From Morchella semilibera (lineage: Eukaryota; Ascomycota; Pezizomycetes; Pezizales; Morchellaceae): DNA of 64,000 nucleotides. The stretch is taken from contig WBVU01000004.1 in the NCBI GenBank assembly GCA_009192285.1, positions 2,626,001-2,690,000 of the forward strand, written 5' to 3'. Made by a program: the position numbers and the translations under genes. Shown piece by piece: positions 1 through 64,000 of the stretch (its first letter is position 1; each line of letters opens with the position of its first letter). The notes beneath the pieces are model-generated. The model did not search any database. It was not told the DNA's origin and saw only the letters and a list, made by a program, of their open reading frames with translations.

Positions 1-2
1 TC

Positions 3-245
3 TCCAAAACCTCCCAGAAGCCGGTAACCGAAGCTGAGGCAAGTTTTCTACCATTCTCACAGCAACAAAACTCACAGCTAACGTTTAAATAGGGTGATGC
101 CGTTAAAAAGGTCATCCACGCAGATCGTTACCTTGAGTGCTCAGCCAAGACCAATGAGGGTGTCCGTGAGGTTTTTGAGCACGCAACTCGTTGTGCCCTA
201 CTACAGAAAAAGCCAAAGCATCGCAAGACGTGCAGTATCTTGTAA
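3..245 (+). CDS. Rho-family small GTPase, 3' end (partial)
   Basis: C-terminal part of a Rho GTPase; the gene begins before the window. Two exons are visible, 3-38 and 93-245, and the reading frame is continuous across them. The peptide contains the Rho G5 region ([19 protein letters not shown]), which binds the guanine base, and ends in a basic stretch followed by the CAAX box CSIL. A final Leu predicts geranylgeranylation and membrane anchoring. Family knowledge: Rho1-type proteins control cell-wall glucan synthesis, actin and polarity. The G5 motif is closest to Rho1, but the Rho1/Rho2 distinction cannot be settled from 63 residues. The intron at 39-92 starts with GC (GCAAGT) instead of GT and has a good GCTAAC branch site. 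The stop codon is followed by A/T-rich 3' sequence. Confidence 0.85.
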
Positions 246-999
246 GTTGATAAAGTCTTTAGAGTAGGGTGGTTGTCTCTGGTGTTTTTAAATCAACGGT
301 GGCGTGCTTTTTTTCCCTTCCGTTCTGCGAAATTCCCAACATGGTGCAGTAAATGGGCACACTTTTAGTGTACTGTTCAAGCGTCTTTTGAAGCGGGAGA
401 TTGAAGCATTAGTTGAGTCAAAGCCGGGGAAGCAATTACGGATATTGTGGGATGGGGACAGCAAAGTAAGGGAGGAACGGAAACAATTGTTGGGACATGT
501 ACTTTTCTTATTCTCTATTTTTACTGTTTCTCATCTCTTTTGAAGTGGTGCGGTTTTTCTTGTGTTGGTTCCTTATTATCCCCATTTGAGTTGTCCTGGT
601 TTGGTATTGTCTTTTTACAATCTGTTTTTTGTTTTCTCTTCTACCCTCTGCCGCTAGGAGGGGGATAATCGTCGAACACAGGTGTGCTTTTTTAAAAAAC
701 TCACCCCCTGGCGTACGACCCATTTACCAGCGACCTCGCTCTCTGTGATAATCGTGAAATTCCCACGCCAATCCCACCGTACTTCGAGGCGAATCCGCCT
801 CAAGCGAGGCTGAGAAGACCGATTGGCGAATAAAGGAATATCGCTTATCAGCGGCAAGATCAGCCTCGGCCAGTATCCAATGATCCAAGTGTCTATTTGT
901 AAAAGCCGGATGCTTTCTTATCTCTGGTAACTACTCCACATGTAGGGATTACACACGACACAAAGACAAAGCCATTATAGACATTTCCCTCTAGGACCT
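246..999. other. Intergenic region between convergent genes
   Basis: Sequence between the 3' end of the Rho gene and the 3' end of UFD2. It holds T-rich 3' flanking sequence and several short open frames that lack homology or splice logic. I see no gene or repeat here. Confidence 0.6.
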
Positions 1000-3900
1000 C
1001 TAACCATCAACATCCATTGTGTCCACCGTCAATGAATTTCCGGCACGCCGTTCTTTTACCCAAGCCTCTATCTGCCCCTTGAGCTCCGTATCTAAAGTGA
1101 TTGGTTAGTGTGATAGGACACGATGGACAGTCCACGGAAGAAACCATGCTTACTAGGAATGACATCTTCAATTTTTAAAGGTTCTCTGTTAAATGGATCT
1201 TTGGGATCGCTGAGCAAATGAACTTTGATGGTTTGTCGATCAATCGTAACCTTGGAAGACGGTAAAATTACAGGATCTTCCATCAGTGTAGCCATCAGTG
1301 GGTCTAGAAATTGCGGTTAGATCTTGTACTTAATAAGTAACTAGATGGGAGGGTCTACCCAAAAAGTCATCAGGGATTTCTCCAAGCTCTTCCTCGCCTT
1401 CCTCTTCACGCCGTTTGGTTTCTTCAACCATTGCGGCTAACTTAGCCAGCGCTGCTATATCAGGAGTGCCTTTCAAACTATTCTTTTCTAAAACGGCCTG
1501 TAATTTTTGAAAGAGCTCTGGCTTATACGAACGCCCATCTCTCGCAACAGCTTCCACAAACTGTATGGAGTTGCTAAGATTTAGATAGACATCTGTAATC
1601 TCTGACAGCAAGGCTTTGGGGTTAAAACGGTATTTCTCAGGGTTCCGAACTCTAAGGGAGTTGCATTTAGGCCCGACTAGAGCCTCAAGGTTGTAATCCA
1701 ACATACCAGCCAACCGGTTGACAATTTCTGGCATAATGAAAGCGTTAGGGATCGCAGACGTGAAGAGCTTCAGCATCGTGACCGTTTCATTGCCTAATGA
1801 CATGTATGAAGTTGCATCTCGCTCAGATTTCGCTAGTGCCTTCTCTTTTTCTGCCTTTTCTTGAGGGCTCATGGAAGAGGCTGCATCGCCTTCCAGCTCA
1901 TGCTGCAGTTTGTTAATTTCGGCAAGTGCACTAAGTGAGTTGTCTAGCACGTATGTTACGTCGTTGAGAAGAAGGGCCACAAATCGGATGAAAAAATCAA
2001 CGTTCAACCTTAATTCGTCATGTTAACTTCGTATGGATCTAGAACCAGAGAACAAACATACTTGCTTTCCTGATCCAGCTTTGCTCTGTATTCAGGGTTT
2101 GGCCATATTGATTTTATGACCTCAGAAATGTGATAACGAACAGTAAATTTTTCGTAATATTGCCTCTCGATTTCTGCGATTAATTAGTACGCGCTCTTGG
2201 ATAAAGAAGGACTAGCCTACCAATATAGAAGTTCATGAGGGCATGCAGAAAGTGTTGCAATACGAATTTGTGAGTATTTATGACATCTCCCAACATGCCA
2301 GCCGCCTTGCCACGGTAAGGCGAAATTCCATAATAGAGAATTTCGACGAGTTTCGATTTAAGGTTAGGCTTTTTTATATAGGTTGATGTACGCAAAAAGG
2401 TCGTGCAGAAGATGACGAGTTCATCTACTTGGCTCGTTGCTATGCACTCTGGTAAATATCTCCCTACAAATCCAAAACAAAGTCCAATATCCTCGATAAA
2501 ATACTCTGGCAAAGTACTGAACTCAGGAGGTGCGTCTTCAGGTAGGGGTAGGCTGCTAGTTGTCAGCTTACATCGTACAACCAAGATATTAAGTCAATCA
2601 CCTCATCATTCTTTGCGGGAAGCTATTTCCTGGGGAAACAAGTCTCAGGAGCCAGGTTGTAAGGTATCGCATAAACATAAGCGACCTTGTTTGTGATAAA
2701 CCGTCAAAGAGAAATACTTCAAGTGCGAACTTATATGCGATTCCCTCGTCTATACGCTGCCTCAATTTTTCTATGTTCCTATCCCAAATCCCTATCTGTG
2801 GCGTCTATAATTCAAATCAGTAATAAGTTAAACTGGGATTTGGGTGTGCCAAAACCCTTACGTTAATCCAGCGAGATCTCTCGCCTTGGATTCTCTCCAA
2901 GTGTTTTTCCATATCTCCAATATCTTTTGCCAGTTGGTCATGATTAACTTCAGTAGCGCCAAGTCCGTAATGATGGGCTGCAGCATTTAGGAAAAAGACC
3001 TCCGAGATGAAATTGTTTGGTCCTTCAATTTTCTTTGAGTAGAATTCCGACGCGGTATCTTCGTCTGCGTTGATTTTTGTCTCATCGCCGATGTCCAACC
3101 TGGGGTTACGTCGGAAGTAGTTGATATCGATTTTGTCAAGCTGCAGTGGGTTAGAAACCTTGAAGCAGATAATATTGTAAAACAAACCTTCGAAAAAGAT
3201 GCGTCCATAAAAGGCTCAGATAACTTGTTTAGTACAGCTGTTATATTGAGCATAAAACCATCTGAAGCTACTGTAGCCGGATCCACCTTCATAATAAGAG
3301 ATTAGGATATTTGATAGTTATATGAGGTCTCCAAGCGTATCATTACCTGTATAGCGCCACGCTTCTTATTCAAATTAATTGCTAAAGCAAAGAAGTCGAG
3401 AACCTTGATCTTCGCTTCATGAGATGCCCGAATTATACACATGGTTATCTGGTATAATTGATCCTTAAAAGTTTTAGCAAACGAACTGAATCCCGTACAT
3501 TGGGACTTACCTGTATCGTTTGGAGGGATAATCGGAGGGCCCTGGTTGCATCATTTAGGGCGGTTTGACTTTTGGTCTTTGCGCCGGTGAAATATGTACG
3601 ACATACTTGTGACTATTTAGTGGTCAGTTGAGCCATGTGTTATATGTCGTCTAACTCAGAGGTATTAAATACCTGAAGAGGAGAGAGTTGAAAAAAAGGG
3701 CCTAAGAAGGTTTCCTTTTCTACAAGGTGTGCCGGGGTTTGCTCTAGAGAAGGTAGAAATGAAGGCAGTTCAATCATGAGTTCCACAAGTGACTTATACT
3801 GGCAAAGTCGCCCTAAAGCTGATATGAATGGCTTATAGTTGTCTGTCATGTTCATCTTACTTAGTCGAACACTAAGGTTTTGAATTGCTTGCCGTAAAAA

Positions 3901-4950
3901 CCCCACAAGCTCTTGGCGAGACACAAGTTCATTTAGAAATTCTTGGGGTAAGCCGAGATCATCTTCTGCATCGTTTAATAAACGATTCTCGAGTTTGACT
4001 AGTGCGCGGTCATTCCTATAGTGATATTAGAGTAACCCAAAGGTATCGCTTTTCCGTAACTTACTCGAAGATTTCTGGCGTGGTAATACAGTTTTCTCCA
4101 AAGTTGATACAGAACTTCTTGGCTGTATTCAAGATATTGAGCCTTTTCTCGTCTAATCTGGACGGAGGTGTATTCCGCAGTATAGCAGAGGCCCGCCTCC
4201 AACAACTGACCAGATAGTCCATAGGGATGACATTAGAGTCTTTGCACACTGACAATACCAATTGGTCCAATGTACCCACGGAAATATGCGCCGCTAGAAG
4301 CGTCAATATGGGTTCCAGACCCGATGTGAGGGGGCAGACGTACGCTTTCCTTCAACTGCTTGCTCTTCCAAATCCTGCCGCAGGTCATCCAAGATGTGAT
4401 ATCCTATTGCCCGTGGCCCAGGCTAAATTAAACTTATTATTATTTGAAGATAACAAAATGCTCATACAGATATGCAGGCACCAACCTCCAGGGCCGCCTT
4501 AAATATGTGCTTCAAAGTTTTGTCTTCCCATAACTCTATAGCACTGAGGCTACCCACGGAAGTTGATTGAGTCGCTGGGGACTCTGGTAGCGGCGCAGGC
4601 TGTGTTTGTTTTACAGGAGAACGGACATCTGGAGGTGGCGATGTAGCTGTCCTTTTTGGCGTTGAACTCGACGACTGATTCAACCCTAGCTTAGTGAACG
4701 GGTTTGGCGCAGTATCACTTTGAGGCCCGGGTATCGTTGTTTGGAGAACCTTTGTAGGGGAGGGACTGCTTTCATCATCCTCTGTTTGGGGTTTTGTCTG
4801 TGATAAGGCCTGAAGTCTTGCTAGTCGCTTGTTACGAATCTATAATGTGTTAAATCGTGCTTTGAGACATCAAAAAAAAAAAAAAATAGAGCTTTCAATT
4901 TGAGCAACCCCACTCACTTTGTCGGCTTCGGATTCTGAGTTTGAAGACAT
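1000..4950 (-). CDS. UFD2: Ubiquitin chain-elongation factor E4 (UFD2, U-box ligase)
   Basis: E4 enzyme that extends ubiquitin chains on substrates already carrying a few ubiquitins, working with Cdc48 in proteasomal degradation (family knowledge). It is spliced into many exons. The first is 4918-4950 ([11 protein letters not shown], then GTGAGT). The next begins with the conserved [10 protein letters not shown] and a Ser/Pro-rich stretch. The core Ufd2 domain follows ([17 protein letters not shown] in exon 1359-2008). The U-box lies in exon 1154-1303 ([20 protein letters not shown], then [15 protein letters not shown]) and the last exon is 1000-1091 ([15 protein letters not shown], ending MDVDG). 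Junctions 1359/1303 and 1154/1091 keep the frame, giving [11 protein letters not shown] and VIPNTELK. Length is of the order of 1000 residues, normal for the family. No break was seen, though middle exon borders were not all resolved. Confidence 0.95.
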
Positions 4951-5705
4951 GGTTACCCGATAGATCCTGCAAAGTAGCTAAAAGTGAAAGATCGTTGGTC
5001 AAACAGATAACGTTGATGTTACGGAGTGAAGCAAAGGATGTAGTTATGTTGTTACGTGATGAGCAACATGGGGTTATGGGCGTGTGCGGCTGCTTTGACA
5101 TCGTCGGTAGTCCGCTGAGCAACCATGCACAATGCAACCGCCTACTTATCTTCCACAAGCTTCTTCGCTACCTCGAGTGAAGATCCATGAAGGTACATAT
5201 TGGTATTATTTAGGGGAGGGGGGCAACTAAAGAACAAAGTTAAACTTTGAAATTTATAAGCACGTATCAGTGCATGATATACTTTACATTATATGTAGGG
5301 TAAGTATTATTTACTCTAAAATAACACATGCTAATAATAACCGTAGGTGTGGTCACTTGAGGGGTTTAGATATACTAGAAACACCTAAATTTTCTTCAAT
5401 ATCATAGAGCCATGTACGCGATATGATTAAACCACATCTAATTTCAGCTCAAGTAATTCGAACACACTAGACTCTTTTATCTGAAAGATAAGGTTAAATT
5501 CCAAGCTATACCAGATTACTAAATATCTTGATCAACTACCCTTCTCCACTGGAAAAGAAGTGTTCTCTGTTGGAATAATAACATATGTAAGAAGGTTTGT
5601 ATAAATTTAAAATACAAAGAAAAGAATGTTTTTCCAACAGGATGCCAGCCTTCAATTGCATCCAACTTTCAAAGACTGGAGCAGCCACAACCACGTATTA
5701 AGAAT
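4951..5705. other. UFD2 upstream region and intergenic spacer
   Basis: About 750 bases between the UFD2 start and the stop of the next minus-strand gene. The proximal 200 bases probably hold the UFD2 promoter. The rest is A/T-rich with no supported gene or clear repeat. Confidence 0.5.
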
Positions 5706-6555
5706 TTAGGCCGAGGCAGGGGCTGAGGGAGTGACAAACACAGTAGTGTAGACGCTCATTGTGGTAGTACTGGTGCTATCGTAGGAAATGGTGCTCATGG
5801 TGTTGTTAGAGTAGGGAGGCATGATAGGCGAATGGATAACGCTCGGGGCGGCGGCAGGGGCGGAGACGGTCTATAAGACAAGTTAGAGAATGATAAGAAA
5901 GATATGGACTGAGATACCCACAATTGTACTGTACAAAGTGACATACTGTGGGACATAAACAGTCTCCACTGAGCAAGCAGCAGCAGAGGTCACGGCAGCA
6001 GCAGCAGAGGCATCTTCAACAGTGACGGTAGATGCAACATTGGGAACTGTGACTACCATAGTCGTGGTGGTTGTAGATTTTGACTTAGTTGAGGGAGTAG
6101 CCTGGACAGCAGCAGCGGAGACTACAGGCTCAACTGAACTGGCAGAAGGAAGAGAAGCAGGCGTAGCCTCAACGATAGGAGACACTATGACAGTGCTCTT
6201 TACGTGCGCAACAGTCTGGGTGGTTTCTTCCGCCTATAAGAGTTATTAGAATTAGCCGCGTGCAAATATTTGCAGATCAATGTCTTACCTTTGTAATAGT
6301 AGTAGTCTTGATACGCCCATCGCCCAAGGTGTAAGTAACGGTTACAAGCTTGGTATTTGTCTGAGTAACAGTGACAGTGTACAGCGAAGGAGTAACGGCA
6401 GCAGTCCCAGCTCCGTAGGTGATTGTGGCCTCAGTCCCGTTGTAGTTTTGCCTAGCTGCAAGATGGCCACGGCGGTGCAGGTGGTTGTGGCCATGAGCAC
6501 CACAAGCAGAAACAACGGCGGTGAGACAGATGACGAGGTTACTAAAGGAGACCAT
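5706..6555 (-). CDS. Secreted Ser/Thr/Val-rich protein (cell-wall type)
   Basis: Three exons (6289-6555, 5922-6233, 5706-5870), all phase 0, give about 247 residues. The N-terminus is a signal peptide (MVSFSNLVICLTAVVSACGA), followed by a His-rich stretch with a dibasic RR that could be a Kex2 site. The remainder is low-complexity Ser/Thr/Val/Ala sequence (TVTVTQTNTKLVTVTYTL; STTTTTMVVTVP) typical of O-mannosylated fungal wall or extracellular proteins. It ends PSAPASA with no obvious GPI signal or transmembrane helix. Introns have GTAAGA..TAG, GTGGGT..TAG borders. Specific function unknown; a structural wall protein or secreted effector-like protein are both possible. An A/G-rich tract upstream (about 6780-6845) lies in the likely promoter. 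Confidence 0.75.
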
Positions 6556-7442
6556 TTTTTATTTTTTGTAACTGATTGACGTCCGTAAAGGGCCAGAAAT
6601 GACAATCTTTTTATTCTAGAAACACTGAAAACGAAGCAATCAATGCGCTGTTAGAACGGAAAACGAAAGATTGATATTGTTGGTTTAAATGAGTGACAAA
6701 GACCCGAAGGAATTGAAGCCGAAAAAGTGGTAACGAACGTGGGCAAAAGAAAAGAAAAACGTTATGCTTTCAAAGGTTGTAGGTGAAGAGGAAAGAGAGA
6801 GGAAGGGGAGGAGTCGAGAATAAGAAGGAAAGGGTGGGTGAGAAGGTACAGATAGGAAGTTCGGAGCTCTTCATTCTGGGCTCAGAAGTAGGGGTTTGCA
6901 GCCAGCGACATTGAAGTTGCCCAACATTATATTACTTGCACAATTATCTGGGCACATCTTGTCATATCCCAATTTACTACAAGGCCCTGGCATTAAGTGA
7001 GTGGACAAAATTGGGCGTTGACAGGTGAGAATCCGTTCACTCACTAAATCCCAGACCCTTGTACTTAGACTATCCGGTATCTGGGAAGTAGGGGACTGAT
7101 GTATGGAAGTGTTAGGGATCTAAGATGAAGGAGTAAGTTTCCGCGATTAACATGAAACCCCTAACACCGGGGGACAACTTCGTCCGCTTTAGTATAAGGC
7201 CCTCTGTACTAGTGACCTAATTAAACGAACAAATAAGGATCTGTAGCAGCTAAGTGTGAACACTCTGGGCACTGATGTCAGTTGGTTCCCCACATGACTA
7301 GCATCCCCAATGTTATTACGGCGAACCGGCTTGTTAGCGCTTGTAGCCCTTGGTACACACCCAATTTCGAAGTCTTGACTTGGCAAATTTCCTCTATCCG
7401 AAATTACTGATCAAATAAATCAGGAGAAATCCCGATGGGAGG
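6556..7442. promoter_or_regulatory. Upstream region of the secreted-protein gene
   Basis: Contains a purine-rich stretch at about 6780-6845 on the plus strand (pyrimidine-rich on the gene's strand), a common fungal promoter feature. The distal part, to 7442, shows no gene. Confidence 0.4.
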
Positions 7443-7609
7443 TACAGCGACACCCCGCTATAAGAAACGCCAAGGTGGCAACACTCCCCCCAAAATTTCT
7501 TATAGCAAGTGAGATTTTGGTGCAGAGTCCTTAGCGTGTACCCTGTGTGTTGTTTCTTACAGCAAGGTTTTTCTTATAGCGAGGTTTCTTATAGCGAGGT
7601 ATGGCTGTA
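7443..7609. mobile_element. Short inverted-repeat element (pogo-related MITE)
   Basis: A 167-bp element. Its ends read TACAGC-acac-CCCGCTATAAGAAA and, in reverse complement, TACAGC-cata-CCTCGCTATAAGAAA; each begins with the TA expected as a Tc1/mariner/pogo target duplication. Internal copies of TTCTTATAGC occur near the right end. It has no coding capacity. The core CGCTATAA matches the terminus of the pogo-like element starting at 7960, so that element is the likely source of transposase (inference). Confidence 0.75.
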
Positions 7610-7899
7610 TTGTGAGTTGTAAAAAATCGTGGGACATGGCTCAACGAACATTGTTCCAGTAAACGCAATACCAAATACTGATATGGTTCGGGCCTCTAAG
7701 TATTGTATCATAACTACATGTAAGTATTTACTTTGTTTGTGGTATTCTCCCGGTTGGTCCTGGTCGGGAGTTTGTTGCGGTTGCGTCTCATTATTTTTTG
7801 ACACTCGCAATATTTCCAAACTGGCTTTATTTCTTAAGGGTCTGCGCAGACTACTTACCCGAATTCAGTCTAACGAAAACTAATACCAAATTGGCTATC

Positions 7900-7957
7900 T
7901 CCGGCCAGGGATTACCTCCTTCACGATTGGTTGAAAGGCGTAGATCAGGTCTGCTTA
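7900..7957 (+). repeat. Dispersed repeat, copy 1 (partner at 62226)
   Basis: The stretch from GCCAGGGATTACCTCCTT to ATCAGGTCTGCT is nearly the same as 62226-62282. The second copy continues with TAATAATAAT where this one is interrupted by the pogo terminus, so the pogo element inserted at the TA of this repeat. Confidence 0.6.
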
Positions 7958-9630
7958 TACAGTCGCCCTCCGCTATAACGAACGTGCATATTGGACCGGT
8001 TTTGGTTCAGTATAGCAGATCATTCGTTACAGCAAATCATCAAAACACTGATAACTACTGCTACTATAGATGTTTGCCACCATCTCAACTTTGGAGTGCG
8101 GTATCGCTATATGCTGCTTACACTCTTCCGATTCTGCAGCAAGCTCTGCGCCGAGTCCTCGGCGCCTAGTGGATCCACAGGTGAAGGTTGATAGCATCAC
8201 CTTCATGCTATATGTAGCCTTTGGATAACAGCGGTCTCTACTTTTGAGTTCAAAGAATTACAGAACATGGTGAAGTGACCCGTTACAATTTATTTTTATC
8301 TAAATCTGAATCTATTCTAATAACTTATTGTATGTAGACTCAATATCATCGGCTCTACTGGTCCACTTTGTAGGAACAATATTAGCGGTCCCTACCCTAT
8401 GAGTTTCATAACTTTCATATGAATCTGGACTCCAAAACCTAGACTTGAATCGCTCACTTTCTACCTCTGACCCGTCTTCTGGAATTTGTTGAGGTACGTT
8501 GTCTGGAAACTGTGTAGGTTCCTCCTCAGGAGAATCGCTAGGTACCCAATGCCTTTGTAAAAAAGGAGTCGATCTTTGACTGTTGATGGCGCGCAGTATG
8601 GTTTTTATGCCTGGGGGGGGGGGGCTTATTAGTATCAAACAGACCGGAATTTGATGGAGAATCTTACAATAGTGGTGCTGAGCGTAATTGAAGAGTATCT
8701 TTCAATATAGTCGATACCGGAAGTTTTTTGGAACTTGAAGTAATGATTTCAGTCAATTTGAGTACTTGAAAATAGCGGGTGAGTTCATCTAAATGATGGA
8801 TGGCGATGTCATGTGTAATTGGGAGAGAGTGATTTATATCTTCAGTATCGGTATTACCATCTGCATCGGCATCGCTAAGTTCATCAGATTTCCTTGAGAG
8901 GATATCATTTTTGATTCCGGTTGCTATAATGGCTTGAATGGAAGGAACGGAATCTAAATCAAATTGACAATTTTGATTTGATTCCCTGTCGGATTGATTG
9001 CCGTTAACTGTTCCCTCATCCAGAAAGGAGAATCGTCAAATGAAGTCCAAAACTGATCTGTATCGAAAGTGCTAACCCAGGATGGGATTAGTTGGCCCAT
9101 AGCACTTTTGCATGGACGGTGTTGACTGGCAATAAATGATATCAATTTCCTGAAGAGACTCGTATTCTTCTCCAGATAGATTGGCCTTCTTCCAACAATT
9201 GATGATGGTTTGAGGTGTGACGGTATCCCAAGCTTCAGCGATTATATAGGTAGCTTGTAATATATCAAACTTTTTAGGTGCAATGCCATGAATATTGAGT
9301 AGATACGCCAATAGGCAGACTTAAATGATGAGATAATTCCTTCATCCAATGGCTGGAATTTTGCAGTTGTATTCGGCGGTAGATAAATGAGTATGACATT
9401 TGTCAATATTAGTGGTATTGGTCTTTGATAATTTTTAGGGGGGTTATCAGCAGGTGGATATGTTGGACAGTTGTCAGTAACTAATGCTATATGACGTCCA
9501 GTAATTTGCATTTCGGTATTGATAGTATATAGAAATTCATACCGTAGACCCGGTAAGCATCTAAAAAATTTTGTTGTAGCGGTAAGTAGCTGGGAGATTG
9601 GCAATATTAACTTAATGTTATAGAGCAACT
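7958..9630 (-). mobile_element. Pogo/Fot1-like DNA transposon remnant (DDE transposase)
   Basis: The left terminus at 7960 (CAGTCGCCCTCCGCTATAAC, preceded by TA) is a pogo/Fot1-type inverted repeat. On the minus strand, 9242-9628 encodes the DDE-superfamily endonuclease region: LVTDNCPTYPPADN with the second catalytic Asp, then the diagnostic YLPPNTTAKFQPLDEGIISS. 9072-9311 encodes the following region (PQTIINCWKKANL), and 8312-8638 an acidic C-terminal tail. These pieces are in different frames, so the gene is decayed. The N-terminal HTH/CENP-B part and the right terminus are missing: the match stops near 9630 where LTR-like sequence begins. Confidence 0.8.
9072..9628 (-). pseudogene. Pogo-type transposase, catalytic-domain fragment
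   Basis: Broken C-terminal half of a pogo/Tigger-like transposase (DDE_1 type). Visible landmarks are TDNCPTY, the LPPNTT-QPLD-GII motif and the tail motif INCWKKANL. At least one frameshift separates the segment ending near 9311 from the upstream segment, and the N-terminal DNA-binding domain is absent. Non-functional. Confidence 0.75.
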
Positions 9631-9915
9631 AAGTAGAACCGAACGACAGATGAAGATAATGATGCAGATGAGGTTGAGAGGTACAGCCAGGGCTAACGGA
9701 AGGGTAACGCAGTGGCCAAGATGAAGATAAGGACAAAGGCAGAGACAAAGGCAAAGGTACGATAGAGGAAGTGAGGACCAAGTAAGGACGAAAACAAAAC
9801 AAGCCAAGGTATACAACCAAGGCAAAGTGAGACGAGCTAGGGACGAAGGACACAGCAGGAACGTCTTGTCGATAACTAAGAGTACTTATGACGGAGTAAC
9901 CGAGAGGCAAGGTAA
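9631..9915 (-). repeat. Degenerate LTR-like sequence
   Basis: Purine-rich, with AAAGGCAGAGACAAAGGCAAAGG, GAAGTGAGGACC and GACGGAGTAACC blocks that resemble the reverse complement of the Gypsy-A type LTR, strongly diverged. It marks the break in the pogo remnant. Boundaries and family are uncertain. Confidence 0.35.
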
Positions 9916-10206
9916 CATCAGCAAGCCTATTCAACCCTACCGGAGGCCCGGGAGGTGTGGGAGACGTTCGGAGACACCCGTCAAACTTTCGATCTCCAGG
10001 GGCTTACCCGCCCGTACGAGGGCCTCCCGAGCCTTTGCGGGAGCCTCTCGAGCTTTCAAGAAGGCTTAGCGGGCTCTCCTGATGCTAAGCGGCGCTCTCC
10101 TGACGCCCTCTAGAGGCTTTGTTATTCTCACCTAAGAGGCTGCGAGATATCGCAGACCTCCAGACTAGTAAGAGGTTTTCGTTTAGAGAGGCTTCAGAGA
10201 CGATTT
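9916..10206. other. Plavaka-type terminus and GC-rich subterminal sequence
   Basis: Begins with CATCAGCAAGCC, the 9-bp terminus shared by the Plavaka elements and the 137-bp MITEs. It is followed by sequence rich in GAGGCCTCCCGAGC, CTCTCGAGC and AGAGGCTT motifs, like the subterminal regions of the Plavaka elements further along. It may be the left end of another, or the outermost, Plavaka element. No matching right end was found. Confidence 0.35.
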
Positions 10207-10950
10207 CATCAGCAAGATTTTACAAGTCTCAGGAGATGTGACGGAGTAACCCGACGCAAAGTAGAAGATGACAATGATGACGCAGGAGGACTCGAGGATC
10301 ACATCCTACACAACAAGGAGACCGACCAAGACAGGAGCAGCGCCGGCCAGGCACAAGCACAGGCACCAGCGAAGACAAAGGCAGGAGCAAGGGCACAGGA
10401 GCGCGGGACTGAGAAAGTGAGGACCGGATAGACCTCAACGAGAACGATGAAAGATACTATGGCTTTCCTCTTTAGAGGACAGAATCTTAGGTACGAGAGG
10501 CTATGACTTGAGAATAAGAGTAGATTCCTATGTACCGAATTGACAGGAAGACGAGACAGAGAGAAAAGAAAGAAAGAACTAAGGAAAACATCTATCCACG
10601 CTATTTAACACCCCTCCTTCACCAGTCCGCTATGACTCATACGTCAGCTCATAGAAACCCATAGAAATCTATCGCAACCACACCTCGTATTCCTCCCCAC
10701 CATCTCTGCTATTTACATTACAAATCTATTACACCATCGAACCTCCCAGAATCCAGTGACGACACCCCCTCCTTAACTCACCCCTTTCTCGCTTATCATT
10801 ACACTAACAATCATAACATGGCTTCGACTGCTAAACCCTCAGGACCAATGCCAAGACGCCGGGACAGGAGATTACAGGGGTCTTAGGAGACTCAGGAGAC
10901 TGTCAGGAGATTCAGGAGACTCCAGTCACAAATGGTAAAGCTTGCTGATG
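10207..10950 (+). mobile_element. 137-bp MITE family, copy 1 (split by a solo LTR)
   Basis: Starts CATCAGCAAGA and ends GCTTGCTGATG, with GTCTCAGGAGA/CAGGAGACT motifs. It is more diverged than the other copies and is split by a solo LTR at 10237-10866 whose GGAGA target duplication lies in the MITE. It is therefore an older copy. Confidence 0.7.
10237..10866 (-). repeat. Solo LTR, Gypsy-A family (reverse orientation)
   Basis: 630 bp, starting TGTGACGGAGT and ending GCCGGGACA, the reverse complement of the Gypsy-A LTR. It is flanked by the 5-bp duplication GGAGA (10232-10236 and 10867-10871). This is the product of recombination between two LTRs. It is moderately diverged from the LTRs of the full element at 11249, so older. 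Confidence 0.88.
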
Positions 10951-10977
10951 CTGTTATAAGCTCAAGCATGAGTAGGG

Positions 10978-11248
10978 CATTCTCGTGCGGGCTCCTCAAG
11001 CCCTCCTGATACCTTCAGAAGATTAAGCGAAATCTCACAAGCTCTCCTGTAATCCCTGCCAATCTCCTGGGCTCTTCTGAGGGCTCGCTAAGCTCTCCTG
11101 ATATTTTTGGAGACTACTGATGATCAAGCGAAACCTCTAAAGCTCTCCTGTAATCTCTGTCAATCTCTTGGGCTCCCCTGAGGGCTCGCCAAGCCCTCCT
11201 GACATCTCCGGAGACTACTGATGATTAAGCGAAACCTCCCAAGCTCTC
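10978..11248 (+). repeat. 101-bp tandem repeat array
   Basis: Successive units begin near 11021, 11122 and 11223 (GATTAAGCGAAACCTC...). They contain AGCTCTCCTGTAATCCCTGCC and GAGGGCTCGCCAAGCCC, and the period is 101 bp. The last unit is interrupted by the Gypsy-A insertion and resumes after it (CTGTTATCCCTGCC, 17477-17490). The same unit recurs at 50764-50890. Probably subterminal repeats of a Plavaka-type element. Confidence 0.7.
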
Positions 11249-11881
11249 TGTCCCGGCATCTTGGCATTTGTCTCGACAGTTCGGTAGGCGATGTACGGTT
11301 GTGGTTGTTAGGGAAATGTTAAGCGAAAGCGGGGAGTGCGAGGTGGAGGTTGTCGTCATTAGATTCTGGGAGGTTCGATGGCGTGATGGATTGGTAATGT
11401 AGAATAACGGAGATGGTGGGGAGGATTACGGGGTTTGGTAGTAATAGGTTTCTATGAGGTTCTATGAGCGGAGGTGTGAGTCATATTGGACTAGTGGAGG
11501 AGGTGTGTTAAATAGTCGAGATAGATGTTTTCCTTAGTTCTTTCTTTCTTTTCTCTCTGTCTCGTCTTCCTGTTATCTCGGTACATAGGAATCCATTCCT
11601 ATTTCTAAGCCATAGCCTCTCGTACCAAAGACTCGATCCTCTGACAAGAGGAAACTCCTAGTATCCCTCATCGTTCTCGTTGAGGTCCCTTCGGTCCTCA
11701 TTCTCCCTGCTCTGTGCCCTTGTGCCCTTGCTCTTGCCTCTGTCTTCGCCGGTGCCTGTGCTTGTGCCTGTCTGACGTTGTCCCTGTCTTCATCGGCCCC
11801 CTCGTCGAGTACACTGTGCTCCTCGAGTCCCTCTGCGTCATCATTGTCATCTTCTTCTTTGCGTCGCTTTGCTCCGTCACA
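11249..11881 (+). repeat. Gypsy-A 5' LTR
   Basis: 633 bp, TGTCCCGG...GTCACA; nearly identical to the 3' copy. It contains the pyrimidine-rich TTTCTTTCTTTTCTCTCTG stretch typical of fungal promoters. Confidence 0.93.
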
Positions 11882-14800
11882 CTAAGACGAGACCATCCTC
11901 ACTCGACTAGCACAGTCCGAGTTCCTCGCACCACAGTTTACCATGACCACCCCTGCTACCAATGCATTTGATTATCAAAAGCTCCATACGGATCTCGAAG
12001 GGTTCTTTGTCGCTCACCCTGAAGTGGACCCCACCGCAACGGAAGAAGCAAAGCAAGCGTATGCCCTCCTCCAAGGAGCGCACGGAGGGGTCCAGCAATA
12101 TGCGATCGACATCACCACCCATCACTCCGAAACCGAACAAGGCCGGGCCGAGTTCCACAAAGAAATCCAGGGACTACGGGCTAAGATCAAGAAGCTGCAA
12201 GAAGGAGTCAAAGGAGGTTTAGGGGAGATCCATGACGACTTAACCAAGCAATCCAAATCTGAGAAGCTACCCGACCCGGATAAATACCGGGGCGATCGCA
12301 AGACTCTCAGACTTTCCAGAGACAACTTCAGATTAAGCTCACGGCTAATTTGGATCGCTTCCCTACCGCGGCTCAACAACTTGCGTATTCTATTTCTCGA
12401 TTGGAAGGACCAGCGGCGGATCAATTTTTAGCTTATATTACAGATGAAGGGATCGCTCTCGATTCCATGGCGGAGTTTTTTGAAATTTTGGATAATGCTT
12501 TTGGGGATCCAGACCACGCCGCCACTGCTGCTCGAAACCTGAGGGAGATCAGGCAGCGCCAACGCACCTTTTCTGAGTACTTTGCAGAGTTTCAGCGATA
12601 TGCTGCCGACTCTGAGTTTAACGAAGCGGCTAAGATTGAATGTTTGTTGGAAGGACTTAACCAGGACCTAATGGCCCTGATGATTCAGAATGAAACACCA
12701 ACTACAATTAAGGACTGCGGGCTGCTTCTTCAACGTCTTGATAATAAGCAACGAGCGCTACAGGCCAGGATGGGGAGATTTCGTTTTCAGATTCCAAATG
12801 CTCCTGCTCCGCGTCCCTTTGTTCCTCGTCCCCCCATTGCACCAGCAACATCCCCAGTCGTACGAGGACCACCCCAACCACCACCGAAGAATGCTGCGCC
12901 AGCGGCCCACCCTTCCTATACCCCTGGGAGAGCTGTTCCCATGGATTTGTCTAATAGTTACCGTCGCCCGGATCCCAGAGAAAGGGAGGCACGTCGTGTG
13001 GAGAATCGTTGCTATTACTGCGGGGGGGTTGGACATGTGGTTAGAGATTGTAAGCTTTCGCCCTCGGGAAGGGCAGCACCTAGGATGAGGGGAGCGTTGT
13101 TGGAAGCCAGAAAGGAAAAGAAGGAAAAGGAAGAGGAGGTATTGTCGGATGAGGAGGAGTTAAAAGATTCGTCCCTGGCTTAGGCGGCATAGCCCAGGGA
13201 CCTCCAAAGGTTTTCTCTCAGGTGTCTATTTCAACGTTTTCAGTATCAGAAGGGGAAATGGATGGGAATCAACTGATTGTAGTGTGTTCTATTTCACAAA
13301 ATAAAAGATCCATTATACCTACTTATGCCTTGATTGATACTGGAGCGTCGGGATATGCATTTATTGATGAAGACTTTGTGCGCCGCCATGAATTAAAGAT
13401 GAAAAATTTACGGACTGAGAGGGAGATTGATGTGATTGATGGAAGGCCTATCGAGTCTGGGAAGGTGACCAGAAAGGTGACGTTGGAATTGAAATTAACG
13501 GACATGTGGAGGAGTGTCCTTTCTTTGTTACAAAGTTGGGACATTACCCGATTGTGATGGGAATTCCTTGGCTGAGGAAGCATGGAGTTTTGATTGATAG
13601 CGGAAGGAATGAGATTCGCTTCCAGTCATCAGTGTGTCTTGAACATTGCATAACCAACCACAAACCTATTGTTGCTCGAGGAATTTCAACTTCACCACCC
13701 GAAAGGCCTGTTACAAATATTTCGGCAATTACTCCTCGATCGTTTAAGAAACTTTCGCAAGACCCTTCTGTGCAAATTTATTCGACTACCCTCTATGCTA
13801 TCAACAAAGTATTGGAGATGCCTGCCAACCCTGATGGAACAATTCCAATTGATTATCAGCGGTTCCAACAGCTGTTCAATGAGACCAATGCTTCTAGACT
13901 ACCACCACATCGTCCCTATGACCATGAGATCAAACTTCAGGAAGGAACAGTACCACCCTTTGGTCCCATGTATAGTATGTCACGGGAAGAGTTGAAGGCG
14001 TTGAGGGACTATTTGGCCGATAATTTGCAGAAAGGATTTCTTAGATCTAGTAACTCTCCAGCCGGCGCCCCGGTGCTATTTGTTAAAAAGGCTGATGGTT
14101 CCTTACGCTTGTGTGTTGATTATCGAAAGCTAAATGCTATTACGGTTAAGGATCGATATCCTCTTCCCCTTACACCAGAGACGATGGCCAATTTAGCCCG
14201 TGCTAATTATTTTACCAAGCTGGACCTACGATGGGGATATAATCAGATTAGGATTAAAGAAGGGGACGAGTGGAAAACAGCTTTTCGAACACGCTATGGA
14301 CATTGGGAATATTTGGTGATGCCTTTTGGTCTAACTAATGCTCCTGCTACCTTTCAACGTTGGATCAACGATATTCTTCGCCCCTTTCTGGATCGTTGCG
14401 CCACTGCTTATCTGGATGATATTCTTATTTATTCGGAAACCTTGGAACAACACCAACAGGATGTGCAACAAGTACTGGAAGCCTTGGAAGCTAATGAGGT
14501 CCATTTAAAACCAGAGAAATGCGAATTCAGCGTACAAGAGACAAAATATTTGGGCATGATCTTGACCCCTGGAGGAATGAAGATGGATCCTGCTAAGGTA
14601 CAGACAATTGTGGACTGGGAAGCGCCCAAGACAGTGAAGGAGGTTCAGGAATTTCTTGGGTTTGCCAATTTCTATCGACGCTTTATCTATGCTTATTCCC
14701 GAGTGGCTCGGCCATTGACTACCCTGACAAAAAAGCATGTACGATTTGAGTGGACCAAAAAAGTTGAACAAGCCTTTCAGAAACTCAAGACTGCTTTTAC

Positions 14801-16838
14801 CACCGCTCCCATATTGATGCACCCTGATCCCGAGAAAGAATTTATTGTGGAAACCGATGCGTCAGATTATGTGTCGGCAGGGATATTATCACAACGAGAT
14901 GAGGAAGGAGTTCTGCACCCGGTCGCTTTTTTCTCCAAGACACACTCGCCAGCAGAATGCAATTACGAAATTTATGATAAGGAGTTGTTAGCCATTATTC
15001 GTTGCTTTGAGGAATGGAGACCTCATTTGGAGACAGCTCAATTTCAAGTCAAAGTACTTACAGATCATCGCAATCTTGAGTACTTTATGTCGACTAAATT
15101 GCTGAATAGACGTCAAACCCGTTGGGCGGAGTTTTTGTCTCGGTTTAATTTCGTTATTCAATATAGGCCTGGGAAGCAGGGAAGGAAGGTTGATATTCTG
15201 ACCAGGAGGCCTAAGGATTTACCAAAGGAAGGGGATGAGAGATTGGAACAACAAAGTCGAGTGGTTTTAAAGAGGGAGAATTTGGATGCAAAGATAAGTT
15301 TGTTAGCGGGCTCTTTGTCAAATGAACCCGCTGAAGGATCGTCTCCCGTACTTGATTTGTTTAACAAAGCTTACCAGAGTGATAGCTTTCCAAACAAAAT
15401 TCTATCCATGCTCCGAAATGGCGTTCAACAATCGAAAGAGATCTCGTTGGCTGAGTGCAAGGAGAGCGAGGAGGGGCTATTGCTTTATCGGAATACTCTT
15501 TATGTCCCTGATTTTGATGAACTTAAGCTCTATCTGCTACGGGAGTATCATGATAAACCCTCTGCTGGACATCCTGGACGATCAAAGACTTTGGAACTTC
15601 TCAGCCGGGAATATTATTGGCCGACCATGCGGAAATATACAGACCGCTATGTCCAGAATTGCCATACCTGTCGACGAAGTAAGACGAATCATAATCCCCT
15701 ACAAGGAGTTCTGCGCCCCCTATCGGTGCCCAAAGGACCCTGGACGGATGTCACGATGGATTTTGTAACGGGACTTCCGGAGAGTCATGGATTTAATGCC
15801 ATCCTAGTAGTGGTGGATCGGTTGACAAAAATGAAGCATTTGATTCCTACGACGGAGAATGTTAACGCCAGGGATCTGTCTCGTCTATACCTGGAACAGG
15901 TATGGAAGTTACATGGGCTACCAGAGACTATTGTTTCCGATCGAGGGACACAGTTTACTGCTGAATTTTGGAAAGTTCTATGTGAACGGCTGGAAATTGC
16001 CCCTCGTTACTCCACAGCATTTCATCCTCAAACCGATGGACAAACAGAAAGGACCAATGCGATTATGGAACAGTATCTCCGTAGTTATGTATCATATCAA
16101 CAGGATAACTGGGTGGATTTTTTACCTCTGGCTGAATTTGCTACCAATAATCACATTTCCGAAACTACTAATATGTCCCCCTTTCAGGCTAACTATGGGA
16201 GACACCCGAGAATGACATTCGGACCCTTACAGCACGGACAGACGGTGAACGAGGACCAGGCTAATGGGTTGGCACGGGAGATGTCCCAGGTGTTTGATTT
16301 CCTGAAAAGTGAGATGTTCAGGGCGCAGAAGATACAGGAGGAGATGGCCAACTTACACCGGACTCCGGCACCTCGATATGCGGTTGGCAATTTTGTCTGG
16401 CTCTCGACTCGAAATATTGAAACAAAACGACCCTCGAAAAAACTTGACTGGAAACAAATTGGTCCCTACCCGGTCAAACGAATTGTGAGCCCTTATGCCT
16501 ACAAGCTGGAATTACCTACCTCTATGAAAATACATCCGGTATTTCATGTTTCATTATTATCGCCGACAGTTGGAGATCCTGTTCCCGGACAAATTGTTGA
16601 ACCACCTCCACCGGTGGAAATTGAAGGAGAGACTGAATGGGAAGTAGCGGAGATATTGGATTCGCGGAAGAGAGGGCGAAGGGTGGAGTACTTGGTTAGA
16701 TATGTTGGATATGAAGAACTATCCTGGCAACCTTCGGGTGATTTGGAGCATAGTCCGGATATTAGGAAAGCATTTCACGACCAATATTCTTCGAAACCTC
16801 GGCCTATCAGGAGCTAGGCCCTTGGAGGGGACCTGATC

Positions 16839-17471
16839 TGTCCCGGCATCTTGGCATTTGTCCCGACAGTTCGGTAGGCGATGTACGGTTGTGGTTGTTA
16901 GGGAAATGTTAAGCGAAAGCGGGGAGTGCGAGGTGGAGGTTGTCGTCATTAGATTCTGGGAGGTTCGATGGCGTGATGGATTGGTAATGTAGAATAACGG
17001 AGATGGTGGGGAGGATTACGGGGTTTGGTAGTAATAGGTTTCTATGAGGTTCTATGAGCGGAGGTGTGAGTCATATTGGACTAGTGGAGGAGGTGTGTTA
17101 AATAGTCGAGATAGATGTTTTCCTTAGTTCTTTCTTTCTTTTCTCTCTGTCTCGTCTTCCTGTTATCTCGGTACATAGGAATCCATTCCTATTTCTAAGC
17201 CATAGCCTCTCGTACCAAAGACTCGATCCTCTGACAAGAGGAAACTCCTAGTATCCCTCATCGTTCTCGTTGAGGTCCCTTCGGTCCTCATTCTCCCTGC
17301 TCTGTGCCCTTGTGCCCTTGCTCTTGCCTCTGTCTTCGCCGGTGCCTGTGCTTGTGCCTGTCTGACGTTGTCCCTGTCTTCATCGGCCCCCTCGTCGAGT
17401 ACACTGTGCTCCTCGAGTCCCTCTGCGTCATCATTGTCATCTTCTTCTTTGCGTCGCTTTGCTCCGTCACA
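16839..17471 (+). repeat. Gypsy-A 3' LTR
   Basis: 633 bp, preceded by a GGAGGGGACC purine tract that serves as the polypurine tract. It ends GTCACA and is followed by the CTCTC duplication. Confidence 0.93.
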
Positions 17472-17492
17472 CTCTCCTGTTATCCCTGCCAG

Positions 17493-18289
17493 CATCAGCA
17501 AGATTCAAACTCTCTCTAGAGGCCTGACTGCGTCTCTAGAGGCCGTTGCCAACACAACTATCCTCCTGTCTCTTCTAATAACTTCACTAACTATTTGTTA
17601 CCTCCCGAGCCTCCCGATGGCGTCTCGAGCCTTCTAGAGGGCCTCCTGAGTCTTCTGTTACCCTTCTTACCTCTCCTGACATCTCGCTAATTGTATGTAG
17701 CCTCCTGAGCTTTCTAGAGGGCCTCCTGAGCCTTCTGTTACCCTCCTTACCTCTCCTGACACCTCGCTGATTGTTTTCCGCCTTCCGAGCCTTCCAGAGG
17801 GCTTCTTGAGCTTTCCAGAGGCCTTCCGAGCTTTGATTGGTAAGTTTCAGAGGCCACCACCAACAACCTATTTTCACGCAAAAAACTTATACAGCTCTTG
17901 ATGGCTACCCCGCCGCTTCCGGGATCTTCTGGCCCTTTGCGCCTTTGTAAAGGATTCTGAAGCCCTAATGAGTTCCTGATCTAAATCATATTGTTTCGTT
18001 TATTATCATGTTAATTTTGTTCCAAATACATTCTATGCCAGCTGAAGTCACCCAGCCTTTACGAAGGCCTCTTGTACCTTTCTCCAGGCCACCAGAGACA
18101 TCGTCACTATTTATCAAACTCATTCCACGTTCTCAAATCTATTCTCGTGTTCACAAGCCATTGACCCTGTCCCAGCTCGAACAAATGAGTCATTCCCAAA
18201 ACACTACTGATATTAATTACCCAAAACCTTTGCCGAGAGCGCCTCGCAACTCTAAGAAGACCATGTGAGCCGTCTGGAAGACTCCTATC
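17493..18289 (-). mobile_element. Outer (older) Plavaka element, left part
   Basis: Begins with CATCAGCAAGATTC and runs into the 3' end of a Plavaka transposase (18107-18289). It is separated from the rest of its gene (35468 onward) by insertion of the inner Plavaka element. Between 17500 and 17860 the sequence is dense in GAGCCTTC/CCTCCTGAGC/TCTAGAGG motifs, interpreted as subterminal repeats. Whether the outer element really starts here or at 9916 is open. Confidence 0.65.
18107..18289 (-). pseudogene. Outer Plavaka transposase, C-terminal fragment
   Basis: Encodes the last ~60 residues of a Plavaka transposase (SLPDGSHGLLRVARRS, FWVINISSVLGMTHLFE, WLVNTRIDLRTWNEF). It is clearly homologous to the inner transposase C-terminus but distinct in sequence. 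Reading across the inner element (from 35468 to 18289, one copy of the duplication removed) gives ETKDRSLPDGSHGLL against EAKDLGIPDSSHGLL in the intact protein. This proves it is the continuation of the fragments at 35.5-38.6 kb. Confidence 0.88.
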
Positions 18290-18329
18290 CATCAGCAAGC
18301 TTGCAGTTGTCTCTGGGCGCATAACCCTC

Positions 18330-18650
18330 CGCCCTGGCGCATCCCTGCACCCTCAGCGCCAGGAGCGCCCTGGCGCATCCCTGCACCCTCAGCGCCAGGA
18401 GCGCCCTGGCGCAAACTTTGTGGTTACCCTACGCCAGGTGCCACCCTGGGAATCACTCTGCGCCAGGCGTTATCCCGTGAATTATTCTGCGCCAGGCGCC
18501 ATTTTCTGGGTTATTCTGCGCCAGGCGCCATCCTCTGAATTATTCTGCGCCAGGCGTCATGTTCTGGGATATTCTGCGCCAGGCGCCATCCTCTGAATTA
18601 TTCTGCGCCAGGCGCCCTCTTCTTTTTCTCCATTCACGCCAGGAGATTTC
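18330..18650. repeat. GCGCCAGG-rich minisatellite, left subterminal array
   Basis: Begins with two units of about 42 bp (CCCTGGCGCATCCCTGCACC type), then at least five units of about 35 bp of the form TTATTCTGCGCCAGGCGCC followed by a variable A/T-rich spacer. Each core GCGCCAGGCGC is a palindrome. A related array lies at the other end of the element (35150-35440). Candidate transposase-binding subterminal repeats. Confidence 0.8.
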
Positions 18651-18744
18651 CCGTGTCTCATACGGCACCTGGCGTTCCGGGAGATTTGGCGATAGCTCCT
18701 TTCACTATCGCGAGTCCCTACGAAGTTATAGGTAGCCTATATAT

Positions 18745-21700
18745 CTAACTAAATTCATTCCATGTCCGCAGATCTATTCTAGTATTCACAAGCCAGTTTC
18801 CCCTGTCTATCTCAAATAAATGTGCCATCCCTAAAATACACCGTATATTCACTACCAAAATTTGGTTACTACTTTTTCTAGAGGCTTTAAGAAGACCATG
18901 AGAGCTATCGGGAATCCCTAGGTCCTTGGCCTCCAAGAGTTCGATCGCGCATAGCCGGTGCGCCCGTCCCCTATTATCTCGTAGCTTAAATAAAGCCTCC
19001 AGGCGTCCTGGTAGCCTTCCCTCGAATGCTCCCCATTGATCTCGAGTCCCCACCGTTACCCATGTCCAATCTCTCCTCGGTGATCCTTTTCTAAATGCTG
19101 CATTTCCCGTGCAGCGCAGGTTATGAATTTCGTACGCATCTGGTCTTTGAAAAATTGGAACTGGAACCTGGAGGCAGGTAAATCGTTCAACTCGGAGCTC
19201 GCCAAGGTTCTCAAGGCTTCCGCCAAAGCTCTCTGAACACCCCGCATCCTCCGCATATTCTCTTATCATGCGATAAAATCTTATTCTACTCATCTTGAGT
19301 TCATCTGCAATATCGCATAGGCTTTCTAGCCTGGTAGAGCGGTTGTAAAGCCTTTTTAAGGGCAACTCGGAGTCGATTATAGGCCGTTCATTCGGTGCTC
19401 TCTTGCGGTCTTCTATCTTAAAAATATCAAGTAATTCCCGCAAGTTCTCATGATGCTCCCATAGGCTCTCGTTGCGGTTCTTAGAAGATCCGTCAGCTTC
19501 CACGATATCCTTGAGGTTCAGTATCCGTATTTCTAGTGCCAATCGTCTTCCGCCGTAATCAAGAATTTGGGTCGCCGCATCAATTTTGTTTGAAGCGGCG
19601 TATGCTTCTTTGATTTGGTGTACGTGGGCCAGTTCGCTGATATCCGTAGAGAACATAGGAATATTCCCGAATCGCTCCACATGCTCTCGGTAATGTGATA
19701 ATTGATGCAATTTGATGAAGTTGAAATGAGATTTCTCGCGGATCTCGCGGACCTCTTCTAAGCCACGGTCAATCCTCTGAGAGCCCTCTTGCCGGAGAGC
19801 CCGTGTTCGATTCTTTGCATCTTTCTTAGTTTGCTTGTAGGCTCGAAATTCTAAAAGGATATCCTTATACCTATGGAAGTCCTTGAGATAACCCTCCAAA
19901 TATTCAAGTATACTCTTGGTATGATTCCCGTATTGAGCCATCAGGTGAAAGTCAATCAGTGCCCAAACGCATTTCAAAGCCTTTCCGAAGTCAGCTCTGA
20001 CAGAGCTCCCTGGATTTCTCAGAGCCACCGCCAAAGCTCCCAGAACTATACGCCCTAGGTTTCGCATCTCTTTCCCCTGCCATTGCGTGGTTGCCCTATA
20101 AGGCTTGTTCGGTACTGCAAGCCGAGGATAAGGCCCAATCTTTGACCATGCTATATCGAACGCGTCGAGACGCCCGTGTTTCTTGAGAAATCCTTGAACC
20201 CATTCCATCATATGCTTTAACATTCCGAGGTAGATGTTGTGCAATAGATCCGGTTTGTTCAAGTCGTACACCTTGCATCTCGTGATATCCCATAAAGCAT
20301 TGAAGAGAGTCTTCAAAGACCTTGATACAAGGTATTCTACTGGTGATGTATTCGGCGGGTTCTCATTAAACTGCCGTACCATCTCCTGGTAGGTCTCTTG
20401 ATCACGCATAGAGCTCTGCCGATAGCTTCCAAAGTTCTTATACTCCACCTTACATCTTAGGCAGGCGAAATTGCTGATGTTTTGCAACGAGACGTGCTCA
20501 GGTTGGTCCGCGATCCACCCACACAGTACAGGAAAACATAGCCGTTCATATCCATCCGCGCAGGATATCAACTCGCCCTCCTCGCCACTACTTTTCAGGC
20601 TTTTGAAGATATCTTTGAGAGCGTTGTGCAGAGCCATCTGCGATTCCCGACGCAAAGTTGCATTCGCACTCGTATTTGAACTGAGCTTAGGGGGCACTGG
20701 TAATAGCGCTAGGAGTACTAACGAGTGCCCAGAGACTTTCATTCTCACAGAGGAATTGATATTCCCAATTGTGAGATAGATTGGCCATGCCTTTTTATCA
20801 CCACTAAAGTTCGTCAGGTGAGTGCCATCCGAGGCACAGATTACTGGAACTAACGTTGAACCCTCAGGGAGAGAATTCTTTTTGAGATCAGTCATGACAT
20901 TTCTGACTCTAACGAAACCTCCTAAAGATCTCGGAAAGCTTCTCCTCACCTGTGTTTCCCACCACCAGTCCCCTGTATGCATTTCACTGTAAATTCTCTC
21001 TCCCTTCTCGTTGTACTCCATTGACGGTGCAAATATAAGAGACTCCTTGAATGCCCGTTGTCCAAGGAGGAATCGAATAATTGTCATAGGGTCGCGATAG
21101 TAGTATGGTATGTTTTTCCCTCCTATAACAACCTCCGCATGGTTCCATGTTGACCTCCCTAGGCAATCGTTCATTTCCTCCATTTTTCGTATAAAACCTC
21201 GCCCATTTCTATAGGAGCTATGGCGATGGTCTCCGGGGGCATGTAGAAAGAAGCTATCGATACTTCCTTGTGATTCTTTGGACAAAATAAAGTACCGCAC
21301 CATCCGGAATTCATACGATGAGTTGAAAGGTTGCCACGGATTGCCGAGAAGCCGTTGTGCGCTTTCCTGATAGCCCTCAGAGCGATATAGAGCCTCCCCA
21401 GCACCTTCGTAGACCGTGGTGGATGCATCACGAGTAACTCCCAACTCCTCTTCACAATCCTCCCTATCGTCTACAAAGTAAGACTCTGATTCTAGGTCTG
21501 AATCTCCAGCAGCTTGTTGAGAGAAGTCAGAATATGTAGATGACCCGTCCTCGCAACTAGCATCATCCAGATCAGAGCCATCTGAAACCTTGTGAGACTC
21601 CTGTAATGGTTTGTGATTCTCCTGCAAAAGATCGCATTGATTTGTGAACCATCCATCCGCTTCGTTAGGGTGATTATTCCGTAGGTGTTTCTCAAAGTTC

Positions 21701-21747
21701 GCTGAGGAGCTGTATCGCTTGCTGCAAAAAGGACAGTAGGACTTCAT
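18745..21747 (-). CDS. Plavaka-family transposase (intact)
   Basis: Single uninterrupted 1000-residue frame. Residues 5-26 form a C2H2 zinc finger (C5, C8, H21, H26). An acidic linker follows, then the Plavaka N-terminal block (NPWQPFNSSYEFRMV, about 136-150) and YYYRDPM and FLLGQRAF (about 215-233). The catalytic core is YSEMHTGDWWWETQ and VPVICASDGTHLTNFSGDKK-AWPIYLTIGNI (about 300-330), where D307 in ASDGTH is the likely first catalytic acid. KDILLEFRAYK and other conserved blocks follow. These are hallmarks of the fungal Plavaka transposases, often annotated only as zinc-finger proteins. The uninterrupted frame suggests recent activity. It is divergently transcribed from the second gene, with a 0.78-kb shared upstream region that contains a GCGATAGCT motif. 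Confidence 0.92.
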   Translation of the reverse strand: MKSYCPFCSKRYSSSANFEKHLRNNHPNEADGWFTNQCDLLQENHKPLQESHKVSDGSDLDDASCEDGSSTYSDFSQQAAGDSDLESESYFVDDREDCEEELGVTRDASTTVYEGAGEALYRSEGYQESAQRLLGNPWQPFNSSYEFRMVRYFILSKESQGSIDSFFLHAPGDHRHSSYRNGRGFIRKMEEMNDCLGRSTWNHAEVVIGGKNIPYYYRDPMTIIRFLLGQRAFKESLIFAPSMEYNEKGERIYSEMHTGDWWWETQVRRSFPRSLGGFVRVRNVMTDLKKNSLPEGSTLVPVICASDGTHLTNFSGDKKAWPIYLTIGNINSSVRMKVSGHSLVLLALLPVPPKLSSNTSANATLRRESQMALHNALKDIFKSLKSSGEEGELISCADGYERLCFPVLCGWIADQPEHVSLQNISNFACLRCKVEYKNFGSYRQSSMRDQETYQEMVRQFNENPPNTSPVEYLVSRSLKTLFNALWDITRCKVYDLNKPDLLHNIYLGMLKHMMEWVQGFLKKHGRLDAFDIAWSKIGPYPRLAVPNKPYRATTQWQGKEMRNLGRIVLGALAVALRNPGSSVRADFGKALKCVWALIDFHLMAQYGNHTKSILEYLEGYLKDFHRYKDILLEFRAYKQTKKDAKNRTRALRQEGSQRIDRGLEEVREIREKSHFNFIKLHQLSHYREHVERFGNIPMFSTDISELAHVHQIKEAYAASNKIDAATQILDYGGRRLALEIRILNLKDIVEADGSSKNRNESLWEHHENLRELLDIFKIEDRKRAPNERPIIDSELPLKRLYNRSTRLESLCDIADELKMSRIRFYRMIREYAEDAGCSESFGGSLENLGELRVERFTCLQVPVPIFQRPDAYEIHNLRCTGNAAFRKGSPRRDWTWVTVGTRDQWGAFEGRLPGRLEALFKLRDNRGRAHRLCAIELLEAKDLGIPDSSHGLLKASRKSSNQILVVNIRCILGMAHLFEIDRGNWLVNTRIDLRTWNEFS

Positions 21748-24533
21748 TAGGTGTCGCGATAGCTCTCATGGCTCTCGGAGGTGTCAAAATTACTACTGCC
21801 AAGCCTGTGGATTACTAATACTTGTGAGGGTGTATTGGAGGGCACACAACCTCTTGCCAAACAAACTTTCTAGCAACGTCATATATTCACGTTGAAAACT
21901 AACCAACATATGCTTTCAGATCAAACTCAACATCTATCGCACATATCGGCCAAACCTTCTAGGGATTCACCACTACTCCAAAAGGTTTCATGAGTACCCT
22001 CGAAATTGTGGCTCAAAATCGTGGGCAATGCCGAGAAATCCCTATCTTTTGATACCCAAATGACTACATCTGTACTTGAAAACAAGATCAGAACAGCTAA
22101 CGATTCGAAGAAAAGCCATCATGCCAACACCAAAACGGACTCGAATACCAACACTCATACTAATCTACGTCATTTAGTAACTTGCCCAAAACCGTCGAAA
22201 CACACCCGAGCAATCAATGATTCTGGCTCTGTGCGTTCTGGCGAAGACTGTGGAAGCTTTCGAAAGATCCTCTCATAGCTCTTAATGACTAATTTGATTT
22301 CATGTGAGTGTTGGAAGAAGAGGTATAAGAACCTCTTCTTCCACCCTTGGGAGACCTTTCTTCACCATCCCCATTACTCTTCACAACCTCGCCAGGCATT
22401 GAGCTGGTGCGTTCTACCTATATTACGTTAATCATTCTTGTTCGTCCAGCCTTTTCAATTTCATTTCAACTTGATATCATCCACTTCGACACTTTCAACT
22501 TGATACCTCCCCAGAATTTCCAGTTGAAAGATGCCTCCCAACGCTACTAAGAGTACCCCTGGAAAGGTAGTATATAAACACCACATGGTTGTTCCCTAAT
22601 CACTATACATTAGTTTCTAACATACCTCCAGTCCGGTGGCAAGTCGAAAGGCCTCTCCCATCGTACTCACGATACCTTACAAAGCACTGCCAAAAGCCCT
22701 AGAGTAGAGATCCCAACCCTCCGAAAGCGTCAGCGCCAACCAGTCCCTGAATCTGAAGACGATATTGCCACAAGACCCCGTCATTCGAACCCACAAGTTC
22801 TTGATAGCCCTCCCCAAAGCTCTCCAAGATTGTTCGCAACCCCCCGAAAACGTGGGTGCCAACCAGTTCTTGATTCCGAAGACGAGATTGCCACACGACC
22901 CCATCGCTCGAACCTGCAGGCTCCTGATAGTCCTGACATCACTCCCGGAAGCCCTGAAAGATCTCGACCAACCCCTCGAAAGCGTCTGCACCAGCCTATC
23001 TCCGAAGCTGAAGAGGAAGAGTTGACTATCCTCTCACATAGAGTAGGAATTCCCTGGAGTTATGACGGTCCACCACCAGACCTCACCCTTAAACAGGCGC
23101 TGACACCCACGAAGACTGCTCCCGCGCCGCCCAAGGCTTCGCAAGCACCCAAGGCCCCCCCAGTTTGGAAGAAGGCAACAGCAGCAGCAGATATCGCATT
23201 AGCTAAAGCTTATCCAAGCACTCCAGAGACTATCTCATCTCCCAAAGCCCCAGAAACAACTTCCAGAACCACAGCAAAAACTTCCAAAACCACAGCAAAA
23301 ACTTCCAAAATCACCCCAGCATCAGCAACAAGGACTGCTGTCGCAGGCCCAAGCACTCCAAAAGTCACCTCCAAAGCTCCAAGAGCAACAGCAACAGCAC
23401 CAAACGCCCGACAAGATCTGCGGTCTGGGTCATCCTCTACTACTAATTCCCAGCCTGCTAGTACACCCCGAGAGCCATCCACAAAGCTCCCAGAGCTATC
23501 GCGATATTCAAGAGCGCACATCAAAACGAAGATAGAGACAAGCACAATCATCCTGAGGACGGAGACAACAACGAAGACGAAGACGAGCACGAAGACGAGG
23601 ACGGTGACGGAGACGACGAAGACGAACCTCGCCACGCTTCACAAGGACGTCGTCAGAGACAGAAAAAAAAAAAGGCTTTCAAGGCAAGGTGGTCAAAGGA
23701 GGTTGTTTTGATGGACGCAAGCACTGCCAAGGTGACTTTGAGATTGGCCGCCTCCCCAAAGGGTTACAACAGATTGAGGAAAGACCTCGCCGCAGAGATC
23801 ACAAGAACAAGATGGGTCAATAAAAGAACTAGTGGGCTTACTCATTTTAATGAGTTGGTGCCATGGCTTTTTGAACAGAGGCCTCTGGTAGGTTTGGTCA
23901 CGATCATGGGAGGCCAGAGGAATAACGCCAGGGCCAAGATACAGGAAGCACTTACCTGGCTAGTGGTCGATGTCAGTCGGAAGGAAAAGGTCTCTGAGGG
24001 CTTGGGGAATCGGGAATTCACCGAGATTGACGTTCACGACCCCGAGCTGGACGCTGACGATTCGGATGATCTGCTGCAAGGGCTCTCAGGGCACTCGGCA
24101 AAGCGCCAAAAGCTATCGCCACAATCTGAGCGGACTAATATCTGGGTCACCGTTGTCGACCCTGACCGTTTTAATGAATACGATCCTGATGCTAGGAGAC
24201 GGGAATACACTTGGACCATGCACATAATGAGCCTAGTTACGCTGCCGTGATGACTTGGAGGAATATCCAAGAGCTTGGAAGAGTCGCCTGCAAGCATATC
24301 CCCATTGGTCGGTTGGTCCGGGAATTCTATGGCTCGATGAACCAACCAGCCGAACCGGAAGAGGAGCCAGCCTGGGTTCGCATAATAGACACTGAGGAGG
24401 TAGAAGCCTGGATGCTCGGAAGTCTGGCGAAACCTCTTCGTGTTCTGGCCATACTTCACAGAGTAGGCCAGACTGAACCCCATAGTGGTGATGAAACCCC
24501 TCCTAGAAGACTATACCAGCCATACACCACTAG

Positions 24534-25299
24534 TGTCCCGGCGTCTTGGCATCTGTCCCGACAGTTCGGTGGGCAGTGCACGGTTGTGGTTGTTGGGGAA
24601 ATGTTAAGCGAGAGCAGGGAATGCGAGGTGGAGGGTGTCGTCATAGGTTTCTAGGAGATTCGATGGCGTGATGGATTGGTAATGTAAATAGCGGAGATGG
24701 TGGGGAGGATTACGAGGTGTGGTAGCGACGGGTTTCTATGGGATTCTGTGGATGATGATATGTAGTCTTGGCGGACTAGTGGAGGAGGTATGTTAAATAG
24801 CGGGGATAGATGTTTTTCTTAGTTCTTTCTTTCTTTTCTCTTCGTCTCGTCTTCCTGTTATGTCGGTACATAGGAATCTACTCCTATTTCTAAAGCCATA
24901 GTCTCTCGTACCAAAGACTCGATCCTCTGACAAGAGGAAACTCATAGTATCCCTCATCGTTCTCGTTGAGGTCCCTTCGGTCCTCACTTTCTCTGCTCTG
25001 TGCTCTTGTGCCCTTGTCCTTGCCCTTGCCTTTGTCTTCGCCGGTGCCTGTGCTTGTGCCTGCCTGGCGTTGTCCCTGTCTTCATCGGCCCCCTCGTCGA
25101 GTACACTGTGCTCCTCGAGTCCTTCTGCGTTATCATTGTCATCTTCTTTTTTGCGTCGGGTTACTCCGTCACACTGTGCTCGTGCCTGCCCGGCGCTGTC
25201 CCTGTCTTCATCGGCCCCCTCGTCGAGTACACTGTGCTCCTCGAGTCCCTCTACGTCATCATTGTCATCTTCTTCTTTGCGTCTGGTTACTCCGTCACA
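24534..25299 (+). repeat. Gypsy-B 5' LTR with internal duplication
   Basis: 766 bp compared with 632 bp for the 3' LTR. The extra length is a tandem copy of the last ~134 bp (GTGCCTGCC...TCCGTCACAC). Because both LTRs are made from one template at insertion, the duplication most likely arose later. Confidence 0.88.
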
Positions 25300-28200
25300 C
25301 TAAGACGAGACCATCCTCACTCGACTAGCACAGTCTGAGTTCCTCGCACCACAGTTTACCATGACCGCCCCTGCTACCAATGCATTTGATTATCAAAAGC
25401 TCCATACGGATCTCGAAGGGTTCTTTGTCGCTCACCCTGAAGTGGACCCCGCCGCAACGGAAAAGGCGAAGCAAGCGTATGCCCTCCTTCAAAGAGCGCA
25501 CGGAGGGGTCCAGCAATATGCGGTCGACATTACCACCCATCACTCCGAAACCGAACAAGGCCGGGCCGAGTTCCACAAAGAAATCCAGGGACTACGGGCT
25601 AAGATCAAAAAGCTGCAAGAAGGAGTCAAAGGAGGTTTAGAGGAGCTCCACGACGACTTAACCAAGCCATCCAAATCCGAGAAGCTACCCGACCTGGAGA
25701 AATACCGGGGCGATCGCAAGACTCTCAGGACCTTCCAGAGACAACTCCAGATTAAGCTCACGGCTAATTTGGATCGTTTTCCTACTGCGGCTCAACAACT
25801 TGCGTATTCTATTTCTCGATTGGAAGGACCGGCGGCGGATCAATTTTTAGTTTATATTACAGATGAAGGGATCGCTCTCGATTCCATGGCGGAGTTTTTT
25901 GAAATTTTGGATAATGCTTTTGGGGATCCGGACCGCGCTGCCACTGCTGCTCGAAATCTGAGGGAAATCAGGCAGCGCCAACGCACCTTTTCTGAGTACT
26001 TTGCAGAGTTTCAGCGATATGCTGCCGACTCTGAGTTCAACGAAGCGGCTAAGATTGAATCTTTGTTGGAAGGACTTAACCGGGACCTAATGGCCCTGAT
26101 GATTCAGAACGAAACACCAACTACAATTAAGGACTGCGGGCTGCTTCTTCAACGTCTTGATAATAAGCAACGGGCGCTACAGGCCAGGATGGGGAGATTT
26201 CGTTTTCAGATTCCAAGTGCTCCTGCTCCGCGTCCCTTTGCTCCTCGTCCCCCCGTTGCACCAGCAACATCCCCAGTCGTACGAGGACCACCCCAACCAC
26301 CATCGAAGAATGCTGCGCCAGCGGCCCACCCTTCCTATACTCCTGGGGGAGCTGTTCCCATGGACTTGTCTAATAGCTATCGTCGCCCGGATCCCCGAGA
26401 AAGGGAGGCACGTCGTGTGGAGAATCGTTGCTATTACTGCGGGGGGGTTGGACATTTGGTTAGAGATTGTAAGCTTTCGCCCTCGGGAAGGGCAGCACCC
26501 AGGATGAGGGGAGCATTGCTGAAAGAAAGAAAGGAAAAGGAAGAGGAGGTATTGTCGGATGAGGAGGAGTTAAAAGATTCGTCCCTGGCCTAGGCGGCAT
26601 AGCCCAGGGACCTCCAAAGGTTTTCTCTCAGGTGTCTATTTCAACGTTTTCAGTATCAGAAGGGGAGATGGATGGGAACCAACTGATTGTAGTGTGTTCT
26701 ATTTCACAAAATAAAAAATCTATTGTACCCACTTATGCCTTGATTGATACTGGAGCGTCGGGATATGCATTCATTGATGAAGACTTTGTGCGCCGCCATG
26801 AATTAAAAATGAAAAATTTACGGACTGAGAGGGAGATTGATGTGATTGATGGAAGGCCTATCGAGTCTGGGAAGGTGACCAGGAAGGTGACGTTGGAATT
26901 GGAAATTAATGGACATGTGGAGGAGTGTCCTTTCTTTGTTACAAAGTTGGGACATTACCCGATTGTGATGGGAATACCTTGGTTGAGGAAGCATGGAGTT
27001 TTGATTGATAGTGGAAGGAATGAGATTCGCTTCCAGTCATCAGTATGTCTTGAACATTGCATAGCCAACCACAAACCTATTGTTGCTCGGGGAATTTCAA
27101 CTTCACCACCCGAAAGGCCTGTTACAAATATTTCGGCAATTACCCCTCGATCGTTTAAGAAACTTTCGCAAGACCCTACTGTGCAAATTTATTCGACTAC
27201 CCTCTATGCTATCAATAAAGTATTGGAAATGCCCGCCAACCCTGATGGGACAATTCCAATTGATTATCAGCGGTTCCGACAGCTGTTCGATGAGACCAAT
27301 GCTTCTAGACTACCACCACATCGGTCCTATGACAATGAGATCAAACTTCAGGAAGGAACAGTACCACCCTTTGGTCCCATGTATAGTATGTCACGGGAAG
27401 AGTTGAAGGCGTTGAGAGATTATTTGGCCGATAATTTGCAGAAAGGATTCCTTAGATCTAGTAATTCTCCAGCCGGCGCCCCGGTGCTATTTGTTAAAAA
27501 GGCTGATGGCTCCTTACGCTTGTGTGTTGATTATCGAAAGCTAAATGCTATTACGGTTAAGGATCGATACCCTCTTCCCCTTACACCAGAGACGATGGCC
27601 AACTTAGCCCGCGCTAATTATTTTACCAAGCTGGACCTACGATGGGGATATAATCAGATTAGGATTAAAGAAGGGGACGAGTGGAAAACGGCTTTTCGAA
27701 CACGCTATGGACATTGGGAATATTTGGTGATGCCTTTTGGTCTAACTAACGCTCCTGCTACCTTTCAACGTTGGATTAACGATATTCTTCGCCCCTTTTT
27801 GGATCGTTGCGCTACTGCTTATCTGGATGATATTCTTATTTATTCGGAGACCTTGGAACAACACCAACAGGATGTGCGACAAGTATTGGAGGCCTTGGAA
27901 GCTAATGAGGTCCATCTAAAACCAGAGAAGTGCGAATTCAGCGTACAAGAGACAAAATATTTGGGCATGATCTTGACCCCTGGAGGAATGAAGATGGATT
28001 CTGCTAAGGTACAGACAATCGTGGACTGGGAAGCGCCAAAGACCGTGAAGGAGGTTCAGGAATTTCTTGGGTTTGCCAATTTTTATCGACGCTTTATCTA
28101 TGCCTACTCCCGAGTGGCTCGGCCATTGACTGCTCTGACAAAAAAACATGTACGATTCGAGTGGACCCAAAAAGTTGAACAAGCCTTTCACAGACTCAAG

Positions 28201-29183
28201 ACTGCTTTTACCACCGCGCCCATATTGATGCATCCTGATCCCGAGAAAGAATTTATTGTGGAAACCGATGCGTCAGATTATGTGTCGGCAGGGATATTAT
28301 CACAACGCGATGACGAAGGAATACTTCACCCAGTTGCCTTCTTTTCCAAGATACATTCGCCTGCGGAATGCAACTACGAGATTTATGACAAAGAGTTGCT
28401 GGCCATTATTCGTTGTTTTGAAGAATGGAGACCTCATCTGGAGACAGCTCAATTCCAAGTAAAAGTGCTCACAGATCATCGTAATCTGGAGTATTTTATG
28501 TCAACTAAATTGCTGAATCGGCGCCAAACTCGTTGGGCGGAATTCTTGTCTCGATTTAATTTTATTATTCAATATAGGCCTGGGAAGCAGGGAAGGAAGG
28601 TGGATATTCTGACTAGGAGGACTAAGGATTTACCGAAGGAAGGGGATGAAAGATTGGAGCAACAAAGTCGAATGGTATTGAAGAAGGAGAATTTAGATGC
28701 AAAGATAGGTTTGTTAGCGGGTTCTTTGTCAAATGAACCCGCTGAAGGAGCGTCTCCTGTACTTGATTTATTTAATATAGCTTACCAGTGCGATAGCTTT
28801 CCGAATAAAGTCTTGTCCATGCTTCGGGACGGTGTTCGACAATCGAAAGAGATTTCGTTAGGCGAGTGCAAGGAAAATGAGGAGGGGTTATTGCTTTATC
28901 GGAATACCTTTACGTCCCTGATTTTGATGAACTCAAACTCTATCTGTTACGAGAGTATCACGATAAACCCTCGGCCGGACATCCTGGACGATCGAAGACT
29001 CTGGAACTTCTCAGCCGGGAGTATTATTGGCCGACCATGCGGAAATATACAGACCGCTATGTTCAGAATTGTCATACCTGTCGACGAAGTAAGACGAACC
29101 ATAATCCTCTACAAGGAGTTCTGCGTCCCTTGTTGGTACCCAAAGGACCTTGGACAGATGTCACGATGGATTTTGTAACGGGA

Positions 29184-29748
29184 TATCACGGCGTACCTCG
29201 GACTTCGAGGAAGGAGAGGATATTGGAGAACAGGCTGTCGGGGATAAGGTTTTTGGGGTTCTTGGAGTTTCTATGGGTTTCCGTTACACGAGGTTATGAG
29301 TCATGATTGTACAGGGATTAGGAGGGGTATATATGTGTTGCTACGGATCTTTCCTTTGTCTTTTTCTTTCTCTTTCTTTCCTTACGTGTTCTTCCTGTTA
29401 TCAACTCTACGGTTTAGTTTCGTTCTCGTCTTGTGTCTTTAGTTCTAAATATACTACGTCATAACCATAGTCATCGCCAAGACCCTAAGGAGTCTTCCAT
29501 AGTATCTTGCCTCGCCTCGCCTCGCCTCACCTCGTCTCGTCTCGACCATAGTCTATGTCCGTAGTCCGTGTCGTCTACTGGTACCTTCGTCTCCACGTCT
29601 TCGTCAGAGAGGCCATCTGGACCCTCTGCCCTACAATCCTGCTCCTAGGTTAGGTTCTTGTCTCGTTGTCCCTCGTCTTCGTCCTCATCTCCGCCTCGGT
29701 TGTGTACCTCGGCTCTCTTGTTTGTTGTCTTCGTGTTGCTCCGTAACA
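29184..29748 (+). repeat. Solo LTR (TATCACGG family) inside Gypsy B
   Basis: About 565 bp starting TATCACGGCGT and ending GCTCCGTAACA, inserted in the pol region of Gypsy B. It contains pyrimidine-rich and TATATATG promoter-like sequence and a CCTCG pentamer run at 29511-29545. It begins like the solo LTR at 37578. The deepest nested insertion in the window. Confidence 0.75.
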
Positions 29749-30817
29749 CGGACTTCCGGAAAGTCGTGGGTTTAATGCCATTCTAGTAGTGGTGGATCGG
29801 TTGACAAAGATGAAGCATTTGATTCCCACGATGGAGAATGTTAACGCCAGGGATCTGTCTCGTCTATACCTGGAGCAGGTATGGAAGTTACATGGGTTGC
29901 CCGAGACTATTGTTTCCGACCGAGGGACACAGTTTACCGCTGAATTTTGGAAAGTTCTCTGCGAACGGCTGGAGATTGCTCCTCGTTATTCCACAGCATT
30001 TCATCCTCAAACCGATGGACAAACAGAAAGGACCAATGCGATTATGGAACAGTACCTCCGTACTTATGTATCATATCAACAAGATAACTGGGTGGATTTT
30101 TTACCTCTGGCTGAATTTGCTACCAATAATCACATCTCCGAAACTACTAATATGTCCCCCTTTCAGGCTAACTATGGGAGACATCCGAGGATGACATTCG
30201 GACCCTTACAGCACGGACAGACAGTGAATGCGGACCAGGCTAATGGGTTGGCACGAGAGATGTTTCAAGTGTTTGATTTTCTGAAAAGCGAGATGTTTAG
30301 GGCACAGAAGATACAGGAGGAAATGGCCAACTTACACCGCACCCCAGCATCTCGATATACAGTTGGCGATTCTGTCTGGCTTTCCACTAAGAATATCGAA
30401 ACCAAGCGACCGTCGAAGAAACTTGATTGGAAACAAATCGGTCCCTATTTGGTTAAACGAATCGTGAGTCCTTATGCCTGTGAATTGGAACTACCAGCCT
30501 CTATGAAGATACACCCGGTATTCCATGTTTCATTATTGTCGCCGACAGTTGGAGATCCGGTTCCTGGACAAATCGTTGAACCGCCTCCACCGGTGGAAGT
30601 TGAAGGAGAGACCGAATGGGAGGTAGCGGAAATATTGGATTCGCGGAAGAGGGGGCGACGGGTGGAGTACTTGGTTAGATATGCTGGATATGAAGAACCG
30701 TCCTGGCAACCTTCGAGCGATTTAAAGCATAGTCCTGATATTAGAAAAATATTTCACAACCAATATCCTTCGAAACCTCGGCCTATCAGGAGCTAGGCCC
30801 TTGGAGGGGACCTGATC

Positions 30818-31449
30818 TGTCCCGGCGTCTTGGCATCTGCCCCGACAGTTCGGTGGGTAGTGTACGGTTGTGGTTGTTGGGGAAATGTTAAGCGAGAGCG
30901 GGGAATGCGAGGTGGAGGGTGTTGTCATAGGTTTCTAGGAGGTTCGATGGCGTGATGGATTGGTAATGTAAATAGCGGAGATGGTGGGGAGGATTACGAG
31001 GTGTGGTAGCGACGGGTTTCTATGGGATTCTGTGGATGATGATATGTAGTCTTGGCGGACGGGTGGAGGAGGTATGTTAAATAGCGGGGATAGATGTTTT
31101 CCTTAGTTCTTTCTTTCTTTTCTCTCTGTCTCGTCTTCCTGTTCTTTCGGTACATAGGAATCTACTCCTATTTCTAAGCCATAGCCTCGCGTACCCAAGA
31201 CTCGGTCCTCTGCCAAGAGGAAACTCATAGTATCCCTCATCGTTCTCGTTGAGGTCCCTTCGGTCCTCACTTCCCCTGCTTTGTGCTCTTGTGCCCTTGC
31301 TCTTGCCTTTGTCTCCGCTGGTGCCTGTGCTCGTGCCTGCCCGGCGCTGTCCCTGTCTTCATCGGCCCCTCGTCGAGTACACTGTGCTCCTCGAGTCCCT
31401 CTGCGTCATCATTGTCATCTTCTTCTTTGCGTCTGGTTACTCCATCACA
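30818..31449 (+). repeat. Gypsy-B 3' LTR
   Basis: 632 bp, TGTCCCGG...ATCACA, preceded by the GGAGGGGACC purine tract and followed by the ACTAG duplication. Confidence 0.92.
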
Positions 31450-32444
31450 ACTAGTGACGATTATGGACACTTTGATTATCTGGCTGAAGACTCTGAGTTT
31501 AAGGGCGGAGTTAGATTGACCTCCATTGGAACCAGGCTTATCATGCCGAAGAGTGATGCGTCGTTCCAGGTAAACCTCCACAAGATCTCGTCACGCCGGA
31601 ATAGGCAGCAATCAGCCCTTGAGCTCCTCAATCAGAAGTACCTTAATAAGTACCCTGTGGGTGTTGGTATTGCGGACCCTAACTTCAGAATCGGGCGTGT
31701 CTGGGGGGCTGCGGAGATCGCTCAGAAGCATGAGGAGGACAGAGCCAAAAGCCCGCGGCACCGCGCAACGGGAAAGCTGAAGACTCCCTTGGTTCCCCTC
31801 CCCGGAGGTAGTGGTGATGGTGATGGTTATAGTGTTTAGGCCTATTTGGCGAGAGTTTGGACAGGTTTTGCGAGATTCTAGTGAGTTATTCGCATTTAGC
31901 ATGATTAATCTATTAACTGACCCACAGATTTTTTTCTCCCACTATTTTTGTTAGGGTATACAGAGATTTCGAAAGGTTTGGCGATAGCTTTAAGAGCTCT
32001 CAACATGGTCGGTAACAGCTTTGTGTTCGGTATTATTTGTTGTTTCCTTGGTCCGCGCATATTAACACGTAGCATTTTAGGTGATTACTATTATTAGAGA
32101 GTGTTGATTTGAGGCTTGGTATTATTAGAGAGCGTTGATTTATTCTTAGGTTGGGAGTATTTATTTGATACTGATAGGTAGCGAATATCAAAGTGATTTG
32201 AAGCCCGAATGCTACTAGTGATCTTGAAAGCTATCGCGAAGGCTCCTGAAAACATCATTATTGCGAGTGATTACCGATGAGGCTATTTTAACCCAAATTG
32301 GTGTGCCCAGCCCATCTAATTAGCCAATTTTGTCTGTATGTGGTTAGCTTTAGATTACATGAAAATTTTCACGCCAAGCACTTCTTTTGATTAGAAATCA
32401 GGACAGCCTTCAAAACCCTCAGGAGAGCCCTCACAGGCATCAAG

Positions 32445-34967
32445 ATGCCTCAAGCAAAGCGTCCCTCAACGTCGGAAACGACCAAATCCACTCCAAGCCT
32501 CCCTGACCCTGAAGACCACAATGGGGAAACTACAGAGCAAGATTCGAACGAGGGTGAGGCTGTACCCGAGAAAGCTTCCAACACTCTCACGAGAGTCAGC
32601 ACAACCACGAAGAAAGCTCAAGGAAAGCGGCTGCCCCAAAGGAGTACTTCTTCTCGTAAACGCTTTAGGCCCCCAAATGAAATCTCATCGGATGAGGACC
32701 TACCTGACCCCCCAGAGCGCCGCTCGACCAAAGCCTCGACCAAAGCCCAGGGAATCCCCAAATCATCTCTTAAAGGCCATTCTCGACAGAACAAAAAATC
32801 TAGAAAATCCGGTGTTCGAGTAGAGTTTAACCTCGAAAGATACCACCCGTCCGAGGGAGAGCAAGAGGTTCAAGAGCGCCTTACAACCAGTTCTTCAGAA
32901 TATGATGATGACCTAGACACTGCAGTACTACGCGAACAAAGCGTGAGGCATCAGTTCGCAGACAAAAGACCCCCGGGTACGCAGGTCGGAGATAAGAGAC
33001 CCCCGGGTACGCAAGTGGCCGGAAAGAGACCTCCGAGTAGCCAGGTAACGACTGCCAGAGGTGTGGCGAGTGCTCGGAGAAAGCCCACCGGTGCGGTTGC
33101 TGAGGCAATTGCGTCGTCAGAAGTGGAGATTAACGTTATTCAAGTAATTAACCCCAGTCTTTTTTTTTGATAAGTGACTGAGATGAAAGAAATTTTAGAA
33201 GGGAAATCGTACATCGTCGAAGCCAACGAAAAATCCATCAAGCGCTCCACAAAGACCGCCGATGACTCCTGTGGACCCAGTGATGGCTCCTATTGCTACC
33301 CATTACTCTTCATCTTTTCGTATCCCCCCCCCTTCCTCTTCTAGGTTAGGAGAATCGTCACCAACACCAATGGCATTGAATCCTGGATTCATGCCACCAA
33401 GCGATAATAGCTCCTGGGGCGGTTCTCTGAGCTTTGGGATTAGCTCTCTAATGCCTCGAACAATGGAGCCATCCCCACTAGGGAGACCACCTCAGAATAA
33501 CGATACAGCGAACCCTAACTATCTGTCGCCTTCACCTTCTTTACCTCCGCCTCATGATGACGACAGGTATTCTTACCAAATTCATCAGCAAGACTTCATT
33601 TGTCTCCTGATGTCTCCTGAGCCTCATGAGACTCAAAAAATATCCAGGAGTCTCAGGAGACTCTCATGAGACTTGGGAGACTGTTGGGAGACTCCAGTCA
33701 CAGGTTGAGTTTGCTGATGTTCCTGAAAGCTCTCATCAAGCCTCTGCTGGTCAGATACCTCGTACACCTGCTCCAAACTCTAGGAGTGCGAGTGTGCTTC
33801 CTTTGGAAGCTCAAAGGATTGAGAAAAAGTGTAGTATATTGATAGGTGATCACACACTGTTTGAAGAGCCTTTTCCAAGCCCTGCGAGACTCTCGGTATT
33901 GGTGGTGAATATGTGGGTACAAGCAAGTTGTAGTTTGGGAATCAGCGCAGAAATCGACGAGGTTATTATAAAACAGGTGAGTGTCCCCGAAGATCCCATG
34001 ATAGCTTCTAGGGAACTGAGGAGGCCCCACAGGTTAGAAGCTTGCACTCCCGAGTGCGGTCACACTTGATGAGCGCAGTGAAGGAACGGCTAGCAGACTC
34101 CAGGATTTACGGAATTGCAAAAATTCGCACACAAGTGGAGAGGGCTGAAAGAGTCGACTATCTTTTGAGGAATGATCGGTTCATCAGCCATCCAGCGCAT
34201 TATGAGGTATATCTAAATTCTTGGGAACCACGACGATAGCTCTAACAAGCCTTAGGCATGCAGCTGCAAATTCTTAGCTCCGGAGATCATCGAGGTTTTA
34301 TATTATAGGTTTTTTGATGGGGCTAGGAGGCGAGGAGCCCGTGAACCAGATTTCCTCGACCGAATAAACCATACATTGATATGCCTGATAGCAACCGCTA
34401 TTTGGCATGGGATTCGCGCATGGTCCACGGGAATTATGTGATACCGCAAAATTTCCAGACTCAAAATGATAGTGTAGTGAGTAAGTATTTCTCATAGCTC
34501 CTGGAGGTATGGCGGGTTCTAACCAAGGTGTTACGAATGCTCTAGAAACCTTCACAAGGATGGTAAACACTTGGAGGTCACGTAGTCGTTCCAACCAGGA
34601 AGGAATCTTGAAATTGATAAAGGACAATCTTCGAGACAAAGTAAGAGCCCGATCTTAATTACCGACTATAATAACCCAAACTGATAATTTGTAGATACAA
34701 GAGAAGAAGGGGGTTACGGTCGAGGATATTCCGGTTGAGGGTCTTAGCGAGGACGATGATGCTCTGGCGGAAGCTCTGGAAGCTCTCAGGAGTGCTCGGG
34801 GAGATCAAGGCCAGAAATCTAAACCCGGCCAAACTAACCTTCCACCACACGGGCTTGAATATGGTACGGATGGAGAGCCGGACCTAATGGAAAAAGAGGA
34901 GGAGATAGAGGAAATAGTGGAGGAGGAGGGTGGAGAAATAACAGAAGATGAGAGCTATAATAACTAA
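32445..34967 (+). pseudogene. Accessory gene 3 of inner Plavaka element (DUF6532-like), split by a MITE
   Basis: Starts MPQAKRPSTSETTKST. The N-terminal half is basic and Ser/Pro-rich, with a DKRPPGTQV repeat three times. After an intron ending near 33200 (ATTTTAG) it continues as KGNRTSSKPTKN. It runs in frame to the MITE at 33583 and resumes in frame at 33720 (IPESSHQASAG). Then RLSVLVVNMWVQAS and introns from 33978 and from 34207. The HTLICLIATAIWHGIRAWSTG block resembles the conserved WSTG region of fungal DUF6532 proteins. Two more introns and an acidic tail (EKEEEIEEIVEEEGG) end the protein at 34967. Apart from the MITE the gene may be whole. Function unknown; as cargo of a CACTA-like element it could assist transposition or be domesticated host sequence (inference). 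Confidence 0.62.
33583..33719 (+). mobile_element. 137-bp MITE, copy 2
   Basis: CATCAGCAAGACTTCATTTG...GTTTGCTGATG with target duplication TT (33581-33582, 33720-33721). Inserted in an exon of accessory gene 3; removing it with one TT restores the reading frame. Confidence 0.93.
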
Positions 34968-35149
34968 GGGAATAACAAGATCTCTAAGAGGTATGGAGAA
35001 GTCTGTAGAGACAGTAATATGTATTATTATAATTGTTATATAGTGGCGAGACCATAAGTGAATATATCCGTACCATTCGAGGAATAGAAGAGATCTCTGA
35101 AAGCTATCGTGAAGTGAATAAATACATGAAAAGTACCAGGTAGCACCAG

Positions 35150-35440
35150 GAGCTAGATGTGCGCGCCAGGGACACCCAGGCGCGATGAATGATAAAAAGT
35201 ATGTTACCAGGGGAGATAGGGGCGGAAAGGTAAAGCACAGGCGGAGCCAGGCGCAAAACATTGCCGCCAGGGGCGTTCCTGGGAGAAAGCCTAACTCCTG
35301 GCGCTAACCGATGTTGTGATATGGTTCAGGGCGCTCAGGGCACTGAAAGCCCTGCCCGGAGCGCCCTGAGGTTTGGCGAGGTTCTCAGGAGAATGAGTTT
35401 TTATCCCGTGCGCCCTCAGCGCCCTGAACGCCTGGAGCGC
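35150..35440. repeat. GCGCC-rich right subterminal array
   Basis: Irregular copies of GCGCCAGG/CCTGGCGC and GCGCCCTGA, partly inverted relative to each other. It ends about 30 bp from the right terminus of the inner Plavaka element. It mirrors the 18330-18650 array and supports both belonging to one element. Confidence 0.7.
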
Positions 35441-37577
35441 CCCATGAAATCTACAGGTTTGCTGATGTCCTTGGTTTCCAGTAACTCTACAAGACAAAGC
35501 TGATATATTTTCGTCGATATACTGTCACGTATCTTGAATATTGCTCATACAAGCCCTGATAGGCGTCCCTGAAAGGCTCCCCACAGCTCCGTTGTGGTCA
35601 CCTTAATCCATGTCCAATTATTTCGAGTCGACTTTTTCCTAAATAATGCCTCTCCCATACACCGTATATTGTATATCTCGTAACTGTCAGGCTTCTGGAC
35701 AATTGATACTGGCACCTGTAGGCACTTAAAGCACTCCACCGAGCACTCCAGAAGGCTCAATAAGCCTTGTTCTCCCCGGCTCAGACCCTGACCATATTCC
35801 GACACCGCTCTTGCTAGTGTTGTTCTATTCATTTTAATTATATCGGCGATATCGGGTGGTATGTGGGGTCCACCGTCAGGGGTCATCGTTTTAGGTTTTG
35901 GGTGTTTATCATCGTTTAGGAATCTTTCGTTTGTCCTTTGTGGGTCCTCGTTTTTGAATACTTCCAAAATGCCCCGGAGGCTCTCTCGATGGCTTGGGAG
36001 GCCCTCATAATGTTTTGGAAGACTGACAACGATATCTTTCAGATTTAAGACCCGTATCTCTATAGCTATACGCCTTGAGTGGTAACCGAGAATCTGAACT
36101 GTTGCGTCGACTTTATTGGAGGCTGCATAAGCTATCTCCATTTGTTGCCTATAAGCTAACTCACATAGGTTGAAAACATTGGGATATTACCAAATCTCTC
36201 TACATGCCCCCGGAAGTGTGAAACAAGATGCATTTTAATGAAGTTGAAATGAGAAGCCTTGCAAATTTCCTCAAGCTCTGCCAGGCCTCTGTCAATGCTT
36301 CCCGAACCTTGCAGCGCCTTTGTTCGATTTTTTGCCTCTTTCCTTGTTCGTTTATCGGCTCTAAATTCCAGAAACACATCTTTATGCTTGTGAAAATCCT
36401 CGAGATACCCTTGAAGATAGTCTAGTGTTTCTTTTATATGTGTAGTGTACTGTGCCATCAAATGGAAATCGATTAGTGACTGAACACACCTCAAGGATCT
36501 CCCGAAGTTGCTCTGCAAAGCTTTTGGGGGGTTCTAAAGAGCCACTGCAAAGGCTCCTAAAACTATCTGGCCGAGATGACACATTTCTTTACCTTGCCAT
36601 TGGGTAGTTGCCCGATAAGCCTTATTTGGTACAGCAAGCCTTGGGTAAGGCTTAATGGACGCCCAAGCCCGATCAAAATTCTCTAGCCGATTGTGTTTTT
36701 TCAAAAACAATTGAATTCATTCCATCATATATTTCAATAGGCCGAGATAAATATTATGTAATATATCTGGCTTGTGAAGATCATACACCTGATCCTTTGA
36801 CAAGGCCCACAAAGTATTGTATAGAGTTTTGAAGGATTTCGACACCAGGTATTCAATGGGTGCTGTATGTGACGTATCCTACTTATAACGCTCTACCATT
36901 TTAATATATCGCTCCTGAATGTGAGGCGGATTTTCTTGAAGGCTCTCCAAGCCCTTGAAATCAACTTCTCACCTAGGGCAGGCCTGATTGTTGAGGTTTA
37001 GCAGCGAGGCGTATTCTGGTTGATCCGCAATCATCCATGCACATGGTATCAGATAACATAGGCGCATATAGCCATCAGCGCATGTTATAATCTCACCCTT
37101 TTCCGCAGGGCCCTGAAGACCTTCGAGAACCTCAGAAAGAATCTGATGAAGGACCATCTGGCTCTTCCAACGGTATTCGTTTGTACGCACTCCAACCTTT
37201 GGTGGCACTGGCAGTAGAGTTAGGAGTGTGATCGCGTAATTAGAGGGTTTATTTCGCGTGTCCGAGGTGATATTGTCAATCGTTAGGTATACTGGCCAAG
37301 CCTTCTTGTCACTACTGAAATTAGTAAGGTGTATTCCGTTTGATGCACATATTACTGGCACTACCGTTGATGCTTCTAGAAGGGTATTCTAGAATATTTG
37401 TGAGGGGTTAGCAGAGGCTTCCTGAGCCTTCTAAGTAAGTCTTGCGAACTTGCATCTCCCACCACCAGTCTGCCGTGTGCATCTCCCCATACATCCGCTC
37501 CCCCATTTCATTGTATTCCATAGTAGGTGAATACACCGAGGACTCTCTAAATGCACGTTGTCCCAGAAGAAAACACA

Positions 37578-38023
37578 TATCACGGCGTGGAACATGGTCT
37601 AGTGGTGTTGCGGGAAGAGGGATTAGTCAGGGATTCTCTAGGATTCTTTGGGTTTCGGAAGCAGGGGTTTGGTTCGGTAATAGGGGTTCGGGATTAGGAG
37701 ATAAGGTTGGGATCGGGGTTACGGGTCTTGGGAGATTCTATGGGGTTCTGTACAGGGTTACGTGGATGAGTCATCGTGTCGGTATGTGGTGTATATATAG
37801 GGGCCTCGTTCTCGCTTGTAGATAGTTCTTTTCTTTCCTCTTCACGCAACCTTCCTATCTTCAGGAGTTTGTAGTCCTTCGAAATATACTCAGGTCTCTG
37901 GTTCTACCTCGCGTCCCGCTTCGCCCCATAGTCTCGCCTCGCCTACCTCGAACATTACTGTTACGTCCCGCCTAGGTAGTGTACCTTGGCCCTCCGCCCA
38001 GTCTTCCGCCTCGCTCCGTGATA
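37578..38023 (+). repeat. Solo LTR (TATCACGG family) in outer Plavaka
   Basis: 446 bp from TATCACGGCGT to CTCCGTGATA, flanked by ACACA (37573-37577, 38024-38028). Removing it restores the transposase reading NIVCFLLGQRAF. Both ends form the inverted repeat TATCACGG/CCGTGATA. A TATATATAGG promoter-like box lies near the middle. Confidence 0.85.
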
Positions 38024-38093
38024 ACACACTATATTCATAGGGTCCCTGTAGTAGTAAGGAATTTTCTGCCCGCCCATTTCGACCTCTGAGTGT

Positions 38094-38230
38094 CATCAGC
38101 AAACTCAACTTGTGCCTGCAGTCTCCCAATAGTCTCCCAAGTCTCCTGAGAGTCTCCTGAAACCCATGAATATTTTTTCAGTCTCCTGAGGCTCAGGAGA
38201 CATTAGGAGACAAATGAAGTCTTGCTGATG
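38094..38230 (-). mobile_element. 137-bp MITE, copy 3
   Basis: Reverse orientation (CATCAGCAAACTCAACTTG...). Target duplication GT (38092-38093, 38231-38232). Inserted in the outer transposase coding region; the flanks join as WIHSEVEMGG, aligning with WNHAEVVIGG of the intact protein. Confidence 0.92.
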
Positions 38231-38733
38231 GTATCCAGTTCTTTTTTTCTAACCTCTCCATAGACGACATCTCGTCGAGGAGGCGTGCGAAGCCTCTACC
38301 AGTGCTGTAGGAGCCTTGTAGAGGGCGTACAGTGCGGAATAAAATTGTCTATTTGACCCTGAGATACATTCGATTGTAGGAACCAGTGCAATAACTGAAA
38401 TTCCTCTGCTGATTCGAAAGGCTGCCATGGGTTAATCAAAAGGCTTTTCGAGCCTTCATCATATCGCGTTGTGGTGAAAAGAGGCTCCCCTGCACCCTCG
38501 TATATGGTAGTTGCTAGATTGAACCGCGTAGATTCCAAAGTATGATCATCATTCGATTCAGTATCGGACTCGCTTTCGTCTGGTATGTTCAAACGTCCAC
38601 CCTCGTTGGGACCTCCTGAGTCTTTGGGAAGGCTCCGCAAGCCCTCAATGGGAGTCCCTGAAAATCACCTGTCATACCACTTGCGGGTCCGTGATGGGTG
38701 GACTTTTGAGAGAAGTCGATCGAAACGACCAGC

Positions 38734-38870
38734 TATCAGCAAGACTTCATTTGTCTCCTGATGTCTCCTGAGCCTCATGAGACTCAAAAAATATCCAGGG
38801 GTCTCATGAGACTCTCAGGAGACCTAGGAGACTGTTGGGAGAACCCAGTCACAAGTTGAGTTTGCCGATG
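38734..38870 (+). mobile_element. 137-bp MITE, copy 4 (mismatched flanks)
   Basis: Full length with TATCAGCAAG and TTTGCCGATG ends. The flanking dinucleotides are GC and TA, so there is no duplication; probably the product of recombination between two MITE copies. It marks the end of the transposase homology. Confidence 0.88.
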
Positions 38871-39361
38871 TATGATGTTCAATTTTTACTCCAATATATA
38901 ACGTAGTGAAGTGTGATCGAAGATACCCCGCGTTCTCTTATTCTCCTACATCTATCCCTATCCATCCCTAGAATCGATACACTGGCTCAAGGTTACTACG
39001 TTATCTCAAGTCTCTGGAAGCCTTCAAGAGTTTATAATACACGATATAAGATGGTAGACCCTTTGCGCTGGATGCATCCCACGCCAAGAAATTGGTGCGA
39101 GAGCCGGGTGTCCTTTTGCCTTTGCGTTTGTCAACCACGAAGCCGTCAATTTCACGAAGCCATCAACCCTACAAAGCAAGAACTGCTAGTAAGAATCACA
39201 TAAATCCTATTGTTTTATTTGGTTTACACTATCTAATCAAGCAATGCTGCAAAATAAAAAAAAGTGGTGAGAGCTAGTCAGACTTTACTCTCTATCTCTC
39301 AGTTAGGGTCACCACAACCTGCGAAACGCGAAACGAAACGAAACGAAACGAGATCTCGGCA

Positions 39362-40610
39362 ATGGAAAAGCCTATTCTAGGCACTAAACCCATCCCTACT
39401 GGTAGCGGAGCCAGCCAGACAGATGTGGTTGAAGGTGAAACCAGATCTGATGGTAGCGCAAATGGCCAAAAGAATGGTATTGGTAGTGCAAGCAGTCAGA
39501 GGGTTGTAATTGACAGCGGAATCAGATCCTATGGTAGTGCAAGCAGCCAGAAAGGTGGAATTAGTAGTGGAGACAGTCAGAGAGTTGGGATTGATAGCGG
39601 AAACAGCCAGAAAGGTGGAATTGGTAGTGGGGATAGCCAGAGAGTTGAGATTGGTAGCGGAAGCAACCAGAAAGGTGTTAGGTAGGTTGATCAAGCCGAT
39701 AATATTACCGGAAATAGGAGTAACGGTTATACTGATAGTGTCAGATATGATTCCATGTTAGAGAAAAAGCGTGGAAAGGCTTGGTTGGCTTGGGAGGATA
39801 GAGCTCTCGCTAAGCAAGTGTTAGCGGATGATCTCATTTTAAACAAGACAGGGAGAAGAGAGGAGAGATGGTGCGAAGTTGCTGAGGGGTTGAAAAGAAT
39901 TGGTATGAATCGGTCTTGGTCATCTTGTAAAAATAGGATGGATCTTTTGGTGGAGTGGCATCGGGTTAGTACCATATGCGATTGAGTATAATTATCAATA
40001 GTACTAACTGATAATTATTTAGAAAGAAGAAACACGGTCCAAACAGAAGACAGGAGAGGTCGAACAGGTTGACGATCATGTCCGCAACATGACAGATATA
40101 GTTTTACTCTTTGACTCGGTCTCGAGTAACGTTGAGATTAGGCAACAAGCAAAGGAGAGATTGCTTGCAAAAAAAGCAAAGGGCAAGCAAGTGAGAGAAG
40201 CATCTAAACTAGCTTAGGTTCGGAAACAAGACTTGATGTTTCAAGTTCGGAAGAGAGACTTAATAGAAGTCAGCGATGGTGAATCCGTTCCTCAAGGAAT
40301 TGAGAGCAATACAGAAAATACCGCACCAGCCAGAAAAAAAATCCGCGCTTCCAAGAACCAGTTTGCACAAGAGGTTGAAACTGCTTTGGTTGGACTCCGA
40401 GAGAAGGCAGAGAATTTTAGGAAGGCAATACAGGAGCGGGAGGAAAGGGACAGACAAAGGGAGTTTAGAGACATGGAAAGAGTGGAGAGGGAACAAGAGG
40501 CCGTCAAAGTCCAGAAAGAGATGACAACAAAAATGAATGTCCTAATTAATACTATGAATGTATTTGTTCAACACTCGATGAAGAATGCATCTGGCTCAAA
40601 TTCGTCTTAA
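39362..40610 (+). pseudogene. Harbinger Myb/SANT-like DNA-binding protein
   Basis: Starts MEKPILGTKPIPTGS and has a Gly/Ser-rich tract of repeats (SSQKGGISSGDSQRV type) to about 39685. The trihelix/Myb-like domain follows (KAWLAWEDRALAKQVLADD, then SWSSCKNRMDLLVEWHR). An intron begins at 39966 (GTTAGT), has a perfect TACTAAC branch site and ends about 40020; the protein resumes KEETRSKQKTGE. The C-terminal part (40233-40607) is a charged coiled-coil-like segment (EERDRQREFRDMERVEREQE). Two in-frame TAG codons, near 39686 and 40216, interrupt an otherwise continuous frame; both precede GTT and could instead be intron ends. Family role: binds element ends and brings in the transposase. A CGAAA pentamer run lies just upstream (39325-39350). 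Confidence 0.72.
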
Positions 40611-40703
40611 GGGTCTAGTTCTATATCACCACTACCGCAATCACAACCTTCTCGCGCAGATAGCAATTAACTTTTTGTTTGTTTTATAATACAGAATTAA
40701 AAT

Positions 40704-41884
40704 TCAATTGTCTTCATTTGATATATAATGGAAATATTCTTCAAGCGTTGGGGGTGATGCAAGGTCCAATAAGTTTTCAACTACATAATTCTGTCCTTCG
40801 GGTTGAAAATATTGGGGTATCTGAGGTCTATGTAAACATACATGTGCATTATGAAGCAACACCGCTACAGGGTATTGAACTCCAATAGGTGATAGAAGTG
40901 CTTGTTGTGTACGGGGAAAATCTAGAAATTTGAAAAGTTGTAGAACTTCCTTGAACGCCCATTCAACTACAATTCTTACTTTTGACATATTTCTATTCCA
41001 GTGTCTCTCGTTCTCTCCGACAACAGCACCGTTGTAGGGACAAATAAGATGTTCATGAATTCCATAAGCTGAGTCTCCATATAATTGTAGACTAGTACTA
41101 TTAGGTCCGGGTTTGTGCGCATATTTTTGAAGCACTTCTAACAATCCGCTTTCTGCCAAAACAGCAGCATCGTGTTTTGTACCTTCTACTGGCCCAAAAA
41201 GATGAATAATAATACCATCAGGAGTAACGACTGCCTGATATTTCAAGCAATGTTTCCTTTTCCAACCATTGTATACAGCTTGTTGCCCGTGGATAGGACG
41301 TGCAATTTCTCGTAGGGTTCCATCGATGAATCCAAAGCATGTTTGTAATGGTGCTTTCTCGTGTACCAAAATAGCAAAATCTTGTAGTTTTTGTGGGGTA
41401 AGCCGTTGATGATCAAAAACTAGTAAATGTTTCTAGGTTTTGTGTAGGTAGAACAGCAAGGCATTAACTGTTTTTGAAATTCGTTCGGGCTTCCATCCAA
41501 ACTGCAAATGTAGGTCGGCTAGACGATTCGGCCAAGCAAGGCGTGCCAGTAACATACAGAGAGCAGTGATTTGATCTTCAAAAATTTTGTTATCGCAATG
41601 AATCTTTTCAGGAATACGCATACAACGTGCAATCCTATAGACTTCACTACGTGTAAATCTTGTTGTATAAGTTAGCCGTAGTTCCTGAATTATACTGATA
41701 GAAATGTGACCTACCGGAAGTAAGTCTTCCAAGCATCACCTTCTAAACCATCTAGGTCTATAGGTCCCTCAACCCTACCCTGTCCTCTCCACCGAGTATT
41801 GTTATTTCTCACAGCTTTTACCAGTACTTCCAGTTCCGCTACACCACCTACAAAATCCATGTACATTTCTTCAAGGTCCGCCAT
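40704..41884 (-). pseudogene. Harbinger transposase (DDE_Tnp_4 type), one in-frame stop
   Basis: Exon 1 is 41715-41884 (MADLEEMYMDFVGG... WKTYFR). The intron 41659-41714 is GTAGGT...AG with a CTAAC branch. Exon 2 is 40704-41658 (FTRSEVYRIARCMRIPEKI...). The total is 375 codons, typical of fungal Harbinger transposases. Catalytic positions are visible: CFGFIDGTLREIARP (first D), LYGDSAYGI (second D), VRIVVEWAFKEV (E). One TAG interrupts the frame near 41430, between FYLHKT and KHLLVF; otherwise whole. It cleaves and joins element ends. It may be suppressed or dead because of that stop. Confidence 0.85.
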
Positions 41885-42593
41885 ATAGTGCTGTTTCCTG
41901 GTTACGCAAATGATCAGGAATTGTCGTAATCGGGCTGATATTGAGTGAAATATGAGGTTTTGTTGACGGAGGATTTATTACCGATGTCAGGTCCTCAGGC
42001 GGGCTCTAAAACCACAGCTGGATGTGCTGAGTCATCAAATTCAGGCGTCAAGTCCTCCTAAAATGGAGCCGGATCCTTCAACGCAAAGGGTCTGGTATCT
42101 TATCCTCTCTATTGCTCTATATTCAAGCAATTGACATATATACAGGAGGCTTTTTTTTTCTCTTTCTATAAGTCAGAATCCAAACCGCACCCCTCACCAA
42201 ACACCCCCGACAACACCCCGGCAAGCCTTAAACAAAGCCAAAAATGAAGCCGCATATCCTCTCATAGTAATAAAAATGCATCCAAAAAAAAGGAGGTCAG
42301 ACCATTAATCCCCAAGCAGTACATTGATAGTGAGAGCTCAGACTCCAGCATTAGTTCAGCCTCTAGCAGTAGTGTTGCATCCTACATGGAGATCGAGTCA
42401 GAGCAAGAGATACCCCGGAGCATCCAGAAAGGAAAGTCAAGAATGTCTGAGGAGCCTCCGAAAAGCCCCGTGCTACGCCCTCCAGGATCTGGGCCTTCAG
42501 GATCCTGGCCTTCAGGATACAGGGCTCCCAAGGGCTTATCGATGGCCCTTGGTGCCCCCCCAATGACACCTACTCCTCAGACTCGACGTTCTC

Positions 42594-42730
42594 CATCAGC
42601 AAACTCAACTTATGACTGCAGTCTCCCAACAGTCTCCCGGGTCTCCTGAGAGTCTCCTGAGACTCCTGGAGATTTTTTGAGTCTCCTGAGGCTCAGGAGA
42701 CATCAGGAGACAAATGAAGTCTTGCTGATA
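42594..42730 (-). mobile_element. 137-bp MITE, copy 5
   Basis: Reverse orientation; target duplication TC (42592-42593, 42731-42732). The last base is A instead of G (CTTGCTGATA). Confidence 0.9.
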
Positions 42731-42783
42731 TCTACTCCTCAAGTTAGACCCACAGATCGGGAAGCGGGTACAAAAGACCAAGG

Positions 42784-43417
42784 TGTGACGGAGTGACTCG
42801 ACGCAAAGAAGAAGATGACAATGATGACGTAGAAGGACTCGAGAAACACAGTCTATGCGACGAGGGGACTGACGAAGACAAAGGCAACACCGGCCAGGCA
42901 CAAGCACAGGCACCGGCGAAGGCAAAGGCAAGGACAAGGGCACAGGAACACAGAGCAGGGAAGTTGAGGACCGAATGGACCTCGACGAGAACGATGAGAA
43001 GTACTATGAGTTTCCTCTTGTCAGAGGACCGAGTCTTTGGTACGAGAGGCTATAGCTTAGAAATAGGAGTAGATTCCTATGTACCAGGATAACAGGAAGA
43101 CGAGACAGAGAGAAAAGAAAGAAAGAACTAAGGAAAACTTCTACCTCCGCTATTTAACACCCCGCCTCCACTAGTCCGCCATGACTCACACTTTCGCTTA
43201 TAGAAACTCATAGAAACCCGTCGCTACCACACCTCGTAATCCTCCCCACCATCTCCACTATTCTACATTACCAATCCATCACGCCATCGAACCTCCCAGA
43301 ACCCAATGACGACAACCTCCACCTCGCGCTTCCCCACTCTCGCTTAACATTACCCTAACAACCACAACCATGCATCGTCTATCGAACTGTCGGGACAGAT
43401 GCCAAGACGCCGGGACA
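42784..43417 (-). repeat. Solo LTR, Gypsy-A family (reverse)
   Basis: 634 bp, TGTGACGGAGT...CGCCGGGACA, flanked by CAAGG (42779-42783, 43418-43422). Inserted in the outer accessory gene 2. Confidence 0.9.
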
Positions 43418-43423
43418 CAAGGA

Positions 43424-43560
43424 CATCAGCAAGACTTCACTTGTTTCCTGATATCACCTGAGCCTCAGGAGACTCAAAAAATATCCAGGAGTCTCAGGAG
43501 ACTCTCAGGAGACCTGGGAGACTGTTGGGAGACTCCAGTCACAAGTTGAGTTTGCTGATG
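43424..43560 (+). mobile_element. 137-bp MITE, copy 6
   Basis: Target duplication GA (43422-43423, 43561-43562). It sits one base beyond the solo LTR's CAAGG duplication. Confidence 0.93.
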
Positions 43561-44348
43561 GAGGCCCCTGAAATGGCACCATGATACAAACAGCCCACCA
43601 AGTACATTTGCCAGACCACATACAACTGCCGGTGCATATTGCACTTAGATAAAGATGGTATCTATAATGCTCTACGCAAAGAGTTTGCCGATGAGATGAC
43701 AAGAACAGAGTCGGTGAATAAATCGAGCTTGAGAGATTCTTCATTTAATTATTTGTGCGAATATGCCATGGATCACAAGGCCCTCTCAAATTTGAAGCCT
43801 AAGTGGTTAGAAAAGACTTCAGAGGACTCTATAAAGATCCAAGCAGCCCTAGCCCATTTCATTGTAGATCTATCACAGAATAGGAAAAAGATAGACAAAC
43901 GACATGACAAAGCTTTGGAAAGTGTTCTGGATAATGAGAGATATTAAAAAATGATACTCAAGTCCTGGGAGAATTTAGGAATACCTCCCAGACCCATAAT
44001 AATCGTATATGTTATTGACACAGAGAAGGCTACTGTCATCCCAAGCGATACGTACCGTCCATACAACTGGTATGAGATTGCGTCGCTTATGCCATTTACT
44101 GGCATTCTCGAAGTGATGTCTATGTATAATTTAGAAGCCCTCGCGCTGAAGCGAGTCCTACCGGCCACTCCAGAGGGCCCTAAGAGGGCTGTTCGAGCGT
44201 TCTACGGGGCGATGTCCAATTCGGTACCCCGGGGGCAGGCAGCTTATCTCCCAGATCTGGAATATGTGCCGATCGGAGACGATCAAGAGCTGGAAGGTTA
44301 GCTCAGAGGCACAGAGGCAAAACCCTTAAGGCTTTGTGCGGTGCTTCA

Positions 44349-44751
44349 TCTCAAGGAAGGGGTGGCGGTGTAGCTTTGTTACAGAGGGCACAAGGGGTGA
44401 CAACAACACGACCCAAGTATAAGGGAGGTATGAGGAAAGAATCGAACGGACAGCGATAGTCACTAAAGAGATAGAGACTATAAAGTATATTGAATACTAG
44501 TTACAGAAGACGTTGCGTGAACAGAAAAGGAGAAGAAAGAAAGTACAGGAGTAGGCGCCGTTGCCTCCCTTATATATCCCATATTCCGGAGCCAAGCCTG
44601 ACTCATACCCTCGCATAACCCCAAACATGACTCACATTCCTGCGTAACGGAAACCCATAGAACCTACTCTGACTCATCCCCACCTCCGAGCTTACAGTAA
44701 TCTCATCCCCGCCAATCATTCCAGCTTTCCGAACCTAGCGTATCCATGAAA
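44349..44751 (-). repeat. Gypsy-C 3' LTR
   Basis: About 403 bp, TCTCAAGGAAGG...CCATGAAA on the plus strand. It overlaps the end of the pol region and contains TATATATCCC and pyrimidine/purine tracts. Confidence 0.85.
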
Positions 44752-46714
44752 GTAGCCCCTCCCTTCAAGCGCGAGCTCCTGCGAGCCTTGATTTCCCTGG
44801 GTCCTGGTTTAGCTGGATAGCATACATGGAACTTGTCGACGGCGGCAGTCTGTTGATGATAATCGGCAGGTTCCCACGTAGGGTCGGCATACCCTGTCCA
44901 TTTCACATAGTACTGAAGTCCCTGCTTTCCATAATACCTCAAATCCAAAACTTCTTCGACCTCATATTCCTCCTCCTGGTCGACAATAATAGGTGGAGGT
45001 GGTGGTTGTCTTTGTCCCTGCACAGGATCAACGGCGGCGAGATCCAACAGGGAAACATGAAAGACGGGATGCATCTTCATCGAGCCAGGTAGATTTAACC
45101 GATAAGCATAGGGCGACACAACCTCTTGAACGGGGAAGGGTCCCAATCTTTTCCAATCGAGCTTCCTGGAATTCCGCGAAGTTCGAATATTTTTTGCTGA
45201 AACAAACACCATGTCGCCAACTTCGTAACGTGGGGCGGGGGTACGCTTCATATTGACTGACTTCTCTTGTTGATCTTGAGCAGTCCTAAGTTGAGTCCGG
45301 AGGTAATCATGTAGTTCCTTCATCTTCCCTGCAAAATCATAGGCATCGAGGCTCGGTGGAGTTCTCTCCAATTTCCGGAGGTCTATCGTAAATCGAGGAT
45401 GGTAGCCATAGTTGGCAAAAAACGGAGTAGCTTTGGTGGAGGCCGATACCTGATTATTCGCTGCAAATTCCGCCATCGGCAACCACTTAACCCAGTCGTC
45501 CTGTTGATAAGACACATACCCTCGGAGGTATTGCTCCATCACTGCATTCAATCTCTCTGTTTGACCATCCGTTTCCGGGTGAAAGGCTGTTGACATTCTG
45601 GCTTCAATTCTCAATTGTTTACAGAGGGATTTCCAGAACTTCGCGGTAAATTGAGTTCCCCTATCGGACGTAATATGTGTCGGCAGGCCATGCAGTTTCC
45701 AAACATGTTGCAAATATAAATTGGCTAAATCTTCCGCATTAACCGTAGTATTGCAGGGCAGAAGATGGCGCATCTTCGTTAACCGATCCACAACCACCAG
45801 TATGACATCATACCCTTCACTCTCCGGTAGACCCGTAACAAAGTCCATAGAGATCTCTCTCCAGTGTTGTTCTGGTATGGGTAGCGGACGGAGTACTCCA
45901 AACTTCCCATGTGTCGTTGGCTTACTTCGCTGACAGGTATGGCAGTTCCGAATATATTGACCGATATAATCGCGCATATTTGGCCAATAATAGTCTCTGC
46001 TAACCAGTTCGAAAGTGTTCTCTCTACCGGGATGTCCTGCTGAGGGGGCATCATGATATTGCTTTAGAATTTTCAACTTTAGTGGCGCATGGTTGGGGAC
46101 ATATATGCTTTCGCGGTAGAGAAGGCGACGATCCACTTCGGTACATTCTGCCAGGGATATTTCTTTGCAATGTTTTGTATCCGTCTGTCGTAGGTCCAAA
46201 ATCTTTTGTGGGAATGGGTCAGCTTGATATCCTTCATCAAATAATTTCTGTAGGAGGGCGTTCTTTTCAGCAGGTTCATTTGTCAAAGAACCCGCCAACA
46301 AACTTAGCTTAGGATCCAAATTTTCCCTCTTCAGAACCGTCCGGCTCTGATGTAATAACCTTTCATCCCCTTCCCCAGGGAGATCTCCTGATCTCCTAGT
46401 CAATGCATCCGGTTTCCCACCTTGTTTCCCTGGCCTATATTTGATAACAAAGTCGAAGCGTGATAAATATTCGGCCCATCGCACTTGCCTTCTGTTAAGT
46501 TGCTTGGTCGACATGAAATATTCAAGGTTTTTATGATCGGAGATAACCTCAATCGGATGTTTAGCCCCTTCCAGCTCGGGTCTCCATTCCTCAAAACATC
46601 TAATTATCGCCAATAACTCCTTATCATAAATTTCATAATTATACTCCACAGGTGTATGCTTTTTAGAGAAGAATGCAACGGGGTGTAGCTTTCCTTGTTC
46701 ATCGTATTGAGAAA

Positions 46715-46851
46715 CATCAGCAAACTCAACTTGTGCCTGCAGTCTCCCAACAGTCTCCCAAGTCTCCTGAGAGTCTCCTGAGACCCCTGGATATTTTTTC
46801 GGTCTCCTGAGGATCAGGAGACATTAGGAGACAAATGAAGTCTTGCTGATG
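46715..46851 (-). mobile_element. 137-bp MITE, copy 7
   Basis: Inserted into the pol region of Gypsy C with target duplication AA (46713-46714, 46852-46853). The related fragment at about 52650 lacks it and shows the empty site (GGGAAAGTATGCCGCC). Confidence 0.93.
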
Positions 46852-49800
46852 AAGTACGCCGCCAGCAACATAGTCCGATGCATCCGTTTCCACCGTAATT
46901 GGTTTTTCGGGGTCGAAATGAATTAGAATAGGGGCGGTGGTAAAAGCTTCCTTCAGAGACTGGGAAGCGGCTTCTGCTTCCGAGGTTTACACAAAGGGAA
47001 TATTCTTCTTCGTCAATCTCGTGAGAGGAGAAGCCAACTTAGAAAACCCAAAAATAAAACGACGATAAAAATTCGCAAATCCTAGAAAGGCTTGCACATC
47101 CTTAACTGACTTGGGAGTAGTCCATTCTTGTACCGCCGATACCTTGTGAGGATCCATACGGATACCGTTGGGTTCAATAATTAATCCAGGATAGGTAGTG
47201 CTTTGCGTATGAAACTCGCACTTTTCCGGTTTTAACAGGATCCCATTCTTCTGTAGGACTCCCAATATGGTTTCGACATGTTGCTCGTGTTCTTCAAGGG
47301 AATCGCTATAGATGAGAATATCATCCAGATACGCCGTACAAAATTGGTCCAGATGTTCCCTAAAACAATCGTTGATAAAGTGTTGAAAGGTAGCAGGGGC
47401 ATTGGTCAGACCGAACGGCATAACTGTATACTCGAAGTGTCCATAGCGGGTCCTAAATGCCGTCTTCCATTCCTCTCCCTCGGCTATGCGAATTTGATTA
47501 TACCCTTGTCTCAAGTCCAGCTTAGTATACCACTTAGCCTTTGAAAGACGATCCAGAGTTTCCCGTATTAGGGGCAATGGGTATCGATTCTTCACCGTCA
47601 ACTCATTCAGTCCTCGATAGTCCACACAAAAACGCAGGGATCCATCAGCTTTCTTAACAAATAAAACCGGAGCCCCAGCCGGGGATGAACTGGAGCGAAT
47701 GAAACCCTTGGAAAGGTTCTCCTGAATATAGTCCCTTAATGCAAGCAACTTGTCCCTAGACATGCCATAAAAAGGACCAAATGGGGGCTCCTTGCCTTCC
47801 TTCAGGGGTATCTTATGATCATAAGGGCGGCAAGGCGGTAGGTCCTGAGCGAAGGCTTCATCGAACATGTTCAATCGATTATGATAACGTTCGGGGATCT
47901 TTTGTTTCCATTCATCCTTTGGAGTATCCTGAAGGGCCTTCTCAATCTCGTACAATGTTATGCTGCAGATCTGTAATCGCTTACGGCGGGCGAGGCGACT
48001 AAAGGGAACAGGGCCTATCATATAAGTTGGGGGTTTAATGCCAGGAATAACAGCGGGGGTAGTAGTAGAGTTGCAGTTCTTTTTACAGAACTCTAAATCG
48101 AAGGCCACCGTATTACTCTTAAATTTAAGGGTGGCATCGTGATGTTGTAGCCAAGGAATACCGAGAACTAGAGGGTATTATCCCAGTTTGGTGACAAAGA
48201 GTAGAATTTGTTCTTGATGAGAGCCAATAGATAGGGGTACGCGGCATATTGAGGTAATTTGTCCGGATGCTATAGGTCTCCCATCGATTACCTCGAGAGT
48301 ACGAGGAGATTTAAGGGGGAAAAGAGGAAGTTGATAATGGCGCACAAAGGTTTCGTCAATAAATGCGAATCCCGAGGCTCCAATGTCAATCATAGCATAG
48401 GTGGAAATAGAGTTCTTATTGTGAGCAATGTTACAAGCTACAACTAAGTGATCTCCATTTAATTCCTCCTCTGCCATAACCGAAACCGAAAACCCAGAAA
48501 TAGAAAACGCAGATAAAGAAAATTCCTTTGAAGGTCCCTGGCGAGGGCCACAATACTGGCCAGGGACTATTGAAAACCCGAAGAACCAGAAGAAGAAATA
48601 ACATCCGTAGAAGAAGAAGAAGAAGAAACAGGGGGCTCGATAGGAGCAGCCGGAGGGGCAGATAGGGCGGCACCTCTCATAGCCGGGGGAGGGCCACGAG
48701 GGCGGTTACCTTGAGGGCAATTGGCAAACACATGGTCGGGGGCGGCGCAGTAGGCACAGCGGCCATTCTCCATCCTCCATTTCTTTTCCGCAACGGTGGT
48801 CTGTCGTCGACCATGAGCAAACGTATATCGCCCTTCGGGCGGGGGACGAATGGCTGGGCGGGCTTGGAGAGCTGAGAGGTCCATTGGGGCGAGGCCTCCT
48901 GGGGTATGCGATGGGTGTGGGGGAGCAGGTTGCGCGGCGAATTGTCCCATAGGGTTCCTATTGGCCTTATGGGCATCTTTCCTAGCCCTAATCCTATTAT
49001 CCATGGTCATAAGCCTTCTAACATATGCATCGAAGCCCTCCATGGTGGTATCCTGATATATCATTGCATCCTTGAGGTCATCAGACAGCCCATTCTCTAG
49101 GGCGTCCTTCTTGGCTTCCTCGTTATAATCGAGTTAGCCCATAATGCGCAGGAATTGTGTAAGGTAGGTGGCGAAGTCTCCTTTGTCCTGGCGGAGGCTC
49201 TGGAGTTCCCTCCTGGCAGTACCCCGGGGGTCCGGGTCCCCGAAGGAGGCTTCCAAGAACGTAACAAAAATAGCGACCGAGGCGAACGGGGGGGCATCTC
49301 CGGTGGCCATGGGGATAACTTGGTCCAACGCTTTCCCCTCCAACCGAGAAACGGCGTAGAACACCTTGGCCTCCTCGTTCAGAAACCTGTCATGGTTTAC
49401 CCTAAGTTTAGTGCGGAGGAGGTTCAGGAATCCGGGTAGCTCCTTACGGACTCCGTTGAACTTGGGGGGGTCTGGGAATTTCTCAGAGCGGAAAGCTGGA
49501 GGTGGAGCATTGGCTGGTGGGGGAGGCACTATTGGGGGTGGTGGTGGTGGTGGTGGTGGTGGTGGTGGTGCCCGGGCCGCGGCGAGTTGGAATTCTAGGG
49601 TGCGAACCTGAGTTTCCAGAGCGTCTGTATGATTATTGGAGGCTGTGAGTTGGTCCCTTGCGGTGGCCAAATCTTGTCTGGTTTGGGCGTGTAGGTTTCG
49701 GCTAGCGTCTCGTTCTGCCTTCCATCGATCCCCTTCCCGTATAAGGATTAGGAGATGTACGTAATGATAGTGTAGGTCCTCCACTGCTTCGAACTCTGTG

Positions 49801-49923
49801 AAGGTCTGAGGGATTTGGTAGTTGCCATCGAGAATGACCCCATCCACGATGGTGGCTGGGGGAGGAGGTGGAGGAGCCGGGGCAGACATGGTTGGGTGCA
49901 GTGTGGATGACGATGCAACGTAA

Positions 49924-50319
49924 TCTCAAGGAGGGGGTGGCGGTGTAGCTTTGTTCCACAGGGCACAAGGGGTGACAACGACACGACCCAAGTATAAGGG
50001 AAGTATGAGGAAGGAATCGAACGGACAGTGATAGTCACTAAAGAGATAGAGACTATGAAGTATATTGAATACTAGTTACAGAAGACGTTGCGTGAAGAGA
50101 AAAGGAGAAGAAAGAAAGTACAGGAGTAGGCGCCGTTGCCTCCCTTATATATCCCATATTCCGGAGCCAAGCCTGACTCATACCCTCGCGTAACCCCAAA
50201 CATGACTCACATTCCTGCGTAACGGAAACCCATAGAACCTACTCTGACTCATCCCCACCTCCGAGCTTACAGTAATCTCACAATCATTCCAGCTTTCCGA
50301 ACCTAGCGTATCCATGAAA
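49924..50319 (-). repeat. Gypsy-C 5' LTR
   Basis: About 396 bp, matching the left copy except for small indels (including a 7-bp one near its end) and some substitutions. Followed by the CTTCA duplication. Confidence 0.87.
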
Positions 50320-50325
50320 CTTCAT

Positions 50326-51003
50326 AGGCCTTCGGCAATCGTAGCTGGGCCTACCCAAAGGCCCCAAACGCCTTCACCAGAGGGATGAGATTACATGACT
50401 GAGGACGATATTAATGATATAGAGCTTTTGGGTTAGGAACTTGAAGGTCTGAATATACTCTATCCATGAACCTATCGAGATGGGCATTATAGAATGCTCT
50501 TCCTGAATGGCATTTATATGAATCTTATTATTCTGACTGAGAGAAACCACCTGTAGGTGCAGAGAATAAAAACCAACGACAACGGTAATAGGCTCCCAAA
50601 CCTCTGTAGCCAGTTTAGAAGGCTTGAGGAGCCTTCATTTGGGAATTGGAGTTTTTTGTTTTTGCAAATGCAGTTCTTAATTTTACCCCGGTTACCTCTT
50701 TAGGTCTTAGCAATAATTATATGATTTATCTTTTGTCTTGGCAAGCCATCCAGGCTCTGGAGACTACTGACGATTAAGCAAAACCCCCCAAGCTCTCCTG
50801 TGATCCCTGCCAATCTCCCGTGCTCTCCTGAGGGCTTGTCAAGCCCTCCTGATGTCTCCGTAGACTATTGATGAGTAAGAGAAACCTCTCAAGCTCTTCT
50901 GGACAGGAGGTTCCTCGAGCCTTCAGATGGCTTCAAAAGCCTGATTAGTGCGCTTGGTGCCTCTGCTCTCCTGATTCGAGTGATAGCATATGATACGATA
51001 TTT
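50326..51003. other. Remnant of outer Plavaka 3' region
   Basis: Holds the tail of the decayed accessory gene 2 (to about 50450), A/T-rich sequence, then the 101-bp repeat units. No third accessory gene and no CATCAGCAA terminus is visible before an LTR starts at 51004. Confidence 0.5.
50764..50890 (+). repeat. 101-bp repeat unit, distal copy
   Basis: One full unit and the start of a second (GATTAAGCAAAACCCCCC... at about 50772 and GAGTAAGAGAAACCTC at about 50873). Related to the array at 10978-11248. Their positions left and right of the nest suggest they are subterminal repeats of the outer element. Confidence 0.6.
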
Positions 51004-51700
51004 TGTCCCAGCGTTTTGGCATCGGTCCCGAGGGTTCGGTAGTCGAAGTGCTGTTGTGATTATTAAGGTATTGCTAAGTGAGGAAGGGGTGAGTTAAGGA
51101 GGGGAGTGTCGTCATTAAATTCTGGGAGGTTCGATGGCGTGATAGATTTGTGATGTAAACAGTAGGAGATGGTGGGAAGGAATACGAGGTTTGGTAGCGA
51201 TGGGTTTCTATGGGTTTCTATGGGTTTCTATAAGGTGATGTAGTGTGACAGAGTAACCCGACGCAAAGAAGAAGATGACAATGATGACGCAGAAGAATCC
51301 GAGGGGCACAGCCTAAGCGACGAAGAAACCGACGAAGACAAGGGTAATACCGGGCAGGCACAAGCACAGATACCGGCGAAGGCAAAGGCAAGAGCAAAGG
51401 CACAAGGGCATAGGGCAGGGAGAGTGAGGACCGGATGGACCTCAACGAGAACGATGAGAGGTACTATGGGTTTTTTCTTGTGAGAGGATCGAGTCTTTGG
51501 TACGAGAGGCTATGGCTTAGGAATAGGAGTAGATTCCTATGTACCGAAATAACAGGAAGACGAGACAGAAAGAAAAGAAAGAAAAGACCAAAGAAAACGT
51601 CTAACCGCGCTATTTAACACTACTCCTCCACCAGTCTGCTATGACGCATTCATCAGTTCATAGAAACCCACAGAAACCTGTTGTATCCATACCTCGTATT
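51004..51700. repeat. Two Gypsy-A family LTR pieces in inverted arrangement
   Basis: 51004-51243 is the first part of a diverged plus-oriented LTR (TGTCCCAGCGTTTTGGC...). At 51244 a minus-oriented LTR begins (TGTGACAGAGTAACC) and runs to 51700, where it is cut off by MITE copy 8. The second LTR probably inserted into the first. Confidence 0.75.
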
Positions 51701-51837
51701 CATCAGCAAGACTTGATTTGTCTCCTAATGTCTCCTGAGCCTCATGAGACTCAAAAAATATTCAGGAGTCTCAGGAGACTCTCAGGAGACCTGGGAGACT
51801 GTTGGGAGACTCCAGTCACAAGTTGAGTTTGCTGATG
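51701..51837 (+). mobile_element. 137-bp MITE, copy 8 (mismatched flanks)
   Basis: Full length, but flanked by TT on the left (inside an LTR) and CA on the right (inside a Gypsy-C type pol fragment). The two sides belong to unrelated elements, so it is a recombination junction. Confidence 0.9.
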
Positions 51838-53332
51838 CATGTGTCGTTGGCTTACTTCGCTGTCAGATCTGACAATTCCAAATATATTGACCTATATAAT
51901 CATGCATATTTGGCCAGTAGTAATCCCTGCTGACCAATTCGAAGGTTTTTTCTCTGCCAGGGTGTCCTGCCAAGGGGGCGTCATGATATTGTTTCAGGAT
52001 CTCCAACTTCAGTGGTGCATAATCGGGAACATAGATACTTTCGCCATAGAGCAGGCGGCCGTCCACTTCAGTACATTCTGCTAGGGATATTTCCTTGCAA
52101 TGTTTTGTGTCCGTCTGCCGTAGATCCAAGATCTTTTGTGGAAATGGGTCAGTTAGGTATCCTTCATCAAATAATTTCTGTAGGGGCCATTCTTTTCAGC
52201 GGGTTCATTTGTCAAAGAACCCGCTAACAAACTTAGCTTAGGATCCAAATTTTCTCTCTTCAAAACCGTCTGACTCTGGTGCAACAATCTTTCATCTTCT
52301 TCCTCAAGGAGATCTCCTGATCTCCTTGTCAACGCATCCGGTTTCCCACTCTGCTTTCCTGGTCTATATTTAATAATAAAATTAAAACGCGACAGATATT
52401 CAGCCCATCGTACTTGTGTCCTGTTGAGCTGCTTGGTGGACATAAAATATTCGAGACTTCTGTGGCCAGAAATAATTTCGATAGGATGCTTGGCTCCTTC
52501 CAACTCTGGTCTCCATTCCTTGAAACACCTAATTATCGCCAGTAATTCCTTGTCGTAAATTTCGTAGTTATATTATGCGGGTGTATGTTTCTTGGAGAAA
52601 AATGTCACAGGGTGTAATTTCCCTTGTTCGTCATATTGGGAAAGTATGCCGCCGGCGACGTAATCCGACGCATCTGTTTCTACCGTAATTGGCTTCTCGG
52701 GGTCAAAGTGAATCAGAATGGGGACGGTGGTAAAGGCTTCTTTCAGAGATTGGAACGCCGCTTCTGCTTCTAAGGTCTAAATAAAGACAACATTCTTCTT
52801 GGTAAGTTTAGTGAGGGGAGATGCAAGCTTAGAGAACCCAAAAATAAAACGACGATAAAAGTTGGCAAAGCCCAGAAAGGCCTGCACGTCCTTGACCGAC
52901 TTAGGAGTAGTCCATTCTTGTACTGCCAATACCTTATTAGGGTCCATACGGATGCCGTTGGGTTCGATAATCAATCCAAGGTAGGTGGTACTTTGGGTAT
53001 GAAATTCGCATTTCTCTGGTTTCAGCAGGATTCAGTTCTTCTGTAGTACTTCCAATATTATTTTGACGTGTTGTTCATGTTCCTCAAGGGAGTCGCTATA
53101 TATAAGGATGTCATCCAAACATGCAGTGCAGAATTGATCCAAATGTTCTTGGAGGCAGTGATTAATAAAATGTCAGAAGGTAGCGGGAGCGTTCGTAAGG
53201 CCAAATGGCATAACGGTATATTCGAAGTGACCATAGCGGGTCCTAAACGCCGTCTTCCACTCCTCCCCTTCGGCCATTCGGATTTGGTTGTAGCCCTGTC
53301 TTAAGTGCAACTTAGTATACCACTTGGCTTTG
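51838..53332 (-). mobile_element. Gypsy-C type fragment (RT to start of integrase)
   Basis: Minus-strand fragment homologous to Gypsy C from the reverse transcriptase (about 53.2 kb) through RNase H to the integrase zinc-binding region (about 51.85 kb). No LTRs. It starts abruptly at the MITE and ends at an A-type LTR fragment. More decayed than Gypsy C, with many breaks; an old truncated copy. Confidence 0.85.
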
Positions 53333-53796
53333 TAGGGAGGAATACTAGGTGTAGTTACATAAGAGTGTTTATAAGTTTCCATGGGCTGATATATAAGTCA
53401 TACGGAACTAGTGTAGGAGACTGTTAAATAGTGGGAATAGAGGTTTCCTTTAGTTATTTCTTTCTTTTCTCTCTGTCTCGTCTTCCTGTTATCTTGGTAT
53501 ATAGGAATATACTCCTATTTCTAAGCCATAACTCTCTTGACTTCAGGAGCTGTCCTCGGTAACAGGGAAACCAATAATATAACTCATCGTTCTCGTTGAG
53601 GTCCATCCGGTCCTCACTCTCTCTGTCTTGCGCCCTCTTGCCTCTATCCTTGTCTTTGCCCTCGACGGTGCCTGTACTTGTGCCTGCCCGATGCCTCCCT
53701 TATCTTCGTCAGTGTTCTCATTGTACTAGCTGTGCTCTTCAAGTCCTTCTACGTTATTATTGTCTTCTGTCAGATTGTGCCTGGTTACTCCATCAC
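53333..53796 (+). repeat. Gypsy-A type LTR fragment
   Basis: 3' two thirds of a diverged LTR (TTCTTTCTTTTCTCTCTG; CTCGTTGAGGTCC; ending TACTCCATCACA). It closes the large nest on the right. Confidence 0.75.
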
Positions 53797-54688
53797 ATGT
53801 GAATAGTCAATAGCATGCCTGATAATGTTGAAATCATTTCAATTTATAGCATGGCATAACAAATTAGCTCTTCGTATAATGATTCAGGTTCAATTCTCTC
53901 TTTTTCCAGAAAACTTTCCACGTTCTAATTTGACCGACACATTAGCTGAGATTTTGATGCATCTTCGATGCATTTTCAACGCATTTCCGATGCATTATGA
54001 AATGATCCATTTTAGACCCACACGCTGATTCACTACTTGGGGCCGTAGAGCAATTAGAGATCTTTTTCTAGCCGGTCTTCTATCCACTGGCGAGGCCTAG
54101 ACTTATCAGCCTATTCTTGCATGAATCTCCATCCTAGCGGTCAAAAGGTAGGTACACTTGCAGCAGGTTGTGGTCCTAACCGCAGGTACTTTTCCTGTCA
54201 ATAACTTTGAGTCTATAACAGGCCCGGAGAGTACTATTATTTCTATTCGTTGGTATGGGTTTGTTATACTAATGTAGTCATTTACTAGAGTATATGGTTG
54301 ATATTAATTTCAGCTATTCACAAAGACGGGGAAGGGAATAACCCTATTGTTTGTAATGAAGTTATCAGCTTGACTTTCCTAATATTGTCGTAGAAGTTGG
54401 TTGCATTGGTTGCTTTGAGTATTCTGAGTGTTCTGTAGACTTCAAGTAAGGTCAAATCGAGGTGGGGCTGGATTCTTTGTAGATAAGACAGTCAATATGG
54501 AAGAGAAGGAAGCTTGAGGAGTAATTATTGGGGTACCAGTGCTTTCAGGTGGGGGCAATTCGAATGAGAGAGTTTTTCTCTTTTCCAACCTTTGTGGGGA
54601 GGCACGCGAAGTGTTCAGAACGGTATTGAAGAGGGATCCTAGTATAGAGGTTATCCCAAAAATGTCATATGTAGATTTCTTACATACG
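53797..54688. other. Intergenic, A/T-rich
   Basis: No supported gene. GATGCATCTTCGATGCATTTTC-type short repeats lie near 53955-54000. Only short chance open frames are present. Confidence 0.45.
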
Positions 54689-54923
54689 TACAGCCGCATC
54701 CGCAAAGTTTTGGCACCCCAGTCCCGAAGCTCACGAGTTCAAATCGTGATATAAACAACCAGATAAGAGTGACTGCAAAGACATTTTATAGTTACATATC
54801 CCTATAGTGCCGTCTATCACAACCCTTCTCAACCTTAACTTTTGAGGAAGGGACCGAAATATTTTGTTTGTTGTAATCGCGGATGTTTTTACAGGGTGCC
54901 AAAACTTTGCGGACGCGGCTGTA
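54689..54923. mobile_element. Tc1/mariner-like MITE with 30-bp inverted repeats
   Basis: Termini CAGCCGCATCCGCAAAGTTT-TGGCACCC and its reverse complement differ at about one position over ~29 bp and are flanked by TA on both sides. The core is 231 bp, non-coding. Just inside the left repeat is CACGA-GTTCAAA-TCGTG, which looks like a tRNA T-arm/B-box. Confidence 0.85.
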
Positions 54924-55404
54924 CATGTCATACATATTATTATACCCATATATACATGTATTAGATGAGATGGGCTTAAAATAAAACAGGTTGAGTAATC
55001 AACGTTTCGGAAGTAAAATACATAAACGCTAGAAACGAACCCCATACCGTGTCCCATCGTAGATACTACAAGTAAAAGTGTAAAAGTTGGAGCCTGTGTT
55101 GATATACACAGAGTACCTTGAATTATCCATTGACCAAGAGATAGAGAATCAGAAAAGCATTTCACAGCACTCGTATCAGTAACAATCCGTTCATAAAAAC
55201 CCCGCAAACGCACTGGCGACACGAGAAACGGGAGAATCCTGCAGCGTCAATCTAACCCTGCAAGAATTAAAATAGAAGGAAAAATTCTATCGCAGCACAA
55301 AAAAAAAAGATACCCGGGTATCGAAGGATTGATCAAATTGAAAAAGGCGCACATCGATTTTTTATAACCCCCTCATTAAGGTACCGCATGTACGGGTTAT
55401 CGAC
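54924..55404. other. 3' flank of the Mid2-like gene
   Basis: A/T-rich spacer with a short poly-A run (55299-55308). A minus-strand open frame across 54731-55222 overlaps the MITE and looks like chance. Confidence 0.45.
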
Positions 55405-56247
55405 TTAGAAGTTGGACGAGGTGTTAATAACACCAGGAGGTTTGTGGTACTGATCCAGAGTAGCCTTAAACGGAGATGTCTCAGGGCTTGCAGGATGCAT
55501 ATCCCTCCCTGCAGCGAGTGGTGATCCATCACGTCGCATCAGATCATCCTCATCGACTGGATTGACCCTCTTCCTCTTTAGGCGCCAAGCAACAATTGCA
55601 AGCCCACCGATCAGAAGTGCACCACCCACACCAACAACAACCCCAATTATAGTGTTTCTCGTTGAAGTTGAGAGACCCGAACCACCATCGCCGTTATTGC
55701 TACCTGACGGAAGAGCAGTCCCAGTCGGGGTTTCAACGGTGGTACTTGATGTGACATACGAACTGACCTGACCGTTACTGCTGAGGGTAGTATAGATCGT
55801 AGCTACAACTATGCGAGTAGTCGGGCTAGCAGTGACTACATCCTCAGGCTGAGTGGTAGAGGGCGCAGGGTCTGTTGAGGTGGTCTCCGCAGGCGGTCTC
55901 GGCGTTGTCGATGTTGAGGTTGGTGTCGTGGATGTTGTAACTGGAGGGGCAGGAGTTGTGGATGTTGTAGAAGTTGAGGAGGTCGTGGAGGTTGTCGGTG
56001 TAGTTCGACTAGTGGTCGTTGTTGTGGTTGTGGGAGTTACTATAGAGGTAGTCCTCGAAGTAGTTGATCTAGTGGACGTGAAGGAGGTTTCCGAGGAAGT
56101 GGAAGTCGAGTTACTATTCTCTTGACGTTTGTCAAGTTCGGGTAATTCCAAGTCATCAAACGGCATTGGTGCTGGGTTGGCTAGTGAAGACCCCGCTAGC
56201 AGACATAGAAGCGAGAAACAGATGAGAAGGGTTGATATTTTGGCCAT
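55405..56247 (-). CDS. Mid2/Wsc-like cell-surface protein (single TM, Ser/Thr-rich)
   Basis: Single exon, 280 residues. Signal peptide 1-23 (MAKISTLLICFSLLCLLAGS), a Kex2-type KR at 40-41, then a long Ser/Thr-rich stalk (about 44-180) expected to be O-mannosylated and to reach into the wall. A membrane helix lies at about 200-221 (IIGVVVGVGGALLIGGLAIV) followed at once by the basic stop-transfer RLKRKR and a ~60-residue cytoplasmic tail (VDEDDLMRRDGSPLAAGRDM). This layout is that of fungal wall-stress sensors of the Mid2 type, which signal through Rho1 to the cell-integrity pathway (family knowledge). No cysteine-rich WSC domain is visible, so Mid2-like fits better than Wsc. Ligand and exact role unknown. 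The start has a good context and precedes the signal peptide. Confidence 0.82.
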   Translation of the reverse strand: MAKISTLLICFSLLCLLAGSSLANPAPMPFDDLELPELDKRQENSNSTSTSSETSFTSTRSTTSRTTSIVTPTTTTTTTSRTTPTTSTTSSTSTTSTTPAPPVTTSTTPTSTSTTPRPPAETTSTDPAPSTTQPEDVVTASPTTRIVVATIYTTLSSNGQVSSYVTSSTTVETPTGTALPSGSNNGDGGSGLSTSTRNTIIGVVVGVGGALLIGGLAIVAWRLKRKRVNPVDEDDLMRRDGSPLAAGRDMHPASPETSPFKATLDQYHKPPGVINTSSNF

Positions 56248-57673
56248 GATGGACTGAAGGTGAGCAGTATGATGAAAAACAAAATTTAATTAGGGGGAAA
56301 CCCCAGGCCGGAAGAGAAAACTCAAGTAGTCGGGGGTGGGTATGCTTTGTACCAGCAGGCCGTGTGACTTCAGGCGATTTTACACCCGATTCTATGTAAT
56401 TCCGGGCCAGTGGAATCCAGCTTTTGCTTTCAGACGGCAAAGAGGAGGGGGTTTTCGGTCGGGGATGGATAAAAGAGAGGTGGCCGCCAATAATCGGAAG
56501 CCACAGACAAACACAAAGGAGCGAAGTGAAGCAAAATTTATTTGCTATGAATATTATGTATGTATATATAGTATACTTTTTATATAGCGCCGTAGCAAGC
56601 GAGAGGCGTGAGTGGTTTCAGGCGCAGAAGAAAGAGATGGAGAGGACTGGAGAAGGTGGACAAAGTAAGTGAATGAGTAGGTGAGTGAGCGAGTGAGTGA
56701 GCGGCTGCGACAAAACAGTGGTTTTCAAAACGAAATTAGGGAAGTGGAGTATGTAGTAGCAACACCACTGGCTTGGGGGGGATCGAGTCTGAAGATGAGG
56801 GTATAAGGGCAGCAGGGGGGCCCCCGGCAGAGGTGGCGACGACGCTGACAACACCCCTCGGGAACTTGAGAGCCGGCGAACTTGGGGGAAGGGGTTCTAG
56901 AAGGGTTTGACTAGAACAAGAACAAGAATCGGATCTTGTACAGAAGGGGTATTAGAACTTGCACTTACGTTGATTAGAATCCAAACAAGAGAAATGCAAT
57001 AACCCAATACCCTGGGAGAGAGAAAGTGCAAAGGGAATCCAGGAACAGCCGTAGGAGCAAATACTTGTAATTACTAAATTTACAGGAGCAGATGTCGCTG
57101 CAACCAACCAGCTTTTTCGTAATGGAAGCTTTGACGGCCATGTGAAACCCCAAGCTTCTTGGGCTGCGCAGCCGGCACGCCGTTACCCCATCGGCCTTAC
57201 TCTGTTAGTGTGCACCCTTACCTGTGGGAGTCTGCGCCTGTTACTGGCGCACTACAACGATGGAATTGTATGTGGGCAAAAGTGATTTTTATAGGTTGAG
57301 GGTATTGAGGACGCGGAGACTTTTCATCAGTGATGTGACAGTAGCGAAGAATTTCTTTTTCTATCATATTTTAATTGAAAAGTCGGAATTTTTGATAAGC
57401 GTTTGGTTGCAACGATATCCGACGACTTACATGTAGTTAACGCGCGAGTAGTAGGGCATTTCGCACGTACTCTATATATACAGGGATAGTATCAACCGAT
57501 AACTACATGTACATACCGTACTCTACACCAAATACCGGTTTGCTTTTTGCAGCTGACGCTCAATTTTTTTCTCTCCCAACATCTTTTTCTGGCCGGGCAT
57601 CTCATGAACTCTCCTTATCCACTTCTATACGCGACACTCTCACCTCCTAATACTTTGTTTCACTATTATCACC
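56248..57673. promoter_or_regulatory. Shared upstream region of two divergent genes
   Basis: About 1.4 kb between the Mid2-like gene (minus) and the PQ-loop gene (plus). It contains a GTGAGTGAGCGAGTGAGTGAGC-type tetranucleotide run (56680-56705), G-runs near 56777-56822 and a repeat piece at 57374-57434. No gene was seen. Confidence 0.5.
57374..57434 (+). repeat. Dispersed repeat piece (partner at 62346)
   Basis: TTAATTGAAAAGTCGGAATT...TTGATAAGCGTT...CCGACGACTTA closely resembles 62346-62400. Remnant of an unrecognised short transposon. Confidence 0.5.
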
Positions 57674-59020
57674 ATGAACCTGTATTCACTTTTATCTGCG
57701 CAAGCTTCTGCCCCACTGACCATCCGGGAAGCTCTATCTGGTATCTCTGGTACCGTGTCACTCGTTTCATGGATCGTTTTGCTCGTGCGTTAAACCTTTC
57801 GTCCCGTGTTGCGACCGTGTCTCGACTGACATCATTCTGCCTGTGCTGCAGGTACCACAAATTCTAGAAAACTACAAGAACCAAAGCGGTGACGGTGTAT
57901 CCACAGCCTTTCTGCTTATATGGCTCTTTGGCGATATTGCAAATTTGGCTGGTTTGTTGCTCCCCCCCCCCCCAACCCTTTGATATTTCTTTCGCCCGGG
58001 GCCGTAGGCTGTATAAGCATATGGCTACTACTATTACTGGGAAATGCTGACCCCATTTGTCCCTCTATTGTAGGTGCCATCAAGTCAAATCTTCTGTCCA
58101 CCGTCGTTACTCTTGCTGTGTACTTCTGCCTCGCAGATATCATCATAATATCCCAGACCTTTTATTATAAGCATGTCAACATGCGAAAGACAGCTGTCAA
58201 GGAGGCGCGGCGTCAATCTCGTTCAAGCAATGCGGATGATCCCACCCAACCATTGTTTGCTCGTCGTAGAAGTTCCGGCGCAAACACCCGTAGTAGGCCA
58301 TCTGGAACTATGCCTAATAATCCTGCGCTTTCTACCGTTATTGAGAGAGAGACCAGCACCATGGAGGAAGTGACTAGGAATTCTCTTTCAGTAATATCTG
58401 TAATAATTACTGGGTGCCTGGGATGGTTTCTTGCTTGGAAGAGTGGTGCATGGTCTGTTACAGTCGATGATGGAAATGGCGTCGAGACCTCCTTGGTTGG
58501 CGTAATCCTGGGATATATAAGTTCTATATTATACCTTGGGTTGGTAACTTGTAACCCCGTTTATCAATACAGAGCCTAACATCATTGTAGGGCTAGGATT
58601 CCCCAAATCATCAAGAATCACCGCTACCAGTCTTGTGAAGGTACCTCCTAGATATGTTATTAGCCAGTTTTCTCAGAGTTGATATTTAGCCAAGGTCTTT
58701 CGATCTTATTTTTTTTGTTATCGCTGTTAGGGAATATTTCCTATGGAGCCGGAGTAAGTAACCTCAATCATTAGAATATTTGGGTAAAATTCGCTTACTT
58801 CTCAGATTCTACTTCATTCCACTAAGCACGACTATGTGACTCATAACCTTCCCTGGTTGATTGGGAGTTTGGGAACAATGGCCCAGGACTTTATTGTAGG
58901 TTCATGATACTCGTACAAGCCATGGCTTGCTTTGTAGCCTGCTAATATCCGTCTCTGCAGATTTTTGGGCAGTTCCATTATTACAAAGAGAAGAAGCTCG
59001 ACGGTTCAGCTGTTGTTTAG
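57674..59020 (+). CDS. PQ-loop vacuolar amino-acid transporter (YPQ1/RTC2-like)
   Basis: Seven exons (57674-57784, 57852-57951, 58074-58539, 58591-58640, 58695-58753, 58806-58895, 58961-59020), all phases consistent, giving 241 residues. First PQ-loop: VPQILENYKNQSGDGVSTAF across the exon 1/2 border. Second: ARIPQIIKNHRYQSCEGLS across exons 3-5. TM segments include LLSTVVTLAVYFCLADIII and VISVIITGCLGWFLAW. A hydrophilic loop (about residues 100-150) separates the two halves. Family role: lysosomal/vacuolar export of cationic amino acids (Ypq1/PQLC2). It is a little shorter than yeast Ypq1. The second intron contains a run of about 11 C. Start chosen as the ATG giving MNLYSLLSAQASAPL before the first helix. 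Confidence 0.9.
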
Positions 59021-59671
59021 GGTGGTGTAGGGTTAAGGGCGCTTACATTCCTTTCCTTCTTTCCTTTCTTGGTTATGGATGGGTAAACTGGGTTGGCCCT
59101 ACGTAGGGTCATAGGCGAAGGTTTGGGGACGCCAGGCACTTGTAGGGGTCACAGGAGGCTTGGTTAGTTAGATTTTACGATATGCCTTCATATCCCCCCC
59201 CCCCCCACCTTCTTTACTAGAAAAAAAAATAGAATACATCAATCGAATATCTGCGTTTGATCCGTTGCCTAGGGGTAGCCCTTGAACCCGTCATCACTCT
59301 TTTGCTCGGAAAAAGTGAAATACTCTAAAGCGTGCCACATATATGTTGTATGGATGTGTAATAGCACACATACATCCCTCAAGCGATATCCGCGTTATTT
59401 GTACTAGGTACATTACAATTGTACCGGACGATCTCAGGTATTGTAAACATCACTAGTACTACGGGTGTAGGGGTAAGTCTGTAGTCTTAGATTACCCTAC
59501 ACCTGTAGTACATTGCGACTACAAGGATGTAGCGCTTTGCCGTAAATGTAGTGTTGCGTAGTTCTATATCCGTTGCTTTGCATGTTGTACCTGTTCCACT
59601 GCAACTTACTCGCTGAAGACGCCAGATTGTAGATAAGTTTACACCTCTTGATTCTTGATAATTCCGCCGAT
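59021..59671. promoter_or_regulatory. Upstream region of the GRIP golgin gene
   Basis: Intergenic. Contains a homopolymer C tract (59196-59207), an A tract (59220-59229), and a strong hairpin at 59456-59511. Probable promoter in the last 200 bases. Confidence 0.5.
59456..59511. repeat. Inverted repeat (hairpin) upstream of the golgin
   Basis: Arms GTACTACGGGTGTAGGGGTAA and, reverse complemented, GTACTACAGGTGTAGGGTAA, with a ~15-base loop. It ends about 160 bases before the ATG. Either a tiny MITE or a regulatory structure. Confidence 0.65.
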
Positions 59672-61880
59672 ATGGATACCACGGACACCAAAACTACCTC
59701 GGCTATAACGGCAAATTCTGGTGAGTTCTTTTCATGGGCCTTAACAGTGTAGCATTAACGTAGCGTGTAGCACTCTCGGACAAAAAGAAGACAGCGAACA
59801 AGAAGAACGAACAAAACAGTGAAGAGCAAGTCTTATCGGTATCTAGACCAAATTCCCCGGACCCCACTCAAGAAATGGAAGACGGGGATGGTGATCTTGG
59901 GGATGGCGATGTAGAAACGGAGAAGAAATATGTATCGGAAATCACGGTATTTTTGTTCCCTTTTCCCTTGCGATAGAGCTTCATTACTCAAGGAACACGC
60001 AGAATTGCGCGCCTAATGCCCCTAACGGCCGAGAGAGCCAGGACTATACGAACGGCGATAAGGATGACGACAGGTCTCCTGAGGACGACGAGAATGCGCC
60101 ACGGGAAAAGCTTGTGGAGGGACTTAAGAGAGCCCAGGAGTTGGAGGGGCTGGTTGAAGCTCTAAAAAGGAAACTAGAGGAGAGTTCATCTTCAGTAGAG
60201 ACCACAGCACCAGCTAGCGAAGAGCTACAGAAGGAAAGGTCAAGATCACAGGAGCTGGAAAAAGCTATACAAAAGCTGAAGGCTCAGCTTTTGGAGAAGT
60301 CGAAGCCCCTAGTAAACGACATAACTATGCGGGGGGGCGTTCAAGAACTGGGCGAAGAGCCCCCGGCACAGGGGGAGGAAGAGATTTCCAAACTGCGACA
60401 GCTTCTTGAGAGCGAGAAAGAATCTCGAGAAAAGGACCGTCTTGATGCGGGGCAAAGACTCGCGGCGGTACAAGAAGAAAAACAACAACTAGATACTCAA
60501 TACAAAGCACTCCTTGGAAGAGTTGCGCATATCAGAACAACTCTTAGTGACAAGCTGAAGTCTGATGCAGTGGGTAAACCCGTAGAGAGTTCAATTAACT
60601 TACTGAATATTAACACACCACCTAGGAAGAGCTTGAACGTACTAGAAATATGGTGGAAAGCTTAGAGGAGGAAAACCGAGCCCTCAATCAAACCATAAAT
60701 AATCTTCAGGCCGACCTAGAAAAAGCGAATGAGGAAGGTTATGATGTTTCAAAGGAGCTTTCAATGCTTCGAAATAGGTTGAATCTCTCGCAGCAGAATT
60801 GGATGAAAGAAAGGAACGATTTAACCAATGCAGAAAAATACGCTCGCGAGGAGTATGAAGCTGCCAAACAGGCGATGCAGGAATGGGAAATTATAGCAAC
60901 GGAAGAACGTTCTGTGCGTGAATCATTAGGGGATCGTGTTATTGAACTGGAGGAACAGCTATCAAATCAAGAAGCTGCATATAATAAGGTTCTCTCAGAG
61001 AGAGATAGAGAGTCTAGTACAGTTGATGGTCTTCAGAGAGCATTGCAAGATATACAAAACGGTACTGATAGTACCCTGACCCATAAAGTCCATTCCCACT
61101 AACCCTTTTTCAGCACGTAAACAAGAATTGCGGGAGGTTGTTGAGACCATGGAAGCGCAAATAAATCAACTATCATCGAAAGGAGAAACTCTAGAAAAAC
61201 AGGTAAAGGAAGCTGAAGCAGAGTTGACCATGGCTCGGCAGGACCTTGAGCGTGTCCTACCATTTGAAAAAGAGGTTAAGGAGAAGAACCTTCTAATTGG
61301 AAAACTTCGCCATGAGGGTAGGTTTTGAAAAACATCATCTCAAACATATAAAGACTAACATCACATTTGATAAGCTGTCACTCTTAACGATCATCTTAGA
61401 AAGGCACTTCGTATGCTGAAACGTGATAACGCCGATGACAAGATTGACAAGTATTATCCTATGCAATAGCATAACTACCTATCTATGTCTGATATGCTGC
61501 TGACCTAGTAACTACAGAAATCTTGTGACAAATGTTTTCCTTCAGTTTGTTAGCATACAAAGAGGCGATTCTAAGAAATACGAAATTCTTCAGCTAATTG
61601 CCTCTGTACTTGACTGGAATGATGGTTAGCACCACTCCTTACGTCGACAACGCCTAAAGTGAAAAGATAGTAGTGCTGATAATAGTTGAGTACTTTAGAA
61701 CAACGTGAGAAAGCTGGTCTTGTCCGTCCAGGTACCGCTGCTAGTTCACAGAGTTCTTTCCTCAAGACACCCCCGCTGTCACCGTTCCATCGTTCCCCAA
61801 GCACACCGACACTTAGCGATGCATATGAGGGTAGTAGAGATGTATGTTGGAACCCCAAGTTCTTACTTTCCAAGCACTAA
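59672..61880 (+). CDS. GRIP-domain golgin (Imh1-like coiled-coil protein)
   Basis: Eight exons (59672-59720, 59771-59946, 60003-60569, 60626-61061, 61114-61317, 61375-61450, 61518-61624, 61699-61880), phases all consistent, about 598 residues. Acidic, Ser/Asp-rich N-terminus, then nearly continuous coiled coil (LVEALKRKLEESSSSVETT; NQTINNLQADLEKANEEGYD; QELREVVETMEAQINQLSSK). Next comes the GRIP region: LNDHLRKALRMLKRDNADDK, then NLVTNVFLQFVSIQRGDSKK and YEILQLIASVLDWNDEQREK, including the conserved Tyr/Leu residues that bind Arl1-GTP. The Ser/Pro-rich tail (SFLKTPPLSPFHRSP) may be phosphorylated. Family role: tethers vesicles at the trans-Golgi, recruited by Arl1. Homologous in design to yeast Imh1. 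No anomalies. Confidence 0.9.
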
Positions 61881-62225
61881 CAAGAAGAAATAGATTTGGG
61901 CATCTGTTTTGGATTCTGAGAAACCCTAATCCATAGTGGCAGTTTTCTAGGCCCTTCTTTTATGCGCTTCTGTAATCTATCTATACCGGGGACAAAATCA
62001 GGAGTTATTGGATTTAGTCAGTGTTTCTCTCTTCACACCCTGACTCTTCACATTTCCAGGTTAGGATCTGCCTGCCCATTTCTCGTCCCTGTGATATGTT
62101 TACCTCTTATATGAAAACATACATAGAATTATTCTGAAATCTCAAGAGAGCGGAGGATGGAGGGGGACGTCGTTGTATGTGGAGATGTTGCCGCTAAACA
62201 CGTAATTTATAAACATGTAGGACTA

Positions 62226-62282
62226 CCGCGCCAGGGATTACCTCCTTAATGATTGGTTGAAGGATGTAAATCAGGTCTGCTA
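62226..62282 (+). repeat. Dispersed repeat, copy 2 (empty site for pogo)
   Basis: Matches 7900-7957, continuing uninterrupted through CTAATAATAAT. It shows the pre-insertion state of the pogo target. Confidence 0.6.
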
Positions 62283-62345
62283 ATAATAATTTTGATCTCA
62301 TACGCACGGCCAATTTTTCGAGTTATAGCGATACTTTAGTACTCA

Positions 62346-62400
62346 GTCGTTAATTAAAAGGTCGGAGTTTTTGATAAACGTTCTATAACGGACGACTTAA
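62346..62400 (+). repeat. Dispersed repeat piece (partner at 57374)
   Basis: TTAATTAAAAGGTCGGAGTTT-TTGATAAACGTT...GGACGACTTA. See 57374-57434. Confidence 0.5.
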
Positions 62401-62626
62401 AGGGGATGTTTGACTACCTTTTAAGATGCGTTGAGATGACTAATCATATCACTCAATACGAATCTATTATATTGCATTTTGACAGAATAGTATAAACGAC
62501 CCAGACGACAAATGTAGACGATATTGACGGGCATAGCCAATGCTAACAGAAACGCAGGTGTCCCGTCTCAAGGGGGCGTCAGAGGTGTAGCTTCGTTCCG
62601 CAAAGTACATAATAGTAACAGTGATA

Positions 62627-62763
62627 CATCAGCAAACTCAACTTGTGACTGGAGTCTCCCAGCAGTCTCCCAGGTCTCCTGAGAGTCTCCTGAGACTCCT
62701 GGATATTTTTTGAGTCTCCTGAGGCTCAGGAGATATCAGGAGACAAATGAAGTCTTGCTAATG
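62627..62763 (-). mobile_element. 137-bp MITE, copy 9
   Basis: Target duplication TA (62625-62626, 62764-62765). The right end reads CTTGCTAATG. Confidence 0.92.
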
Positions 62764-62914
62764 TACCTCCAAGTGGAGGAAGTATATAAGAGAAAATAAA
62801 GAGGCGGCGATAGTCACTAGTATATAATAGAAACTATAATAGATTGGTATGTAGATACAGAAGACGTTGCGTGAAGAGAAAAGAGAAAGAAAGAAAGTAT
62901 AGGAGTAGGCACCG

Positions 62915-63051
62915 CATCAGCAAACTCAACTTGTAACTGGAGTCTCCCAACAGTCTCCCGGGTCTCCTGAGAGTCTCCTGAGACCTCCGGATATTTTTTA
63001 AGTCTCCGGAAACTCAGAAGACATCAGGAGACAAATGAAGTCTTGCTGATG
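62915..63051 (-). mobile_element. 137-bp MITE, copy 10
   Basis: Target duplication CG (62913-62914, 63052-63053). The empty site is visible in both Gypsy-C LTRs (GGCGCCGTTGCC). Confidence 0.93.
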
Positions 63052-63217
63052 CGTTGTCTCCTTTATATATCCACCATTCCGTCACCAAGCCTGACTCATA
63101 CCCTTACGTAATCCCCAACTATGACTTATTCCTTCGCGTAACAGAAGCCTATAAAACCTATTCTGACTCATTTCCATGTCCTAACGCACAGTAATCACAA
63201 CCCTGCCAATCCATCCA

Positions 63218-63360
63218 CATCAGTAAGACTGCATTTATCTCCTGATGTCTCCTGAGTCTCAGCCTGAGGAGACTCAAAAAATATCCGGAAGTCTCAGGAG
63301 ACTCTCAGGAGACCCAGGAGACTGTTGGGAGACTCCAGTCACAAGTTGAGTTTGCTAATG
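63218..63360 (+). mobile_element. MITE copy 11 (143 bp)
   Basis: Target duplication CA (63216-63217, 63361-63362). It is 6 bp longer than the standard because of a small internal duplication (CTCAGCCTGAGG). Right end GCTAATG. Confidence 0.9.
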
Positions 63361-63441
63361 CAGCCTCCCGAACCTAGTGTATCTATGAAATCCCGGCATT
63401 TTAGCATTGGTCCCGTTGATTCGGTACTCCCGGTGTAGTTC

Positions 63442-63778
63442 TGTGACGGGGTAATCGGGAGGCAAGATAGCGGAAGATAATGATGACACAAATGAACTCA
63501 AGGAGCTCAGCCAGCATAACGAGAACACTGACGAGGGTAAGAACAGCACCGGGCAGGCACAAGTACAGGTACCAGCGGGGGCAAAGGCGAGGGTAGAGGT
63601 AAAAAGAGTGCAAAACAGGGGAAGTGAGGACTGTATGGACCTCAACGAAAACGATAAGAGATACTGTGAGTTTTCTCGTTACAGATCGGGAGGACAAGAG
63701 GACTATGGCTAGAGATAGGAGTATATTCCTATATACTGAAATGACTGGAAGACAAGACAGAGAGAAAAGAAAGAAGGA
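63442..63778 (-). repeat. Gypsy-A type LTR fragment (reverse)
   Basis: TGTGACGGGGTAATCGGG... to GAGAAAAGAAAGAAGG. It abuts a plus-oriented LTR start, an inverted arrangement like that at 51244. Confidence 0.72.
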
Positions 63779-63930
63779 TTAGAGGAGCTCCATGACGACT
63801 TAACCAAGCCGTCCAAGTTCGAGAAACTCCTTGACCCAGAGAAATACTTGGACAACTGCAAAAACCCTAGGACCTTTCAAAGACAACTACATATCAAGCT
63901 AACGGCTAATCTCGATCGGTTTCCTCCATC
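63775..63930 (+). mobile_element. Gypsy-A type gag fragment
   Basis: About 155 bp matching the gag region of Gypsy A/B around GAGGAGCTCCATGACGAC...AACGGCTAATCTCGATCGG. Truncated on both sides (LTR fragment left, MITE right). Confidence 0.8.
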
Positions 63931-64000
63931 CATCAGCAAGACTTCATTTGTCTCCTGATGTCTCCTGAGCCTCAGGAGACTCAAAAAATATCCAGGAGTC
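63931..64000 (+). mobile_element. 137-bp MITE, copy 12 (runs off the window)
   Basis: CATCAGCAAGACTTCATTTG to CAGGAGTC at the window end; first 70 bp seen. Confidence 0.9.

Follow-up and report, generated by a model that had tools for sequence, protein, structure and literature searches.

A PlavakaB DNA transposon with two accessory genes nested inside another Plavaka element's transposase gene in Morchella semilibera

The En/Spm (CACTA) transposons of plants have a related transposase, carry subterminal repeats and encode several proteins per element. DUF6532 is, to our knowledge, a fungal domain whose function has so far been unknown, and in the literature that we searched a single paper names it, within a domain list. 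The available text of Kojima (2025, PMC12730594) reports Plavaka families from Agaricomycotina, some of which carry TET/JBP genes, and gives the hallmarks of PlavakaB as CATCA..TGATG ends and a target-site duplication of 2 or 3 bp. The transposases of the CMCT group are characterized there by a DDE triad with a C(2)C and an H(3-4)H motif between the second D and the E, and for Pezizomycotina section 3.3 of that work reports only TET-bearing Helitron and IS3EU. The Plavaka elements of Marasmius oreades are defined by pfam18759 in the accessible part of a further study, in which their TIR motifs are characterized (PMC8290104).

Here, we analyze a window of 64,000 nucleotides from the ascomycete Morchella semilibera (assembly GCA_009192285.1, contig WBVU01000004.1, positions 2,626,001 to 2,690,000 of the forward strand). 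We conclude with high confidence that a cut-and-paste PlavakaB DNA transposon in this window interrupts the gene for the transposase of another element, which comes from a second Plavaka family.

Boundaries and content of the nested insertion

The inner element carries CATCAGCAA at both termini (18290-18298 on the plus strand and 35459-35467 on the minus strand). The window contains this 9-mer 23 times, against 0.55 expected from shuffles, because it is rich in related elements. The flanks read ...TATC before the element and TCCTTGG... after it, and the TC is thus doubled. When the flanks are joined and one TC is removed, their translation aligns with the inner transposase over 299 residues at 51% identity without a gap at the junction, where ELLEAKDLGIPDSSHGLL of the joined flanks pairs with ELLETKDRSLPDGSHGLL of the inner transposase, and the outer reading frame continues across the junction. 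A stop lies approximately 25 residues before the junction in this alignment, and more stops are found upstream; thus, the outer transposase gene is a pseudogene. Fifteen other places of the outer family in the genome are uninterrupted at the target point and contain a single TC each (12 distinct sequences in 17 rows, two of the places being listed two times). The empty site predicted for the window insertion is CCTATCCTTGG. The count leaves aside the outer-family left-end loci L054 and L059, in which the target point is not covered. A preliminary description had placed a Plavaka element with exact boundaries and a 2-bp duplication in the transposase gene of another, with both flanks belonging to one gene, and the base-exact empty sites and the alignment across the junction bear this out.

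The full extent, previously estimated at about 10 kb without later insertions, amounts to 10,118 bp after subtraction of the Ty3 retrotransposon with its ACTAG repeat (24529-24533 and 31450-31454) and of the miniature inverted-repeat transposable element (MITE) with its TT repeat (Table 1). The subterminal repeats of the inner element are GC-rich, and CCTGGCGC is present 13 times in the two subterminal regions versus 0 times in the inner 9,268 bases. For the outer element, no right end was found in the window; the 20-bp right-end sequence of its family has a single occurrence there, at 9916 in a separate fragment on the opposite strand, and this was rejected as a candidate. Searches of the window for RNA families and tRNA found none.

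Table 1. Features of the nested Plavaka locus, in window coordinates
Feature	Position	Strand	Remark
Inner PlavakaB element	18290..35467	.	CATCAGCAA ends; 17,178 bp including two later insertions
TC target duplication, left copy	18288..18289	+	flank comparison
TC target duplication, right copy	35468..35469	+	flank comparison
Left subterminal region	18290..18739	+	850 bp when pooled with the right region
Right subterminal region	35068..35467	-	counted jointly with the left one
Inner Plavaka transposase	18745..21765	-	1006-aa open frame, first Met at residue 7
Gene 2, accessory family	22614..31839	+	three frames, split by Ty3 in the window copy
Ty3 retrotransposon with chromodomain, in gene 2	24534..31449	+	missing from copy D
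Gene 3, DUF6532 (PF20149) protein	32445..34967	+	split by the MITE and frame-shifted in the window copy
137-bp MITE, in gene 3	33583..33719	+	CATCAGCAA ends, TT duplication; missing from copy D
Outer Plavaka element, CATCAGCAAGATTC... left end and transposase gene portion encoding the C-terminus (gene on -)	17493..18289	.	
Outer element continued: remaining transposase gene, stops and later insertions	35468..39056	-	
Outer element continued, in pieces	42093..51002	+	42093-42591, 43560-44349, 50320-51002
Gene 2 relative in outer element	43660-44355	+	within 42093..51002, whose strand is given

The inner transposase matches PF18759 with an E-value of 1.9e-73 (248 bits; cut-off 26.3), and a C2H2 zinc finger near its N-terminus is weak and below the cut-off (E=0.004). 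Its motif residues are D313, D420, C435xxC438, H687xxxH691 and E711, the DDE triad being assigned by motif, and the catalytic D, D and E together with C(2)C and H(3)H are conserved in 22 to 24 members of an alignment of 24 proteins. Between inner sublineages, the transposase dN/dS is 0.27 (copy E versus D) and 0.23 (E versus C), and inside the sublineage of E it is higher (0.43 versus A and 0.51 versus B); judging from these ratios, the transposase is less constrained within that sublineage. By the PF18759 match, ends, duplication and motif, the inner element fits PlavakaB as delineated in the available text of PMC12730594.

Two accessory genes shared by two Plavaka families

The inner element had been described as a multi-gene element, and it indeed contains three genes. 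Of these, the two accessory ones (gene 2 and the gene encoding DUF6532) also have relatives in the outer Plavaka family. Gene 2, a single open frame of 785 residues in copy D, represents a conserved family without a confident known domain. The tri-helical PF24465 was set aside as an assignment, given that its match (E=4e-4, in two of five members) lies below its cut-off. With approximately 8,000 candidates scored in each search, no homologue was found at E<=1e-5 for the whole protein or at E<=1e-4 for residues 385-785, and a profile search for PDB relatives returned none (best E=0.44). Gene 3 matches PF20149 at 34268-34438, with its introns modelled by eye.

Of 51 DUF6532 matches across the genome, 39 have a Plavaka transposase match no more than 15 kb away, 31 of these 39 in divergent and eight in non-divergent orientation, and the other 12 have no listed transposase within that distance. 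In a shift test of this proximity, 36 of 46 are near, against a null mean of 1.0 and a maximum of 6. Both accessory genes are apparently under purifying selection, as indicated by dN/dS values between copies D and E of 0.34 for gene 2 and of 0.15, 0.03 and 0.10 for the DUF6532 exons.

The nesting itself is an ordinary event within a known superfamily; the interesting part of the locus is the shared accessory pair. What is the role of this pair? Linkage, selection and analogy suggest that its members are probably transposition helpers. We lean towards a broader reading, in which PlavakaB elements are machines composed of a transposase, gene 2 and DUF6532, DUF6532 would be needed for transposition or regulate it, and solitary DUF6532 genes would be remnants.

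Further copies and alternative explanations

The left end of the inner element has 20 exact copies in the genome (0 for the reversed control) and the right end has 11. Both ends are present in eight copies of 10,239 to 17,178 bp, the window copy included. The genome search proposed in the preliminary description thus yields seven other bounded copies, all with the same termini as the window copy, and in related copies the sequences flanking its insertion point belong to one gene. The 2-bp duplication is perfect in only four of the eight bounded inner copies and in 13 of 21 outer-family pairs, the other eight pairs lacking a perfect one. The 137-bp MITE is represented by 42 full or near-full-length rows of 91-100% identity, and the duplication is found in 13 of 15 MITEs of this length, or in 13 of 18 rows when three rows that differ in length are kept; shuffling the pairing gives a mean of 2.4 and at most 9 of 18. 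A 3-bp flank match is observed in 0 of 28 element pairs and 0 of 18 MITE-length rows.

Two of the four inner copies without a perfect duplication probably have a left flank that is an assembly (gap-fill) artefact, and the remaining two, copies A and B (both on C19), lack the duplication although their ends are intact. An 863-bp left flank common to copies C1, C3 and C11 was considered as the mark of a longer mobile unit and rejected; in C1 and C11 this flank breaks off precisely where a single N stands, which makes it more probable that gaps were filled from one copy. Outer-family copies of 152-326 bp were likewise rejected as MITEs. A single N lies inside each of these four, they are probably collapsed full elements, and all four have duplications in their flanks.

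Could the junctions themselves be an assembly artefact, with a repeat copy misplaced or gap-filled within the outer gene? The identical flank of C1 and C11 and the four N-containing short copies are in line with such errors, but no N interrupts the window sequence, the duplication of TC and the reading frame are both exact, and the flanks are 91.0% and 93.6% identical to the outer copy at C1:2151890, a similar divergence on both sides. Furthermore, the window transposase differs from all other matches listed, and an artefact at this site is highly improbable. We judge it very unlikely, too, that the TC repeat arose by chance and that the element arrived via recombination or repair. Copies A and B would be compatible with such a route, but the duplication frequencies in the MITEs of 137 bp, outer pairs and inner copies contrast with the approximately 1 in 16 expected, and the empty sites are exact to the base.

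An alternative of a different kind concerns genes 2 and 3, which might be anti-silencing or host-directed cargo in the manner of the TET/JBP genes found on other transposons of fungi. TET/JBP dioxygenases are present in some PlavakaB elements and are thought to counter silencing, according to the accessible part of PMC12730594. No activity is known for DUF6532, and searching its sequence against the PDB gave no relative at E<=1, which leaves room for such a function. However, the relatives of gene 2 and DUF6532 accompany transposases only approximately 60-62% identical to the inner one, which argues for core machinery more than for an optional load, and the Pfam scan of the accessory-gene frames found no enzyme domain above the cut-off. 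We therefore regard the cargo explanation as possible but doubtful, and prefer a role of the pair in transposition.

Proposed mechanism and comparison with known systems

We propose that the DDE transposase, perhaps aided by the zinc finger, would recognize the CATCAGCAA ends, cut both of them and join them to the target with a 2-bp stagger. The gene 2 and DUF6532 proteins would help, in the likeliest case either by attaching to the GC-rich subterminal repeats or through assembly or regulation of the complex of the two ends. TNPA of maize En/Spm (CACTA) provides the comparison for subterminal repeat binding and for the two-end complex. Afterwards, Ty3 entered gene 2 and the MITE gene 3; as a result, the transposase frame is the only one still open in the window copy.

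For an ascomycete Plavaka family, the analysis provides termini exact to the base together with empty sites and the set of genes carried. DUF6532 gains a testable role as an accessory gene that occurs in two Plavaka families here, usually in divergent orientation to the transposase gene. Should mushrooms show this linkage too, DUF6532 genes annotated in fungi ought to be interpreted as belonging to transposons. In addition, the 137-bp MITEs are a possible substrate for a transposition assay.

The inner element differs from En/Spm (CACTA) in that its ends begin with CATCAGCAA (CATCAG) rather than CACTA and its duplication is 2 bp rather than 3 bp; it has neither the CAC..GTG termini nor the 3-bp duplication by which EnSpm/CACTA elements are recognized. 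Zisupton (KDZ) elements generate an 8-bp duplication, in contrast to the two-base duplication with exact empty sites observed here. The pfam18759 definition is common to this element and to the Plavaka of Marasmius oreades, as presented in the available part of PMC8290104, but the host in that case is a basidiomycete. Relative to the TET-bearing PlavakaB elements in the accessible text of PMC12730594, with TET/JBP as the sole point of comparison, the accessory genes here are gene 2 and DUF6532, and no TET/JBP domain was detected when the main frames of copy D and of the window copy were scanned with Pfam, although short exons could escape such scans. The kind of ends is not new, given that the same text already gives it for Agaricomycotina families. 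With PlavakaB as outlined there, the Morchella element shares the transposase, the CATCA..TGATG ends, the 2-bp duplication and the D-D-C(2)C-H(3)H-E motif, and it differs from Kojima's Plavaka families in that their hosts are Agaricomycotina, whereas the host here is an ascomycete.

Junctions and age order of the nested element

The inner element, a PlavakaB-type Plavaka DNA transposon, carries CATCAGCAA read inwards from both termini, with a perfect inverted repeat of 9 bp, and lies between TATC on the left and TCCTTGG on the right, so that TC is doubled and the exact ends proposed in the preliminary description stand (Table). On the minus strand, the left flank encodes the C-terminal part of a second, outer-family Plavaka transposase, and the right flank encodes the portion that precedes it. 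When the flanks are joined minus one TC, the frame is continuous across the junction, and no gap opens there in its alignment with the inner transposase (51% identity over 299 residues; next piece, 60% over 415 residues). As related copies also read through, the flanks form one gene, as had been claimed. The outer gene is a pseudogene with one stop ~25 residues before the junction. In the genome searched (23 contigs, 56.8 Mb in total), in which the window spans C20:2626001-2690000, the uninterrupted outer-family target with a single TC was found at 15 places (DNA relatives of 89.7 to 93.4% identity; 17 rows, two places being seen twice, and 12 distinct sequences); the junction point lies outside the span of the outer-family left-end loci L054 and L059. 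Because these 15 places are uninterrupted, the nested insertion is exact to the base, and its earlier placement in the transposase gene of another Plavaka element is right and well supported.

The inner element was itself invaded by a Ty3 retrotransposon and a miniature inverted-repeat element (MITE). Copy D, another inner copy, lacks both and thus provides empty sites for both. Without these insertions the element is 10,118 bp, in line with the predicted size of about 10 kb. The nesting places the outer element first, the inner element next, and the Ty3 element and MITE last.

The neighbourhood contains further features. A Ty3 element 21 bp from the outer left end has LTRs of 99.8% identity with CTCTC on both sides and reads as a recent insertion. 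Beside the outer left end, part of a further outer-family right end lies in opposite orientation, with a diverged LTR within, and could mark an old rearrangement. A ~3-kb stretch within the outer element, with inverted CCCTTTGCG / CGCAAAGGG flanks and a 242-aa frame, is perhaps another DNA transposon. The host gene fragment encodes the ubiquitin elongating factor core (Ufd2; E=8.6e-83).

Features of the window and bounded copies of the inner element
Feature	Position	Duplication
Inner element (window copy)	18290-35467	TC
Inner copy on C2	C2:3031181	TA
Inner copy D	C20:2864861-2875537	TC
Inner copy on C3	C3:2050198	AT
Inner copies A and B	C19	no perfect 2-bp duplication
Inner copy on C1	C1:2878603	no perfect 2-bp duplication
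Inner copy on C11	C11:1537520	no perfect 2-bp duplication
Ty3 inside inner element	24534-31449	ACTAG
MITE (137 bp, CATCAGCAA ends) inside inner element	33583-33719	TT
Other 137-bp MITEs, CATCAGCAA ends	38094-38230, 43424-43560, 46715-46851, 51701-51837, 62915-63051	
DUF6532 match in gene 3	34268-34438	
Ty3 near outer left end	11249-17471	CTCTC
Outer-family right-end fragment	9916-11248	
Candidate DNA transposon	39057-42092	
242-aa frame	40704-41432 (-)	
Host gene fragment	1330-2022	

Target duplications and the assembly

The proposed search for further bounded copies yielded eight with both ends paired by position and strand, the window copy included (10,239, 10,250, 10,289, 10,677, 11,623, 11,789, 16,375 and 17,178 bp). 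The genome has 20 instances of the 24-bp left end and 11 of the right end, the latter in two variants; 12 left and 3 right ends are unpaired. The C1, C11 and C3 copies have in common an identical 863-bp left flank, which in C1 and C11 ends at a single N and is read there as an assembly error; perfect duplications number 4/8 with these two counted and 4/6 without them. In the outer family, a 2-bp duplication is present at 13 of 21 end pairs. Four of the 21 contain an internal N, and the pairs on C9 and C10, neither with a duplication, are probably a single place counted twice; the set stops short of the three pairs that span 22 to 28 kb.

The 137-bp MITEs, whose ends are those of the inner element, provide independent support for a 2-bp duplication. 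With both end hexamers required intact, a rule that excludes several copies in the window whose end is mutated, 13 of 15 show it (13/18 rows including three of other length), and a 3-bp match occurs in 0/18. The family is very uniform (42/46 rows full or near-full length, 91-100% identity) in a genome search that scored 40 of 963 first-look candidates and returned at least 46 rows.

Single N bases occur at L005:637, L102:864 and in L094-L097, and the identical 863-bp flanks terminate at two of them. Flanks ending in this way suggest false gap filling, and short outer-family copies containing a single N probably represent collapsed elements. Such sites are a warning for repeat counts in the Morchella semilibera assembly. 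The contig pairs C9/C10, C12/C13 and C21/C22 bear matches at almost equal coordinates, as if two nuclei or haplotypes had been partially assembled.

Accessory genes common to the two families

The inner element is multi-gene, as first described, and comprises a transposase, gene 2 and gene 3 (DUF6532, PF20149). In copy D, gene 2 is a 785-aa open frame on the strand opposite the transposase, and the intron-containing gene 3, which a 450-bp insertion and a stop disrupt in this copy, lies downstream of it. Exons of gene 3, joined by eye, match DUF6532 (E=3.1e-16; 60.3 bits versus a cut-off of 24). Of the three genes, only the transposase keeps an open frame in the window copy: Ty3 splits gene 2, whose sequence is also spread across three frames, and the MITE splits gene 3, which is frame-shifted and has a DUF6532 match of 31.9 bits. 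The outer family contains gene 2 relatives twice (28% and 32% identity) and a gene 3 relative (44% over 54 residues). In its reference copy at C1:2151890 (L030+L061), two gene 2 relatives stand in tandem.

Genome-wide, gene 2 has 110 matches, with 44 invariant columns among five diverse ones, and DUF6532 has 51, all above the cut-off; no DUF6532 was found in 14 control genomes. A match to the transposase domain PF18759 lies within 15 kb of 39/51 DUF6532 matches (31 divergent, 8 not) and of none of the other 12, counting 85 of 128 PF18759 rows. In a null of 2,000 rounds, which shifted the 46 DUF6532 matches on contigs of known length along those contigs, a mean of 1.0 and a maximum of 6 fell within 15 kb of PF18759, versus 36 observed, although these matches are copies of few families and thus non-independent. 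DUF6532 and PF18759 matches 5.5 kb apart on C17 may represent a further lineage.

Between inner sublineages, comparison of D, the reference, with E, A and B yields dN/dS (Nei-Gojobori) values of 0.29-0.34 in gene 2 and of 0.03-0.24 across three DUF6532 exons, and the transposase gives 0.27 (E versus D) and 0.23 (E versus C). Transposase values inside the E sublineage are higher (0.43 versus A, 0.51 versus B), as expected of decaying copies. Against the outer family, gene 2 and one DUF6532 exon are saturated. We take these ratios to indicate that all three proteins were probably under selection while the elements were active.

Nested transposons are common and the event itself is ordinary; the shared accessory pair is what raises the finding. 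The founding paper is Iyer 2014. The accessible passages of the literature searched (Plavaka, Morchella transposable elements, DUF6532/PF20149) describe no Plavaka element that carries DUF6532. The only paper found naming DUF6532 puts it and Plavaka into one list of domains seen in two Ganoderma species. DUF6532 as a general Plavaka component is directly testable in public fungal genomes.

Subterminal repeats and comparison with known elements

What might the accessory proteins do? CCTGGCGC occurs 13 times in the terminal 850 bp and 0 times in the inner 9,268 bp of the window element, and 10 versus 2 times in copy D; the commonest terminal words of the outer family differ and are also frequent inside, a weak contrast. 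The near-end repeats suggest binding by a transposon-encoded protein. The gene 2 or DUF6532 protein would be the putative binder, by analogy with TNPA of En/Spm.

The inner transposase is a stop-free 1006-aa frame with full-length, stop-free matches in two other genomic copies. It matches PF18759 (E=1.9e-73), and its best-matching named relatives are from Morchella importuna (65% identity) and M. sextelata (64%). Across 24 aligned proteins (from 87; named members ascomycete and basidiomycete), residues D313, D420, C435, C438, H687, H691 and E711 each recur in 22 to 24 sequences. In the text of Kojima (2025; PMC12730594), section 3.3 names Helitron and IS3EU as TET-bearing transposons of Pezizomycotina, and PlavakaB is assigned CATCA..TGATG termini and 2- or 3-bp duplications. 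The same text gives D-D-C(2)C-H(3)H-E as the signature of the CMCT group, and the inner transposase shares this signature.
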